The position numbers and the translations under genes are program-made. From Nannobrachium achirus (Eukaryota > Chordata > Actinopteri > Myctophiformes > Myctophidae), in NCBI GenBank assembly GCA_963921795.1, contig OY997642.1, forward strand, positions 38,110,840 through 38,174,839: DNA of 64,000 nt, read 5' to 3'. The notes below the pieces were generated by a model. It had not been told where the DNA came from and ran no database searches. It saw nothing but the letters and a program-made list of their open reading frames with translations. This document shows positions 1 to 64,000 of the stretch, piece after piece (position 1 is the first letter of the stretch; every line of letters starts with the position of its first letter).

Positions 1-646
1 CGGGCTCCTCCCACTAACTTTAGAAGCGCGTTACGAACGAACGATATGGACTATCAAAATATCCCTTGAGTATGTTCATTGTAAGGGTTCATAGATCATG
101 TGTACCGCTTTTTGTGCCATTTGAAGAAAATATGTTGTAAAAGGAGCAAAAAGTGTGTTTTGGAGAAAATGCAAGATGGCGGAAAATCTATCCTGGCGCA
201 AATGGGCGTGGCCTATATGGGGAGATGCGTCATGACCCAAGGAATCCAGGGAAAAAAGATTTTTAATTTTCCGACCTATGGTTCAAGAGTTACAGGCCAA
301 AAGGTAAAGTGGGCTGTTATAGCGCCACCATGAGGCCAAAAGACACTATTATTTTTTATTTAATCCTTGACATCATTATGAACCTCCTCTCCAAGTCTTG
401 AAACTGTAGCCCCTATGGTTTGCGAGAGAAAAATAATTGAATGCGATTCCCATTATAAGTCAATGGGGAAAATTAATTCACTAATAAATTCATATCAATT
501 AAACTATAGTACCTTTCTCTTAGCAAGTTGATAGCACACGATTCCCGCGTAAGCCGGTCGATTTGACATATGGCGCGAGTGTGTGGTGCAAAAACTGTGG
601 GAGGAGTAGCGTGCCAAACTTTGGGGAAAAGTATGGACAGACTTAA
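1..646 (+). repeat. Duplicated block B, copy 1 (cut by window start)
   Basis: Matches 44301-44946 at offset 44300. Ends at CAGACTTAA in the spacer, a few bases before the CTAGAATTG position. Confidence 0.85.
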
Positions 647-725
647 ATACTAGAATTGACAGAGTCAATTTTGACAAGTGTGCCTGCAGCGCGCTAAACG
701 CGCGACCTCGTGCGGCGGTTCGGAC

Positions 726-1440
726 TGCCTGAGCACGCAAGTCCGGCTTGGTGCCGTCCCCCCACCTCGGCGCCTGACTCTGGCTGGAGCTTTACAAAAA
801 AAAAAAAAAAAAAAAAAGCCAGCTGCTGAGCTGACCTGCGCAGCGTGCGTGCGTGCGTGCGTGCGTTCGTTCGTTCAGTGCAATGTGAATGCATGTGACT
901 TAGGAAGATAGATAGATAGATACGTAATAAACATGTTTTGGTACAAGCTCAACTAAAAGGAGATCCTAGTAATGTTTTTGGCTTATTTCCACAGGGAAGT
1001 CATTCACGAATGAACTAATTATTGATATATGACTGTCATAGGTATACAGTGTCATTGACAGTACAGTCACTGGTACAAGCTCAACTAAAAGGTGATCCTA
1101 GAAAAGACTAAGTCAGGGGGAAACAATTTAAAAAATAAAACAATAAAAACAGCCGATCTACAAGGCTGCATGTGGGCTTGTGGATCAGATGATGAATACA
1201 TTTTAATACTAACAATACTTTTACTCTTTGGCATTTTTACTTATACTCTTTGGTATTTTGAGTACATTTACTCAAATATACTTTTACTTCACAATGATTA
1301 CTTTTGATACTTTAACAATACTTTTACTCTTTGGTATTTTTGAGTACTTTTACTCAAATATGTTTTACTTCATAATGAGTACTTTTATATTCTTAATGAG
1401 TACATTTACTTTTAATACTTCATTGATACTTTGTGCCCTT
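726..1440 (+). mobile_element. Composite insertion: poly-A retroposon-like end, GATA, Tol2-like TACTTTTACTC tract
   Basis: Non-satellite sequence replacing about 35 bp of M3. In order: a GC-rich stretch beginning GCCTGAGCACGCAAG and ending GGCTGGAGCTTTAC followed by a run of A (about 796-818), like the 3' end of a retroposon; (GCGT)n; (GATA)n at about 907-921; a 30-bp direct repeat GTACAAGCTCAACTAAAAGG (940-969 and 1072-1101); a hairpin GATCTACAAG / CTTGTGGATC (1155-1186); then an AT-rich tract built on TACTTTTACTC and GAGTACTTTTACTC. That last tract resembles the subterminal repeats of fish Tol2-like hAT transposons, an inference from motif style. No coding domain is seen. Confidence 0.6.
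940..1101 (+). repeat. 30-bp direct repeat pair within composite insertion
   Basis: GGTACAAGCTCAACTAAAAG and the following GRGATCCTAG occur at 940-969 and 1072-1101. The island at 52072-53531 has only the right copy. One copy and the sequence between may therefore have been lost there or gained here. Confidence 0.7.
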
Positions 1441-1630
1441 GAGAGGGTCGTTCCCCCTGAAAAACGCGTTCTGGCACGTAACGGTTACGTTTCGCGCGTT
1501 TGTGACGCCCCCTATGAGTCGAAGTGGAAATGCTTTTGGGGATCTGTTGAGTATGCCACCCCCGACCTGTGGTTGAAATTCAGTGTTGCCGCGACCTATT
1601 GTTTGTGATTTATGGCTATCGTTTGTGAAA

Positions 1631-2690
1631 CGGGCCCCTCCCGCTAACTTTGGAAGCGCGTTACGAACAAACGGTATGGACTATCGAAATATCCTTTGAC
1701 TATGTTTATTGCGTGGCTTCATAGATCATGTGTACCGGTTTTTAAGACATTTGAAGAAAATATGTAGGAAAAGGAGCAAAAAGTGTGTTTTGGACAAAAT
1801 TCAAGATGGCGGAAAATCTATCCATACGCAAATGGGCGTGGCCTATATGGGGAGATGCGTCATGACCCAAGGAATCCAGGGAAAAAATAATTTTCATTTT
1901 CCGACCTACGGTTCAAGAGTTACGGGGCAAAACGTAAAGTTGGCCGTTATAGCGCCACCATGAGGCCGAGTGATGTCATTATTTTTTGATTAATTCTTAC
2001 AATCATTATGAACCTCCTCTCCAAGTCTTGAAACTGTAGCCCCTATGGTTTGCGAGAGAAAAATAATTGAATGCGATTCCCATTATAAGTCAATGGGGAA
2101 AATTAATTCACTAATAAATTAATATCAATTAAACTATAGAACCTTTCTCTTAGCAACTTGATAGCACACCATTCCCGAGTAAGCCGGTCGATTTGAGATA
2201 TGGCGCGAGTGTATGGTGCAAAAACTGTGGGAGGAGTAGCGTGCCAAACTTTGGGGAAAAGTATGGACAGACTTAAGTAAGTAAATAAATAAATATGAGC
2301 GATAACAATAAGTCTGCCCATGCTATGCATAGGCACACTTAATGAGCGATAACAATAAGTCTGCCCATGCTATGCATAGGCACACTTAACTAGAATTGAC
2401 GGAGTCAATTTTGACAAGTGTGCCTGCAGCTCGCTAAATGCGCGACCTTGTGCGGCGGTTCGGACCGTGAGACCGTCCACCGTCGTCCGTGTTTCGTTTT
2501 GAGAGTGTCGGTCCCCCTGAAAAACGCGTTCTGGCATGTAACGGTTACGTTTCGCGCGTTTGTGACGCCCCCTATGAGTCGAAGTGGAAATGCTTTTGGG
2601 GATCTGTTGAGTATGCCACCCGCAACCTGTGGTTGAAATTTAGTGTCGACGCGACCTTTTGTTTGTGAGTTAGGGCAATTTTTTGCCAAA
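1631..2690 (+). repeat. U2: long unit, two 57-bp spacer elements
   Basis: The 57-bp spacer element occurs twice (about 2296-2389), the second copy missing the TAAATAAAT lead. M4 ends in the rarer GTTAGGGCAATTTTTTGCC form instead of TTTATGGCTATCGTTTGCG. Most of U2 duplicates U36. Confidence 0.88.
2674..2687. other. GGCAATTTTTTGCC hairpin at M4 end (lineage marker)
   Basis: In U2 the usual TTTATGGCTATCGTTTGCG is replaced by GAGTTAGGGCAATTTTTTGCC, which can pair GGCAA with TTGCC. The same variant precedes the landmarks at 21527, 22551, 23511, 29720, 46316 and 50364. It marks one sub-lineage of M4. Confidence 0.6.
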
Positions 2691-3651
2691 CGGGCCCCTC
2701 CCGCTAACTTTGGAAGCGCGTTACGAACGAACGGTATGGACTATCAAAATATCCTTTGACTATGTTTATTGCGTGGCTTCATAGATCATGTGTACCGGTT
2801 TTTAAGACATTTGAAGAAAATATGTAGGAAAAGGAGCAAAAAGAGTGTTTTGGAGAAAATTCAAGATGGCGGAAAATCTATCCCTACGCAAATGGGCGTG
2901 GCCTATATGGGGAGATGCGTCTTGACCCAAGGAAGCCAGGGAAAAAATAATTTTCATTTTCCGATCTACGGTTCAAGAGTTACGGGGCAAAACGTAAAGT
3001 GAGCCGTTATAGCACCACCATGAGGATGAGTGATGTAATTATTTTTCAATTTATTCTTAAAATCATTATGAATCTCCTCTCCGAGGTTTGAAACTGTAGC
3101 CCCTATGGTTTGCGAGAGAAAAATACTTGAATGTGACTTTTTGCATTGTCCCATTATAAGTCAATGGGGAAAAAATAATTCACTAATAAATTAATATCAA
3201 TTAAACTATAGAACCTTTCTCTTAGCAAGTTACTAGCACACCATTCCCGAGTAAGCCGGTCGTTTTGACATATGGCGCGAGTGTGTGGTGCAAAAACTGT
3301 GGGAGGAGTAGCGTGCCGAAGTTTAGAGAGTGCGCTTGTAAAGTCAATACTAGAATTGACAGAGTCAATTTTTACAAGTGTGCCTGCAGCGCGCTAAATG
3401 CGCGACCTTGTGTGGCGGTTTGGACCGTGAGAACGTCCGCCGAGTTGTCTGCGTTGCGTTGTGAGAGGGTCGGTCCCCGTGAAAAACGCGTTCTGGCACG
3501 AAACGGTTACGTTTCGCGCGTTTGTGACGCCCCCTAGGGGTCGAAGTGGAAATGCTTTTGGGGATTTGTTGAGTATGCCACCCGCAACCTGTGGTTAAAA
3601 ATCTGTGTTGACTCGACCTTTTGTTTGTGATTTATGGCTATTGTTAGCGAA
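2691..3651 (+). repeat. U3: long unit, spacer type b
   Basis: A 961-bp standard long unit with the TTTAGAGAGTGCGCTTG spacer and CTAGAATTG at 3350. M1 is close to U25 and U26 (offset 19860 for U25). Confidence 0.88.
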
Positions 3652-4089
3652 CGGGCCCCTCCCGCTAACTTTGGAAGCGTGTTACGAACGAACGGTACGG
3701 ATTATCGAGATATCCTTTGACTATGTTTATCGCATGGCTTTAAAGATCATGTGTACCGGTTTTTAAGACATTTGAAGAAAATTTGTAGCAAAAGGAGTAA
3801 AAAGTGTGTTTAGGAGAAAATTCAAGATGGCGGAAAATCTTCCCATGTGCAAATTGGCGTATCCTATATGGAGAGATGCGTCGTGACCCAAGGAATCCAG
3901 GGAAAAAAGAATTGTAATTCTGTGACCTACGGTTCAAGAGTTACGAGGCAAGCGGTCCGTTATAGCGCCACCATGTGGCCAAGTGGAAATGCTTTTTGGG
4001 ATTCGTTGAGTATGCCACCCCCGAACTGTGGTTGAAATTCAGTGTTGAATGGACCTTTTGTTTGTGATTTATGGCTATTGTTTGCAAAA
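3652..4089 (+). repeat. U4: short alpha unit (M1 + end of M4)
   Basis: 438 bp. M1 reads CAAGATGGCGG and TTCCCATGTGCAAATTGGCG, then GCGCCACCATGTGGCC joins directly to AAGTGGAAATGC. M2 and M3 are absent. With U5 it forms a cassette repeated at 25204, 29720, 59809 and 61637. Confidence 0.88.
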
Positions 4090-5101
4090 CGGGCCCCTCC
4101 CGCTAACTTTGGAAGCACGTTACGAATGAACGGTATAGACTATCGAAATATCCTTTGACTATGTTTATCGCGTGGCTTCATAGATCACGTGTACCGGTTT
4201 TTAAGACATTTGAAGAAAATATGTAGGAAAAGGAGCAAAAAGTGTGTTTCGGAGAAAATTCAAGATGGCGGAAAATCTATCCTGGCGCAAATGGGCGTGG
4301 CCTATATGGGGAGATGCGTCTTGGCCCAAGGAATCCGGGGAAAAAATAAGTTTAATTTTCCGACCTACGGTTCAACAGTTACAGGCCAAAACGTACACTG
4401 GGCTGTTATAGCGCCACCATGAGGCCAAATGACGCTATTATTTTTTATTTATTCCTTGTAATCATTATGAACCTCCTCTCTGAGTCTTGAAACTGTAGCC
4501 CCTATGGTTTGCGAGAGAAAAATTATTGAATGCGATTCCCATTATAAGTCAATGGGGACAGGTAAGGGTTAATTAATTTCTTAATAAATTCATATCAATT
4601 AAACTATAGAACCTTTCTCTTAGCAAGTTGATAGCACACGATTCCCGCGTAAGCCGGTCGATTTGACATATGGCGCAAGTGTGTGGTGCAAAAACTGTGG
4701 GAGGAGTAGCGTGCCAAACTTTGGGGAAATACATGTGTGTGTCCATGTCTGGCTTAAGTATGAGTGATAACAATAAGTCTGCCCATGCTATGCATAGGCA
4801 CACTTAACTAGAATTGACATGGTCAATTTTGACAAGTGTGCCTGCAGTGCGCGACCTTGTGTAGCGGTTTGGACTGTGAGACCATCCGCCAAGTTGTCTG
4901 CGTTTCGTTGTGAGAGGGTCGGTCCCCGTGAGAAACGCGTTCTGGCACGAAACGGTTACGTTTCGCGCGTTTGTGACGCCCCCTAGGGGTCGAAGTGGAA
5001 ATGCTTTTGGGGATTCGTTGAGTATGCCACCCCCGACCTGTGGTTGAAATTCAGTGTTGACTCGACCTATTGTTTGTGATTTATGGCTATCGTTTGCGAA
5101 A
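4090..5101 (+). repeat. U5: long unit, spacer type c
   Basis: Carries the marker GGGGACAGGTAAGGGTTAAT at the M2/M3 boundary, the ATACATGTGTGTGTCCATG spacer, and GATCACGTGTACC in M1 (an exact CACGTG E-box where most units have CATGTG). The motif reads CTAGAATTGACATGGTCAA, a variant shared with U28 at 26360. Confidence 0.88.
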
Positions 5102-5430
5102 CGGGCCCCTCCCGCTAAATTTGGAAGCGCGTTACGAACGAACGGTACGGACTATCAAAATATCCTTTGACTATGTTTATCGCGTGGCTGCATAGATCAT
5201 GTGTACCGGTTTTTAAGACATTTGAAGAAAATATGTGGGAAAAGGAGCAAAAAGTGTGTTTTGGAGAAAATTCAAGATGGCGGAAAATCTACCCATACGC
5301 AAATGGGCGTGGCCTATATGGGGAGATGCGTCTTGACCCAAGGAATCCAGGGAAAAAACAATTTCATTTTCCGATCTACGGTTCAAGAGTTACGGGGCAA
5401 AACGTAAAGTGAGCCGTTATAGCGCCACCA
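5102..5430 (+). repeat. Module M1, reference copy (in U6)
   Basis: Reference for the 329-bp conserved core present in every unit. It runs from CGGGCCCCTCCCG through ATCATGTGTACCGG, GAAGAAAATATG, CAAGATGGCGG and CAAATGGGCGTGG to TATAGCGCCACCA. M1 is the only module kept in all three length classes together with the end of M4. Two sequence types exist: alpha with CAAGATGGCGGAAAATC, and beta with TGAAATGGTGAAAAATC followed by TTCCCATGTGCAAATTGG. Beta occurs in many short units. Confidence 0.85.
5273..5283 (+). promoter_or_regulatory. YY1-like site in M1 (reference copy)
   Basis: CAAGATGGCGG matches the core of the vertebrate YY1 consensus (AARATGGCGGC) except for the final C, which is A. The same 11 bases recur in most alpha-type M1 modules in the same orientation. 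In beta-type M1 the position reads TGAAATGGTGA and the site is lost. Occupancy is not shown by sequence. Confidence 0.4.
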
Positions 5431-5580
5431 TGAGGATGAGTGGTGTAATTATTTTTCGATTTATTCTTAAAATCATTATGAATCTCCTCTCCGAGGTTTG
5501 AAACTGTAGCCCCTATGGTTTGCGAGAGAAAAATACTTGAATGTGACTTTTTGCATTGTCCCATTATAAGTCAATGGGGA
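5431..5580 (+). repeat. Module M2, AT-rich (reference copy in U6)
   Basis: About 150 bp from TGAGGATGAG or TGAGGCCAAATG through CTTGAAACTGTAGCCCC to CCCATTATAAGTCAATGGGG. It is present in long and medium units and absent from short units. The last 20 bases form a small inverted repeat, CCCATT / AATGGG around ATAAGTC. Confidence 0.82.
5559..5580. other. Small hairpin at the end of M2 (reference copy)
   Basis: CCCATTATAAGTCAATGGGG can pair CCCATT with AATGGG around a 7-base loop. It is preserved in essentially all long and medium units. The same short motif is common in fish intergenic repeats as general background, so it may be inherited from an older element. Confidence 0.45.
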
Positions 5581-5915
5581 AAAATTAATTCACTAATAAA
5601 TTAATATCAATTAAACTATAGAACCTTTCTCTTAGCAAGTTACTAGCACACGATTCCCGAGTAAGCCGGTCGTTTTGACATATGGCGCGAGTGTGTGGTG
5701 CAAAAACTGTGGGAGGAGTAGCGTGCCGAAGTTTAGAGAGTGCGGTTGTAAAGTCAATACTAGAATTGACAGAGTCAATTTTGACAAGTGTGCCTGCAGC
5801 GCGCTAAATGCGCGACCTTGTGTAGCGGTTTGGACCGTGAGACCGTCCGCCGAGTTGTCTGCGTTGCGTTGTGAGAGGGTCGGTCCCCGTGAAAAACGCG
5901 TTCTGGCACGAAACG
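5581..5915 (+). repeat. Module M3, variable spacer plus CpG-rich block (reference copy in U6)
   Basis: It starts with the AT tract AATTAATTCACTAATAAATT, passes GACATATGGCGCGAGTGTG and GGGAGGAGTAGCGTGCC, then a spacer that differs between units, then CTAGAATTGACAGAGTCAA, then a CpG-rich segment ending near GGCACGAAACG. Spacer types: (a) one to three copies of a 57-bp element with GCTATGCATAGGCACACTTA; (b) TTTAGAGAGTGCGCTTG; (c) ATACATGTGTGT plus CCATGTCTGGCTTAAG and one 57-bp-like element; (d) CAGACTTAAA; (e) CATGGACATACATACA. M3 is the module lost in medium and short units and is where all the minisatellite and transposon insertions lie. Confidence 0.82.
5760..5799. other. CTAGAATTGAC exchange-point motif (reference copy)
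   Basis: The motif CTAGAATTGACAGAGTCAA contains the perfect inverted repeat AATTGAC / GTCAATT around AGA and is followed by TTTTGACAAGTGTGCCTGCA. It is almost invariant in every M3, while the sequence to its left changes between five or more spacer types. Several large duplicated blocks in this window begin or end here (650/31827, 6722/12060, 9924/15262, 26370/62803, 33634/56691). Its role as a recombination site is inference. Confidence 0.55.
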
Positions 5916-6062
5916 GTTACGTTTCGCGCGTTTGTGACGCCCCCTAGGGGTCGAAGTGGAAATGCTTTTGGGGATTCGTTGAGTATGCCACCCCCGACCT
6001 GTGGTTGAAATTCAGTGTTGACTCGACCTATTGTTTGTGATTTATGGCTATCGTTTGCGAAA
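5916..6062 (+). repeat. Module M4 (reference copy in U6)
   Basis: From GTTACGTTTCGCGCG through GACGCCCCCTAGGGGTCG, GAAGTGGAAATGC, GAGTATGCCACCCCCGACC and TTGTTTGTGATTTATGGC to the next landmark. Short units enter M4 at AAGTGGAAATGC. They keep about 108 bp of it, joined directly to M1. Confidence 0.82.
5936..5953 (-). promoter_or_regulatory. CTCF-core-like site in M4 (reference copy)
   Basis: On the minus strand this reads CGACCCCTAGGGGGCGTC. It follows the CTCF core pattern CCA-NN-AG-GGGGC closely, with C in place of the A at core position 3. It recurs in nearly all long units. Short units lack it; their M1/M4 junction reads GCGCCACCATGTGGCC. Medium units mostly carry CCTACGGGTC, a weaker match. 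Binding is untested inference. Confidence 0.3.
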
Positions 6063-7024
6063 CGGGCCCCTCCCGCTAACTTTGGAAGCGCGTTACGAAC
6101 GAACGGTACGGACTATCAAAATATCCTTTGACTATGTTTATCGTGTGGCTGCATAGATCATGTGTACCGGTTTTTAAGACATTTGAAGAAAATATGTGGG
6201 AAAAGGAGCAAAAAGTGTGTTTTGGAGAAAATTCAAGATGGCGGAAAATCTACCCATACGCAAATGGGCGTGGCCTATATGGGGAGATGCGTCTTGACCC
6301 AAGGAATCCAGGGAAAAAACAATTTTCATTTTCCGATCTACGGTTCAAGAGTTACGGGGCAAAACGTAAAGTGAGCCGTTATAGCGCCACCATGAGGATG
6401 GGTGGTGTAATTATTTTTCAATTTATTCTTAAAATCATTATGAATCTCCTCTCCGAGGTTTGAAACTGTAGCCCCTATGGTTTGCGAGAGAAAAATACTT
6501 GAATGTGACTTTTTGCATTGTCCCATTATAAGTCAATGGGGAAAAATTAATTCACTAATAAATTAATATCAATTAAACTATAGAACCTTTCTCTTAGCAA
6601 GTTACTAGCACACGATTCCCGAGTAAGCCGGTCGTTTTGACATATGGCGCGAGTGTGTGGTGCAAAAACTGTGGGAGGAGTAGCGTGCCGAAGTTTAGAG
6701 AGTGCGGTTGTAAAGTCAATACTAGAATTGACAGAGTCAATTTTTACAAGTGTGCCTGCAGCGCGCTAAATGCGCGACCTTGTGCGGCGGTTCGGACCGT
6801 GAGACCGTCCGCCGAGTCGTCCGCGTTTCGTTGTGAGAGGGTCGGTCCCTGTGAAAAACGCGTTCTGGCACGAAACGGTTACCTTTCGCGCGTTTGTGAC
6901 GCCCCCTAGGGGTCGAAGTGGAAATGCTTTTGGGGATTCCTTGAGTATGCCACCCCCGACCTGTGGTTGAAATTCAGTGTTGCCGCGACCTATTGTTTGT
7001 GATTTATGGCTGTTGTTTGCGAAA
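6063..7024 (+). repeat. U7: long unit, spacer type b
   Basis: 962 bp, nearly identical to U6 through M1-M2 and the spacer. From CTAGAATTG at 6722 rightward it becomes the start of the 3.2-kb duplicated block C, with TTTTTACAAG and ACGGTTACCTTTCG as markers. Confidence 0.88.
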
Positions 7025-8102
7025 CGTGCCCCTCCCGCTAACTTTGGAAGCGCGTTACGAACGAACGGTACGGACTATCGACATATCCTTTGACTATGTT
7101 TATCGCGTGGCTTCATAGATCATGTGTACCGGTTTTTAAGACATTTGAAGAAAATATGTAGGAAAAGGAGCAAAAAGTGTGTTTTGGAGAAAATTCAAGA
7201 TGGCGGAAAAACTACCCATACGCAAATGGGCGTGGCCTATATGGGGAGATGCGTCATGACCCAAGGAATCCAGGGAAAAAAGAATTTTCATTTTCCGACC
7301 TACGGTTCAACAGTTACAGGCCAAAACGTAAACTGGGCTGTTATAGCGCCACCATGAGGCCAAATGACACTATTATTTTTCATTTAATCCTTGAAATCAT
7401 TATGAACCTCCTCACCAAGTCTTGAAACTGTAGCCCCTATGGTTTGCGAGAGAAAAATAAATGAATGTGAGTTTTGCGATTCCCATTATAAGTCAATGGG
7501 GAGAAATTAATGCACTAATAAATTAATATCAATTAAACTATAGAACCTTTCTCTTAGCAACTTGATAGCACACCATTCCCGAGTAAGCCGGTCGATTTGA
7601 CATATGGCGCGAGTGTTTGGTGCGAAAACTGTGGGAGGAGTAGCGTGCCAAACTTTGGGGAAAAGTATGGACAGACTTAAGTAAGTAAATAAATAAATAT
7701 GAGCGATAACAATAAGTCTGCCCATGCTATGCATAGGCACACTTAATAAATATGAGCGAGAACAATAAGTGTCCCCATGCTATGCATAGGCACACTTAAC
7801 TAGAATTGACAGAGTCAATTTTGACAAGTGTGCCTGCAGCTCGCTAAATGCGCGACCTCGTGCGGCGGTTCGGACAGTGAGACCGTCCGCCGAGTCGCCT
7901 GCGTTTCGTCGTGAGAGGGTCGGTCCCCGTGAAAAACGCGTTTTGGCACGAAACGGTTACGTTTCGCGCGTTTGTGACGCCCCCTAGGGGTCGAAGTGGA
8001 AATGCTTTTGGGGATCCGTTGAGTATGCCACCCCCGACCTGTGGTTGAAATTCGGTGTTGACTCGACCTATTGTTTGTGATTTATGGCTATCGTTTGCGA
8101 AA
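7025..8102 (+). repeat. U8: long unit, two 57-bp spacer elements
   Basis: 1078 bp, identical in layout to U14 (offset 5338). The two spacer elements read GATAACAATAAGTCTGCCC and GAGAACAATAAGTGTCCCC. Confidence 0.88.
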
Positions 8103-8731
8103 CGTGCCCCTCCCGCTAAGTTTGGAAGCGCATTACGAACGAACGGTATGGACTATCGGAATATCCTTTGACTATGTTTATCGCGTGGCTTCATAGATCA
8201 AGTGTACCGGTTTTTAAGACATTTGAAGAAAATATGTAGGAAAAGGAGCAAAAAGTGTGTTTTGGAGAAAATCAAAGATGGCGGAAAATCTATCCCTACG
8301 CAAATGGGCGTGGCCTATATCGAGAGATGCGTCTTGACCCAAGGAATCCAGGGAAAAAATAATTTTAATTTTCCGATCTACGGTTCAAGAGTTACGGGGC
8401 AAAACGTAAAGTGGGCCGTTATAGCGCCACCATGAGGATGAGTGATGTAATTATTTTTTGATTTATTCTTAAAATCATTATGAATCTCCTCTGCAAGGTT
8501 TGAAACTGTAGCCCCTATGCTTTGCGAAAGAAAAATACTTGAATGTGAATTTCTGCTTTCTCCCATTATAAGTCAATGGGGACAATTACGTTTTGCGCGT
8601 TTGTGACGCCCCCTACGGGTCGAATTGGAAACGCTTTTGGGGATTCCTTGAGTAAGCCACCCGCAGCCTGTGGTTGAAATTCATTGCTGACTCAACGTTT
8701 TGTTTGTGATTTATGGCTATTATTTGCAAAA
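8103..8731 (+). repeat. U9: medium unit (M1-M2-M4)
   Basis: 629 bp. M2 ends AATGGGGACAA and continues directly as TTACGTTTTGCGCG of M4, so M3 is missing with a TTA junction. M2 carries CTATGCTTTGCGAAAG, a diagnostic change shared with U15, U30 and U51. Confidence 0.88.
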
Positions 8732-9168
8732 CGGGCCCCTCCCGCTAACTCTGGAAGCCCGTTACGAACGAATGGTATGGACTATAGACATATCCCTTGA
8801 CTATGTTCATTGCATGGGTTAGTAGATCATGTGTACCCATTTTTGTGACATTTGAAGAAAATATGTAGGAAAAAATGCAAAAAGTGTGTTTTGGAGAAAA
8901 TTTGAAATGGTGAAAAATCTTCCCATGTGCAAATTGGCGTGTCCTATATGGAGAGATGCGTCGTGACCCAAGGAATCCAGGGAAAAAATAATTTTAATTC
9001 TCCGACCTATGGTTCAAGAGTTACGAGGCAAGTGGTCCATTATAGCGCCACCATGTGGCCAATTGGAAATGCTTTTGGGGATCGTTGAGTATGCCACCCC
9101 CGACCTGTGGTTGAAATTCAGTGTTGACTGGACCTTTTGTTTGTGATTTATGGCTATTGTTTGCAAAA
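8732..9168 (+). repeat. U10: short beta unit
   Basis: 437 bp. M1 has TGAAATGGTGAAAAATC (no YY1-like core) and ATGTAGGAAAAAATGC. It always follows a medium unit of the U9 type. Confidence 0.88.
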
Positions 9169-10404
9169 CGGGCCCCTACCGCTAACTTTGGAAGCGCGTT
9201 ACGAACGAACGTAATGGACTATCGCAATATCCCTTGAGTATGTTCATTGCATGGGTTCATAGATCATGTGTACCGTTTTTTGTGCAATTTGAAGAAAATA
9301 TGTCGGAAAAGGAACAAAAAGTGTGTTTTGGAGAAAATTCAAGATGGCGGAAAATCTATCCAGGCGCAAATGGGCGTGGCCTATATCGGGAGATGCGTCT
9401 TGACCCAAGGAATCCAGGGAAAAAATAATTTTAATTTTCCGACCTACGGTTCAACAGTTACAGGCCAAAACGTAAAGTGGGCTGTTATAGCGCCACCATG
9501 AGGCCGAGTGATGTAATTATTTTTTGATTAATTCTTACAATCATTATGAACCTCCTCTCCAAGTCTTGAAACTGTAGCCCCTATGGTTTGCGAGAGAAAA
9601 ATAATTGAATGTGAATTTTTGCTTTCTCCCATTATAAGTCAATGGGGACAATTTAATTCACTAATAAATTAATATCAATTAAACTATAGAACCTTTCTCT
9701 TAGCAAGTTACTAGCACACCATTCCCGAGTAAGCCGGTCGATTTGACATATGGCGCGAGTGTGTGTTGCAAAAACTGTGGGAGGAGTAGCGTGCCAAACT
9801 TTGGGGAATCGTATGGACAGACATAAATAAATAAATAAATATGAGCGAGAACAATAAGTGTCCCATGCTATGCATAGGCACACTTAACTAGAATTGACAG
9901 AGTCAATTTTGACAAGTGTGCCTGCAGCGCGCTAAATGCGCGACCCCGTGCGGCGGTTCGGACCGTGCGTGAGACCGTCCGCCGAGTCGTCAAGGTACAG
10001 TACACTACAGCACAGTAAGCTACAGCACAGACAGTACAGAAGATACAGTACACTACAATACAGTAAGGTACAGTACACTACAGCAGAGTAAGGTACAGTA
10101 CAGTACAGTACAGTACAGTACAGTACAGTACAGTACAGTACAGTACAGAAGACAGAGTACAATACAGTACGGTACGGTACAGTACAATACAGTGCAGTAA
10201 AGTACAGCACAGCTCAATCGCAATGCCTGTGTCTGAAACGCGTTCTGCCACGAAACGGTTACGTTTGGCGCGTTTGTGACGCCCCCTAGGGGTCGAAGTG
10301 GAAATGCTTTTGGGGATTCGTTGAGTATGCCACCCCCGACCTGTGGTTGAAATTCGGTGGTGACTCGACTTATTGTTTGTGATTTATGGCTATCGTTTGT
10401 GAAA
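9169..10404 (+). repeat. U11: long unit with pentanucleotide tract
   Basis: One 57-bp spacer element, then CTAGAATTG, then GAGTCGTC passes into a (TACAG)n-like tract at 9991-10212. The satellite resumes at GAAACGCGTTCTGCC, so part of M3 is replaced. Confidence 0.87.
9991..10212. repeat. Pentanucleotide (TACAG)n minisatellite, tract 1
   Basis: Starts AAGGTACAGTACACTACAG and includes a near-perfect run of CAGTA units around 10095-10145. Replaces part of M3 in U11. Ends at CAGCACAGCTCAATCGC, a short non-satellite tail, before the array resumes. Confidence 0.9.
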
Positions 10405-11411
10405 CGGGCCCCTCCCGCTAACTTTGGAAGCGCGTTACGAACAAACGGTATGGACTATCGAAATATCCTTTGACTATGTTTATCGCGTGGCTTCATAGAT
10501 CATGTGTACCGGTTTTTAAGACATTTGAAGAAAATATGTAGGAAAAGGAGCAAAAAGTGTGTTTTGGACAAAATTCAAGATGGCGGAAAATCTATCCATA
10601 CGCAAATGGGCGTGGCCTATATGGGGAGATGCGTCATGACCCAAGGAATCCAGGGAAAAAATAATTTTCATTTTCCGACCTACGGTTCAAGAGTTACGGG
10701 GCAAAACGTAAAGTTGGCCGTTATAGCGCCACCATGAGGCCGAGTGATGTCATTATTTTTTGATTAATTCTTACAATCATTATGAACCTCCTCTCCAAGT
10801 CTTGAAACTGTAGCCCCTATGGTTTGCGAGAGAAAAATAATTGAATGCGATTCCCATTATAAGTCAATGGGGAAAATTAATTCACTAATAAATTAATATC
10901 AATTAAACTATAGAACCTTTCTCTTAGCAACTTGATAGCACACCATTCCCGAGTAAGCCGGTCGATTTGACATATGGCGCGAGTGTGTGGTGCAAAAACT
11001 GTGGGAGGAGTAGCGTGCCAAACTTTGGGGAAAAGTATGGACAGACTTAAGTAAGTAAATATGAGCGATAACAATAAGTCTGCCCATGCTATGCATAGGC
11101 ACACTTAACTAGAATTGACGGAGTCAATTTTGACAAGTGTGCCTGCAGCGCGCTAAATGCGCGACCTTGTGCGGCGGTTCGGACTGTGAGAATGTCCGCT
11201 GAGTCGTCTGCGTTGCGTTGTGAGAGGGTCGGTCCCCGTGAAAAACGCGTTCTGGCACGAAACGGTTACGTTTCGCGCGTTTGTGACGCTTCCTAGGGGT
11301 CGAAGTGGAAATGCTTTTGGGGATTCGTTGAGTATGCCACCCCTGACCTGTGGTTGAAATTCAGTGTTGACTCGACCTATTGTTTGTGATTTATGGCTAT
11401 CGTTTGCGTAA
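10405..11411 (+). repeat. U12: long unit, one 57-bp element
   Basis: M1 carries TTTTGGACAAAATTC (GAC for GAG), shared with U2, U23, U26, U36 and U38. Very similar to U38 (offset 26338). Confidence 0.88.
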
Positions 11412-12362
11412 CGGGCCCCTCCCGCTAACTTTGGAAGCGCGTTACGAACGAACGGTACGGACTATCGAAATATCCTTTGACTATGTTTATGGCATGGCTT
11501 CATAGATCATGTGTACTGGTTTTTAAGACATTTGAAGAAAATATGTAGGAAAAGGAGCAAAAAGTGTGTTTTGGAGAAAATTAAAGATGGCGGAAAATCT
11601 ATCCTGGCGCAAATGGGCGTGGCCTATATGGGGAGATGCGTCTTGACCCAAGGAATCCAGGGAAAAAATAATTTTAATTTTCCGACCTACGGTTCAAGAG
11701 TTACGGGGCAAAACATAAAGTTGGCCGTTATAGCGCCACCATGAGGCCGAGTGATGTAATTATTTTTTGATTAATTCTTACAATCATTATGAACCTCCTC
11801 TCCAAGTCTTGAAACTGTAGCCCCTATGGTTTGCGAGAGAAAAATAATTGAATGCGATTCCCATTATAAGTCAATGGGGAAAATTAATTCACTAATAAAT
11901 TAATATCAATTAAACTATAGTACCTTTCTCTTAGCAAGTTGATAGCACACGATTCCCGCGTAAGCCGGTCGATTTGACATATGGCGCGAGTGTGTGGTGC
12001 AAAAACTGTGGGAGGAGTAGCGTGCCAAACTTTTGGGGAATTGCATGGACAGACTTAAACTAGAATTGACAGAGTCAATTTTTACAAGTGTGCCTGCAGC
12101 GCGCTAAATGCGCGACCTTGTGCGGCGGTTCGGACCGTGAGACCGTCCGCCGAGTCGTCCGCGTTTCGTTGTGAGAGGGTCGGTCCCTGTGAAAAACGCG
12201 TTCTGGCACGAAACGGTTACCTTTCGCGCGTTTGTGACGCCCCCTAGGGGTCGAAGTGGAAATGCTTTTGGGGATTCCTTGAGTATGCCACCCCCGACCT
12301 GTGGTTGAAATTCAGTGTTGCCGCGACCTATTGTTTGTGATTTATGGCTGTTGTTTGCGAAA
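11412..12362 (+). repeat. U13: long unit, spacer type d
   Basis: Spacer is TTGCATGGACAGACTTAAA directly before CTAGAATTG at 12060. To the right of that base the sequence becomes identical to U7-U8, marking the left edge of block C copy 2. Confidence 0.88.
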
Positions 12363-13440
12363 CGTGCCCCTCCCGCTAACTTTGGAAGCGCGTTACGAAC
12401 GAACGGTACGGACTATCGACATATCCTTTGACTATGTTTATCGCGTGGCTTCATAGATCATGTGTACCGGTTTTTAAGACATTTGAAGAAAATATGTAGG
12501 AAAAGGAGCAAAAAGTGTGTTTTGGAGAAAATTCAAGATGGCGGAAAAACTACCCATACGCAAATGGGCGTGGCCTATATGGGGAGATGCGTCATGACCC
12601 AAGGAATCCAGGGAAAAAAGAATTTTCATTTTCCGACCTACGGTTCAACAGTTACAGGCCAAAACGTAAACTGGGCTGTTATAGCGCCACCATGAGGCCA
12701 AATGACACTATTATTTTTCATTTAATCCTTGAAATCATTATGAACCTCCTCACCAAGTCTTGAAACTGTAGCCCCTATGGTTTGCGAGAGAAAAATAAAT
12801 GAATGTGAGTTTTGCGATTCCCATTATAAGTCAATGGGGAGAAATTAATGCACTAATAAATTAATATCAATTAAACTATAGAACCTTTCTCTTAGCAACT
12901 TGATAGCACACCATTCCCGAGTAAGCCGGTCGATTTGACATATGGCGCGAGTGTTTGGTGCGAAAACTGTGGGAGGAGTAGCGTGCCAAACTTTGGGGAA
13001 AAGTATGGACAGACTTAAGTAAGTAAATAAATAAATATGAGCGATAACAATAAGTCTGCCCATGCTATGCATAGGCACACTTAATAAATATGAGCGAGAA
13101 CAATAAGTGTCCCCATGCTATGCATAGGCACACTTAACTAGAATTGACAGAGTCAATTTTGACAAGTGTGCCTGCAGCTCGCTAAATGCGCGACCTCGTG
13201 CGGCGGTTCGGACAGTGAGACCGTCCGCCGAGTCGCCTGCGTTTCGTCGTGAGAGGGTCGGTCCCCGTGAAAAACGCGTTTTGGCACGAAACGGTTACGT
13301 TTCGCGCGTTTGTGACGCCCCCTAGGGGTCGAAGTGGAAATGCTTTTGGGGATCCGTTGAGTATGCCACCCCCGACCTGTGGTTGAAATTCGGTGTTGAC
13401 TCGACCTATTGTTTGTGATTTATGGCTATCGTTTGCGAAA
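12363..13440 (+). repeat. U14: long unit, duplicate of U8
   Basis: 1078 bp, matching U8 at offset 5338, including the two spacer elements. Confidence 0.88.
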
Positions 13441-14069
13441 CGTGCCCCTCCCGCTAAGTTTGGAAGCGCATTACGAACGAACGGTATGGACTATCGGAAT
13501 ATCCTTTGACTATGTTTATCGCGTGGCTTCATAGATCAAGTGTACCGGTTTTTAAGACATTTGAAGAAAATATGTAGGAAAAGGAGCAAAAAGTGTGTTT
13601 TGGAGAAAATCAAAGATGGCGGAAAATCTATCCCTACGCAAATGGGCGTGGCCTATATCGAGAGATGCGTCTTGACCCAAGGAATCCAGGGAAAAAATAA
13701 TTTTAATTTTCCGATCTACGGTTCAAGAGTTACGGGGCAAAACGTAAAGTGGGCCGTTATAGCGCCACCATGAGGATGAGTGATGTAATTATTTTTTGAT
13801 TTATTCTTAAAATCATTATGAATCTCCTCTGCAAGGTTTGAAACTGTAGCCCCTATGCTTTGCGAAAGAAAAATACTTGAATGTGAATTTCTGCTTTCTC
13901 CCATTATAAGTCAATGGGGACAATTACGTTTTGCGCGTTTGTGACGCCCCCTACGGGTCGAATTGGAAACGCTTTTGGGGATTCCTTGAGTAAGCCACCC
14001 GCAGCCTGTGGTTGAAATTCATTGCTGACTCAACGTTTTGTTTGTGATTTATGGCTATTATTTGCAAAA
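13441..14069 (+). repeat. U15: medium unit, duplicate of U9
   Basis: 629 bp with the same M2-to-M4 junction (GGGGACAATTACG) as U9. Confidence 0.88.
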
Positions 14070-14506
14070 CGGGCCCCTCCCGCTAACTCTGGAAGCCCGT
14101 TACGAACGAATGGTATGGACTATAGACATATCCCTTGACTATGTTCATTGCATGGGTTAGTAGATCATGTGTACCCATTTTTGTGACATTTGAAGAAAAT
14201 ATGTAGGAAAAAATGCAAAAAGTGTGTTTTGGAGAAAATTTGAAATGGTGAAAAATCTTCCCATGTGCAAATTGGCGTGTCCTATATGGAGAGATGCGTC
14301 GTGACCCAAGGAATCCAGGGAAAAAATAATTTTAATTCTCCGACCTATGGTTCAAGAGTTACGAGGCAAGTGGTCCATTATAGCGCCACCATGTGGCCAA
14401 TTGGAAATGCTTTTGGGGATCGTTGAGTATGCCACCCCCGACCTGTGGTTGAAATTCAGTGTTGACTGGACCTTTTGTTTGTGATTTATGGCTATTGTTT
14501 GCAAAA
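14070..14506 (+). repeat. U16: short beta unit, duplicate of U10
   Basis: 437 bp. Same junction and same beta M1 as U10. Confidence 0.88.
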
Positions 14507-15519
14507 CGGGCCCCTACCGCTAACTTTGGAAGCGCGTTACGAACGAACGTAATGGACTATCGCAATATCCCTTGAGTATGTTCATTGCATGGGTTCATAG
14601 ATCATGTGTACCGTTTTTTGTGCAATTTGAAGAAAATATGTCGGAAAAGGAACAAAAAGTGTGTTTTGGAGAAAATTCAAGATGGCGGAAAATCTATCCA
14701 GGCGCAAATGGGCGTGGCCTATATCGGGAGATGCGTCTTGACCCAAGGAATCCAGGGAAAAAATAATTTTAATTTTCCGACCTACGGTTCAACAGTTACA
14801 GGCCAAAACGTAAAGTGGGCTGTTATAGCGCCACCATGAGGCCGAGTGATGTAATTATTTTTTGATTAATTCTTACAATCATTATGAACCTCCTCTCCAA
14901 GTCTTGAAACTGTAGCCCCTATGGTTTGCGAGAGAAAAATAATTGAATGTGAATTTTTGCTTTCTCCCATTATAAGTCAATGGGGACAATTTAATTCACT
15001 AATAAATTAATATCAATTAAACTATAGAACCTTTCTCTTAGCAAGTTACTAGCACACCATTCCCGAGTAAGCCGGTCGATTTGACATATGGCGCGAGTGT
15101 GTGTTGCAAAAACTGTGGGAGGAGTAGCGTGCCAAACTTTGGGGAATCGTATGGACAGACATAAATAAATAAATAAATATGAGCGAGAACAATAAGTGTC
15201 CCATGCTATGCATAGGCACACTTAACTAGAATTGACAGAGTCAATTTTGACAAGTGTGCCTGCAATGCACGACCTTGTGTAGCGGTTTGGACGGTGAGAC
15301 CATCCGCCAAGTTGTCTGTGTTTCGTTGTGAGAGGGTCCGTCCCCGTGAAAAACGCGTTCCGGCACGAAACGGTTACGTTTTACGCGTTTGTGACGCCCC
15401 CTAGGGGTCGAAGTGGAAATGCTTTTGGGGATTGGTTGAGTATGCCACCCCCGACCTGTGGTTGAAATTCAGTGTTGACTCGACCTATTGTTTGTGATTT
15501 ATGGCTATCGTTTGCGAAA
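14507..15519 (+). repeat. U17: long unit, right end of block C
   Basis: Matches U11 up to TGTGCCTGCA at 15262 and then diverges (ATGCACGACC against GCGCGCTAAA). It carries no minisatellite. Confidence 0.88.
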
Positions 15520-16437
15520 CGTGCCCCTCCCGCTAACTTTGGAAGCGCGTTACGAACGAACGGTACGGACTATCGAAATATTCTTTGACTATGTTTATCG
15601 CGTGGCTTCATAGATCATGTGTACCGGTTTTTAAGACATTTGAAGAAAATATGTAGGAAAAGGAGCAAAAAGTGTGTTTCGGAGAAATTTCAAGATGGCG
15701 GAAAATCTATCCTGGCGCAAATGGGCGTGGCCTATATGGGGAGATGCGTCTCGACCCAAGGAATCCGGGGAAAAAATAATTTTAAGTTTCCGACCTACGG
15801 TTCAACAGTTACAGGCCAAAACGTACACTGGGCTGTTATAGCGCCACCATGAGGCCAAATGACGCTATTATTTTTTATTTATTCCTTGTAATCATTATGA
15901 ACCTCCTCTCCGAGTCTTGAAACTGTAGCCCCTATGGTTTGCGAGAGAAAAATACTTGAATGTGACTTTTTGCATTGTCCCATTATAAGTCGATGGGGAA
16001 AAATTAATTCACTAATAAATTAATATCAATTAAACTATAGAACCTTTCTCTTAGCAAGTTACTAGCACACCATTCCCGAGTAATCCGGTCGGTTTGACAT
16101 ATGGCGCGAGTGTGTGGCGCAAAAACTGTGGTCTGTGAAACGTGTCAAACTTTGGGGAAAAGCATGGACATACATACACTAGAATTGACAGAGTCAATTT
16201 TGACAAGTGTGCCTGCAGTGCAGCTCCATAAATGCGCGACCTCGTGCACCGGTTCGGACCGCGAGACCGTCCGCCGAGTCGTCCGCGTTTCGTCGTGAGA
16301 GGGTCGGTCCCCGTGAAAAACGCGTTCCGGCACGAAACGGTTACGTTTCGCGCGTTTGTGACGCCCCCTAGACCCGTGGTTAAAATTCAGTGTTGACTTG
16401 ACCTTTTGTTTGTGATTTATGGCTCTCGTTTGCGAAA
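15520..16437 (+). repeat. U18: long unit, spacer type e, M4 deletion
   Basis: 918 bp. Spacer CATGGACATACATACA. M4 is shortened by about 60 bp: GACGCCCCCTAG joins straight to ACCCGTGGTTAAAATTC near 16371. Confidence 0.87.
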
Positions 16438-17390
16438 CGGGCCCCTCAAGCTAACTTTGGAAGGCCGTTACGAACGAACGGTATGGACTATCGAAATATC
16501 CTTTGACTATGTTTATTGCATGCCTTCATAGATCATGTGTACCGGTTTTTAAAACATTTGAAGAAAATATGTAGGAAAAGGAGCAAAAAGTGTGTTTTGG
16601 AGAAAATTCAAGATGGCGGAAAATCTATCCATACGCAAATGGGCGTGGCCTATATGGGGAGATGCGTCTTGACCCAAGGAATCCAGGGGAAAAATAATTT
16701 TCATTTTCCGATCTACGGTTCAAGAGTTACGTGGCAAAACGTAAAGTGAGCCGTTATAGCGCCACCATGAGGATGAATGGTGTAATTATTTTTCGATTTA
16801 TTCTTAAAATCATTATGAATCTCCTCTACAAGGTTTGAAACTGTAGGCCCTATGGTTTGCGATAGAAAAATACTTGAATGTGACTTTTTTCATTGTCCCA
16901 TTATAAGTCAATGGGGAAAAATTTATTCACTAATAAATTAATATCAATTAAACTATAGAACCTTTCTCTTAGCAAGTTACTAGCACACGATTCCCGAGTA
17001 AGCCGGTCGTTTTGACATATGGCGCGAGTGTGTGGTGCAAAAACTGTGGGAGGAGTAGCGTGCCGAAGTTTAGAGAGTGCGCTTGTAAAGTCAATACTAG
17101 AATTGACAGAGTCAATTTTGACAAGTGTGCCTGCAGTGCGCGACCTTGTGCAGCGGTTTGGACGGTGAGACAATCCGCCGAGTCGCCCGTGTTTCGTTGT
17201 GAGAGGGTCGGTCCCCGTGAAAAACGCGTTCTGGCACAAAGCGGTTACGTTTCGCGCGTTTGTGACGCCCCCTATGGGTCGAAGTGGAAATGCTTTTGGG
17301 GAAACGTTGAGTATGCCACCCGCGACCTGTGGTTAAAATTCAGTGTTGACTCGACCTTTTGTTTGTGATTTATGGCTCTCGTTTGCGAAA
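16438..17390 (+). repeat. U19: long unit, spacer type b
   Basis: 953 bp. The landmark is followed by TCAAGCTAACTTTGGAAGG. M3 lacks the GCGCTAAAT palindrome (CTGCAGTGCGCGACC). Confidence 0.88.
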
Positions 17391-18627
17391 TGGGCCCCTC
17401 CCGCTAACTTTGGAAGGCCGTTACGAACGAACGGTATAGACTATCGAAATATCCTTTGACTATGTTTATTGCATGGCTTCATAGATCATGTGTACCGGTT
17501 TTTAAGACATTTGAAGAAAATATGTAGGAAAAGGAGCAAAAAGTGTGTTTTGGAGAAAATTCAAGATGGCGGAAAATCTATCCCTACGCAAATGGGCGAG
17601 GCCTATATGGGGAGATGCGTCATGACCCAAGGAATCCAGGGAAAAAATAATTTTCATTTTCCGATCTACGGTTCAAGAGTTACGGGGCAAAACGTAAAGT
17701 GAGCCGTTATAGCGCCACCATGAGGATGAGTGGTGTAGTTATTTTTCGATTTATTCTTAAAATCATTATGAATCTCCTCTCCGAGGTTTGAAACTGTAGC
17801 CCCTATGGTTTGCGAGAGAAAAATACTTGAATGTGACTTTTTGCATTGTCCCATTATAAGTCAATGGGGACAAATTAATTCACTAATAAATTAATATCAA
17901 TTAAACTATAGAACCTTTCTCTTAGCAAGTTACTAGCACACGATTCCCGAGTAAGCCGGTCGTTTTGACATATGGCGCGAGTGTGTGGTGCAAAAACTGT
18001 GGGAGGAGTAGCGTGCCGAAGTTTAGAGAGTGCGCTTGTAAAGTCAATACTAGAATTGACAGAGTCAATTTTGACAAGTGTGCCTGCAGCGCGCTAAACG
18101 CGCGACCTCGCGCGGCGGTTCGGACCGTGAGACCGTTTGCCGAGTCGTCCGCGTTTCGTCATGAGAGGGTCGGTCCCCGTGAAAAATGCGTTCTGTATGG
18201 GGAGATGCGTCATGACCCAAGGAATCCAAGGAAAAAAGAATTTTCATTTTCCGACCTACGGTTCAACAGTTACAGGACAAAACGTAAACTGGGCTGTTAT
18301 AGCGCCACCATGAGGCCAAATGACACTATTATTTTTTATTTAATCCTTGAAATCATTTTGAACCTCCTCTCCAAGTCTTGAAACTGTAGCCCCTATGGTT
18401 TGCGAGAGAAAAATAATTGTCGTCTGCGTTTCGTCGTGAGAGGGTCGGTGCCCGTGAAAAACGCGTTCTGGCATGAAACGGTTACGTTTCGCGCGTTTGT
18501 GACGCCCCCTAGGGGTCGAAGTGGAAATGCTTTTGGGGATCCGTTGAGTATGCCACCCCCGACCTGTGGTTGAAATTCAGTGCCGACTCGACCTATTGTT
18601 TGTGATTTATGGCTATCGTTTGCGAAA
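17391..18627 (+). repeat. U20: long unit with internal re-entry of M1-M2
   Basis: Landmark C is T (TGGGCCCC). Inside M3 the sequence jumps to mid-M1 at 18196 and back to M3 at about 18420, so the block GTCGTCYGCGTTTCGTC appears twice. Total 1237 bp. Confidence 0.87.
18196..18420 (+). repeat. Re-entry of M1-M2 fragment inside M3 (U20)
   Basis: GCGTTCTG of M3 continues as TATGGGGAGATGCGTC of M1, runs through M2 to GAAAAATAATTG, then returns to TCGTCTGCGTTTCGTCG of M3, upstream of where it left. About 225 bp is inserted and about 58 bp of M3 is present twice, the pattern of template switching. Confidence 0.75.
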
Positions 18628-19648
18628 CGTGCCCCTCCCGCTAACTTTGGAAGCGCGTTACGAACGAACGGTACTGACTATCGACATATCCTTTGACTAT
18701 GTTCATCGCGTGGCTTCATAGATCATGTGTACCGGTTTTTAAGACATTTGAAGAAAATATGTAGGAAAAGGAGCAAAAAGTGTGTTTTGGAGAAAATTCA
18801 AGATGGCGGAAAATCTATCCTGGCGCAAATGGGCGTGGCCTATATGGGGAGATGCGTCTTGGCCCAAGGAATCCGGGGAAAAAATAAGTTTAATTTTCCG
18901 ACCTACGGTTCAACAGTTACAGGCCAAAACGTACACTGGGCTGTTATAGCGCCACCATGAGGCCAAATGACGCTATTATTTTTTATTTATTCCTTGTAAT
19001 CATTATGAACCTCCTCTCTGAGTCTTGAAACTGTAGCCCCTATGGTTTGCGAGAGAAAAATTATTGAATGCGATTCCCATTATAAGTCAATGGGGACAGG
19101 TAAGGGTTAATTAATTTCTTAATAAATTCATATCAATTAAACTATAGAACCTTTCTCTTAGCAAGTTGATAGCACACGATTCCCGCGTAAGCCGGTCGAT
19201 TTGACATATGGCGCAAGTGTGTGGTGCAAAAACTGTGGGAGGAGTAGCGTGCCAAACTTTGGGGAAATACATGTGTGTGTCCATGTCTGGCTTAAGTATG
19301 AGTGATAACAATAAGTCTGCCCATGCTATGCATAGGCACACTTAACTAGAATTGACAGAGTCAATTTTGACAAGTGTGCCTGCAGCTCGCTAAATGCGCG
19401 ACCTTGTGCGGCGGTTCGGACCGTGAGACCGTCCGCCGAGTCGTCCGTGTTTCGTTTTGAGAGGGTCGGTCCCCCTGAAAAACGCGTTCTGGCACGAAAC
19501 GGTTACGTTTCGCGCGTTTGTGACGCCCCCTATGGGTCGAAGTGGAAATGCTTTTGGGGATTAGTTGAGTATGCCGCCCCCGACCTGTGGTTGAAATTCG
19601 GTGGTGACTCGACTTATTGTTTGTGATTTATGGCTATCGTTTGTGAAA
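18628..19648 (+). repeat. U21: long unit, spacer type c
   Basis: From mid-M1 to about 19350 it matches U5 at offset 14538, with the GACAGGTAAGGGTTAAT marker. M3 to the right of CTAGAATTG belongs to another subtype, another switch at that motif. Confidence 0.87.
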
Positions 19649-20564
19649 CGGGCCCCTTCCGCTAACTTTGGAAGCGTGTTACGAACGAACGGTATGGACT
19701 ATCGAAATATCCTTTGACTATGTTTATCGCGTGGCTTCATAGATCATGTGTACCGGTTTTTAAGACATTTGAATAAAATATGTAGGAAAAGGAGCAAAAA
19801 GTGTGTTTTGGAGAAAATTCAAGATGGCGGAAAATCTACCCATACGCAAATGGGCGTGGCCAAAACGTAAACTGGGCTGTTATAGCGCCACCATGAGGCC
19901 AAATGACACTATTATTTATTATTTAATCCTTGAAATCATTATGAACCTCCTCTCCAAGTCTTGAAACTGTAGCCCCTATGGTTTGCGAGAGAAAAATAAG
20001 TTTTGCGATTCCCATTATAAGTCAATGGGGAAAATTAATTCACTAATAAATTATTATCAATTAAACTATAGAACCTTTCTCTTAGCAACTTGATAGCACA
20101 CGATTCCCGATGAAGCCGGTCGATTTGACATATGGCGCGAGTGTGTGGTGCCAAAACTGTGGGAGGAGTAGCGTGCCAAACTTTGGGGAAAAGTATGGAC
20201 AGAAAGACTTAAATAAATATATATGAGCGATAACAATAAGTCTGCCCATGCTATGCATAGGCACACTTAACTAGAATTGACAGAGTCAATTTTGACAAGT
20301 GTGCCTGCAATGCACGACCTTGTGTAGCGGTTTGGACGGTGAGACCATCCGCCGAGTCGTTCGCGTTTCGTTGTGAGAGGGTCGGTCCCCGTGAAAAACG
20401 CGTTCCGGCACGAAACGGTTACGTTTCGCGCGTTTGTGACGCCCCCTAGGGGTCGAAGTGGAAATGCTTTTGGGGATTCGTTGAGTATGCCACCCCCGAC
20501 CTGTGGTTGAAATTCAGTGTTGACTCGACCTATTGTTTGTGATTTATGGCTATTGTTTGCGAAA
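19649..20564 (+). repeat. U22: long unit with 111-bp deletion in M1
   Basis: GGGCGTGGCC at 19852-19861 joins directly to AAAACGTAAACTGG. About 111 bp of M1 between two GGCC sites is missing. Spacer has one 57-bp element. Confidence 0.87.
19852..19870 (+). other. Microhomology deletion junction in U22
   Basis: GGGCGTGGCC|AAAACGTAA joins two M1 positions normally about 111 bp apart. GGCC is present at both parental positions. Confidence 0.75.
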
Positions 20565-21526
20565 CGTGCCCCTCCCGCAAACTTTGGAAGCGTGTTACGC
20601 ACGAACGGTACGGACTATCGAAATATCCTTTGACTATGTTTATCGCGTGGCTTCATAGATCATGTGTACCGGTTTTTAAGACATTTGAAGAAAATATGTA
20701 GGAAAAGGAGCAAAAAGTGTGTTTTGGACAAAATTCAAGATGGCGGAAAATCTATCCCTACGCAAATGGGCGTGGCCTATATGGGGAGATGCGTCTTGAC
20801 CCAAGGAATCCAGGGAAAAAATAATTTTCATTTTCCGATCTACGGTTCAAGAGTTACGGGGCAAAACGTAAAGTGAGCCGTTATAGCGCCACCATGAGGA
20901 TGAGTGGTGTAATTATTTTTCGATTTATTCTTAAAATCATTATGAATCTCCTCTCCGAGGTTTGAAACTGTAGCCCCTATGGTTTGCGAGAGAAAAATAC
21001 TTGAATGTGACTTTTTGCATTGTCCCATTATAAGTCAATGGGGAAAAATTAATATACTAATAAATTAATATCAATTAAACTATAGAACCTTTCTCTTAGC
21101 AAGTTACTAGCACACGATTCCCGAGTAAGCCGGTCGTTTTGACATATGGCGCGAGTGTGTGGTGCAAAAACTGTGGGAAGAGTAGCGTGCCGAAGTTTAG
21201 AGAGTGCGGTTGTAAAGTCAATACTAGAATTGACAGAGTCAATTTTGACAAGTGTGCCTGCAGCGCGCTAAATGCGCGACCCCGTGCGGCGGTTCGGACC
21301 GTGAGACTGTCCGCCGAGTCGTCCGCGTTTCGTTGTGAGAGGGTCGGTCCCCGTGAAAAATGCGTTCTGGCACGAAACGGTTACCTTTTGCGCGTTTGTG
21401 ACGCCCCCTAGGGGTCGAAGTGGAAATGCTTTTGGGGATCCGTTGAGTATGCCACCCCCGACCTGTGGTTGAAATTCAGTGTCGACTCGACCTATTGTTT
21501 GTGAGTTAGGGCAATTTTTTGCCAAA
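20565..21526 (+). repeat. U23: long unit, spacer type b, TTAGGG-hairpin end
   Basis: 962 bp. AATATACTAATAAATT replaces AATTCACTAATAAATT at the start of M3. M4 ends GTTAGGGCAATTTTTTGCC. Confidence 0.88.
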
Positions 21527-22550
21527 CGGGCCCCTCCCGCTAACTTTGGAAGCGCGTTACGAACGAACGGTACGAACTATCGAAATATCCTTTGACTATG
21601 TTTATCGCGTGGCTTCATAGATCATGTGTACCGGTTTTTAAGACATTTGAAGAAAATATGTAGGAAAAGGAGCAAAAAGTGTGTTTTGGAGAAAATTCAA
21701 GATGGCGGAAAATCTATCCCTACGCAAATGGGCGTGGCCTATATCGGGAGATGCGTCTCGACCCAAGGAATACAGGGAAAAAATAATTTTAATTTTCCGA
21801 TCTACGGTTCAAGAGTTACGGGGCAAAACGTAAAGTGGGCCGTTATAGCGCCACCATGAGGATGAGTGATGTAATTATTTTTCTATTTATTCTTAAAATC
21901 ATTATGAATCTCCTCTCCGAGGTTTGAAACTGTAGTCCCTATGGTTTGCGAGAGAAAAATACTTGAATGTGACTTTTTGCATTGTCCCATTATAAGTCAA
22001 TGGGGAAAAATTAATTCACTAATAAATTAATATCAATTAAACTATAGAACCTTTCTCTTAGCAAGTTACTAGCACACCATTCCCGAGTAAGCCGGTCGTT
22101 TTGACATATGGCGCGAGTGTGTGGTGCAAAAACTGTGGGAGGAGTAGCGTGCCAAACTTTGGGGAATCGTATGGACAGACATAAATAAATAAATAAATAT
22201 GAGCGAGAGTAATAAGTGTTTTGGCATTGCATGCCAGGCACACTTAACTAGAATTGACAGAGTCAATTTTGACAAGTGTGCCTGCAGCGCGCTAAATGCG
22301 CGACCTCGTGCGGCGGTTCGGACCGCGAGACCGTCCGCCGAGTCGTCCGCGTTTCGTCGTGAGAGGGTCGGTCCCCTCGAAAAACGCGTTCTGGCACGAA
22401 ACGGTTTCGTTTGGCGTGTTTGTGACGCCCCCTAGGGGTCGAAGTGGAAATGCTTTTGGGGATCCGTTGAGTATGCCACCCCCGACCTGTGGTTGAAATT
22501 CAGTGGTGACTCGACCTATTGTTTGTGAGTTAGGGCAATTTTTTGCCAAA
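21527..22550 (+). repeat. U24: long unit, decayed 57-bp element
   Basis: The spacer element reads TTTTGGCATTGCATGCCAGG instead of CCCATGCTATGCATAGG, a one-off divergence in this window. M4 has the hairpin end. Confidence 0.87.
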
Positions 22551-23510
22551 CGGGCCCCTCCCGCTAACTTTGGAAGCGCGTTACGAACGAACGGTATGGA
22601 CTATCAAAATATCCTTTGACTATGTTTATTGCGTGGCTTCATAGATCATGTGTACCGGTTTTTAAGACATTTGAAGAAAATATGTAGGAAAAGGAGCAAA
22701 AAGTGTGTTTTGGAGAAAATTCAAGATGGCGGAAAATCTATCCCTACGCAAATGGGCGTGGCCTATATGGGGAGATGCGTCTTGACCCAAGGAAGCCAGG
22801 GAAAAAATAATTTTCATTTTCCGATCTACGGTTCAAGAGTTACGGGGCAAAACGTAAAGTGAGCCGTTATAGCGCCACCATGAGGATGAGTGGTGTAATT
22901 ATTTTTCAATTTATTCTTAAAATCATTATGAATCTCCTCTCCGAGGTTTGAAACTGTAGCCCCTATGGTTTGCGAGAGAAAAATACTTGAATGTGACTTT
23001 TTGCATTGTCCCATTATAAGTCGATGGGGAAAAATTAATTCACTAATAAATTAATATCAATTAAACTATAGAACCTTTCTCTTAGCAAGTTACTAGCACA
23101 CCATTCCCGAGTAAGCCGGTCGTTTTGACATATGGCGCGAGTGTGTGGTGCAAAAACTGTGGGAGGAGTAGCGTGCCGAAGTTTAGAGAGTGCGCTTGTA
23201 AAGTCAATACTAGAATTGACGGAGTCAATTTTGACAAGTGTGCCTGCAGCTCGCTAAATGCGCGACCTTGTGCGGCGGTTCGGACCGTGAGACCGTCCAC
23301 CGTCGTCCGTGTTTCGTTTTGAGAGTGTCGGTCCCCCTGAAAAACGCGTTCTGGCATGTAACGGTTACGTTTCGCGCGTTTGTGACGCCCCCTATGAGTC
23401 GAAGTGGAAATGCTTTTGGGGATCTGTTGAGTATGCCACCCGCAACCTGTGGTTGAAATTTAGTGTTGACGCGACCTTTTGTTTGTGAGTTAGGGCAATT
23501 TTTTGCCAAA
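22551..23510 (+). repeat. U25: long unit, spacer type b, hairpin end
   Basis: 960 bp. M1 matches U3 at offset 19860, while M3 from the CTAGAATTGACGGAG motif rightward matches U2 at offset 20820. Two parents therefore meet at the motif. Confidence 0.88.
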
Positions 23511-24452
23511 CGGGCCCCTCCCGCTAACTTTGGAAGCGCGTTACGAACGAACGGTATGGACTATCAAAATATCCTTTGACTATGTTTATTGCGTGGCTTC
23601 ATAGATCATGTGTACCGGTTTTTAAGACATTTGAAGAAAATATGTAGGAAAAGGAGCAAAAAGTGTGTTTTGGACAAAATTCAAGATGGCGGAAAATCTA
23701 TCCCTACGCAAATGGGCGTGGCCTATATGGGGAGATGCGTCTTGACCCAAGGAAGCCAGGGAAAAAATAATTTTCATTTTCCGATCTACGGTTCAAGAGT
23801 TACGGGGCAAAACGTAAAGTTGGCCGTTATAGCGCCACCATGAGGCCGAGTGATGTAATTATTTTTTGATTAATTCTTACAATCATTATGAACCTCCTCT
23901 CCAAGTCTTGAAACTGTAGCCCCTATGGTTTGCGAGAGAAAAATAATTGAATGCGATTCCCATTATAAGTCAATGGGGAAAATTAATTCACTAATAAATT
24001 AATATCAATTAAACTATAGAACCTTTCTCTTAGCAACTTGATAGCACACCATTCCCGAGTAAGCCGGTCGATTTGACATATGGCGCGAGTGTGTGGTGCA
24101 AAAACTGTGGGAGGAGTAGCGTGCCAAACTTTGGGGAAAAGTATGGACAGACTTAAGTAAGTAAATATGAGCGATAACAATAAGTCTGCCCATGCTATGC
24201 ATAGGCACACTTAACTAGAATTGACAGAGTCAATTTTGACAAGTGTGCCTGCAGCGCGCTGAATGTGCGACCTCGTGCGGCGGTTCGGACCGTGAGACTG
24301 TCCACCGAGTCGCCCGCGTTTCGTTGTGAGAGGGTCGGTCCCCGTGAAAAACGCGTTTTGGCACGAAACGGTTACGTTTCGCGCGTTTGTGACGCCCCCT
24401 AGGGGTCGAAGTGGAAATGCTTTTGGGGATTCGTTGAGTATGCCACCCCCGA

Positions 24453-24960
24453 GGTACAGTACAGCACACTAAGGTACAGTACAGTATTACAGTTCACTAC
24501 AGTAAGGCACAGAACAGTACCATAAAGTACAGTACACTACCATCCAGTTCATTACAGAAGATACAGTACACTACGGTACAGTAAGGTACAGCACAATACA
24601 GTACAATAAGGTACAGTAAACCACGGCACAGTAAGGTACAGCACAAAACCGTACAGAAGATACAGTACACTACAATACAGTAAGGTACTGTACACTACAG
24701 CACAGTAAGGTACGGTACAGTACAGTACAGTACAGTACAGTACAGAAGATACAGTACAATACAGTAAGATACGGTACAGTGCAATACAGTGCAGGTACGG
24801 TACAGTACAATACAGTGCAGTAAAGTACAGCACAGTAAGGTAAAGTACAGCACAGTGCAGTAAGGTACAGCACAGTAAGGTATAGCACAGTACAATAACA
24901 TACAGTACAGTACAGTAAAGTACAATACAGCACACTAAGGTACAGTACACTACAGTAAGG
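24453..24960. repeat. Pentanucleotide minisatellite, tract 2
   Basis: 508 bp of degenerate TACAG/CACTA/TAAGG pentamers. Translation in the minus frames gives Tyr-Cys-Thr-Val-Leu repeats, which are not genes. Confidence 0.92.
24756..24763 (+). other. Paralogous empty site of the hAT insertion
   Basis: Single ACAATACA within GATACAGTACAATACAGTAA, with the same flanks on both sides as the occupied sites in U36 and U60. It shows the pre-insertion state. A second one lies at 61189-61196. Confidence 0.8.
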
Positions 24961-25203
24961 AAGCAAGCGGTTCAAACTGTGAGACCATCCTCCGAGTCGT
25001 CTGCGTTTCGTCGTGAGAGGGTCGGTCCCCGTGAAAAACGCGTTCTGGCACGAAGCGGTTACGTTTCGTGCGGTTGTGACGCCCCCTAGGGGTCGAAGTG
25101 GAAATGCTTTTGGGGAATCGTTGAGTATGCCACCCCCGACCTGTGGTTGAAATTCAGTGTTGACTCGACCTATTGTTTGTGATTTATGGCTATTGTTAGC
25201 GAA

Positions 25204-25641
25204 CGGGCCCCTCCCGCTAACTTTGGAAGCGTGTTACGAACGAACGGTACGGATTATCGAGATATCCTTTGACTATGTTTATCGCATGGCTTTAAAGATC
25301 ATGTGTACCGGTTTTTAAGACATTTGAAGAAAATTTGTAGCAAAAGGAGTAAAAAGTGTGTTTAGGAGAAAATTCAAGATGGCGGAAAATCTTCCCATGT
25401 GCAAATTGGCATATCCTATATGGAGAGATGCGTCGTGACCCAAGGAATCCAGGGAAAAAAGAATTGTAATTCTGTGACCTACGGTTCAAGAGTTACGAGG
25501 CAAGCGGTCCGTTATAGCGCCACCATGTGGCCAAGTGGAAATGCTTTTTGGGATTCGTTGAGTATGCCACCCCCGAACTGTGGTTGAAATTCAGTGTTGA
25601 ATGGACCTTTTGTTTGTGATTTATGGCTATTGTTTGCAAAA
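25204..25641 (+). repeat. U27: short alpha unit
   Basis: 438 bp, equal to U4 at offset 21552 except rare substitutions such as TTGGCATATCC for TTGGCGTATCC. Confidence 0.88.
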
Positions 25642-26667
25642 CGGGCCCCTCCCGCTAACTTTGGAAGCACGTTACGAATGAACGGTATAGACTATCGAAA
25701 TATCCTTTGACTATGTTTATCGCGTGGCTTCATAGATCACGTGTACCGGTTTTTAAGACATTTGAAGAAAATATGTAGGAAAAGGAGCAAAAAGTGTGTT
25801 TCGGAGAAAATTCAAGATGGCGGAAAATCTATCCTGGCGCAAATGGGCGTGGCCTATATGGGGAGATGCGTCTTGGCCCAAGGAATCCGGGGAAAAAATA
25901 AGTTTAATTTTCCGACCTACGGTTCAACAGTTACAGGCCAAAACGTACACTGGGCTGTTATAGCGCCACCATGAGGCCAAATGACGCTATTATTTTTTAT
26001 TTATTCCTTGTAATCATTATGAACCTCCTCTCTGAGTCTTGAAACTGTAGCCCCTATGGTTTGCGAGAGAAAAATTATTGAATGCGATTCCCATTATAAG
26101 TCAATGGGGACAGGTAAGGGTTAATTAATTTCTTAATAAATTCATATCAATTAAACTATAGAACCTTTCTCTTAGCAAGTTGATAGCACACGATTCCCGC
26201 GTAAGCCGGTCGATTTGACATATGGCGCAAGTGTGTGGTGCAAAAACTGTGGGAGGAGTAGCGTGCCAAACTTTGGGGAAATACATGTGTGTCTCCATGT
26301 CTGGCTTAAGTATGAGTGATAACAATAAGTCTGCCCATGCTATGCATAGGCACACTTAACTAGAATTGACATGGTCAATTTTGACAAGTGTGCCTGCAGT
26401 GCAGCTCCATAAATGCGCGACCTCGTGCAGCGGTTTTGACCGTGAGACCGTCCGCCGAGTCGTCTGCGTTTTGTTGTGAGAGGGTCGGTCCCCGTGAAAA
26501 ACGCGTTCCGGCACGAAACGGTTACGTTTGGCGCGTTTGTGACGCCCCCTAGGGGTCGAAGTTGAAATGCTTTTGGGGATTCGTTGAGTATGCCACCCCC
26601 GACCTGTGGTTGAAATTCAGTGTTGACTCGACGTATTGTTTGTGATTTATGGCTATTGTTTGCGAAA
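25642..26667 (+). repeat. U28: long unit, spacer type c
   Basis: Same cassette as U5. The spacer reads GTGTGTCTCCATG. Homology with 62075 onward ends at 26370 inside CTAGAATTGAC. Confidence 0.88.
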
Positions 26668-27149
26668 CGGGCCCCTCCCGCAAACTTTGGAAGCGCGTTA
26701 CGAACGAACGGTACGAACTATCGAAATATCCTTTGACTATGTGTATCGCGTGGCTTCATAGATCATGTGTACCGGTTTTTAAGACATTTGAAGAAAATAT
26801 GTAGGAAAAGGAGCAAAAAGTGTGTTTTGGAGAAAATTCAAGATGGCGGAAAATCTATCCCTACGCAAATGGGCGTGGCCTATATCGGGAGATGCGTCTT
26901 GACCCAAGGAATCCAGGGAAAAAAAAATTTTAATTTTTTGATCTACGGTTCAAGAGTTACGGGGCAAAACGTAAAGTAGGCCGTTATAGCGCCACCATGA
27001 GGATGAGTGATGTAATTATTTTTCGATTTATTCTTAAAATCATTATGAATCTCCTCTCAGAGGTTTGAAACTGTAGCCCCTATGGTTTGCGAGAGAAAAA
27101 TACTTGAATGTGACTTTTTGCATTGTCCCATTATAAGTCAATGGGGAAA

Positions 27150-27300
27150 ATTAAGCATAGTTTTTTGCCAATTACGTCGCCATGGTAACGCGGATCGGAA
27201 AGAAAGTTACTAGCACACCATTCCCGGCCGAGCCGCACGTTTTGATGTATATATTGCGTGGGTGGCGTAAATGGTGCGGCACTAGTAGCGTGCCGAAGTT
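27150..27300 (+). repeat. Divergent M3 variant in U29
   Basis: After AATGGGGAAAATTAA the usual AT tract is replaced by GCATAGTTTTTTGCCAATTA and CGTCGCCATGGTAACG. The sequence then aligns loosely with normal M3 (CACCATTCCCG shared, then GCCGAGCCGCACG for AGTAAGCCGGTCG, and ATATATTGCGTGGGTGG for CATATGGCGCGAGTGTG). It rejoins at GTAGCGTGCCGAAG. This looks like an older or differently derived version of M3, seen once here. Confidence 0.7.
27176..27189. promoter_or_regulatory. X-box (RFX-type) palindrome in U29
   Basis: GTCGCCATGGTAAC matches the RFX X-box consensus GTNRCC-AT-GGYAAC as an imperfect palindrome. It occurs in the window only in this divergent M3. Function is untested. Confidence 0.35.
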
Positions 27301-27633
27301 TAGAGAGTGCGCTTGTAAATGTCAACTAGAATTGACAGAGTCAATTTTGACAAGTGTGCCTGCAGTGCAGCTCCATAAATGCGCGACCTCGTGCAGCGGT
27401 TCGGACCGCGAGACCGTCCGCCGAGTCGTCCGCGTTTCGTTGTGAGAGGGTCGGTCCCCGTGAAAAACGCGTTCCGGCACGAAACGGTTACGTTTCGCGC
27501 GTTTGTGACGCCCCCTAGGGGTCGAAGTGGAAATGCTTTTGGGGATCCGTTGAGTATGCCACCCCCGACCTGTGGTTGAAATTCGGTGTTGACTCGACCT
27601 ATTGTTTGTGATTTATGGCTATTGTTTGCGAAA

Positions 27634-28262
27634 CGTGCCCCTCCCGCTAAGTTTGGAAGCGCGTTACGAACGAACGGTACGGACTATCGAAATATCCTTT
27701 GACTATGTTTATCGCGTGGCTTCATAGATCAAGTGTACCGGTTTTTAAGACATTTGAAGAAAATATGTAGGAAAAGGAGCAAAAAGTGTGTTTTGGAGAA
27801 AATTCAAGATGGCGGAAAATCTATCCCTACGCAAATGGGCGTGGCCTATATCGAGAGATGCGTCTTGACCCAAGGAATCCAGGGAAAAAATAATTTTAAT
27901 TTTCCGATCTACGGTTCAAGAGTTACGGGGCAAAACGTAAAGTGGGCCGTTATAGCGCCACCATGAGGATGAGTGATGTAATTATTTTTTGATTTATTCT
28001 TAAAATCATTATGAATCTCCTCTGCAAGGTTTGAAACTGTAGCCCCTATGCTTTGCGAAAGAAAAATACTTGAATGTGAATTTCTGCTTTCTCCCATTAT
28101 AAGTCAATGGGGACAATTACGTTTTGCGCGTTTGTGACGCCCCCTACGGGTCGAATTGGAAACGCTTTTGGGGATTCCTTGAGTAAGCCACCCGCAGCCT
28201 GTGGTTGAAATTCATTGCTGACTCAACGTTTTGTTTGTGATTTATGGCTATTATTTGCAAAA
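27634..28262 (+). repeat. U30: medium unit
   Basis: 629 bp, third copy of the U9-type medium unit. Confidence 0.88.
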
Positions 28263-28699
28263 CGGGCCCCTCCCGCTAACTCTGGAAGCCCGTTACGAAC
28301 GAATGGTATGGACTATAGACATATCCCTTGACTATGTTCATTGCATGGGTTAGTAGATCATGTGTACCCATTTTTGTGACATTTGAAGAAAATATGTAGG
28401 AAAAAATGCAAAAAGTGTGTTTTGGAGAAAATTTGAAATGGTGAAAAATCTTCCCATGTGCAAATTGGCGTGTCCTATATGGAGAGATGCGTCGTGACCC
28501 AAGGAATCCAGGGAAAAAAGAATTTTAATTCTCCGACCTATGGTTCAAGAGTTACGAGGCAAGTGGTCCGTTATAGCGCCACCATGTGGCCAATTGGAAA
28601 TGCTTTTGGGGATCGTTGAGTATGCCACCCCCGACCTGTGGTTGAAATTCAGTGTTGACTGGACCTTTTGTTTGTGATTTATGGCTATTGTTTGCAAAA
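28263..28699 (+). repeat. U31: short beta unit
   Basis: 437 bp, third copy of the U10 type, with AAAAAAGAATTTT for AAAAAATAATTTT. Confidence 0.88.
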
Positions 28700-29719
28700 C
28701 GGGCCCCTCCCGCTAACTTTGGAAGCGCGTTACGAACGAACGTAATGGACTATCGCAATATCCCTTGAGTATGTTCATTGCATGGGTTCATAGATCATGT
28801 GTACCGTTTTTTGTGCAATTTGAAGAAAATATGTAGGAAAAGGAGCAAAAAGTGTGTTTTGGAGAAAATTCAAGATGGCGGAAAATCTATCCTGGCGCAA
28901 ATGGGCGTGGCCTATATGGGGAGATGCGTCTTGACCCAAGGAATCCAGGGAAAAAAGAATTTTAATTTTCCGACCTACGGTTCAACAGTTACAGGCCAAA
29001 AGGTAAAGTGGGCTGTTATAGCGCCACCATGAGGCCAAACGACACTATTATTTTTTATTTAATCCTTGAAATCATTATGAACCTCCTCTCCAAGTCTTGA
29101 AACTGTAGCCCCTATGGTTTGCGAGCGAAAAATAATTGAATGTGAGTTTTGGCAATTCCCATTATAAGTCAATGGGGGAAATTAATTCACTAATAAATTC
29201 ATATCAATTAAACTATAGAACCTTTCTCTTAGCAAGTTACTAGCACACCATTCCCGAGTAAGCCGGTCGATTTGACATATGGCGCGAGTGTGTGGTGCGA
29301 AAACTGTGGGAGGAGTAGCGTGCCAAACTTTGGGGAAAAGCATGGACATACATACATACATACATAAATATGAGCGATTGCAATAAGTTGCCAATGCTAT
29401 GCATAGGCACACTTAACTAGAATTGACAGAGTCAATTTTGAAAAGTGTGCCTGCAGCGCGCTAAATGCGCGACCCCGTGCGGCGGTTCGGACCGTGAGAC
29501 CGTCCGCCGAGTCGTCCGCGTTTCGTTGTGAGAGGGTCGGTCCCCGTGAAAAACGCGTTCTGGCACGAAACGGTTACCTTTTGCGCGTTTGTGACGCCCC
29601 CTAGGGGTCGAAGTGGAAATGCTTTTGGGGATCTGTTGATTATGCCACCCCCGACCTGTGGTTGAAATTCAGTGTTGACTCGACCTATTGTTTGTGAGTT
29701 AGGGCAATTTTTTGCCAAA
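28700..29719 (+). repeat. U32: long unit, (CATA)n in spacer, hairpin end
   Basis: Spacer has CATACATACATACATACATA before a diverged 57-bp element (GATTGCAATAAGTTGCCAATG). M4 has the GGCAATTTTTTGCC end. Confidence 0.87.
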
Positions 29720-30157
29720 CGGGCCCCTCCCGCTAACTTTGGAAGCGTGTTACGAACGAACGGTACGGATTATCGAGATATCCTTTGACTATGTTTATCG
29801 CATGGCTTTAAAGATCATGTGTACCGGTTTTTAAGACATTTGAAGAAAATTTGTAGCAAAAGGAGTAAAAAGTGTGTTTAGGAGAAAATTCAAGATGGCG
29901 GAAAATCTTCCCATGTGCAAATTGGCATATCCTATATGGAGAGATGCGTCGTGACCCAAGGAATCCAGGGAAAAAAGAATTGTAATTCTGTGACCTACGG
30001 TTCAAGAGTTACGAGGCAAGCGGTCCGTTATAGCGCCACCATGTGGCCAAGTGGAAATGCTTTTTGGGATTCGTTGAGTATGCCACCCCCGAACTGTGGT
30101 TGAAATTCAGTGTTGAATGGACCTTTTGTTTGTGATTTATGGCTATTGTTTGCAAAA
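29720..30157 (+). repeat. U33: short alpha unit
   Basis: 438 bp, third copy of the U4/U27 type (offset 4516 from U27). Confidence 0.88.
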
Positions 30158-31178
30158 CGGGCCCCTCCCGCTAACTTTGGAAGCACGTTACGAATGAACG
30201 GTATAGACTATCGAAATATCCTTTGACTATGTTTATCGCGTGGCTTCATAGATCACGTGTACCGGTTTTTAAGACATTTGAAGAAAATATGTAGGAAAAG
30301 GAGCAAAAAGTGTGTTTCGGAGAAAATTCAAGATGGCGGAAAATCTATCCTGGCGCAAATGGGCGTGGCCTATATGGGGAGATGCGTCTTGGCCCAAGGA
30401 ATCCGGGGAAAAAATAAGTTTAATTTTCCGACCTACGGTTCAACAGTTACAGGCCAAAACGTACACTGGGCTGTTATAGCGCCACCATGAGGCCAAATGA
30501 CGCTATTATTTTTTATTTATTCCTTGTAATCATTATGAACCTCCTCTCTGAGTCTTGAAACTGTAGCCCCTATGGTTTGCGAGAGAAAAATTATTGAATG
30601 CGATTCCCATTATAAGTCAATGGGGACAGGTAAGGGTTAATTAATTTCTTAATAAATTCATATCAATTAAACTATAGAACCTTTCTCTTAGCAAGTTGAT
30701 AGCACACGATTCCCGCGTAAGCCGGTCGATTTGACATATGGCGCAAGTGTGTGGTGCAAAAACTGTGGGAGGAGTAGCGTGCCAAACTTTGGGGAAATAC
30801 ATGTGTGTCTCCATGTCTGGCTTAAGTATGAGTGATAACAATAAGTCTGCCCATGCTATGCATAGGCACACTTAACTAGAATTGACAGAGTCAATTTTGA
30901 CAAGTGTGCCTGCAGCGCGCTAAATGCGCGACCTCGTGCGGCGGTTCGGACCGCGAGACCGTCCGCCGAGTCGTCCGCGTTTCGTTGTGAGAGGGTCGGT
31001 CCCCGTGAAAAACGCGTTTTGGCACGAAACGGTTACGTTTCGCGCGTTTGTGACGCCCCCTAGGGGTCGAAGTGGAAATGCTTTTGGGGATCCGTTGAGT
31101 ATGCCACCCCCGACCTCTAGTTGAAATTCGGTGTTGACTCGACCTGTTGTTTGTGATTTATGGCTGTTGTTTGTGAAA
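30158..31178 (+). repeat. U34: long unit, spacer type c
   Basis: Equal to U28 up to CTAGAATTGACA at about 30884, then a different M3 subtype (GCGCGCTAAATGCGCG). Confidence 0.88.
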
Positions 31179-32807
31179 CGTGCCCCTCCCGCTAACTTTG
31201 GAAGCGCGTTACGAACAAACGGTATGGACTATCGAAATATCCTTTGACTATGTTTCTCGCAAGGCTTCAAAGATCATGTGTACCGGTTTTTAAGACATTT
31301 GAAGAAAATATGTAGGAAAAGGAGCAAAAAGTGTGTTTTGGAGAAAATTCAAGATGGCGGAAAATCTACCCATACGCAAATGGGCGGGGCCTATATGGGG
31401 AGATGCGTCATGACCCAAGGAATCCAGGGGAAAAAAAATTTTCATTTTCCGAGCTACGGTTCAAGAGTTACAGGCCAAAACGTAAACTGGGCTGTTATAG
31501 CGCCACCATGAGGCCAAATGACACTATTATTTATTATTTAATCCTTGCAATCATTATGAACCTCCTATCCAAGTCTTGAAACTGTAGCCCCTATGGTTTG
31601 CGAGAGAAAAATAATTTAATGCGATTCCCATTATAAGTCAATGGGGAAAATTAATTCACTAATAAATTAATATCAATTAAACTATAGAACCTTTCTCTTA
31701 GCAACTTGATAGCACACCATTCCCGAGTAACCCGGTCGGTTTGACATATGGCGCGAGTGTGTGGTGCAAAAACTGTGGGAGGAGTAGCGTGCCAAACTTT
31801 TGGGGAATTGCATGGACAGACTTAAACTAGAATTGACAGAGTCAATTTTGACAAGTGTGCCTGCAGCGCGCTAAACGCGCGACCTCGTGCGGCGGTTCGG
31901 ACTGCCTGAGCACGCAAGTCCGGCTTGGTGCCGTCCCCCCACCTCGGCGCCTGACTCTGGCTGGAGCTTTACAAAAAAAAAAAAAAAAAAAAAAGCCAGC
32001 TGCTGAGCTGACCTGCGCAGCGTGCGTGCGTGCGTGCGTGCGTTCGTTCGTTCAGTGCAATGTGAATGCATGTGACTTAGGAAGATAGATAGATAGATAC
32101 GTAATAAACATGTTTTGGTACAAGCTCAACTAAAAGGAGATCCTAGTAATGTTTTTGGCTTATTTCCACAGGGAAGTCATTCACGAATGAACTAATTATT
32201 GATATATGACTGTCATAGGTATACAGTGTCATTGACAGTACAGTCACTGGTACAAGCTCAACTAAAAGGTGATCCTAGAAAAGACTAAGTCAGGGGGAAA
32301 CAATTTAAAAAATAAAACAATAAAAACAGCCGATCTACAAGGCTGCATGTGGGCTTGTGGATCAGATGATGAATACATTTTAATACTAACAATACTTTTA
32401 CTCTTTGGCATTTTTACTTATACTCTTTGGTATTTTGAGTACATTTACTCAAATATACTTTTACTTCACAATGATTACTTTTGATACTTTAACAATACTT
32501 TTACTCTTTGGTATTTTTGAGTACTTTTACTCAAATATGTTTTACTTCATAATGAGTACTTTTATATTCTTAATGAGTACATTTACTTTTAATACTTCAT
32601 TGATACTTTGTGCCCTTGAGAGGGTCGTTCCCCCTGAAAAACGCGTTCTGGCACGTAACGGTTACGTTTCGCGCGTTTGTGACGCCCCCTATGAGTCGAA
32701 GTGGAAATGCTTTTGGGGATCTGTTGAGTATGCCACCCCCGACCTGTGGTTGAAATTCAGTGTTGCCGCGACCTATTGTTTGTGATTTATGGCTATCGTT
32801 TGTGAAA
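31179..32807 (+). repeat. U35: long unit interrupted by composite insertion
   Basis: M1 carries GGGCGGGGCC and AGGGGAAAAAAAATTTTC. Spacer type d ends at CTAGAATTG (31827), where identity with U1 begins. Satellite resumes near 32617. Confidence 0.87.
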
Positions 32808-33517
32808 CGGGCCCCTCCCGCTAACTTTGGAAGCGCGTTACGAACAAACGGTATGGACTATCGAAATATCCTTTGACTATGTTTATTGCGTGGCTTCATA
32901 GATCATGTGTACCGGTTTTTAAGACATTTGAAGAAAATATGTAGGAAAAGGAGCAAAAAGTGTGTTTTGGACAAAATTCAAGATGGCGGAAAATCTATCC
33001 ATACGCAAATGGGCGTGGCCTATATGGGGAGATGCGTCATGACCCAAGGAATCCAGGGAAAAAATAATTTTCATTTTCCGACCTACGGTTCAAGAGTTAC
33101 GGGGCAAAACGTAAAGTTGGCCGTTATAGCGCCACCATGAGGCCGAGTGATGTCATTATTTTTTGATTAATTCTTACAATCATTATGAACCTCCTCTCCA
33201 AGTCTTGAAACTGTAGCCCCTATGGTTTGCGAGAGAAAAATAATTGAATGCGATTCCCATTATAAGTCAATGGGGAAAATTAATTCACTAATAAATTAAT
33301 ATCAATTAAACTATAGAACCTTTCTCTTAGCAACTTGATAGCACACCATTCCCGAGTAAGCCGGTCGATTTGAGATATGGCGCGAGTGTATGGTGCAAAA
33401 ACTGTGGGAGGAGTAGCGTGCCAAACTTTGGGGAAAAGTATGGACAGACTTAAGTAAGTAAATAAATAAATATGAGCGATAACAATAAGTCTGCCCATGC
33501 TATGCATAGGCACACTT
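31827..33517 (+). repeat. Duplicated block A, copy 2
   Basis: Contains the second composite insertion. After 33517 it continues with extra 57-bp elements absent from copy 1. Confidence 0.85.
31903..32617 (+). mobile_element. Composite insertion, second copy
   Basis: Matches 726-1440 at offset 31177, with the same junctions to satellite on both sides, so it was copied with flanking satellite and not inserted independently. Confidence 0.65.
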
Positions 33518-33632
33518 AATAAATAAATATGAGCGAGAACAATAAGTGTCCCCATGCTATGCATAGGCACACTTAATAAATAAATATGAGCGATAACAAT
33601 AAGTCTGCCCATGCTATGCATAGGCACACTTA
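33472..33632 (+). repeat. 57-bp spacer element, three tandem copies
   Basis: ATGAGCGATAACAATAAGTC starts at 33472, 33529 and 33586 (period 57). Each copy ends CTATGCATAGGCACACTTAA and contains the 10-bp palindrome CTATGCATAG. Other units have one or two copies (for example 2296-2389, 7699-7799, 40973-41078). Confidence 0.88.
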
Positions 33633-33720
33633 ACTAGAATTGACAGAGTCAATTTTGACAAGTGTGCCTGCAGTGCGCGACCTTGTGCAGCGGTTTGGAC
33701 GGTGAGACAATCCGCCAAGT

Positions 33721-33872
33721 CAAGGTACAGTACACTACGGCACAGTAAGGTACAGCACAGAACAGTACAGAAGATACAGTACACTACAATACAGTAAGGT
33801 ACTGTACACTACAGCACAGTAAGGTACGGTACAGTACAGTACAGTACAGTACAGAAGATACAGTACAATACA
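33721..33872. repeat. Pentanucleotide minisatellite, tract 3 left of hAT
   Basis: Follows GCCAAGT of M3 directly. The tract continues at 35264 after the transposon. Confidence 0.9.
33865..33872 (+). other. Target-site duplication, left (hAT copy 1)
   Basis: ACAATACA, repeated exactly at 35264-35271. Confidence 0.9.
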
Positions 33873-34090
33873 CAGTGTTGGGAAAGTTCACTTTAAAAAT
33901 GAACTAGTTCAAGTTCAAGTTCAGAACTTCTAAAATGAACTAGTTCATTTTTAGTTCATAATTCCCCATTATGAACTAAAGTTCATGGTTCCCCAAAATG
34001 AACTACATAGTTCTTTTTTAGTTCTTTTTTTAACCATATTTTTTTTTTATACTTTTGGCAATTCAAAAAAAAGGGGAAAAAATATATAAA

Positions 34091-34152
34091 GGTCTATATA
34101 TATATATATTATATATATAGACCTAAACATTTATATATTATATAAATGTTTA
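34091..34152. other. Two adjacent AT-rich perfect palindromes in hAT copy 1
   Basis: GGTCTATATATA / TATATATAGACC (34091-34123) directly abuts TAAACATTTATA / TATAAATGTTTA (34124-34152). Each has 12-bp arms. Copy 2 has them at 57148-57209. Confidence 0.75.
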
Positions 34153-34600
34153 GACGTTTCTGCATGCTATTATTTGTCAAAATTATTGACTCAACCCATA
34201 TTATATAGAAACACACACAGCAATAATTTCATCCAACTTAACATTGAGGTGCCCACAACATCAGTCTTCCTGCACCCTTATTGTGAAGGACTGCATGTAA
34301 TAACCATGTTATTGTCTCATTGTGTGAAATATCATAATATTCAAAAACAAATATTTGACTCCAATTGATTCCCCACACAGTATTGACTTGATATAGCAAT
34401 ACAAAATAATATATATATTACACAGCAGTTGTGGGAAAACTAAGACATTGTTCAAAAAACACAATTCCGATTTTGGTAATAGGGCAAAAAATATATTTTT
34501 CTTCAATCTACTGTCTTGATACTCTAACCAAAATTGTGCTATAGACCATAATCTACAAATTGGAAGTGAAAGAAACTTTAACACACATTTGAAATGAAAA

Positions 34601-34673
34601 CAAAAAATTACATGTACAGGGAACCCCACTAGAAAAAAACAAAAAGTTACATGTACAAGGAACCCCACTAGAA
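34601..34673 (+). repeat. 34-bp direct repeat pair in hAT copy 1
   Basis: ACATGTACARGGAACCCCAC with flanking A-rich sequence occurs at 34601-34634 and 34640-34673, 39 bp apart. Confidence 0.7.
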
Positions 34674-34723
34674 GGCAGACGTTTCTAAACCGTGCACAGC
34701 ATGATCCGCGTTGGTTAAAATAG

Positions 34724-34781
34724 CTGATCTACAAGCTCACGTTGTCTCGTGGATGCGACGCGTTGTGAGCTTGCAGATCAG
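34724..34781. other. Inverted repeat in hAT copy 1
   Basis: CTGATCTACAAGCTCAC (34724-34740) pairs with GTGAGCTTGCAGATCAG (34765-34781) with one mismatch across 24 bases. A related hairpin lies in the composite insertion at 1155-1186. Confidence 0.7.
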
Positions 34782-34847
34782 ATATTCTCGCCGTGCAACA
34801 CACATAGGACAAAGTATAGTCAGTCAGGCTTGCGAGACGAGGAGGAG

Positions 34848-34850
<3 letters not shown>

Positions 34851-34934
<84 letters not shown>
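34851..34934. repeat. (CA)42 microsatellite in hAT copy 1
   Basis: 84 bp of uninterrupted CA. It explains the Thr-His and Cys-Val rich open frames across it. Confidence 0.95.
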
Positions 34935-34936
<2 letters not shown>

Positions 34937-35263
34937 GCAGGAGCAGAGTGCAGAGTAGACAGCACTGCATATCAACGGAGCCTCCGACGAACGTTCACGA
35001 GGCACTGCTGCGTGCAGTGCCTACTATTGGAGCACGTGAATGAAAAGAGAGACGAGAGGAGCAGAGGACAGACGACCGCGGAGGCGCGGACCGCCGCATG
35101 AACGGCCGACGAACGCCGACGAACGTCGTTCACGGGCGTCAGAATGACCGCGTTCGACAATATCGTTCATCAAGCGAAAACAATTACGTTCAGTTCACGT
35201 TCGCCCAAAATATGAACGTGTTCATGAACGATCGTTCTTTGAACGCGTTCGGGTACAACACTG

Positions 35264-35271
35264 ACAATACA
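35264..35271 (+). other. Target-site duplication, right (hAT copy 1)
   Basis: ACAATACA, matching 33865-33872. Confidence 0.9.
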
Positions 35272-35483
35272 GTAAGGTACGGTACAGTGCAATACAGTGC
35301 AGGTACGGTACAGTACAATACAGTGCAGTAAAGTACAGCACAGTAAGGTTAAGTACAGTACAGTGCAGTAAGGTACAGCACAGTAAGGTATAGCACAGTA
35401 CAATAACATACAGTACAGTACAGTACAGTAAAGTACAGTACAGCACACTAAGGTACAGTACAGTACAGTACACTACAGTAAGG
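35264..35483. repeat. Pentanucleotide minisatellite, tract 3 right of hAT
   Basis: Continuation after the transposon, ending AAGGAAGCAAGCAGTTC. Related to the right half of tract 2. Confidence 0.9.
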
Positions 35484-35727
35484 AAGCAAGCAGTTCAAAC
35501 TGTGAGACCATCCTCCGAGTCGTCTGTGTTTCGTTGTGAGAGGGTCGGTCCCCGTGAAAAACGCGTTCTGGCACGAAGCGGTTACGTTTCTCGCGTTTGT
35601 GACGCCCCCTAGGGGTCGAAGTGGAAATGCTTTTGGGCATTCGTTGAGTATGCCACCCCCAACCTGTGGTTGAAATTCAGTGTTGACTCGACCTATTGTT
35701 TGTGATTTATGGCTTTTGTTTGCGAAA

Positions 35728-36742
35728 CGGGCCCCTCCCGCTAACTTTGGAAGCGCGTTACGAACGAAGGGTATTGACTATCAAAATATCCTTTGACTAT
35801 GTTTATCGCGTGGCTTCATAGATCACGTGTACCGGTTTTTAAGACATTTGAAGAAAATATGTAGGAAAAGGAGCAAAAAGTGTGTTTCGGAGAAAATTCA
35901 AGATGGCGGAAAATCTATCCTGGCGCAAATGGGCGTGGCCTATATGGGGAGATGCGTCTTGGCCCAAGGAATCCGGGGAAAAAATAAGTTTAAGTTTCCG
36001 ACCTACGGTTCAACAGTTACAGGCCAAAACGTACACTGGGCTGTTATAGCGCCACCATGAGGTCAAATGACGCTATTATTTTTTATTTATTCCTTGTAAT
36101 CATTATGAACCTCCTCTCCGAGTCTTGAAACTGTAGCCCCTATGGTTTGCGAGAGAAAAATAATTGAATGCGATTCCCATTATAACTCAATGGGGACAGG
36201 TAAGGGTTAATTAATTCACTAATAAATTCATATCAATTAAACTATAGAACCTTTCTCTTAGCAAGTTGATAGCACACGATTCCCGCGTAAGCCCATCGAT
36301 TTGACATATGGCGCGAGTGTGTGGTGCAAAAACTGTGGGAGGAGTAGCGTGCCAAACTTTGGGGAAATACATGTGTGTGTGTCTGGCTTAAGTATGAGTG
36401 ATAACAATAAGTCTGCCCATGCTATGCATAGGCACACTTAACTAGAATTGACAGTCAATTTTGACAAGTGTGCCTGCAGCGCGCTAAATGCGCGACCTCG
36501 TGCGGCGGTTCGGACCGTGAGACCGTCCGCCGAGTCGTCCGCGTTTCGTCGTGAGAGGGTCGGTCCCCGTGAAAAACGCGTTCTGGCACGAAACGGTTAC
36601 GTTTCGCGCATTTGTGACGCCCCCTAGGGGTCGAAGTGGAAATGCTTTTGAGGAATCGTTGAGTATGCCGCCCGCGACCTGTGGTTGAAATTCAGTGTTG
36701 ACTCGACCTATTGTTTGTGATTTATGGCTATCGTTTGCGAAA
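35728..36742 (+). repeat. U37: long unit, spacer type c
   Basis: Spacer GTGTGTGTCTGGCTTAAG lacks the CCATG copy seen elsewhere. The motif is shortened to CTAGAATTGACAGTCAA (AGA deleted). Confidence 0.87.
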
Positions 36743-37754
36743 CGGGCCCCTCCCGCTAACTTTGGAAGCGCGTTACGAACGAACGGTACGGACTATCAAA
36801 ATATCCTTTGACTATGTTTATCGCGTGGCTTCATAGATCATGTGTACCGGTTTTTAAGACATTTGAAGAAAATATGTAGGAAAAGGAGCAAAAAGTGTGT
36901 TTTGGACAAAATTCAAGATGGCGGAAAATCTATCCATACGCAAATGGGCGTGGCCTATATGGGGAGATGCGTCATGACCCAAGGAATCCAGGGAAAAAAT
37001 AATTTTCATTTTCCGACCGACGGTTCAAGAGTTACGGGGCAAAACGTAAAGTTGGCCGTTATAGCGCCACCATGAGGCCGAGTGATGTCATTATTTTTTG
37101 ATTAATTCTTACAATCATTATGAACCTCCTCTCCAAGTCTTGAAACTGTAGCCCCTATGGTTTGCGAGAGAAAAATAATTGAATGCGATTCCCATTATAA
37201 GTCAATGGGGAAAATTAATTCACTAATAAATTAATATCAATTAAACTATAGAACCTTTCTCTTAGCAACTTGATAGCACACCATTCCCGAGTAAGCCGGT
37301 CGATTTGACATATGGCGCGAGTGTGTGGTGCAAAAACTGTGGGAGGAGTAGCGTGCCAAACTTTGGGGAAAAGTATGGACAGACTTAAGTAAGTAAATAT
37401 GAGCGATAACAATAAGTCTGCCCATGCTATGCATAGGCACACTTAACTAGAATTGACAGAGTCAATTTTTACAAGTGTGCCTGCAGTGCAGCTCCATAAA
37501 TGCGCGACCTCGTGCAGCGGTTTGGACCGCGAGACCGTCCGCCGAGTCGTCCGCGTTTCGTTGTGAGAGGGTTGGTCCCCGTGAAAAACGTGTTCCGGCA
37601 CGAAACGGTTACGTTTCGCACGGTTGTGACGCCCCCTAGGGGTCGAAGTGGAAATGCTTTTGGGGATTCGTTGAGTGTGCCACCCCCCACCTGTGGTTGA
37701 AATTCAGTGTTGACTCGACTTATCGTTTGTGATTTATGGCTATCGTTTGCGAAA
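36743..37754 (+). repeat. U38: long unit, one 57-bp element
   Basis: Near copy of U12 (offset 26338) up to CTAGAATTG, then a CTGCAGTGCAGCTCCATAAA-type M3. Confidence 0.88.
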
Positions 37755-38716
37755 CGTGCCCCTCCCGCTAACTTTGGAAGCGCGTTACGAACGAACGGTA
37801 GGGACTATCGAAATATCCTTTGACTGTGTTTATCGCGTGGCTTCATAGATCATGTGTACCGGTTTTTAAGACATTTGAAGAAAATATGTAGGAAAAGGAG
37901 CAAAAAGTGTGTTTTGGAGAAAATTCAAGATGGCGGAAAATCTATCCCTACGCAAATGGGCGGGGCCTATATCGAGAGATGCGTCATGACCCAAGGAATC
38001 CAGGGAAAAAATAATTTTCATTTTCCGATCTACGGTTCAAGAGTTACAGGGCAAAACGTAAAGTGAGCTGTTATAGCGACACCATGAGGATGAATGGTGT
38101 AATTATTTTTCGATTTATTCTTAAAATCATTTTGAATCTCCTCTCCGAGGTTTGAAACTGTAGCCCCTATGGTTTGCGAGAGAAAAATACTTGAATGTGA
38201 CTTTTTGCATTGTCCCATTATAAGTCAATGGGGAAAAATTAATTCACTAATAAATTAATATCAATTAAACTATAGAACCTTTCTCTTAGCAAGTTACTAG
38301 CACACGATTCCCGAGTAAGCCGGTCGTTTTGACATATGGCGCGAGTGTGTGGTGCAAAAACTGTGGGAGGAGTAGCGTGCCGAAGTTTAGAGAGTGCGCT
38401 TGTAAAGTCAATACTAGAATTGACAGAGTCAATTTTGACAAGTGTGCCTGCAGCGCGCTAAACGCGCGACCTCGTGCGGCGGTTCGGACCGTGAGACCGT
38501 CCGCCGAGTCGTCCGCGTTTCGCTGTGAGAGGGTCGGTCCCCGTGAAAAACGCGTTCTGGCACGAAACGGTTACCTTTTGCGCGTTTGTGACGCCCCCTA
38601 GGGGTCGAAGTGGAAATGCTTTTGGGGATCCGTTGAGTATGCCACCCCCGACCTGTGGTTGAAATTCAGTGTCGACTCGACCTATTGTTTGTGATTTATG
38701 GCTATCGTTTGCGAAA
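37755..38716 (+). repeat. U39: long unit, spacer type b
   Basis: 962 bp. M1 GGGCGGGGCC. TATAGCGACACC replaces TATAGCGCCACC at the end of M1. Confidence 0.88.
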
Positions 38717-39678
38717 CGTGCCCCTCCCGCTAACTTTGGAAGCGTGTTACGAACGAACGGTACGGACTATCGAAATATCCTTTGACTATGTTTATTGCGT
38801 GGCTTCATAGATCATGTCTACCGGTTTTTGTGACATTTGAAGAAAATATGTTGGAAAAGGAGCAAAAAGTGTGTTTTGGAGAAAATTAAAGATGGCGGAA
38901 AAGCTATCCCTACGCAAATGGGCGGGGCCTATATGGGGAGATGCGTCATGACCCAAGGAATCCAGGGAAAAAATAATTTTCATTTTCCGATCTACGGTTC
39001 AAGAGTTACAGGGCAAAACGTAAAGTGAGCCGTTATAGCGCCACCATGAGGATGAATGGTGTAATTATTTTTCAATTTATTCTTAAAATCATTATGAATC
39101 TCCTCTCCGAGGTTTGAAACTGTAGCCCCTATGGTTTGCGAGAGAAAAATACTTGAATGTGACTTTTTGCATTGTCCCATTATAAGTCAATGGGGAAAAA
39201 TTAATTCACTAATAAATTAATATCAATTAAACTATAGAACCTTTCTCTTAGCAAGTTACTAGCACACGATTCCCGAGTAAGCCGGTCGTTTTGACATATG
39301 GCGCGAGTGTGTGGTGCAAAAACTGTGGGAGGAGTAGCGTGCCGAAGTTTAGAGAGTGCGCTTGTAAAGTCAATACTAGAATTGACAGAGTCAATTTTGA
39401 CAAGTGTGCCTGCAGCGCGCTAAACGCGCGACCTTGTGCAGCGGTTTGGACCGTGAGACCGTCCGCCGAGTCGTCCGCGTTTCGTCGTGAGAGGGTCGGT
39501 CCCCGTGAAAAACGCGTTCTGGCATGAAACGGTTACGTTTCGCGCGTTTGTGACGCCCCCTAGGGGTCGAAGTGGAAATGCTTATGGGGATCCGTTGAGT
39601 ATGCCACCCCCGACCTGTGGTTGAAATTCAGTGTCGACTCGACCTATTGTTTGTGATTTATGGCTATCGTTTGCGAAA
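38717..39678 (+). repeat. U40: long unit, spacer type b
   Basis: 962 bp, sister of U39 (same AGAGTTACAGGGCAAAACG in M1). The M1 start codon-like ATG is ATGTCTACC. Confidence 0.88.
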
Positions 39679-40316
39679 CGTGCCCCTCCCGCTAACTTTG
39701 GAAGCGTGTTACGAACGAACGGTACGGACTATCGACATATGCTTTGACTATGTTTATTGCGTGGCGTCATAGATCATGTGTACCGGTTTTTAAGACATTT
39801 GAAGAAAATATGTAGGAAAAGGAGCAAAAAGTGTGTTTTGGAGAAAATTCAAGATGGCGGAAAATCTACCCATACGCAAATGGGCGGGGCCTATATGGGG
39901 AGATGCGTCATGACCCAAGGAATCCAGGGAAAAAAGAATTTTCATTTTCCGACCTACGGTTCAACAGTTACAGGCCAAAACGTAAACTGGGCTGTTATAG
40001 CGCCACCATGAGGCCAAATGACACTATTATTTTTTATTTAATCCTTGAAATCATTTTGAACCTCCTCTCCAAGTCTTGAAACTGTAGCCCCTATGGTTTG
40101 CGAGAGAAAAATAATTGAATGTGAGTTTTTGCGATTCCCAATATAAGTCAATGGGGAAGCGTTACGTTTTGCGCGTTTGTGACGTTTGTGACGCCCCCTA
40201 GGGGTCGAAGTGGAAATGCTTTTGGGGATTCGTTGAGTATGCCACCCCCGACCTCTGGTTGAAATTCGGTGTTGACTCGACCTATTGTTTGTGATTTATG
40301 GCTGTTGTTTGTGAAA
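39679..40316 (+). repeat. U41: medium unit of independent origin
   Basis: 638 bp. The M2-to-M4 junction is GGGGAAGCGTTACG, different from the GGGGACAATTACG of U9-type mediums, and TTTGTGACG is duplicated (GTTTGTGACGTTTGTGACGC). Confidence 0.87.
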
Positions 40317-40972
40317 CGTGCCCCTCCCGCTAACTTTGGAAGTGCGTTACGAACTAACGGTACGGACTATCGAAATATCCTTTGACTATGTGTCTCGCAT
40401 GGCTTCAAAGATCATGTGTACCAGTTTTTAAGACATTTGAAGAAAGTATGTAGGAAAAGGAGCAAAAAGTGTGTTTTGGAGAAAATCCAAGATGGCGGAA
40501 AATCTACCCATACGCAAATGGGCGGGGCCTATATGGGGAGATGCGTCATGACCCAAGGAATCCAGGGAAAAAATAATTTAAATTTTCCGAGCTACGGTTC
40601 AACAGTTACAGGCCAAAACGTAAACTGGGCTGTTATAGCGCCACCATGAGGCCAAATGACGCTATTATTTTTTATTTAATCCTTGAAATCATTATGAACC
40701 TCCTCTCCAAGTCTTGAAACTGTAGCCCCTATGGTTTGCGAGAGAAAATTATTGAATGCGATTCCCATTCTAAGTCAATGGGGAAAATTAATTCACTAAT
40801 AAATTAATATCAATTAAACTATAGAACCTTTCTCTTAGCAACTTACTAGCACACCATTCCCGCGTAAGCCGGTCGATTTGACATATGGCGCGAGTGTGTG
40901 GTGCAAAAACTGTGGGAGGAGTAGCGTGCCAAACTTTGGGGAAAAGTATGGACAGAAAGAAAGACCTAAATA

Positions 40973-41078
40973 AATATGAGCGAGAACAATAAGTGTCCCA
41001 TGCTATGCATAGGCACACTTAATAAATAAATATGAGCGAGAACAATAAGTGTCCCATGCTATGCATAGGCACACTTAA
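40973..41078 (+). repeat. 57-bp spacer element, two copies in U42
   Basis: Both copies are of the GAGAACAATAAGTGTCCC subtype, 56-58 bp apart. Confidence 0.8.
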
Positions 41079-41222
41079 CTAGAATTGACAGAGTCAATTT
41101 TGACAAGTGTGCCTGCAGCGCGCTAGATGCCCGACCTCGTGCGGCGGTTCGGACCGTGAGACCGTCCGCCGAGTCGTCCACGTTTCGTCGTGAGAGGGTC
41201 GGTCCCCGTGAAGAACGCGTTC

Positions 41223-41285
41223 TGGCACGAAACGGTTACGTTTTGGCACAAAACGGTTACGTTTTGGCACAAAACGGTTACGTTT
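41223..41285 (+). repeat. 21-bp triplication in U42
   Basis: TGGCACRAAACGGTTACGTTT three times in a row at the M3/M4 boundary. Other units have one copy. Confidence 0.9.
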
Positions 41286-41423
41286 TGTGCGTTTGTGACG
41301 CCCCCTACGGGTCGAATTGGAAATGCTTTTGGGGATTCGTTGAGTAAGCCACCCGCAACCTGTGGTAGAAATTCAGTGTTGACTCAACGTTTTGTTTGTG
41401 ATTTATGGCTATTGTTTGCAAAA

Positions 41424-41860
41424 CGGGCCCCTCCCGCTAAATTTGGAAGCCCGTTACGAACAAACGGTATGGACTATCAAAATATCCCTTGACTATGTTC
41501 ATTGCATGGGTTCATAGATCATGTGTACCCATTTTCGTGACATGTGAAGAAAATATGTAGGAAAAGGAGCAAAAAGTGTGTTTTGGAGAAAATTCAAAAT
41601 GGTGAAAAATCTCGCAGTGTTCGAATTTGCGTGGCCTATATGGAGAGATGCGTCGTGATCCAAGGAATCCAGGGAAAAAATAATTTTAATTCTCCGACCT
41701 ACGGTTCAAGAGTTACGAGGCAAGTGGTCCGTTATAGCGCCACCATGTGGCCAAGTGAAATGCTTTTGGGGATTCGTTGAGTTTGCCACCCCCGACCTGT
41801 GGTTGAAATTCAGTGTTGACTGGACCTTTTGTTTGTGATTTATGGCTATTGTTTGCCAAA
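41424..41860 (+). repeat. U43: short unit, diverged M1
   Basis: 437 bp. M1 reads CAAAATGGTGAAAAATCTCG and CAGTGTTCGAATTTGCG, a third M1 variant, with the shared short-unit junction. Confidence 0.87.
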
Positions 41861-42825
41861 CAAGCCCATCCCGCTAACTTTAGAAGCGCGTTACGAACGA
41901 ACGGTACGGACGATCAAAATATCCCTTGAGTATGTTCATTGCATGGCTTCATAGGTCAGGTATACCGCTTTTCGTGACATTTGAAGAAAAAATTTAGGAA
42001 AATGAGCAAAAAGTGTGTTTTGGAGAAAATTCAAGATGGCGGAAAATCTATCCTGGCGCAAATGGGCGTGGCCTATATGGCGAGATGCGTCATGACCCAA
42101 GGAATCCAGGGAAAAAAGAATTTTAATTTTCCGATCTACGGTTCAACAGTTACAGGCCAAAACGTAAAGTGGGCTGTTACAGCGCCACCATGAGGCCAAA
42201 TGACACTATTATTTTTTATTTAATCCTTGAAATCATTATGAACCTCCTCTCCAAGTCTTGAAACTCTAGCCCCTATGGTTTGCGAGAGACAAATAATTGA
42301 ATTTGAGTTTTTGCCATTCCCATTATAAGTCAATGGGGGGAAATTAATTCACTAATAAATTAATATCAATTAAACTATAGAACCTTTCTCTTAGCAAGTT
42401 ACTAGCACACGATTCCCGAGTAAGCCGGTCGATTTCACATATGGCGCGAGTGTGTGGTGCGAAAACTGTGGGAGGAGTAGCGTGTCAAACTTTGGGGAAA
42501 ACCATGGACATAAGTAAGTAAACTAGAATTGACAGAGTCAATTTTGACAAGTGTGCCTGCAGCGCGCTGAATGCGCGACCTTGTGCGGCGGTTCGGACCG
42601 TGAGACCGTCCGCCGAGTCGCCTGCGTTTCGTTGTGAGAGGGTCGGTCCCCGTGAAAAACGCGTTTTGGCACGAAACGGTTACGTTTCGCGCGTTTGTGA
42701 CGCCCCCTAGGGGTCGAAGTGGAAATGCTTTTGGGGATTCGTTGAGTATGCCACCCCCGACCTGTGGTTGAAATTCAGTGTTGACTCGACCTATTGTTTG
42801 CGATTTATGGCTATCGTTTGCGAAA
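41861..42825 (+). repeat. U44: long unit, diverged landmark
   Basis: Landmark is CAAGCCCATCCCG. Spacer CCATGGACATAAGTAAGTAA lacks the 57-bp element. Confidence 0.86.
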
Positions 42826-43862
42826 CGGGCCCCTCCCGCTAACTTTGGAAGCGCGTTACGAACGAACGGTACGGACTATCAAAATATCCTTTGACTATGT
42901 TTATCGCGTGGCTGCATAGATCACGTGTACCGGTTTTTAAGACATTTGAAGAAAATATGTGGGAAAAGGAGCAAAAAGTGTGTTTTGGAGAAAATTCAAG
43001 ATGGCGGAAAATCTACCCATACGCAAATGGGCGTGGCCTATATGGGGAGATGCGTCTTGACCCAAGGAATCCAGGGAAAAAACAATTTTCATTTTCCGAT
43101 CTACGGTTCAAGAGTTACGGGGCAAAAGGTAAAGTGAGCCGTTATAGCGCCACCATGAGGATGAGTGGTGTAATTATTTTTCGATTTATTCTTAAAATCA
43201 TTATGAATCTCCTCTCCGAGGTTTGAAACTGTAGCCCCTATGGTTTGCGAGAGAAAAATACTTGAATGTGACTTTTTGCATTGTCCCATTATAAGTCAAT
43301 GGGGACAGGTAAGGGTTAATTAATTTCTTAATAAATTCATATCAATTAAACTATAGAACCTTTCTCTTAGCAAGTTGATAGCACACGATTCCCGCGTAAG
43401 CCGGTCGATTTGACATATGGCGCAAGTGTGTGGTGCAAAAACTGTGGGAGGAGTAGCGTGCCAAACTTTGGGGAAATACATGTGTGTCTCCATGTCTGGC
43501 TTAAGTATGAGTGATAACAATAAGTCTGCCCATGCTATGCATAGGCACACTTAACTAGAATTGACAGAGTCAATTTTGACAAGTGTGCCTGCAGTGCAGC
43601 TCGCTAAATGCGCGACCTCGTGCAGCGGTTCGGACCGTGAGACCATCCGCCGAGTCGTCTGCGTTTCATTGTGAGAGGGTCGTTCCCCGTGAAAAACGCG
43701 TTTTGGCCCGAAAGGGTTACGTTTAGCGCGCTTGTGACGCCCCCTACGGGTCGAAGTGGAAATGCTTTACGGGATACGTAGAGTATGCCACCCCCGACCT
43801 TTAAGTGAAATTCGGTGTTGACCCGACCTTTTGTTTGTTATTTATGGCTATTGTTTGCGAAA
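42826..43862 (+). repeat. U45: long unit, b-type M1-M2 fused to c-type spacer
   Basis: M1 and M2 equal U6 (GATGAGTGGTG, TTTTTGCATTGTCCC), but M2 ends GGGGACAGGTAAGGG and continues as spacer c, so a switch lies at AAGTCAATGGGG. M4 is diverged (TTTACGGGATACGTAGAG). Confidence 0.87.
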
Positions 43863-44300
43863 CGGGCCCCTCCCGCTAACTTTGGAATCGCGTTACGGAC
43901 GAACGGTAAGGACTATCGAAATATCCCTTGAATAGGTTCATCGGGTGGGTTCATAGATCATGTGTACCGCTTTTTGTGACATTTGAAGAAAATATGTGGG
44001 AAAAGGAGCAAAAAGTGTGTTTTGGAGAAAATTCAAAATGGCGGAAAATCTAGCCCTACGCAAATGGGCGGGGCCTATATGGGGAGATGCGTCTTGACCC
44101 AAGGAATCCAGGGAAAAAATAATTTTCATTTTCCGATCTACGGTTCAAGAGTTACGAGGCAAGTGGTCCGTTATAGCGCCACCATGTGGCCGAGTGGAAA
44201 TGCTTTTGGGGATTCGTTGAGTATGCCACCCCTGACCTTTGGTTGAAATTCAGTGTTGACTCGACGTTTTGTTTGTGATTTATGGCTATTGTTTGCGAAA
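43863..44300 (+). repeat. U46: short unit with long-type M1
   Basis: 438 bp. M1 is of the long type (CAAATGGGCGGGG) until ACGAGGCAAGTGG, then the shared short-unit junction. Confidence 0.87.
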
Positions 44301-44946
44301 CGGGCTCCTCCCACTAACTTTAGAAGCGCGTTACGAACGAACGATATGGACTATCAAAATATCCCTTGAGTATGTTCATTGTAAGGGTTCATAGATCATG
44401 TGTACCGCTTTTTGTGCCATTTGAAGAAAATATGTTGTAAAAGGAGCAAAAAGTGTGTTTTGGAGAAAATGCAAGATGGCGGAAAATCTATCCTGGCGCA
44501 AATGGGCGTGGCCTATATGGGGAGATGCGTCATGACCCAAGGAATCCAGGGAAAAAAGATTTTTAATTTTCCGACCTATGGTTCAAGAGTTACAGGCCAA
44601 AAGGTAAAGTGGGCTGTTATAGCGCCACCATGAGGCCAAAAGACACTATTATTTTTTATTTAATCCTTGACATCATTATGAACCTCCTCTCCAAGTCTTG
44701 AAACTGTAGCCCCTATGGTTTGCGAGAGAAAAATAATTGAATGCGATTCCCATTATAAGTCAATGGGGAAAATTAATTCACTAATAAATTCATATCAATT
44801 AAACTATAGTACCTTTCTCTTAGCAAGTTGATAGCACACGATTCCCGCGTAAGCCGGTCGATTTGACATATGGCGCGAGTGTGTGGTGCAAAAACTGTGG
44901 GAGGAGTAGCGTGCCAAACTTTGGGGAAAAGTATGGACAGACTTAA
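44301..44946 (+). repeat. Duplicated block B, copy 2
   Basis: Includes the diagnostic CGGGCTCCTCCCACTAAC, CATTGTAAGGGTTC and AAAAGATTTTTAATTTTCC variants. Confidence 0.85.
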
Positions 44947-45294
44947 GTAAATATGAGCGATAACAATAAGTCTGCCCATGCTATGCATAGGCACACTTAA
45001 CTAGAATTGACAGAGTCAATTTTGACAAGTGTGCCTGCAGTGCGCGACCTTGTGCAGCGGTTTGGACGGTGAGAATATCCGCCGAGTCGCCCGTGTTTCG
45101 TTGTGAGAGGGTCGGTCCCCGTGAAAAACGCGTTCTGGCACGAAACGGTTACGTTTCGCGCGTTTTTGACGCCCCCTAGGGGTCGAAGTGGAAATGCTTT
45201 TGGGGATTCGTTGAGTATGCCACCCCCGACATTTGGTTGAAATTCGGTGTTGACTCGACCTATCGTTTGTGATTTATGGCTATCGATTGCGAAA
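44301..45294 (+). repeat. U47: long unit, duplicate of U1 start
   Basis: Identical to 1-646 (offset 44300) up to CAGACTTAA, then one 57-bp element. Confidence 0.88.
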
Positions 45295-46315
45295 CGTGCC
45301 CCTCCCGCTAAGTTTAGAAGCGTGTTACGAACGAACGGTATGGACTATCGAAATATCCTTTGACTATGTTTATCGCGTGGCTTCATAGATCATGTGTACC
45401 GGTTTTTAAGACATTTGAAGAAAATATGTAGGAAAAGGAGCAAAAAGTGTGTTTCGGAGAAAATTCAAGATGGCGGAAAATCTATCCTGGCGCAAATGGG
45501 CGTGGCCTATATGGGGAGATGCGTCTTGGCCCAAGGAATCCGGGGAAAAAATAAGTTTAATTTTCCGACCTACGGTTCAACAGTTACAGGCCAAAACGTA
45601 CACTCGGCTGTTATAGCGCCACCATGAGGCCAAATGACGCTATTATTTTTTATTTATTCCTTGTAATCATTATGAACCTCCTCTCTGAGTCTTGAAACTG
45701 TAGCCCCTATGGTTTGCGAGAGAAAAATTATTGAATGCGATTCCCATTATAAGTCAATGGGGACAGGTAAGGGTTAATTAATTTCTTAATAAATTCATAT
45801 TAATTAAACTATAGAACCTTTCTCTTAGCAAGTTGATAGCACACGATTCCCGCGTAAGCCGGTCGATTTGACATATGGCGCGAGTGTGTGGTGCAAAAAC
45901 TGTGGGAGGAGTAGCGTGCCAAACTTTGGGGAAATACATGTGTGTGTCCATGTCTGGCTTAAGTATGAGTGATAACAATAAGTCTGCCCATGCTATGCAT
46001 AGGCACACTTAACTAGAATTGACAGAGTCAATTTTGACAAGTGTGCCTGCAGCGCGCTGAATGCGCGACCTCGTGCGGCGGTTCGGACCGCGAGACCGTC
46101 CGCCGAGTCGTCCGCGTTTCGTCGTGAGAGGGTCGGTCCCCTCGAAAAACGCGTTCTGGCACGAAACGGTTTCGTTTGGCGCGTTTGTGACGCCCCCTAG
46201 GGGTCGAAGTGGAAATGCTTTTGGGGATCCGTTGAGTATGCCACCCCCGACCTGTGGTTGAAATTCAGTGGTGACTCGACCTATTGTTTGTGAGTTAGGG
46301 CAATTTTTTGCCAAA
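45295..46315 (+). repeat. U48: long unit, spacer type c, hairpin end
   Basis: Spacer c as in U5. M3 to the right of the motif matches U24 (GGTCCCCTCGAAAAACG, ACGGTTTCGTTTGG). Confidence 0.88.
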
Positions 46316-47277
46316 CGGGCCCCTCCCGCTAACTTTGGAAGCGCGTTACGAACTAACGGTATGGACTATCAAAATATCCTTTGACTATGTTTATTGCGTG
46401 GCTTCATAGATCATGTGTACCGGTTTTTAAGACATTTGAAGAAAATATGTAGGAAAAGGAGCAAAAAGTGTGTTTTGGAGAAAATTCAAGATGGCGGAAA
46501 ATCTATCCCTACGCAAATGGGCGTGGCCTATATGGGGAGATGCGTCTTGACCCAAGGAAGCCAGGGAAAAAATAATTTTCATTTTCCGATCTACGGTTCA
46601 ACAGTTACGGGGCAAAACGTAAAGTGAGCCGTTATAGCGCCACCATGAGGATGAGTGGTGTAATTATTTTTCAATTTATTCTTAAAATCATTATGAATCT
46701 CCTCTCCGAGGTTTGAAACTGTAGCCCCTATGGTTTGCGAGAGAAAAATACTTGAATGTGACTTTTTGCATTGTCCCATTATAAGTCGATGGGGAAAAAT
46801 TAATTCACTAATAAATTAATATCAATTAAACTATAGAACCTTTCTCTTAGCAAGTTACTAGCACACCATTCCCGAGTAAGCCGGTCGTTTTGACATATGG
46901 CGCGAGTGTGTGGTGCAAAAACTGTGGGAGGAGTAGCGTGCCGAAGTTTAGAGAGTGCGCTTGTAAAGTCAATACTAGAATTGACAGAGTCAATTTTGAC
47001 AAGTGTGCCTGCAGCTCGCTAAATGCGCGACCTTGTACGGCGGTTCGGACCGTGAGACCGTCCGCCGAGTCGTCCGTGTTTCGTTTTGAGAGGGTCGGTC
47101 CCCCTGAAAAACGCGTTCTGGCACGAAACGGTTACCTTTCGCGCGTTTGTGACGCCCCCTATGGGTCGAAGTGGAAATGCTTTTGGGGATTAGTTGAGTA
47201 TGCCGCCCCCGACCTGTGGTTGAAATTCGGTGGTGACTCGACTTATTGTTTGTGATTTATGGCTATCGTTTGTGAAA
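46316..47277 (+). repeat. U49: long unit, spacer type b
   Basis: 962 bp. M1-M2 as U25. M3-M4 as U21 (GGGATTAGTTGAGTATGCCG). Confidence 0.88.
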
Positions 47278-48285
47278 CGGGCCCCTCCCGCTAACTTTGG
47301 AAGCGTGTTACGAACGAACGGTATGGACTATCGAAATATCCTTTGACTATGTTTATCGCGTGGCTTCATAGATCATGTGTACCGGTTTTTAAGACATTTG
47401 AAGAAAATATGTAGGAAAAGGAGCAAAAAGTGTGTTTTGGAGAAAATTCAAGATGGCGGAAAATCTACCCATACGCAAATGGGCGTGGCCTATATGCGGA
47501 GATGCGTCTTGACCCAAGGAATCCGGGGAAAAAATAATTTAAATTTTCCGACCTACGGTTCATGAGTTACAAGGCAAAACGTAAAGTTGGCCGTTATAGC
47601 GCCACCATGAGGCCGAGTGATGTAATTATTTTTTGATTAATTCTTACAATCATTATGAACCTCCTCTCCAAGTCTTGAAACTGTAGCCCCTATGGTTTGC
47701 GAGAAAAAAATAATTGAATGCGATTCCCATTATAAGTCAATGGGGGAAATTAATTCACTAATAAATTAATATCAATTAAACTATAGAACCTTTCTCTTAG
47801 CAACTTGATAGCACACCATTCCCGAGCAAGCCGATCAATTTGACATATGGCGGGAGTGTGTGGTGCAAAAACTGTGGGAGGAGTAGCGTGCCAAACTTTT
47901 GGGGAATTGCATGGACAGACTTAAATAAATAAATATGAGCAAGAACAATAAGTGTCCCCATGCTATGCATAGGCACACTTAACTAGAATTGACAGAGTCA
48001 ATTTTGACAAGTGTGCCTGCAGCGCGCTAAATGCGCGAGCTCGTGCGGCGGTTCGGACCGTGAGACCGTCTGCCGAGTCGTCCGCGTTTCGTCGTGAGAG
48101 GGTCGGTCCCCGTGAAAAACGCGTTCTGGCACGAAACGGTTACGTTTCGCGCGTTTGTGACGCCCCCTAGGGGTCGAAGTGGAAATGCTTTTGGGGATTC
48201 GTTGAGTATGCCACCCCCGACCTGTGGTTGAAATTCAGTGTTGACTCGACCTATTGTTTGTGATTTATGGCTATCGTTTGCGAAA
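47278..48285 (+). repeat. U50: long unit, one 57-bp element
   Basis: M1 has GGTTCATGAGTTACAAGG. The spacer element begins GAGCAAGAACAATAAGTG. Confidence 0.87.
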
Positions 48286-48914
48286 CGTGCCCCTCCCGCT
48301 AAGTTTGGAAGCGCGTTACGAACGAACGGTATGGACTATCGAAATATCCTTTGACTATGTTTATCGCGTGGCTTCATAGATCAAGTGTACCGGTTTTTAA
48401 GACATTTGAAGAAAATATGTAGGAAAAGGAGCAAAAAGTGTGTTTTGTAGAAAATTCAAGATGGCGGAAAATCTATCCCTACGCAAATGGGCGTGGCCTA
48501 TATCGAGAGATGCGTCTTGACCCAAGGAATCCAGGGAAAAAATACTTTTAATTTTCCGATCTACGGTTCAAGAGTTACGGGGCAAAACGTAAAGTGGGCC
48601 GTTATAGCGCCACCATGAGGATGAGTGATGTAATTATTTTTTGATTTATTCTTAAAATCATTATGAATCTCCTCTGCAAGGTTTGAAACTGTAGCCCCTA
48701 TGCTTTGCGAAAGAAAAATACTTGAATGTGAATTTCTGCTTTCTCCCATTATAAGTCAATGGGGACAATTACGTTTTGCGCGTTTGTGACGCCCCCTACG
48801 GGTTGAATTGGAAACGCTTTTGGGGATTCCTTGAGTAAGCCACCCGCAGCCTGTGGTTGAAATTCAGTGCTGACTCAACGTTTTGTTTGTGATTTATGGC
48901 TATTATTTGCAAAA
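48286..48914 (+). repeat. U51: medium unit
   Basis: 629 bp, fourth copy of the U9 type. CTACGGGTTGAATTGG in M4. Confidence 0.88.
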
Positions 48915-49351
48915 CGGGCCCCTCCCGCTAACTCTGGAAGCCCGTTACGAACGAATGGTATGGACTATAGACATATCCCTTGACTATGTTCATTGCATGG
49001 GTTAGTAGATCATGTGTACCCATTTTTGTGACATTTGAAGAAAATATGTAGGAAAAAATGCAAAAAGTGTGTTTTGGAGAAAATTTGAAATGGTGAAAAA
49101 TCTTCCCATGTGCAAATTGGCGTGTCCTATATGGAGAGATGCGTCGTGACCCAAGGAATCCAGGGAAAAAAGAATTTTAATTATCCGACCTATGGTTCAA
49201 GAGTTACGAGGCAAGTGGTCCGTTATAGCGCCACCATGTGGCCAATTGGAAATGCTTTTGGGGATCGTTGAGTATGCCACCCCCGATCTGTGGTTGAAAT
49301 TCAGTGTTGACTGGACCTTTTGTTTGTGATTTATGGCTATTGTTTGCAAAA
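48915..49351 (+). repeat. U52: short beta unit
   Basis: 437 bp, fourth copy of the U10 type. Confidence 0.88.
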
Positions 49352-50363
49352 CGGGCCCCTCCCGCTAACTTTGGAAGCGCGTTACGAACGAATGTAATGG
49401 ACTATCGCAATATCCCTTGAGTATGTTCATTGCATGGGTTCATAGATCATGTGTACCGTTTTTTGTGCAATTTGAAGAAAATATGTCGGAAAAGGAACAA
49501 AAAGTGTGTTTTGGAGAAAATTCAAGATGGCGGAAAATCTATCCAGGCGCAAATGGGCGTGGCCTATATCGGGAGATGCGTCTTGACCCAAGGAATCCAG
49601 GGAAAAAAAAATTTCATTTTCCGACCTACGGTTCAACAGTTACAGGCCAAAACGTAAAGTGGGCTGTTATAGCGCCACCATGAGGCCAAATGACACTATT
49701 ATTTTTTATTTAATCCTTGAAATCATTATGAACCTCCTCTCCAAGTGTTGAAACTGTAGGCCCTATGGTTTGCGAGAGAAAATTAATTGAATGTGAGTTT
49801 TTGCCATTCCCATTATAAGTCAATGGGGAGAAATTAATGCACTAATAAATTAATATCAATTAAACTATAGAACCTTTCTCTTAGCAAGTTACTAGCACAC
49901 GATTCCCGAGTAAGCCGGTCGTTTTGACATATGGCGCGAGTGTGTGTTGCAAAAACTGTGGGAGGAGTAGCGTGCCAAACTTTGGGGAATCGTATGGACA
50001 GACATAAATAAATAAATAAATATGAGCGAGAACAATAAGTGTCCCATGCTATGCATAGGCACACTTAACTAGAATTGACAGAGTCAATTTTGACAAGTGT
50101 GCCTGCAAATGCACGACCTTGTGTAGCGGTTTGGACGGTGAGACCATCCGCCAAGTTGTCTGTGTTTCGTTGTGAGAGGGTCCGTCCCCGTGAAAAACGC
50201 GTTCCGGCACGAAACGGTTACGTTTTGCGCGTTTGTGTTGCCCCCTAGGGGTCGAAGTGGAAATGCTTTTGGGGATCGGTTGAGTATGCCACCCCCGACC
50301 CATGGTTGAAATTCAGTGTTGACTCGACGTATTGTTTGTGAGTTAGGGCAATTTTTTGCCAAA
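49352..50363 (+). repeat. U53: long unit, one 57-bp element, hairpin end
   Basis: Follows the medium/short-beta pair like U11 and U17. A run of eight A at 49613 shifts the M1 frame relative to relatives. Confidence 0.87.
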
Positions 50364-51189
50364 CGGGCCCCTCCCGCTAACTTTGGAAGCGCGTTACGAA
50401 CGAACGGTACGGACTATCGAAATATCCTTTGACTATGTTCATCGCGTGGCTTCATAGATCATGTGTACCAGTTTTTAAGACATTTGAAGAAAATATGTAG
50501 GAAAAGGAGCAAAAAGTGTGTTTTGGAGAAAATTCAAGATGGTGGAAAATCTATCCTGGCGCAAATGGGCGTGGCCTATATGGGGAGATGCGTCTTGACC
50601 CAAGGAATCCAGGGAAAAAATAATTTTAATTTTTCGACCTACGGTTCAACAGTTACGGGCCAAAAGGTTAAGTGGGCTGTTATAGCGCCACCATGAGGCC
50701 AAATGACACTATTATTTTTTATTTAATCCTTGAAATCATTTTGAACCTCCTCTCCAAGTCTCGAAACTGTAGCCCCTATGGTTTGCGAGAGAAAAATAAT
50801 TGAATGCGATTCCCATTATAAGTCAATGGGGAAAATTAATTCACCAATAAATTAATATCAATTAAACTATAGAACCTTTCTCTTAGCAACTTACTAGCAC
50901 ACCATTCCCGAGTAAGCCGGTCGATTTGACATATGGCGCGAGTGTGTGGTGCGAAAACTGTGGGAGGAGTAGGGAGGAGTAGCGTGGCAAAGTTTTCGTC
51001 TGTCCTCCTGCCTGTCTGACATAAGTATGAGCGATAGAAAGGGTTACGTTTCGCGCGTTTGTGACGCCCCCTACGGGTCGAAGTGGAAATGCTTTTGGGG
51101 ATCTGTTGAGTATGCCACCCGCGACCTGTGGTTAAAATTCAGTGTTGACTCGACCTTTTGTTTGTGATTTATGGCTGTTTTTTGCCAAA
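50364..51189 (+). repeat. U54: shortened long unit, M3 mostly lost
   Basis: 826 bp. GGAGGAGTAG is duplicated near 50963, followed by a unique stretch (GTTTTCGTCTGTCCTCCTGC) and GATAGAAAGGGTTACG. The CTAGAATTG motif and the CpG-rich part of M3 are absent. Confidence 0.86.
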
Positions 51190-51627
51190 TGGGCCCCTCC
51201 CGCTAAATTTGGTAGCCCGTTACGAACGAACGATATGGACAATCGAAATATCACTTGACTATGTTCATCGCATGGGGTCATAGAGCGTGTGTACCGCTTT
51301 TTGTGTGATTTGAAGAAAATATGTAGGAAAAGGGGCAAAAAGTGTGTTTTGGAGAAAATTCGAAATGGTGAAAAATCTTCCCATGTGCAAATTAGCGTGT
51401 CCTATATGGAGAGATGCGTGGTGACCCAAGGAATCCAGGGAAAAAAGAATTTTAATTCTCCGACCTACGGTTCAAGAGTTACGAGGCAAGAGGTCCAATA
51501 TAGCGCCACCATGTGGCCAAGTGGAAATGCTTTTGGGGAATCGTTGAGTATGCCAGCCGCTACTTGTGTTTAAAATTCAGTGTTGACTCGACGATTTGTT
51601 TGTGATTTATGGCTATTGTTTGGGAAA
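51190..51627 (+). repeat. U55: short beta unit
   Basis: 438 bp. Landmark starts TGGGCCCC. M1 CGAAATGGTGAAAAATC. Confidence 0.87.
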
Positions 51628-52206
51628 CGGGCCCCTCCTGCTAACTTTAGAAGCGCGTTACGAACAAACGGTATGGACTATCGAAATATCCCTTGACTAT
51701 GTTTATCGCGTGGCTTCATAGATCATGTGTACCGGTTTTTAAGACATTTGAAGAAAATATGTAGGAAAAGGAGCAAAAAGTGTGTTTTGGAGAAAATTCA
51801 AGATGGCGGAAAATCTATCCTGGCGCAAATGGGCGTGGCCTATATGGGGAGATGCGTCTTGACCCAAGGAATCCAGGGAAAAAATAATTTTAATTTTCCG
51901 ACCTACGGTTCAACAGTTACAGGCCAAAACGTAAACTGGGCTGTTATAGCGCCACCATGAGGCCAAATGACACAATTATTTTTTATTTAATCCTTGAAAT
52001 CATTATGAACCTCCTCTCCGAGTCTTGAAACTGTAGCCCCTATGGTTTGCGAGAGAAAAATAATTGAATGTGCAGCAGCAGCAGTTCCTGGTGTGTCAGG
52101 TGACTGGGGGGGAGAATTTCTTGGATAGAGCGACATCTATGGACGGGGACCTACAGATAGGTTCTAGAGGCTTCCAGCCTGCCGCACTTCCAGGGGGTGG
52201 GAGGGG

Positions 52207-52227
52207 GCAGCGGCCTTCGGCCGCTGC
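52207..52227. other. Perfect GC hairpin
   Basis: GCAGCGGCC pairs with GGCCGCTGC across a TTC loop. It lies exactly at the point where the two shorter composite copies begin (GCCTGAGCACG), so their left truncation is at this hairpin. Confidence 0.7.
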
Positions 52228-52626
52228 CTGAGCACGCAAGTCCGGCTTGGTGCCGTCCCCTCACCTCGGCGCCTGACTCTGGCTGGAGCTTTACAAAAAA
52301 AAAAAAAAAAAAAAGTTGAGCTGACCTGCGCAGCCTGCGTGCGTGCGTGCGTGCGTGCGTGCGTTCAGTGCAATGTGAATGCATCTGACTTGGGAAGATA
52401 GATAGATACGTAATACACATGATATTTCCACAGGGAAGTCATTCACAAATGAACTAATTATTGATATAGGACTGTCATAGGTATACAGTGTCATTGACAG
52501 TACAGTCACTGGTACAAGCTCAACTAAAAGGTGATCCTAGAAAAGACTAAGTCAGGGGGAAACAATTTAAAAAATAAAACAATAAAAACAGCCGATCTAC
52601 AAGGCTGCATGTGGGCTTGTGGATCA

Positions 52627-53115
52627 GGGACCCCCAGATGTAAAAAATGAGCACATGTGCTCACACGTCACACTTGTCCCCTGCTCATATCTCCCCAACC
52701 GTTGCCCCCATCCATGCCAGATTTTACACACACTCCACTTGCCTAACATACTACAACCTCCAAGGACCCCCGGAGTCCCTGGGGGACCCCCAGATGTAAC
52801 ACATGACCAAATGTGCAAAAATGACCAAATGAACACCCCAACGGGGCTGCTCACGGCCATTTCCTTGGGACCACCCACTCCTGGTGCTCCAGAACGGATG
52901 CAAAAGTGGTGGCGCCCCCAGTGGAGGACCCCCTGCCACTGCAGCACACATAAAATGCCGTAACTCGGCCTAGCAGCGTCCGGGAGAGCCGGGGCCGGTA
53001 CCTATTCGTCCGCCACGGCAACGCGGACACCCCACCCCTCATTTCTCACATGCCCCTATTCTAGCGCCACCTTCAGGCCGCTTTTTATAACACCTTTTCC
53101 GACACTGCTACTTCT
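52627..53115 (+). other. C-rich unique module with 17-bp direct repeats
   Basis: GGGACCCCCAGATGTAA occurs at 52627-52643 and 52783-52799. The module is C-rich and unrelated to the satellite apart from CTAGCGCCACCTTCAGGCC near 53063, which is reminiscent of TATAGCGCCACCATGAGGCC in M1. Open frames on both strands are low-complexity and have no recognisable domain. Confidence 0.5.
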
Positions 53116-53533
53116 CTAAGTAATGTGTTTTTGTAGTGACTTTAAAGCTATATTACTCCACTTTTGTACAGTAAAATGTTACCAAAATGTTATCAGAGGT
53201 ACAGTAGGACGTTCTTAGGGGATTGCCGTTGTAATAGTGAACAGAACTATTATGGTGTTTTTTCAGTTAAATCTCAAAGTCCAGAGATTTTGACTAAGTC
53301 ACATGTTTTTGTAGTGACTTTAAAGCTATATTACTCCACCTTCTAAATAATGTGTTTTTGTAGTGACTTTAAAGCTATATTACTCCACTTTTGTACAGTA
53401 AAATCTTACAAAGATGTTATCAGAGGTAGAGTAAGACATTCTTAATGGATTCCCATTGTAATATTGAACAGAACTATTATGGTGTTTTTTGAGTTAAAGC
53501 TCAAAGTCCAGAGATTTTGTCTAAGTAATATGT
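53116..53533 (+). repeat. About 178-bp tandem repeat (two full, one partial copy)
   Basis: Copies begin CTAARTAATGTGTTTTTG at 53116, 53343 and (start only) 53521, with a 50-bp partial copy at 53293-53342. Each contains GTAGTGACTTTAAAGC, ATTACTCCAC and GAACAGAACTATTATGG. Copies differ by scattered substitutions, so this is older than the satellite duplications nearby. Confidence 0.75.
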
Positions 53534-53679
53534 TTACGTTTCGCGCGTTTGTGACGCCCCCTAGGGGTCGAAGTGGAAATGCTTTTGGGGAAACGTTGAG
53601 TATGCCACCCGCGACCCGTGGTTAAAATTCAGTGTTGACTCGACCTTTTGTTTGTGATTTATGGCTCTCGTTTGCGAAA

Positions 53680-54632
53680 CGGGCCCCTCCCGCTAACTTT
53701 GGAAGGCCGTTACGAACGAATGGTAAGGACTATCGAACTATCCTTTGACTATGTTTATCGCATGGCTTCATAGATCACGTGTACCGGTTTTTAAGACATT
53801 TGAAGAAAATATGTAGGAAAAGGAGCAAAAAGTGTGTTTTGGAGAAAATTCAAGATGGCGGAAAATCTATCCATACGCAAATGGGCGTGGCCTATATGCG
53901 GAGATGCGTCTTGACCCAAGGAATCCAGGGAAAAAATAATTTTCATTTTCCGATCTACGGTTCAAGAGTTACGGGGCAAAACGTAAAGTGAGCCGTTATA
54001 GCGCCACCATGAGGATGAGTGGTGTAATTATTTTTCAAATTATTCTTAAAATCATTATGAATCTCCTCTCTGAGGTTTGAAACTGTAGCCTTTATGGTTT
54101 GCGAGAAAAAAATACTTGAATGTGACTTTTTGCATTGTCCCATTATAACTCAATGGGGAAAAATGAATTCACTAATAAATTAATATCAATTAAACTATAG
54201 AACCTTTCTCTTAGCAAGTTACTAGCACACGATTCCCGAGTAAGCCGGTCGTTTTGACATATGGCGCGAGTGTGTGGTGCAAAAACTGTGGGAGGAGTAG
54301 CGTGCCGAAGTTTAGAGAGTGCGCTTGTAAAGTCAATACTAGAATTGACAGAGTCAATTTTGACAAGTGTGCCTGCAGTGCGCGACCTTGTGCAGCGGTT
54401 TGGACGGTGAGACAATCCGCCGAGTCGCCCGTGTTTCGTTGTGAGAGGGTCGGTCCCCGTGAAAAACGCGTTCCGGCACGAAACGGTTACGTTTTGCGCG
54501 TTTGTGACGCCCCCTATGGGTCGAAGTGGAAATGCTTTTGGGGAAACGTTGAGTATGCCACCCGCGACCCGTGGTTAAAATTCAGTGTTGACTCGACTTT
54601 TTGTTTGTGATGTATGGCTATCGTTTGCGAAA
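53680..54632 (+). repeat. U57: long unit, spacer type b
   Basis: 953 bp, related to U19 (CTGCAGTGCGCGACC). M2 has GTAGCCTTTATGG. Confidence 0.88.
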
Positions 54633-55594
54633 CGGGCCCCTCCCGCTAACTTTGGAAGCGCGTTACGAACGAACGGTATGGATTATCGAAATATCCCTTG
54701 ACTATGTTTATCGCGTGGCTTCATAGATCATGTGTACCGGTTTTTAAGACATTTTAAGAAAATATGTAGGAAAAGGAGCAAAAAGTGTGTTTTGGAGAAA
54801 ATTCAAGATGGCGGAAAATCTATCCCTACGCAAATGGGCGGGGCCTATATAGGGAGATGCGTCATGACCCAAGGAATCCAGGGAAAAAATAATTTTAATT
54901 TTCCGATCTACGGTTCAAGAGTTACAGGCCAAAACGTGAAGTGGGCTGTTATAGCGCCACCATGAGGCCAAATGACACTATTATTTTTTATTTAATCCTT
55001 GAAATCATTATGAACCTCCTATCCAAGTCTTGAAACTGTAGCCCCTATGGTTTGCGAGATAGAAAATAATTGAATGTGAGTTTTGTGATTCCCATTATAA
55101 GTCAATGGGGAAAAATTAATTCACTAATAAATTAATATCAATTAAACTATAGAACCTTTCTCTTAGCAACTTACTAGCACACGATTCCCGAGTAAGCCGG
55201 TCGATTTGACATATGGCGCGAGTGTGTGGTGCAAAAACTGTGGGAGGAGTAGCGTGCCAAACTTTGGGAAAGTGTGCTTGTAAGTTCAACACTAGAATTG
55301 ACAGAGTCAATTTTGACAAGTGTGCCTGCAGCGCGCTAAATGCGCGACCTCGTGCGGCGGTTCGGACCGTGAGACCGTCCGCCGAGTCGTCCGCGTTTCG
55401 TCGTGAGAGGGTCGGTCCCCGTGAAAAACGCGTTCTGGCACGAAACGGTTACGTTTCGCGCGTTTGTGACGCCCCCTAGGGGTCGAAGTGGAAATGCTTT
55501 TGGGGAATCGTTGAGTATGCCGCCCGCGACCTGTGGTTGAAATTCAGTGTTGACTCGACCTATTGTTTGTGATTTATGGCTATCGTTTGCGAAA
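54633..55594 (+). repeat. U58: long unit, spacer type b-like
   Basis: 962 bp. Spacer GAAAGTGTGCTTGTAAGTTC resembles that of U66. Confidence 0.88.
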
Positions 55595-56031
55595 CGGGCC
55601 CCTCCCGCTAACTTTGGAAGCGCGTTACGAACGAACGGTACGGACTATCGAAATATCCTTTGACTATGTTTATCGCGTGGCTTCATAGATCATGTGTACC
55701 GGTTTTTAAGACATTTGAAGAAAATATGTAGGAAAAGGAGCAAAAAGTGTGTTTTGGAGAAAATTTGAAATGGTGAAAAATCTTCCCATGTGCAAATTGG
55801 CGTGTCCTATATGGAGAGATGCGTCGTGACCCAAGGAATCCAGGGAAAAAAGAATTTTAATTCTCCGACCTATGGTTCAAGAGTTACGAGGCAAGTGGTC
55901 CGTTATAGCGCCACCATGTGGCCAATTGGAAATGCTTTTGGGGATCGTTGAGTATGCCACCCCCGACCTGTGGTTGAAATTCAGTGTTGACTGGACCTTT
56001 TGTTTGTGATTTATGGCTATTGTTTGCAAAA
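55595..56031 (+). repeat. U59: short unit, recombinant M1
   Basis: 437 bp. The first half of M1 is long-type (GGTTTTTAAGACATTTG). At about 55764 it switches to beta (TGAAATGGTGAAAAATC). Confidence 0.87.
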
Positions 56032-56777
56032 CGGGCCCCTTTCGCTAACTTTGGAAGCACGTTACGAACAAACGTAATGGACTATCGCAATATCCCTTGA
56101 GTATGTTCATTGCATGGGTTCATAGATCATGTGTACCGTTTTTTGTGCAATTTGAAGAAAATATGTCGGAAAAGGAACAAAAAGTGTGTTTTGGAGAAAA
56201 TTCAAGATGGCGGAAAATCTATCCTGGCGCAAATGGGCGTGGCCTATATCGGGAGATGCGTCTTGACCCAAGGAATCCAGGGAAAAAATAATTTTAATTT
56301 TCCGACCTACGGTTCAACAGTTACAGGCCAAAACGTAAAGTGGCCTGTTATAGCGCCACCATGAGGCCGAGTGATGTAATTATTTTTTGATTAATTCTTA
56401 CAATCATTATGAACCTCCTCTCCAAGTCTTGAAACTGTAGCCCCTATGGTTTGCGAGAGAAAAATAATTGAATGTGAATTTTTGCTTTCTCCCATTATAA
56501 GTCAATGGGGACAATTTAATTCACTAATAAATTAATATAAATTAAACTATAGAACCTTTCTCTTAGCAAGTTACTAGCACACCATTCCCGAGTAAGCCGG
56601 TCGATTTGACATATGGCGCGAGTGTGTGGTGCAAAAACTGTGGGAGGAGTAGCGTGCCAAACTTTGGGGAAAAGCATGGACATACATACACTAGAATTGA
56701 CAGAGTCAATTTTGACAAGTGTGCCTGCAGTGCGCGACCTTGTGCAGCGGTTTGGACGGTGAGACAATCCGCCAAGT

Positions 56778-56929
56778 CAAGGTACAGTACACTACGGCAC
56801 AGTAAGGTACAGCACAGAACAGTACAGAAGATACAGTACACTACAATACAGTAAGGTACTGTACACTACAGCACAGTAAGGTACGGTACAGTACAGTACA
56901 GTACAGTACAGAAGATACAGTACAATACA
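56778..56929. repeat. Pentanucleotide minisatellite, tract 4 left of hAT
   Basis: Duplicate of 33721-33872 at offset 23057. Confidence 0.9.
56922..56929 (+). other. Target-site duplication, left (hAT copy 2)
   Basis: ACAATACA, repeated at 58329-58336. Confidence 0.9.
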
Positions 56930-57904
56930 CAGTGTTGGGAAAGTTCACTTTAAAAATGAACTAGTTCAAGTTCAAGTTCAGAACTTCTAAAATGAACTAG
57001 TTCATTTTTAGTTCATAATTCCCCATTATGAACTAAAGTTCATGGTTCCCCAAAATGAACTACATAGTTCTTTTTTTGTTCTTTTTTTAACCATATTTTT
57101 TTTTTATACTTTTGGCAATTCAAAAAAAAGGGGAAAAAATATATAAAGGTCTATATATATATATATTATATATATAGACCTAAACATTTATATATTATAT
57201 AAATGTTTAGACGTTTCTGCATGCTATTATTTGTCAAAATTATTGACTCAACCCATATTATATAGAAACACACACAGCAATAATTTCATCCAACTTAACA
57301 TTGAGGTGCCCACAACATCAGTCTTCCTGCACCCTTATTGTGAAGGACTGCATGTAATAACCATGTTATTGTCTCATTGTGTGAAATATCATAATATTCA
57401 AAAACAAATATTTGACTCCAATTGATTCCCCACACAGTATTGACTTGATATAGCAATACAAAATAATATATATATTACACAGCAGTTGTGGGAAAACTAA
57501 GACATTGTTCAAAAAACACAATTCCGATTTTGGTAATAGGGCAAAAAATATATTTTTCTTCAATCTACTGTCTTGATACTCTAACCAAAATTGTGCTATA
57601 GACCATAATCTACAAATTGGAAGTGAAAGAAACTTTAACACACATTTGAAATGAAAACAAAAAATTACATGTACAGGGAACCCCACTAGAAAAAAACAAA
57701 AAGTTACATGTACAAGGAACCCCACTAGAAGGCAGACGTTTCTAAACCGTGCACAGCATGATCCGCGTTGGTTAAAATAGCTGATCTACAAGCTCACGTT
57801 GTCTCGTGGATGCGACGCGTTGTGAGCTTGCAGATCAGATATTCTCGCCGTGCAACACACATAGGACAAAGTATAGTCAGTCAGGCTTGCGAGACGAGGA
57901 GGAG

Positions 57905-58001
<97 letters not shown>

Positions 58002-58328
58002 GCAGGAGCAGAGTGCAGAGTAGACAGCACTGCATATCAACGGAGCCTCCGACGAACGTTCACGAGGCACTGCTGCGTGCAGTGCCTACTATTGGAGCAC
58101 GTGAATGAAAAGAGAGACGAGAGGAGCAGAGGACAGACGACCGCGGAGGCGCGGACCGCCGCATGAACGGCCGACGAACGCCGACGAACGTCGTTCACGG
58201 GCGTCAGAATGACCGCGTTCGACAATATCGTTCATCAAGCGAAAACAATTACGTTCAGTTCACGTTCGCCCAAAATATGAACGTGTTCATGAACGATCGT
58301 TCTTTGAACGCGTTCGGGTACAACACTG
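56930..58328 (+). mobile_element. Nonautonomous hAT-type DNA transposon, copy 2
   Basis: Same ends, same ACAATACA duplication (56922-56929 and 58329-58336) and same flanks as copy 1. It is 8 bp longer, accounted for by a longer CA repeat (92 against 84 bp). One substitution was noticed near 57077. Both copies descend from one insertion by duplication of the surrounding block. Confidence 0.88.
57908..57999. repeat. (CA)46 microsatellite in hAT copy 2
   Basis: 92 bp of uninterrupted CA, four repeats longer than in copy 1. Confidence 0.95.
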
Positions 58329-58336
58329 ACAATACA
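58329..58336 (+). other. Target-site duplication, right (hAT copy 2)
   Basis: ACAATACA, matching 56922-56929. Confidence 0.9.
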
Positions 58337-58543
58337 GTAAGGTACGGTACAGTGCAATACAGTGCAGGTACGGTACAGTACAATACAGTGCAGTAAAGTA
58401 CAGCACAGTAAGGTTAAGTACAGTACAGTGCAGTAAGGTACAGCACAGTAAGGTATAGCACAGTACAATAACATACAGTACAGTACAGTAAAGTACAGTA
58501 CAGCACACTAAGGTACAGTACAGTACAGTACACTACAGTAAGG
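58329..58543. repeat. Pentanucleotide minisatellite, tract 4 right of hAT
   Basis: Duplicate of 35264-35483, one pentamer shorter (CAGTA lost). Confidence 0.9.
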
Positions 58544-58787
58544 AAGCAAGCAGTTCAAACTGTGAGACCATCCTCCGAGTCGTCTGTGTTTCGTTGTGAG
58601 AGGGTCGGTCCCCGTGAAAAACGCGTTCTGGCACGAAGCGGTTACGTTTCTCGCGTTTGTGACGCCCCCTAGGGGTCGAAGTGGAAATGCTTTTGGGCAT
58701 TCGTTGAGTATGCCACCCCCAACCTGTGGTTGAAATTCAGTGTTGACTCGACCTATTGTTTGTGATTTATGGCTTTTGTTTGCGAAA

Positions 58788-59808
58788 CGGGCCCCTCCCG
58801 CTAACTTTGGAAGCGCGTTACGAACGAAGGGTATTGACTATCAAAATATCCTTTGACTATGTTTATCGCGTGGCTTCATAGATCACGTGTACCGGTTTTT
58901 AAGACATTTGAAGAAAATATGTAGGAAAAGGAGCAAAAAGTGTGTTTCGGAGAAAATTCAAGATGGCGGAAAATCTATCCTGGCGCAAATGGGCGTGGCC
59001 TATATGGGGAGATGCGTCTTGGCCCAAGGAATCCGGGGAAAAAATAAGTTTAATTTTCCGACCTACGGTTCAACAGTTACAGGCCAAAACGTACACTGGG
59101 CTGTTATAGCGCCACCATGAGGCCAAATGACGCTATTATTTTTTATTTATTCCTTGTAATCATTATGAACCTCCTCTCTGAGTCTTGAAACTGTAGCCCC
59201 TATGGTTTGCGAGAGAAAAATTATTGAATGCGATTCCCATTATAAGTCAATGGGGACAGGTAAGGGTTAATTAATTTCTTAATAAATTCATATCAATTAA
59301 ACTATAGAACCTTTCTCTTAGCAAGTTGATAGCACACGATTCCCGCGTAAGCCGGTCGATTTGACATATGGCGCAAGTGTGTGGTGCAAAAACTGTGGGA
59401 GGAGTAGCGTGCCAAACTTTGGGGAAATACATGTGTGTCTCCATGTCTGGCTTAAGTATGAGTGATAACAATAAGTCTGCCCATGCTATGCATAGGCACA
59501 CTTAACTAGAATTGACAGAGTCAATTTTGACAAGTGTGCCTGCAGCTCGCTAAATGCGCGACCTCGTGCAGCGGTTCGGACCGTGAGACCGTCCGCCGAG
59601 TCGTCCGCGTTTCGTCGCGAGAGGGTCGGTCCCCGTGAAAAACGCGTTCCGGCACGAAACGGTTACGTGTCGCGCGTTTGTGACGCCCTCTACGGGTGGA
59701 ATTGGAAATGCTTCTGGGGATCCGTTGAGTAAGCCACCCGCAACCTGTGGCAGAAATTCAGTGTTGACTCGACGTTTTGTTTGTGATTTATGGCTATTGT
59801 TTGCAAAA
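58788..59808 (+). repeat. U61: long unit, spacer type c
   Basis: M1 as U37 (GAAGGGTATTGACTATC) for its first part, then as U28. Confidence 0.87.
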
Positions 59809-60246
59809 CGGGCCCCTCCCGCTAACTTTGGAAGCCCGTTACGAACGAACGGTATGGACTATCAAAATATCCCTTGACTATGTTCATTGCATGGGTTCAG
59901 AGATCATGTGTACCCATTTTCGTGACATTTGAAGAAAATTTGTAGCAAAAGGAGTAAAAAGTGTGTTTAGGAGAAAATTCAAGATGGCGGAAAATCTTCC
60001 CATGTGCAAATTGGCGTATCCTATATGGAGAGATGCGTCGTGACCCAAGGAATCCAGGGAAAAAAGAATTGTAATTCTGTGACCTACGGTTCAAGAGTTA
60101 CGAGGCAAGCGGTCCGTTATAGCGCCACCATGTGGCCAAGTGGAAATGCTTTTTGGGATTCGTTGAGTATGCCACCCCCGAACTGTGGTTGAAATTCAGT
60201 GTTGAATGGACCTTTTGTTTGTGATTTATGGCTATTGTTTGCAAAA
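59809..60246 (+). repeat. U62: short alpha unit, hybrid start
   Basis: 438 bp. Begins like U43 (CCCATTTTCGTGACATTTG) and becomes U4-type at about 59935. Confidence 0.87.
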
Positions 60247-60964
60247 CGGGCCCCTCCCGCTAACTTTGGAAGCACGTTACGAATGAACGGTATAGACTAT
60301 CGAAATATCCTTTGACTATGTTTATCGCGTGGCTTCATAGATCACGTGTACCGGTTTTTAAGACATTTGAAGAAAATATGTAGGAAAAGGAGCAAAAAGT
60401 GTGTTTCGGAGAAAATTCAAGATGGCGGAAAATCTATCCTGGCGCAAATGGGCGTGGCCTATATGGGGAGATGCGTCTTGGCCCAAGGAATCCGGGGAAA
60501 AAATAAGTTTAATTTTCCGACCTACGGTTCAACAGTTACAGGCCAAAACGTACACTGGGCTGTTATAGCGCCACCATGAGGCCAAATGACGCTATTATTT
60601 TTTATTTATTCCTTGTAATCATTATGAACCTCCTCTCTGAGTCTTGAAACTGTAGCCCCTATGGTTTGCGAGAGAAAAATTATTGAATGCGATTCCCATT
60701 ATAAGTCAATGGGGACAGGTAAGGGTTAATTAATTTCTTAATAAATTCATATCAATTAAACTATAGAACCTTTCTCTTAGCAAGTTGATAGCACACGATT
60801 CCCGCGTAAGCCGGTCGATTTGACATATGGCGCGAGTGTGTGGTGCAAAAACTGTGGGAGGAGTAGCGTGCCAAACTTTGGGGAAATACATGTGTGTCTC
60901 CATGTCTGGCTTAAGTATGAGTGATAACAATAAGTCTGCCCATGCTATGCATAGGCACACTTAA

Positions 60965-61393
60965 GTACACTACCATCCAGTTCATTACAGAAGATACAGT
61001 ACACTACGGTACAGTAAGGTACAGCACAATACAGTACAATAAGGTACAGTAAACCACGGCACAGTAAGGTACAGCACAAAACCGTACAGAAGATACAGTA
61101 CACTACAATACAGTAAGGTACTGTACACTACAGCACAGTAAGGTACGGTACAGTACAGTACAGTACAGTACAGTACAGAAGATACAGTACAATACAGTAA
61201 GATACGGTACAGTGCAATACAGTGCAGGTACGGTACAGTACAATACAGTGCAGTAAAGTACAGCACAGTAAGGTAAAGTACAGCACAGTGCAGTAAGGTA
61301 CAGCACAGTAAGGTATAGCACAGTACAATAACATACAGTACAGTACAGTAAAGTACAATACAGCACACTAAGGTACAGTACACTACAGTAAGG
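60965..61393. repeat. Pentanucleotide minisatellite, tract 5
   Basis: Duplicate of 24532-24960 at offset 36433, joined on the left directly to the spacer element end GGCACACTTA. Confidence 0.9.
61189..61196 (+). other. Second paralogous empty site
   Basis: ACAATACA in the tract of U63, the duplicate (offset 36433) of 24756-24763. Confidence 0.8.
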
Positions 61394-61636
61394 AAGCAAG
61401 CGGTTCAAACTGTGAGACCATCCTCCGAGTCGTCTGCGTTTCGTCGTGAGAGGGTCGGTCCCCGTGAAAAACGCGTTCTGGCACGAAGCGGTTACGTTTC
61501 GTGCGGTTGTGACGCCCCCTAGGGGTCGAAGTGGAAATGCTTTTGGGGAATCGTTGAGTATGCCACCCCCGACCTGTGGTTGAAATTCAGTGTTGACTCG
61601 ACCTATTGTTTGTGATTTATGGCTATTGTTAGCGAA

Positions 61637-62074
61637 CGGGCCCCTCCCGCTAACTTTGGAAGCGTGTTACGAACGAACGGTACGGATTATCGAGATATCC
61701 TTTGACTATGTTTATCGCATGGCTTTAAAGATCATGTGTACCGGTTTTTAAGACATTTGAAGAAAATTTGTAGCAAAAGGAGTAAAAAGTGTGTTTAGGA
61801 GAAAATTCAAGATGGCGGAAAATCTTCCCATGTGCAAATTGGCATATCCTATATGGAGAGATGCGTCGTGACCCAAGGAATCCAGGGAAAAAAGAATTGT
61901 AATTCTGTGACCTACGGTTCAAGAGTTACGAGGCAAGCGGTCCGTTATAGCGCCACCATGTGGCCAAGTGGAAATGCTTTTTGGGATTCGTTGAGTATGC
62001 CACCCCCGAACTGTGGTTGAAATTCAGTGTTGAATGGACCTTTTGTTTGTGATTTATGGCTATTGTTTGCAAAA
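61637..62074 (+). repeat. U64: short alpha unit
   Basis: 438 bp, equal to U27 at offset 36433. Confidence 0.88.
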
Positions 62075-63100
62075 CGGGCCCCTCCCGCTAACTTTGGAAG
62101 CACGTTACGAATGAACGGTATAGACTATCGAAATATCCTTTGACTATGTTTATCGCGTGGCTTCATAGATCACGTGTACCGGTTTTTAAGACATTTGAAG
62201 AAAATATGTAGGAAAAGGAGCAAAAAGTGTGTTTCGGAGAAAATTCAAGATGGCGGAAAATCTATCCTGGCGCAAATGGGCGTGGCCTATATGGGGAGAT
62301 GCGTCTTGGCCCAAGGAATCCGGGGAAAAAATAAGTTTAATTTTCCGACCTACGGTTCAACAGTTACAGGCCAAAACGTACACTGGGCTGTTATAGCGCC
62401 ACCATGAGGCCAAATGACGCTATTATTTTTTATTTATTCCTTGTAATCATTATGAACCTCCTCTCTGAGTCTTGAAACTGTAGCCCCTATGGTTTGCGAG
62501 AGAAAAATTATTGAATGCGATTCCCATTATAAGTCAATGGGGACAGGTAAGGGTTAATTAATTTCTTAATAAATTCATATCAATTAAACTATAGAACCTT
62601 TCTCTTAGCAAGTTGATAGCACACGATTCCCGCGTAAGCCGGTCGATTTGACATATGGCGCAAGTGTGTGGTGCAAAAACTGTGGGAGGAGTAGCGTGCC
62701 AAACTTTGGGGAAATACATGTGTGTCTCCATGTCTGGCTTAAGTATGAGTGATAACAATAAGTCTGCCCATGCTATGCATAGGCACACTTAACTAGAATT
62801 GACAGAGTCAATTTTGACAAGTGTGCCTGCAGTGCAGCTCCATAAATGCGCGACCTCGTGCGGCGGTTCGGACCGCGAGACCATCCGCCGAGTCGTCCGC
62901 GTTTTGTCGTGAGAGGGTCGGTCCCCGTGAAAAACGCGTTCCGGCACGAAACGGTTACTTTTCGCGCGTTTGTGACGCCCCCTAGGGGTCGAAGTGGAAA
63001 TGCTTTTGGGGATTCGTTGAGTATGCCACCCCCGACCTGTGGTTGAAATTCAGTGTTGACTCGACCTATCGTTTGTGATTTATGGCTATCGTTTGCGAAA
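62075..63100 (+). repeat. U65: long unit, spacer type c
   Basis: Equal to U28 at offset 36433 until CTAGAATTGAC at 62803. Confidence 0.88.
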
Positions 63101-64000
63101 CGTGCCCCTCCCGCTAACTTTGGAAGCGCGTTACGAACGAAGGGTATGGACTATCGAAATATCCTTTGACTATGTTTATCGCGTGGCTTCATAGATCACG
63201 TGTACCGGTTTTTAAGACATTTGAAGAAAATATGTAGGAAAAGGAGCAAAAAGTGTGTTTTGGAGAAAATTCAAGATGGCGGAAAATCTATCCCTACGCA
63301 AATGGGCCGGGCCTATATGGGGAGATGCGTCTTGACCCAAGGAATCCAGGGAAAAAATAATTTTAATTTTACGACCTACGGTTCAACAGTTACAGGCCAA
63401 AACGTAAACTGGGCTGTTATAGCGCCACCATGAGGCCAAATGACACTATTATTTTTTATTTAATCCTTGAAATCATTATGAACCTCCTCTCCAAGTCTTA
63501 AAACTGTAAACCCTATGGTTTGCGAGAGAAAAATAATTGAATGTGAGTTTTGTGATTCCCATTATAAGTCAATGGGGAAAATTAATTCACTAATAAATTC
63601 ATATCAATTAAACTATAGAACCTTTCTCTTAGCAAGTTACTAGCACACGATTCCCGAGTAAGCCGGTCGATTTGACATATGGCGCGAGTGTGTGGTGCAA
63701 AAACTGTGGGAGGAGTAGCGTGCCAAACTTTGGGGAAGTGCGCTTGTAAATTCAACACTAGAATTGACAGAGTCAATTTTGACAAGTGTGCCTGCATTGC
63801 AGCTCACCGAATGCGCGACCTCGTGCAGCAGTTCAGACCGTGAGACCATCCGCCGAGTCGTCCGCGTTTCGTTGTGAGAGGGTCGTTCCCCGTGAAAAAC
63901 GCGTTTTGGCACGAAAGGGTTACGTTTCGCGCGCTTGTGACGCCCCCTACGGGTCGAAGTGGAAACGCTTTACGGGATACGTAGAGTATGCCACCCCCGA
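63101..64000 (+). repeat. U66: long unit cut by the window edge
   Basis: M1 GGGCCGGGCC, spacer GTGCGCTTGTAAATTCAACA, and M4 of the diverged TTTACGGGATACGTAGAG form seen in U45. Ends mid-M4. Confidence 0.87.

Follow-up and report, generated by a model that had tools for sequence, protein, structure and literature searches.

The motif at which edges of duplicated blocks recur in a 64,000-nucleotide stretch of Nannobrachium achirus DNA (C5:38110840-38174839 of the 1.66-Gb genome; hereafter the window) is very probably the CTAG terminus of a rolling-circle transposon of the Helitron2/Helentron group. The window would accordingly be a head-to-tail array of short, apparently non-coding copies of such elements, and block edges would tend to fall at the motif because element ends fall there. 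This reading is based on the limits of isolated copies, the A before CTAG and the T after TTAA, three empty sites, a Helitron2 layout of the ends and the domains combined in one open reading frame (ORF). It is further supported by a 1,693-bp element that is identical in two different recipients.

A search of the window with CTAGAATTGAC revealed 45 exact copies, every one on the + strand, and 56 matches with at most one mismatch (0.87 expected). The motif had been described in the first-pass annotation as nearly invariant, and this held, its 21-bp form CTAGAATTGACAGAGTCAATT being identical in 39 of the 45 copies. A genome-wide search with the 21-bp motif gave 2,003 exact copies, and one with the reversed control gave none. 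The base before CTAG was A in all 45 window copies and in 2002 of the 2003 exact genome copies; the sole exception, which has a G, is located at G000:C6:11792177-11792198. An Rfam search of the window gave 0 matches at gathering scores and a tRNA scan gave 0 tRNAs.

Termini, target site and empty sites

One of the 45 CTAG termini is located at 5760..5799 (- strand) and consists of CTAG, the hairpin AATTGAC-TCT-GTCAATT and the inverted repeat AGGCACACTT 26 nt inside. In the Helitron2 convention this is the 3' end, read on the - strand. The corresponding 5' end is the TTAA terminus, for instance at 4761..4807 (- strand), where a tail ending in ...GCATAGGCACACTTAA on the + strand forms a hairpin that includes AAGTGTGCCT, a repeat lying 2 nt from the terminus. 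On the - strand the element thus reads TT-AAGTGTGCCT ... AGGCACACTT-GTCAA-AATTGACTCTGTCAATT-CTAG, with asymmetric 10-bp inverted repeats 2 nt from the 5' (TTAA) end and 26 nt from the 3' (CTAG) end. Folded as DNA and compared with shuffles, the 5' hairpin that includes AAGTGTGCCT reached -11.0 kcal/mol (z -5.7) and the 3' hairpin after AGGCACACTT -4.2 kcal/mol (z -2.1; 9 of 200 shuffles folded as well). Helitron2 elements are expected to have repeats at these positions (0-2 bp from the 5' end and about 20-30 bp from the 3' end) and a hairpin at either end, with the 5' repeat inside its hairpin. Of the canonical Helitron features, a 3' CTRR (here CTAG), insertion between A and T and the lack of a target duplication were found, the latter two at three empty sites. 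In contrast, the 5' end is TT and not TC, and instead of a single 3' hairpin about 11 bp inside, hairpins are present at both ends, the CTAG-side one 4 nt from the end. The subterminal repeat (AAGTGTGCCT) measures 10 bp against the Helentron figure of at least 11 bp, which is a rule for classifying families. The tail of the element carries a 4-nt microsatellite.

Isolated copies on C1, embedded in unrelated sequence, start exactly at CTAG and, where the opposite end is intact, extend to AGGCACACTTAA; in some (e.g. L009 and L016) no TTAA end was recognisable. At the other loci examined, in counts of distinct flanks that leave out L001-L008 and L024-L043, all 17 left flanks that were neither tandem nor type B (see below) ended in A, 15 of them in AA. 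Right flanks began with T in 13 of 15 cases and with A in two. In a genome-wide count that covers T, A and G as the next base, T came after 367 exact TTAA ends and A or G after 17. The window contains 32 TTAA ends, of which 25 are followed by CTAG, six by T and one by G. The flanks of L014, L015, L016, L017 and L019 place these isolated copies within another repeat, TAATGACAATATCTAAAGTGTGCTCGCC...GGCGAGCCCACAA, which has a similar palindromic tail and may mark the terminus of another such family.

Three nested insertions, all on the - strand, could be compared with paralogous empty sites. The complete 1,693-bp element at 650..2342 (block A), which contains inserted extra sequence, is nested in the tail of another element; upon its removal the remainder aligned to 44650-45001 at 98.9%, the sole gap being one of 4 bp in a microsatellite. 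The identical copy at 31827..33519 lies in a different tail, and its removal left a gap-free match of 95.5% to 47626-47982. When the element at 12060..13084, which splits a tail that has its right half at 13085-13137, was removed, the remainder matched 47626-47983 at 95.8% with one 4-bp gap. In all three the target is A|T and a target duplication is absent. The insertion sites at 12060 and 31827 may be non-independent, since their recipients are related to each other (92.8% identity over 400 and over 900 bp) and were entered at the same position. A parse with a CACTTA end and a host A|A (T|T) was dropped, as it left one extra A at the gap-free empty site. That site fits A|T in an AT-rich target and not the Helentron mode of insertion at TT in T-rich sequence. 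The 47-57-bp spacer repeats found in the window can be interpreted as the right halves of tails split by insertions. The left neighbour of the motif, which the first-pass annotation had called the most variable part of the unit, is the other end of the preceding element, often split by insertion.

A different arrangement, termed type B, precedes 14 window copies, in which an end ...TTGTAAAGTCAATA is directly followed by CTAG. Eleven are exact (left of 3350, 5760, 6722, 17097, 18050, 21224, 23210, 38414, 39376, 46975 and 54339) and three are variants of TTGTAAAGTCAATA (left of 27326, 55292 and 63758); the regular expression used caught 13 of the 14. The type B end resembles an inverted copy of the CTAG end. 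It was considered as an alternative free 5' end, but this found no support, since in the whole genome no exact type B end is followed by A, G or T, and the exact form is therefore never seen free. Type B ends fall outside the best explanation and count against a simple account.

Block edges and the motif

The edges of blocks A, C, D and E that the first-pass annotation had placed at the motif were confirmed by self-comparison. Identity begins at 649/31826 (block A), 6721/12059 (block C) and 33633/56690 (block E), in each case with one common A ahead of CTAG in both copies. The right edge of block C (9926/15264) lies 38 bases and that of block D (26371/62804) 11 bases beyond a motif start, whereas the right edge of block A (2342/33519) is not at the motif and coincides with the other terminus, AGGCACACTTAA. 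Inside the blocks identity is 100% for A (1,693 bp), C (3,166 bp) and D (1,828 bp) and 98.9% for E. In the 400 bp outside the four blocks, on either side, it is 37-95%, with left-hand values of 93% (A), 85% (C) and 37% (E).

Breakpoints were mapped and their positions compared with 500 circular shifts, using self-matches of at least 98% identity and length cut-offs of at least 800, 500, 300 and 200 bp. Edges were counted at the motif within -5..+45 (right edges) or -12..+5 (left edges) of its start. Right edges were enriched at all four cut-offs: 11 of 22 (shift mean 1.3), 28 of 63 (4.6), 39 of 121 (8.4) and 58 of 214 (15.0), values reached by no shift of the 500, in counts where self-matches are non-independent and the right-edge window is favoured by 38 conserved bp followed by a variable stretch. 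Left edges were clearly enriched for the long matches, with 4 of 22 (p 0.010) and 6 of 63 (p 0.046) at the two longer cut-offs, then 7 of 121 (p 0.084) and 8 of 214 (p 0.218); left edges of short blocks were not enriched.

In a comparison that skips the spacers and has small counts, 200-bp blocks with at most two differences were scored as nearly identical, for 861 pairs from 42 junctions at the motif and, as interior control, for 253 pairs from 23 simple units at nine positions. Of the 861 pairs, 75 were alike on the left and seven on the right of the motif, and near-identity continued across it in one (Jaccard 0.01 versus 0.11-0.30 in the interior). The result was similar with cut-offs of one (0.02 versus 0.12-0.50) and three differences per 200 bp (0.01 versus 0.09-0.45). 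The rank correlation of pairwise distances, -0.09 and -0.13 at the motif against -0.14 to +0.48 inside the unit, did not single out the motif.

The first-pass annotation had named an even spread of breakpoints along the unit as evidence against its claim. Edges at the motif exceed those of the shifts, but self-comparison also placed many block edges inside the unit, away from the motif. The motif is therefore a preferred edge of repeat blocks, one among others. The interior edges imply that recombination or internal duplication acts as well, and unequal crossing-over or gene conversion probably contributes to them. Some of them are caused by an internal duplication of 438 bp (about 1.9 copies; 3544-4386, 25096-25938, 29611-30454, 41320-42157, 43755-44597, 51081-51924, 59703-60543 and 61529-62371) that is found repeatedly in the units of ~1.44 kb. 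Arrays of GTACA-type pentamers occur within longer elements at 9995-10212, 24454-24957, 33725-33872, 35264-35480, 56782-56929, 58329-58540 and 60995-61390.

The elements of blocks C, D and E all lie on the - strand. The copy of block C at 12060..15225 comprises the nested element, the right half-tail and a second element (13138-15225), and is the likely source. The copy at 6722..9887 (3,166 bp, 100% identical) starts at CTAG in a different, type B, context without a matching left half-tail and is likely derived. Because both tail halves accompany 12060-13084 and the right half only is present in 6722-9887, block C probably moved as one piece from 12060-15225, past the CTAG at 13138, which suggests that two elements moved together. 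Copy 1 of block D (24532-26359) is part of the element at 24215..26359. Copy 2 (60965..62792; 1,828 bp, 100% identical) has an intact TTAA end, lacks the CTAG end and abuts the TTAA end of another element; it presumably arose by a truncated transposition, through early termination, or by later deletion. Block E (33634..36441) is an element of 2.8 kb that carries extra sequence close to the CTAG end, and its second copy (56691..59505, 98.9%) has a different left flank. Extra sequence just inside the CTAG end was found in five of 14 mapped intervals (650-2342, 9888-11108, 24215-26359, 33634-36441 and 56691-59505), which would be the position expected for read-through capture. In the interval 50069-54338 extra sequence is located further inside.

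Coding elements and growth of the array

At least 150 PF14214 matches are present in the genome (150 of 245 candidates were scored). Twelve of those scored reached 118.9-120.4 bits with open frames of 2,615-2,733 aa; four of these twelve belong to the C1 array (14.65-14.90 Mb), and two are located on C5 at distances of 34 and 142 kb beyond the right edge of the window. One large ORF (2,593 aa in the stretch read) contains Helitron_like_N (1134-1332), PIF1 (1877-2081) and a C-terminal Exo_endo_phos domain (2370-2565), and DUF6570 is present as well. This ORF also has the serine that marks Helentrons, located in Rep motif 2 between G and P (FQARGSPHVHM). The orientation of the large ORF is opposite to the usual convention. 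On C1 the ORF sits in an inter-motif interval of about 28.6 kb, the whole of which may be one element. When read by eye, the large ORF of L045 (2-7783) seems to contain a pair of similar stretches in its N-terminal part, with a CTCMALTFLA-like piece and an FFDSHSR-like piece in both; these gave no Pfam match and are possibly a duplicated protease-like domain.

The kinship of the large copies, which are presumed to drive the family and lie within the arrays, was compared at the DNA level for C1 (two), C2, C5 (one) and C10 (one). The two C1 copies align at 98.8% from 2 bp ahead of CTAG, and the C2 and C10 copies match the second C1 copy from the same point. Against the first C1 copy, their alignments continue into the neighbouring unit at lower identity. 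In the C5 copy, the start of which lies outside the stretch compared, the interior matches at 98.1%, and a TTAA end is present close to where its right end would be expected. Isolated copies starting at the motif, empty sites that are intact after removal of the element and a Rep/helicase/endonuclease ORF in elements with the same end together argue for a transposon end and not for an exchange point. The first-pass annotation had offered three readings: a nuclease target, a stall in replication and the fossil of an insertion site. Its naming of an insertion site or nuclease target thus holds, and that of an exchange point between satellite units does not. As the end of a rolling-circle transposon, the motif would be expected to undergo a nuclease cut.

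The array may have grown as follows. Entry would be favoured at sites like AA|T(A/G)A, and the element's own TTAA end beside the host T(A/G)A would re-form the target, while the (AAAT)n stretch in the tail would supply further ones. A re-formed target would admit a further copy the same way round, so that copies would stack in one orientation, with which the 45 co-oriented copies of the window agree. Occasional read-through of one CTAG end would allow two elements to move together, as proposed for block C, and early stopping would leave a copy without a CTAG end, as in block D. We tentatively suggest, with somewhat less than even confidence, that this is a recently and perhaps still active Helentron family that makes its own landing pads, in which insertions re-form the target at the TTAA end, arrays with coding copies grow one way and two-element transfers spread pieces of the array. 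Against a simple account stand the interior edges, the weak enrichment of short-block left edges and the distance correlations, in which the motif does not stand out. Further points against it are the C2 and C10 alignments that run on against the first C1 copy, the two of 15 right flanks that start with A and the one TTAA end of the window followed by G.

An array arising mainly as concatemers, by rolling-circle replication past the terminator and not by insertion one by one, would concern its growth and not the identity of the motif. The single orientation (45 of 45) would be expected from it, and block C is compatible with a two-element transfer. Tandem arrays have been ascribed to bypass of the termination signal (PMC4067079), and plant arrays with many 5' ends and one 3' end are described in a review (PMC12628747). 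Here, however, copies retain their own CTAG ends, neighbours are mostly different elements and not copies of one template, and nested insertions with empty sites indicate stepwise entry, which makes this origin rather unlikely as the main one.

Both remaining explanations dispense with a transposon end. An ordinary satellite that evolves through gene conversion and unequal crossing-over, with the palindrome of the motif prone to recombination, would account for the many edges interior to units and for units that are mosaics of poorly correlated adjoining stretches. It does not account for isolated copies elsewhere with the same limits, nor for block edges at both termini, beyond the motif alone, and identical elements in non-matching recipients with empty sites are hard to square with it; we consider it improbable. 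The objection, already raised in the first-pass annotation, that the motif only seems an edge owing to a hypervariable spacer on its left gains something from the conserved and then variable stretch that partly helps the right-edge statistic. Yet in the blocks of 1,693 and 3,166 bp the 100% identity extends no further than the base preceding CTAG, beside flanks of 93 and 85%, block E (98.9%) adjoins a flank of 37%, and the comparison that skips the spacer still breaks at the motif. The objection is thereby refuted for blocks A, C and E and has hardly any credibility overall.

Conversion of transposons into satellites has often been argued from relics. In the window, under the transposon-end reading, the termini of elements, their empty sites and nested insertions can be followed base by base, together with what was likely a composite transfer and what was likely an aborted one. 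Since large copies of the presumed driver are located in the same arrays, insertion beside an existing copy can be separated from unequal crossing-over. If the landing-pad reading is true, some satellite-like arrays would be living transposon colonies and not relics.

Relation to known rolling-circle transposons

The window family shares the terminal layout described for the Helitron2 group, notably Helitron-1_DR of zebrafish (Bao and Jurka, 2013, PMC3627910), with a 5' repeat 0-2 bp from the end within a hairpin, a 3' repeat 20-30 bp from the end before a hairpin and a 5' terminal T. RepHel of Helitron-1_DR is reported to be reversed as in the window family (PMC3627910), and so is the ORF of Helentron-Da-40 (PMC4067079). 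Canonical Helitrons are described as having no 5' hairpin (PMC3627910), whereas the window family has one. Helitron2 is characterized in PMC4067079 as having no endonuclease domain, which the large ORF does contain. In this respect the family resembles the Helentrons and their non-autonomous HINE/DINE-1 relatives as presented by Thomas et al. (2014, PMC4067079), with Rep, a PIF1-type helicase and an endonuclease at the C-terminus combined in a single ORF. Also reported there and found here are the GSP of Rep motif 2, a terminal palindrome, subterminal repeats and a large excess of short over coding copies. Helentrons are stated to insert at TT, in contrast to the A|T insertion and CTAG end of the window family; proto-Helentron-Pi combines CTAG with A|T, as here, but is described as having no endonuclease (PMC4067079). 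The HINE elements of oyster are reported to carry a 4-nt microsatellite in the tail, as do the elements here.

Helraiser, a canonical bat Helitron, has by its description a CTAG 3' end with a nearby terminator hairpin, as here, and a 5' TC where the window family has TT (PMC4778049). In cells, Helraiser has been reported to undergo bypass and truncation and to form exact head-to-tail junctions (PMC4778049). These are the behaviours proposed here, established for Helraiser by experiment and for the window read from sequence alone. Tandem Helitron arrays of bats, silkworm and plants (PMC4067079, PMC5876387, PMC12628747) are described, like the present one, as head-to-tail rolling-circle elements. 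The plant arrays are portrayed in the review as having many 5' ends and a single 3' end (PMC12628747), whereas here the CTAG end is retained by the repeated copies, and the arrays include large coding ones. A literature search returned no title recognised as describing this array, which is no proof of absence. In the literature compared, an endonuclease-bearing Helentron protein is not described together with Helitron-like ends (CTAG, A|T). The window family is a new family of a known kind, in which a Helentron protein of the endonuclease type occurs together with CTAG ends and insertion at A|T.
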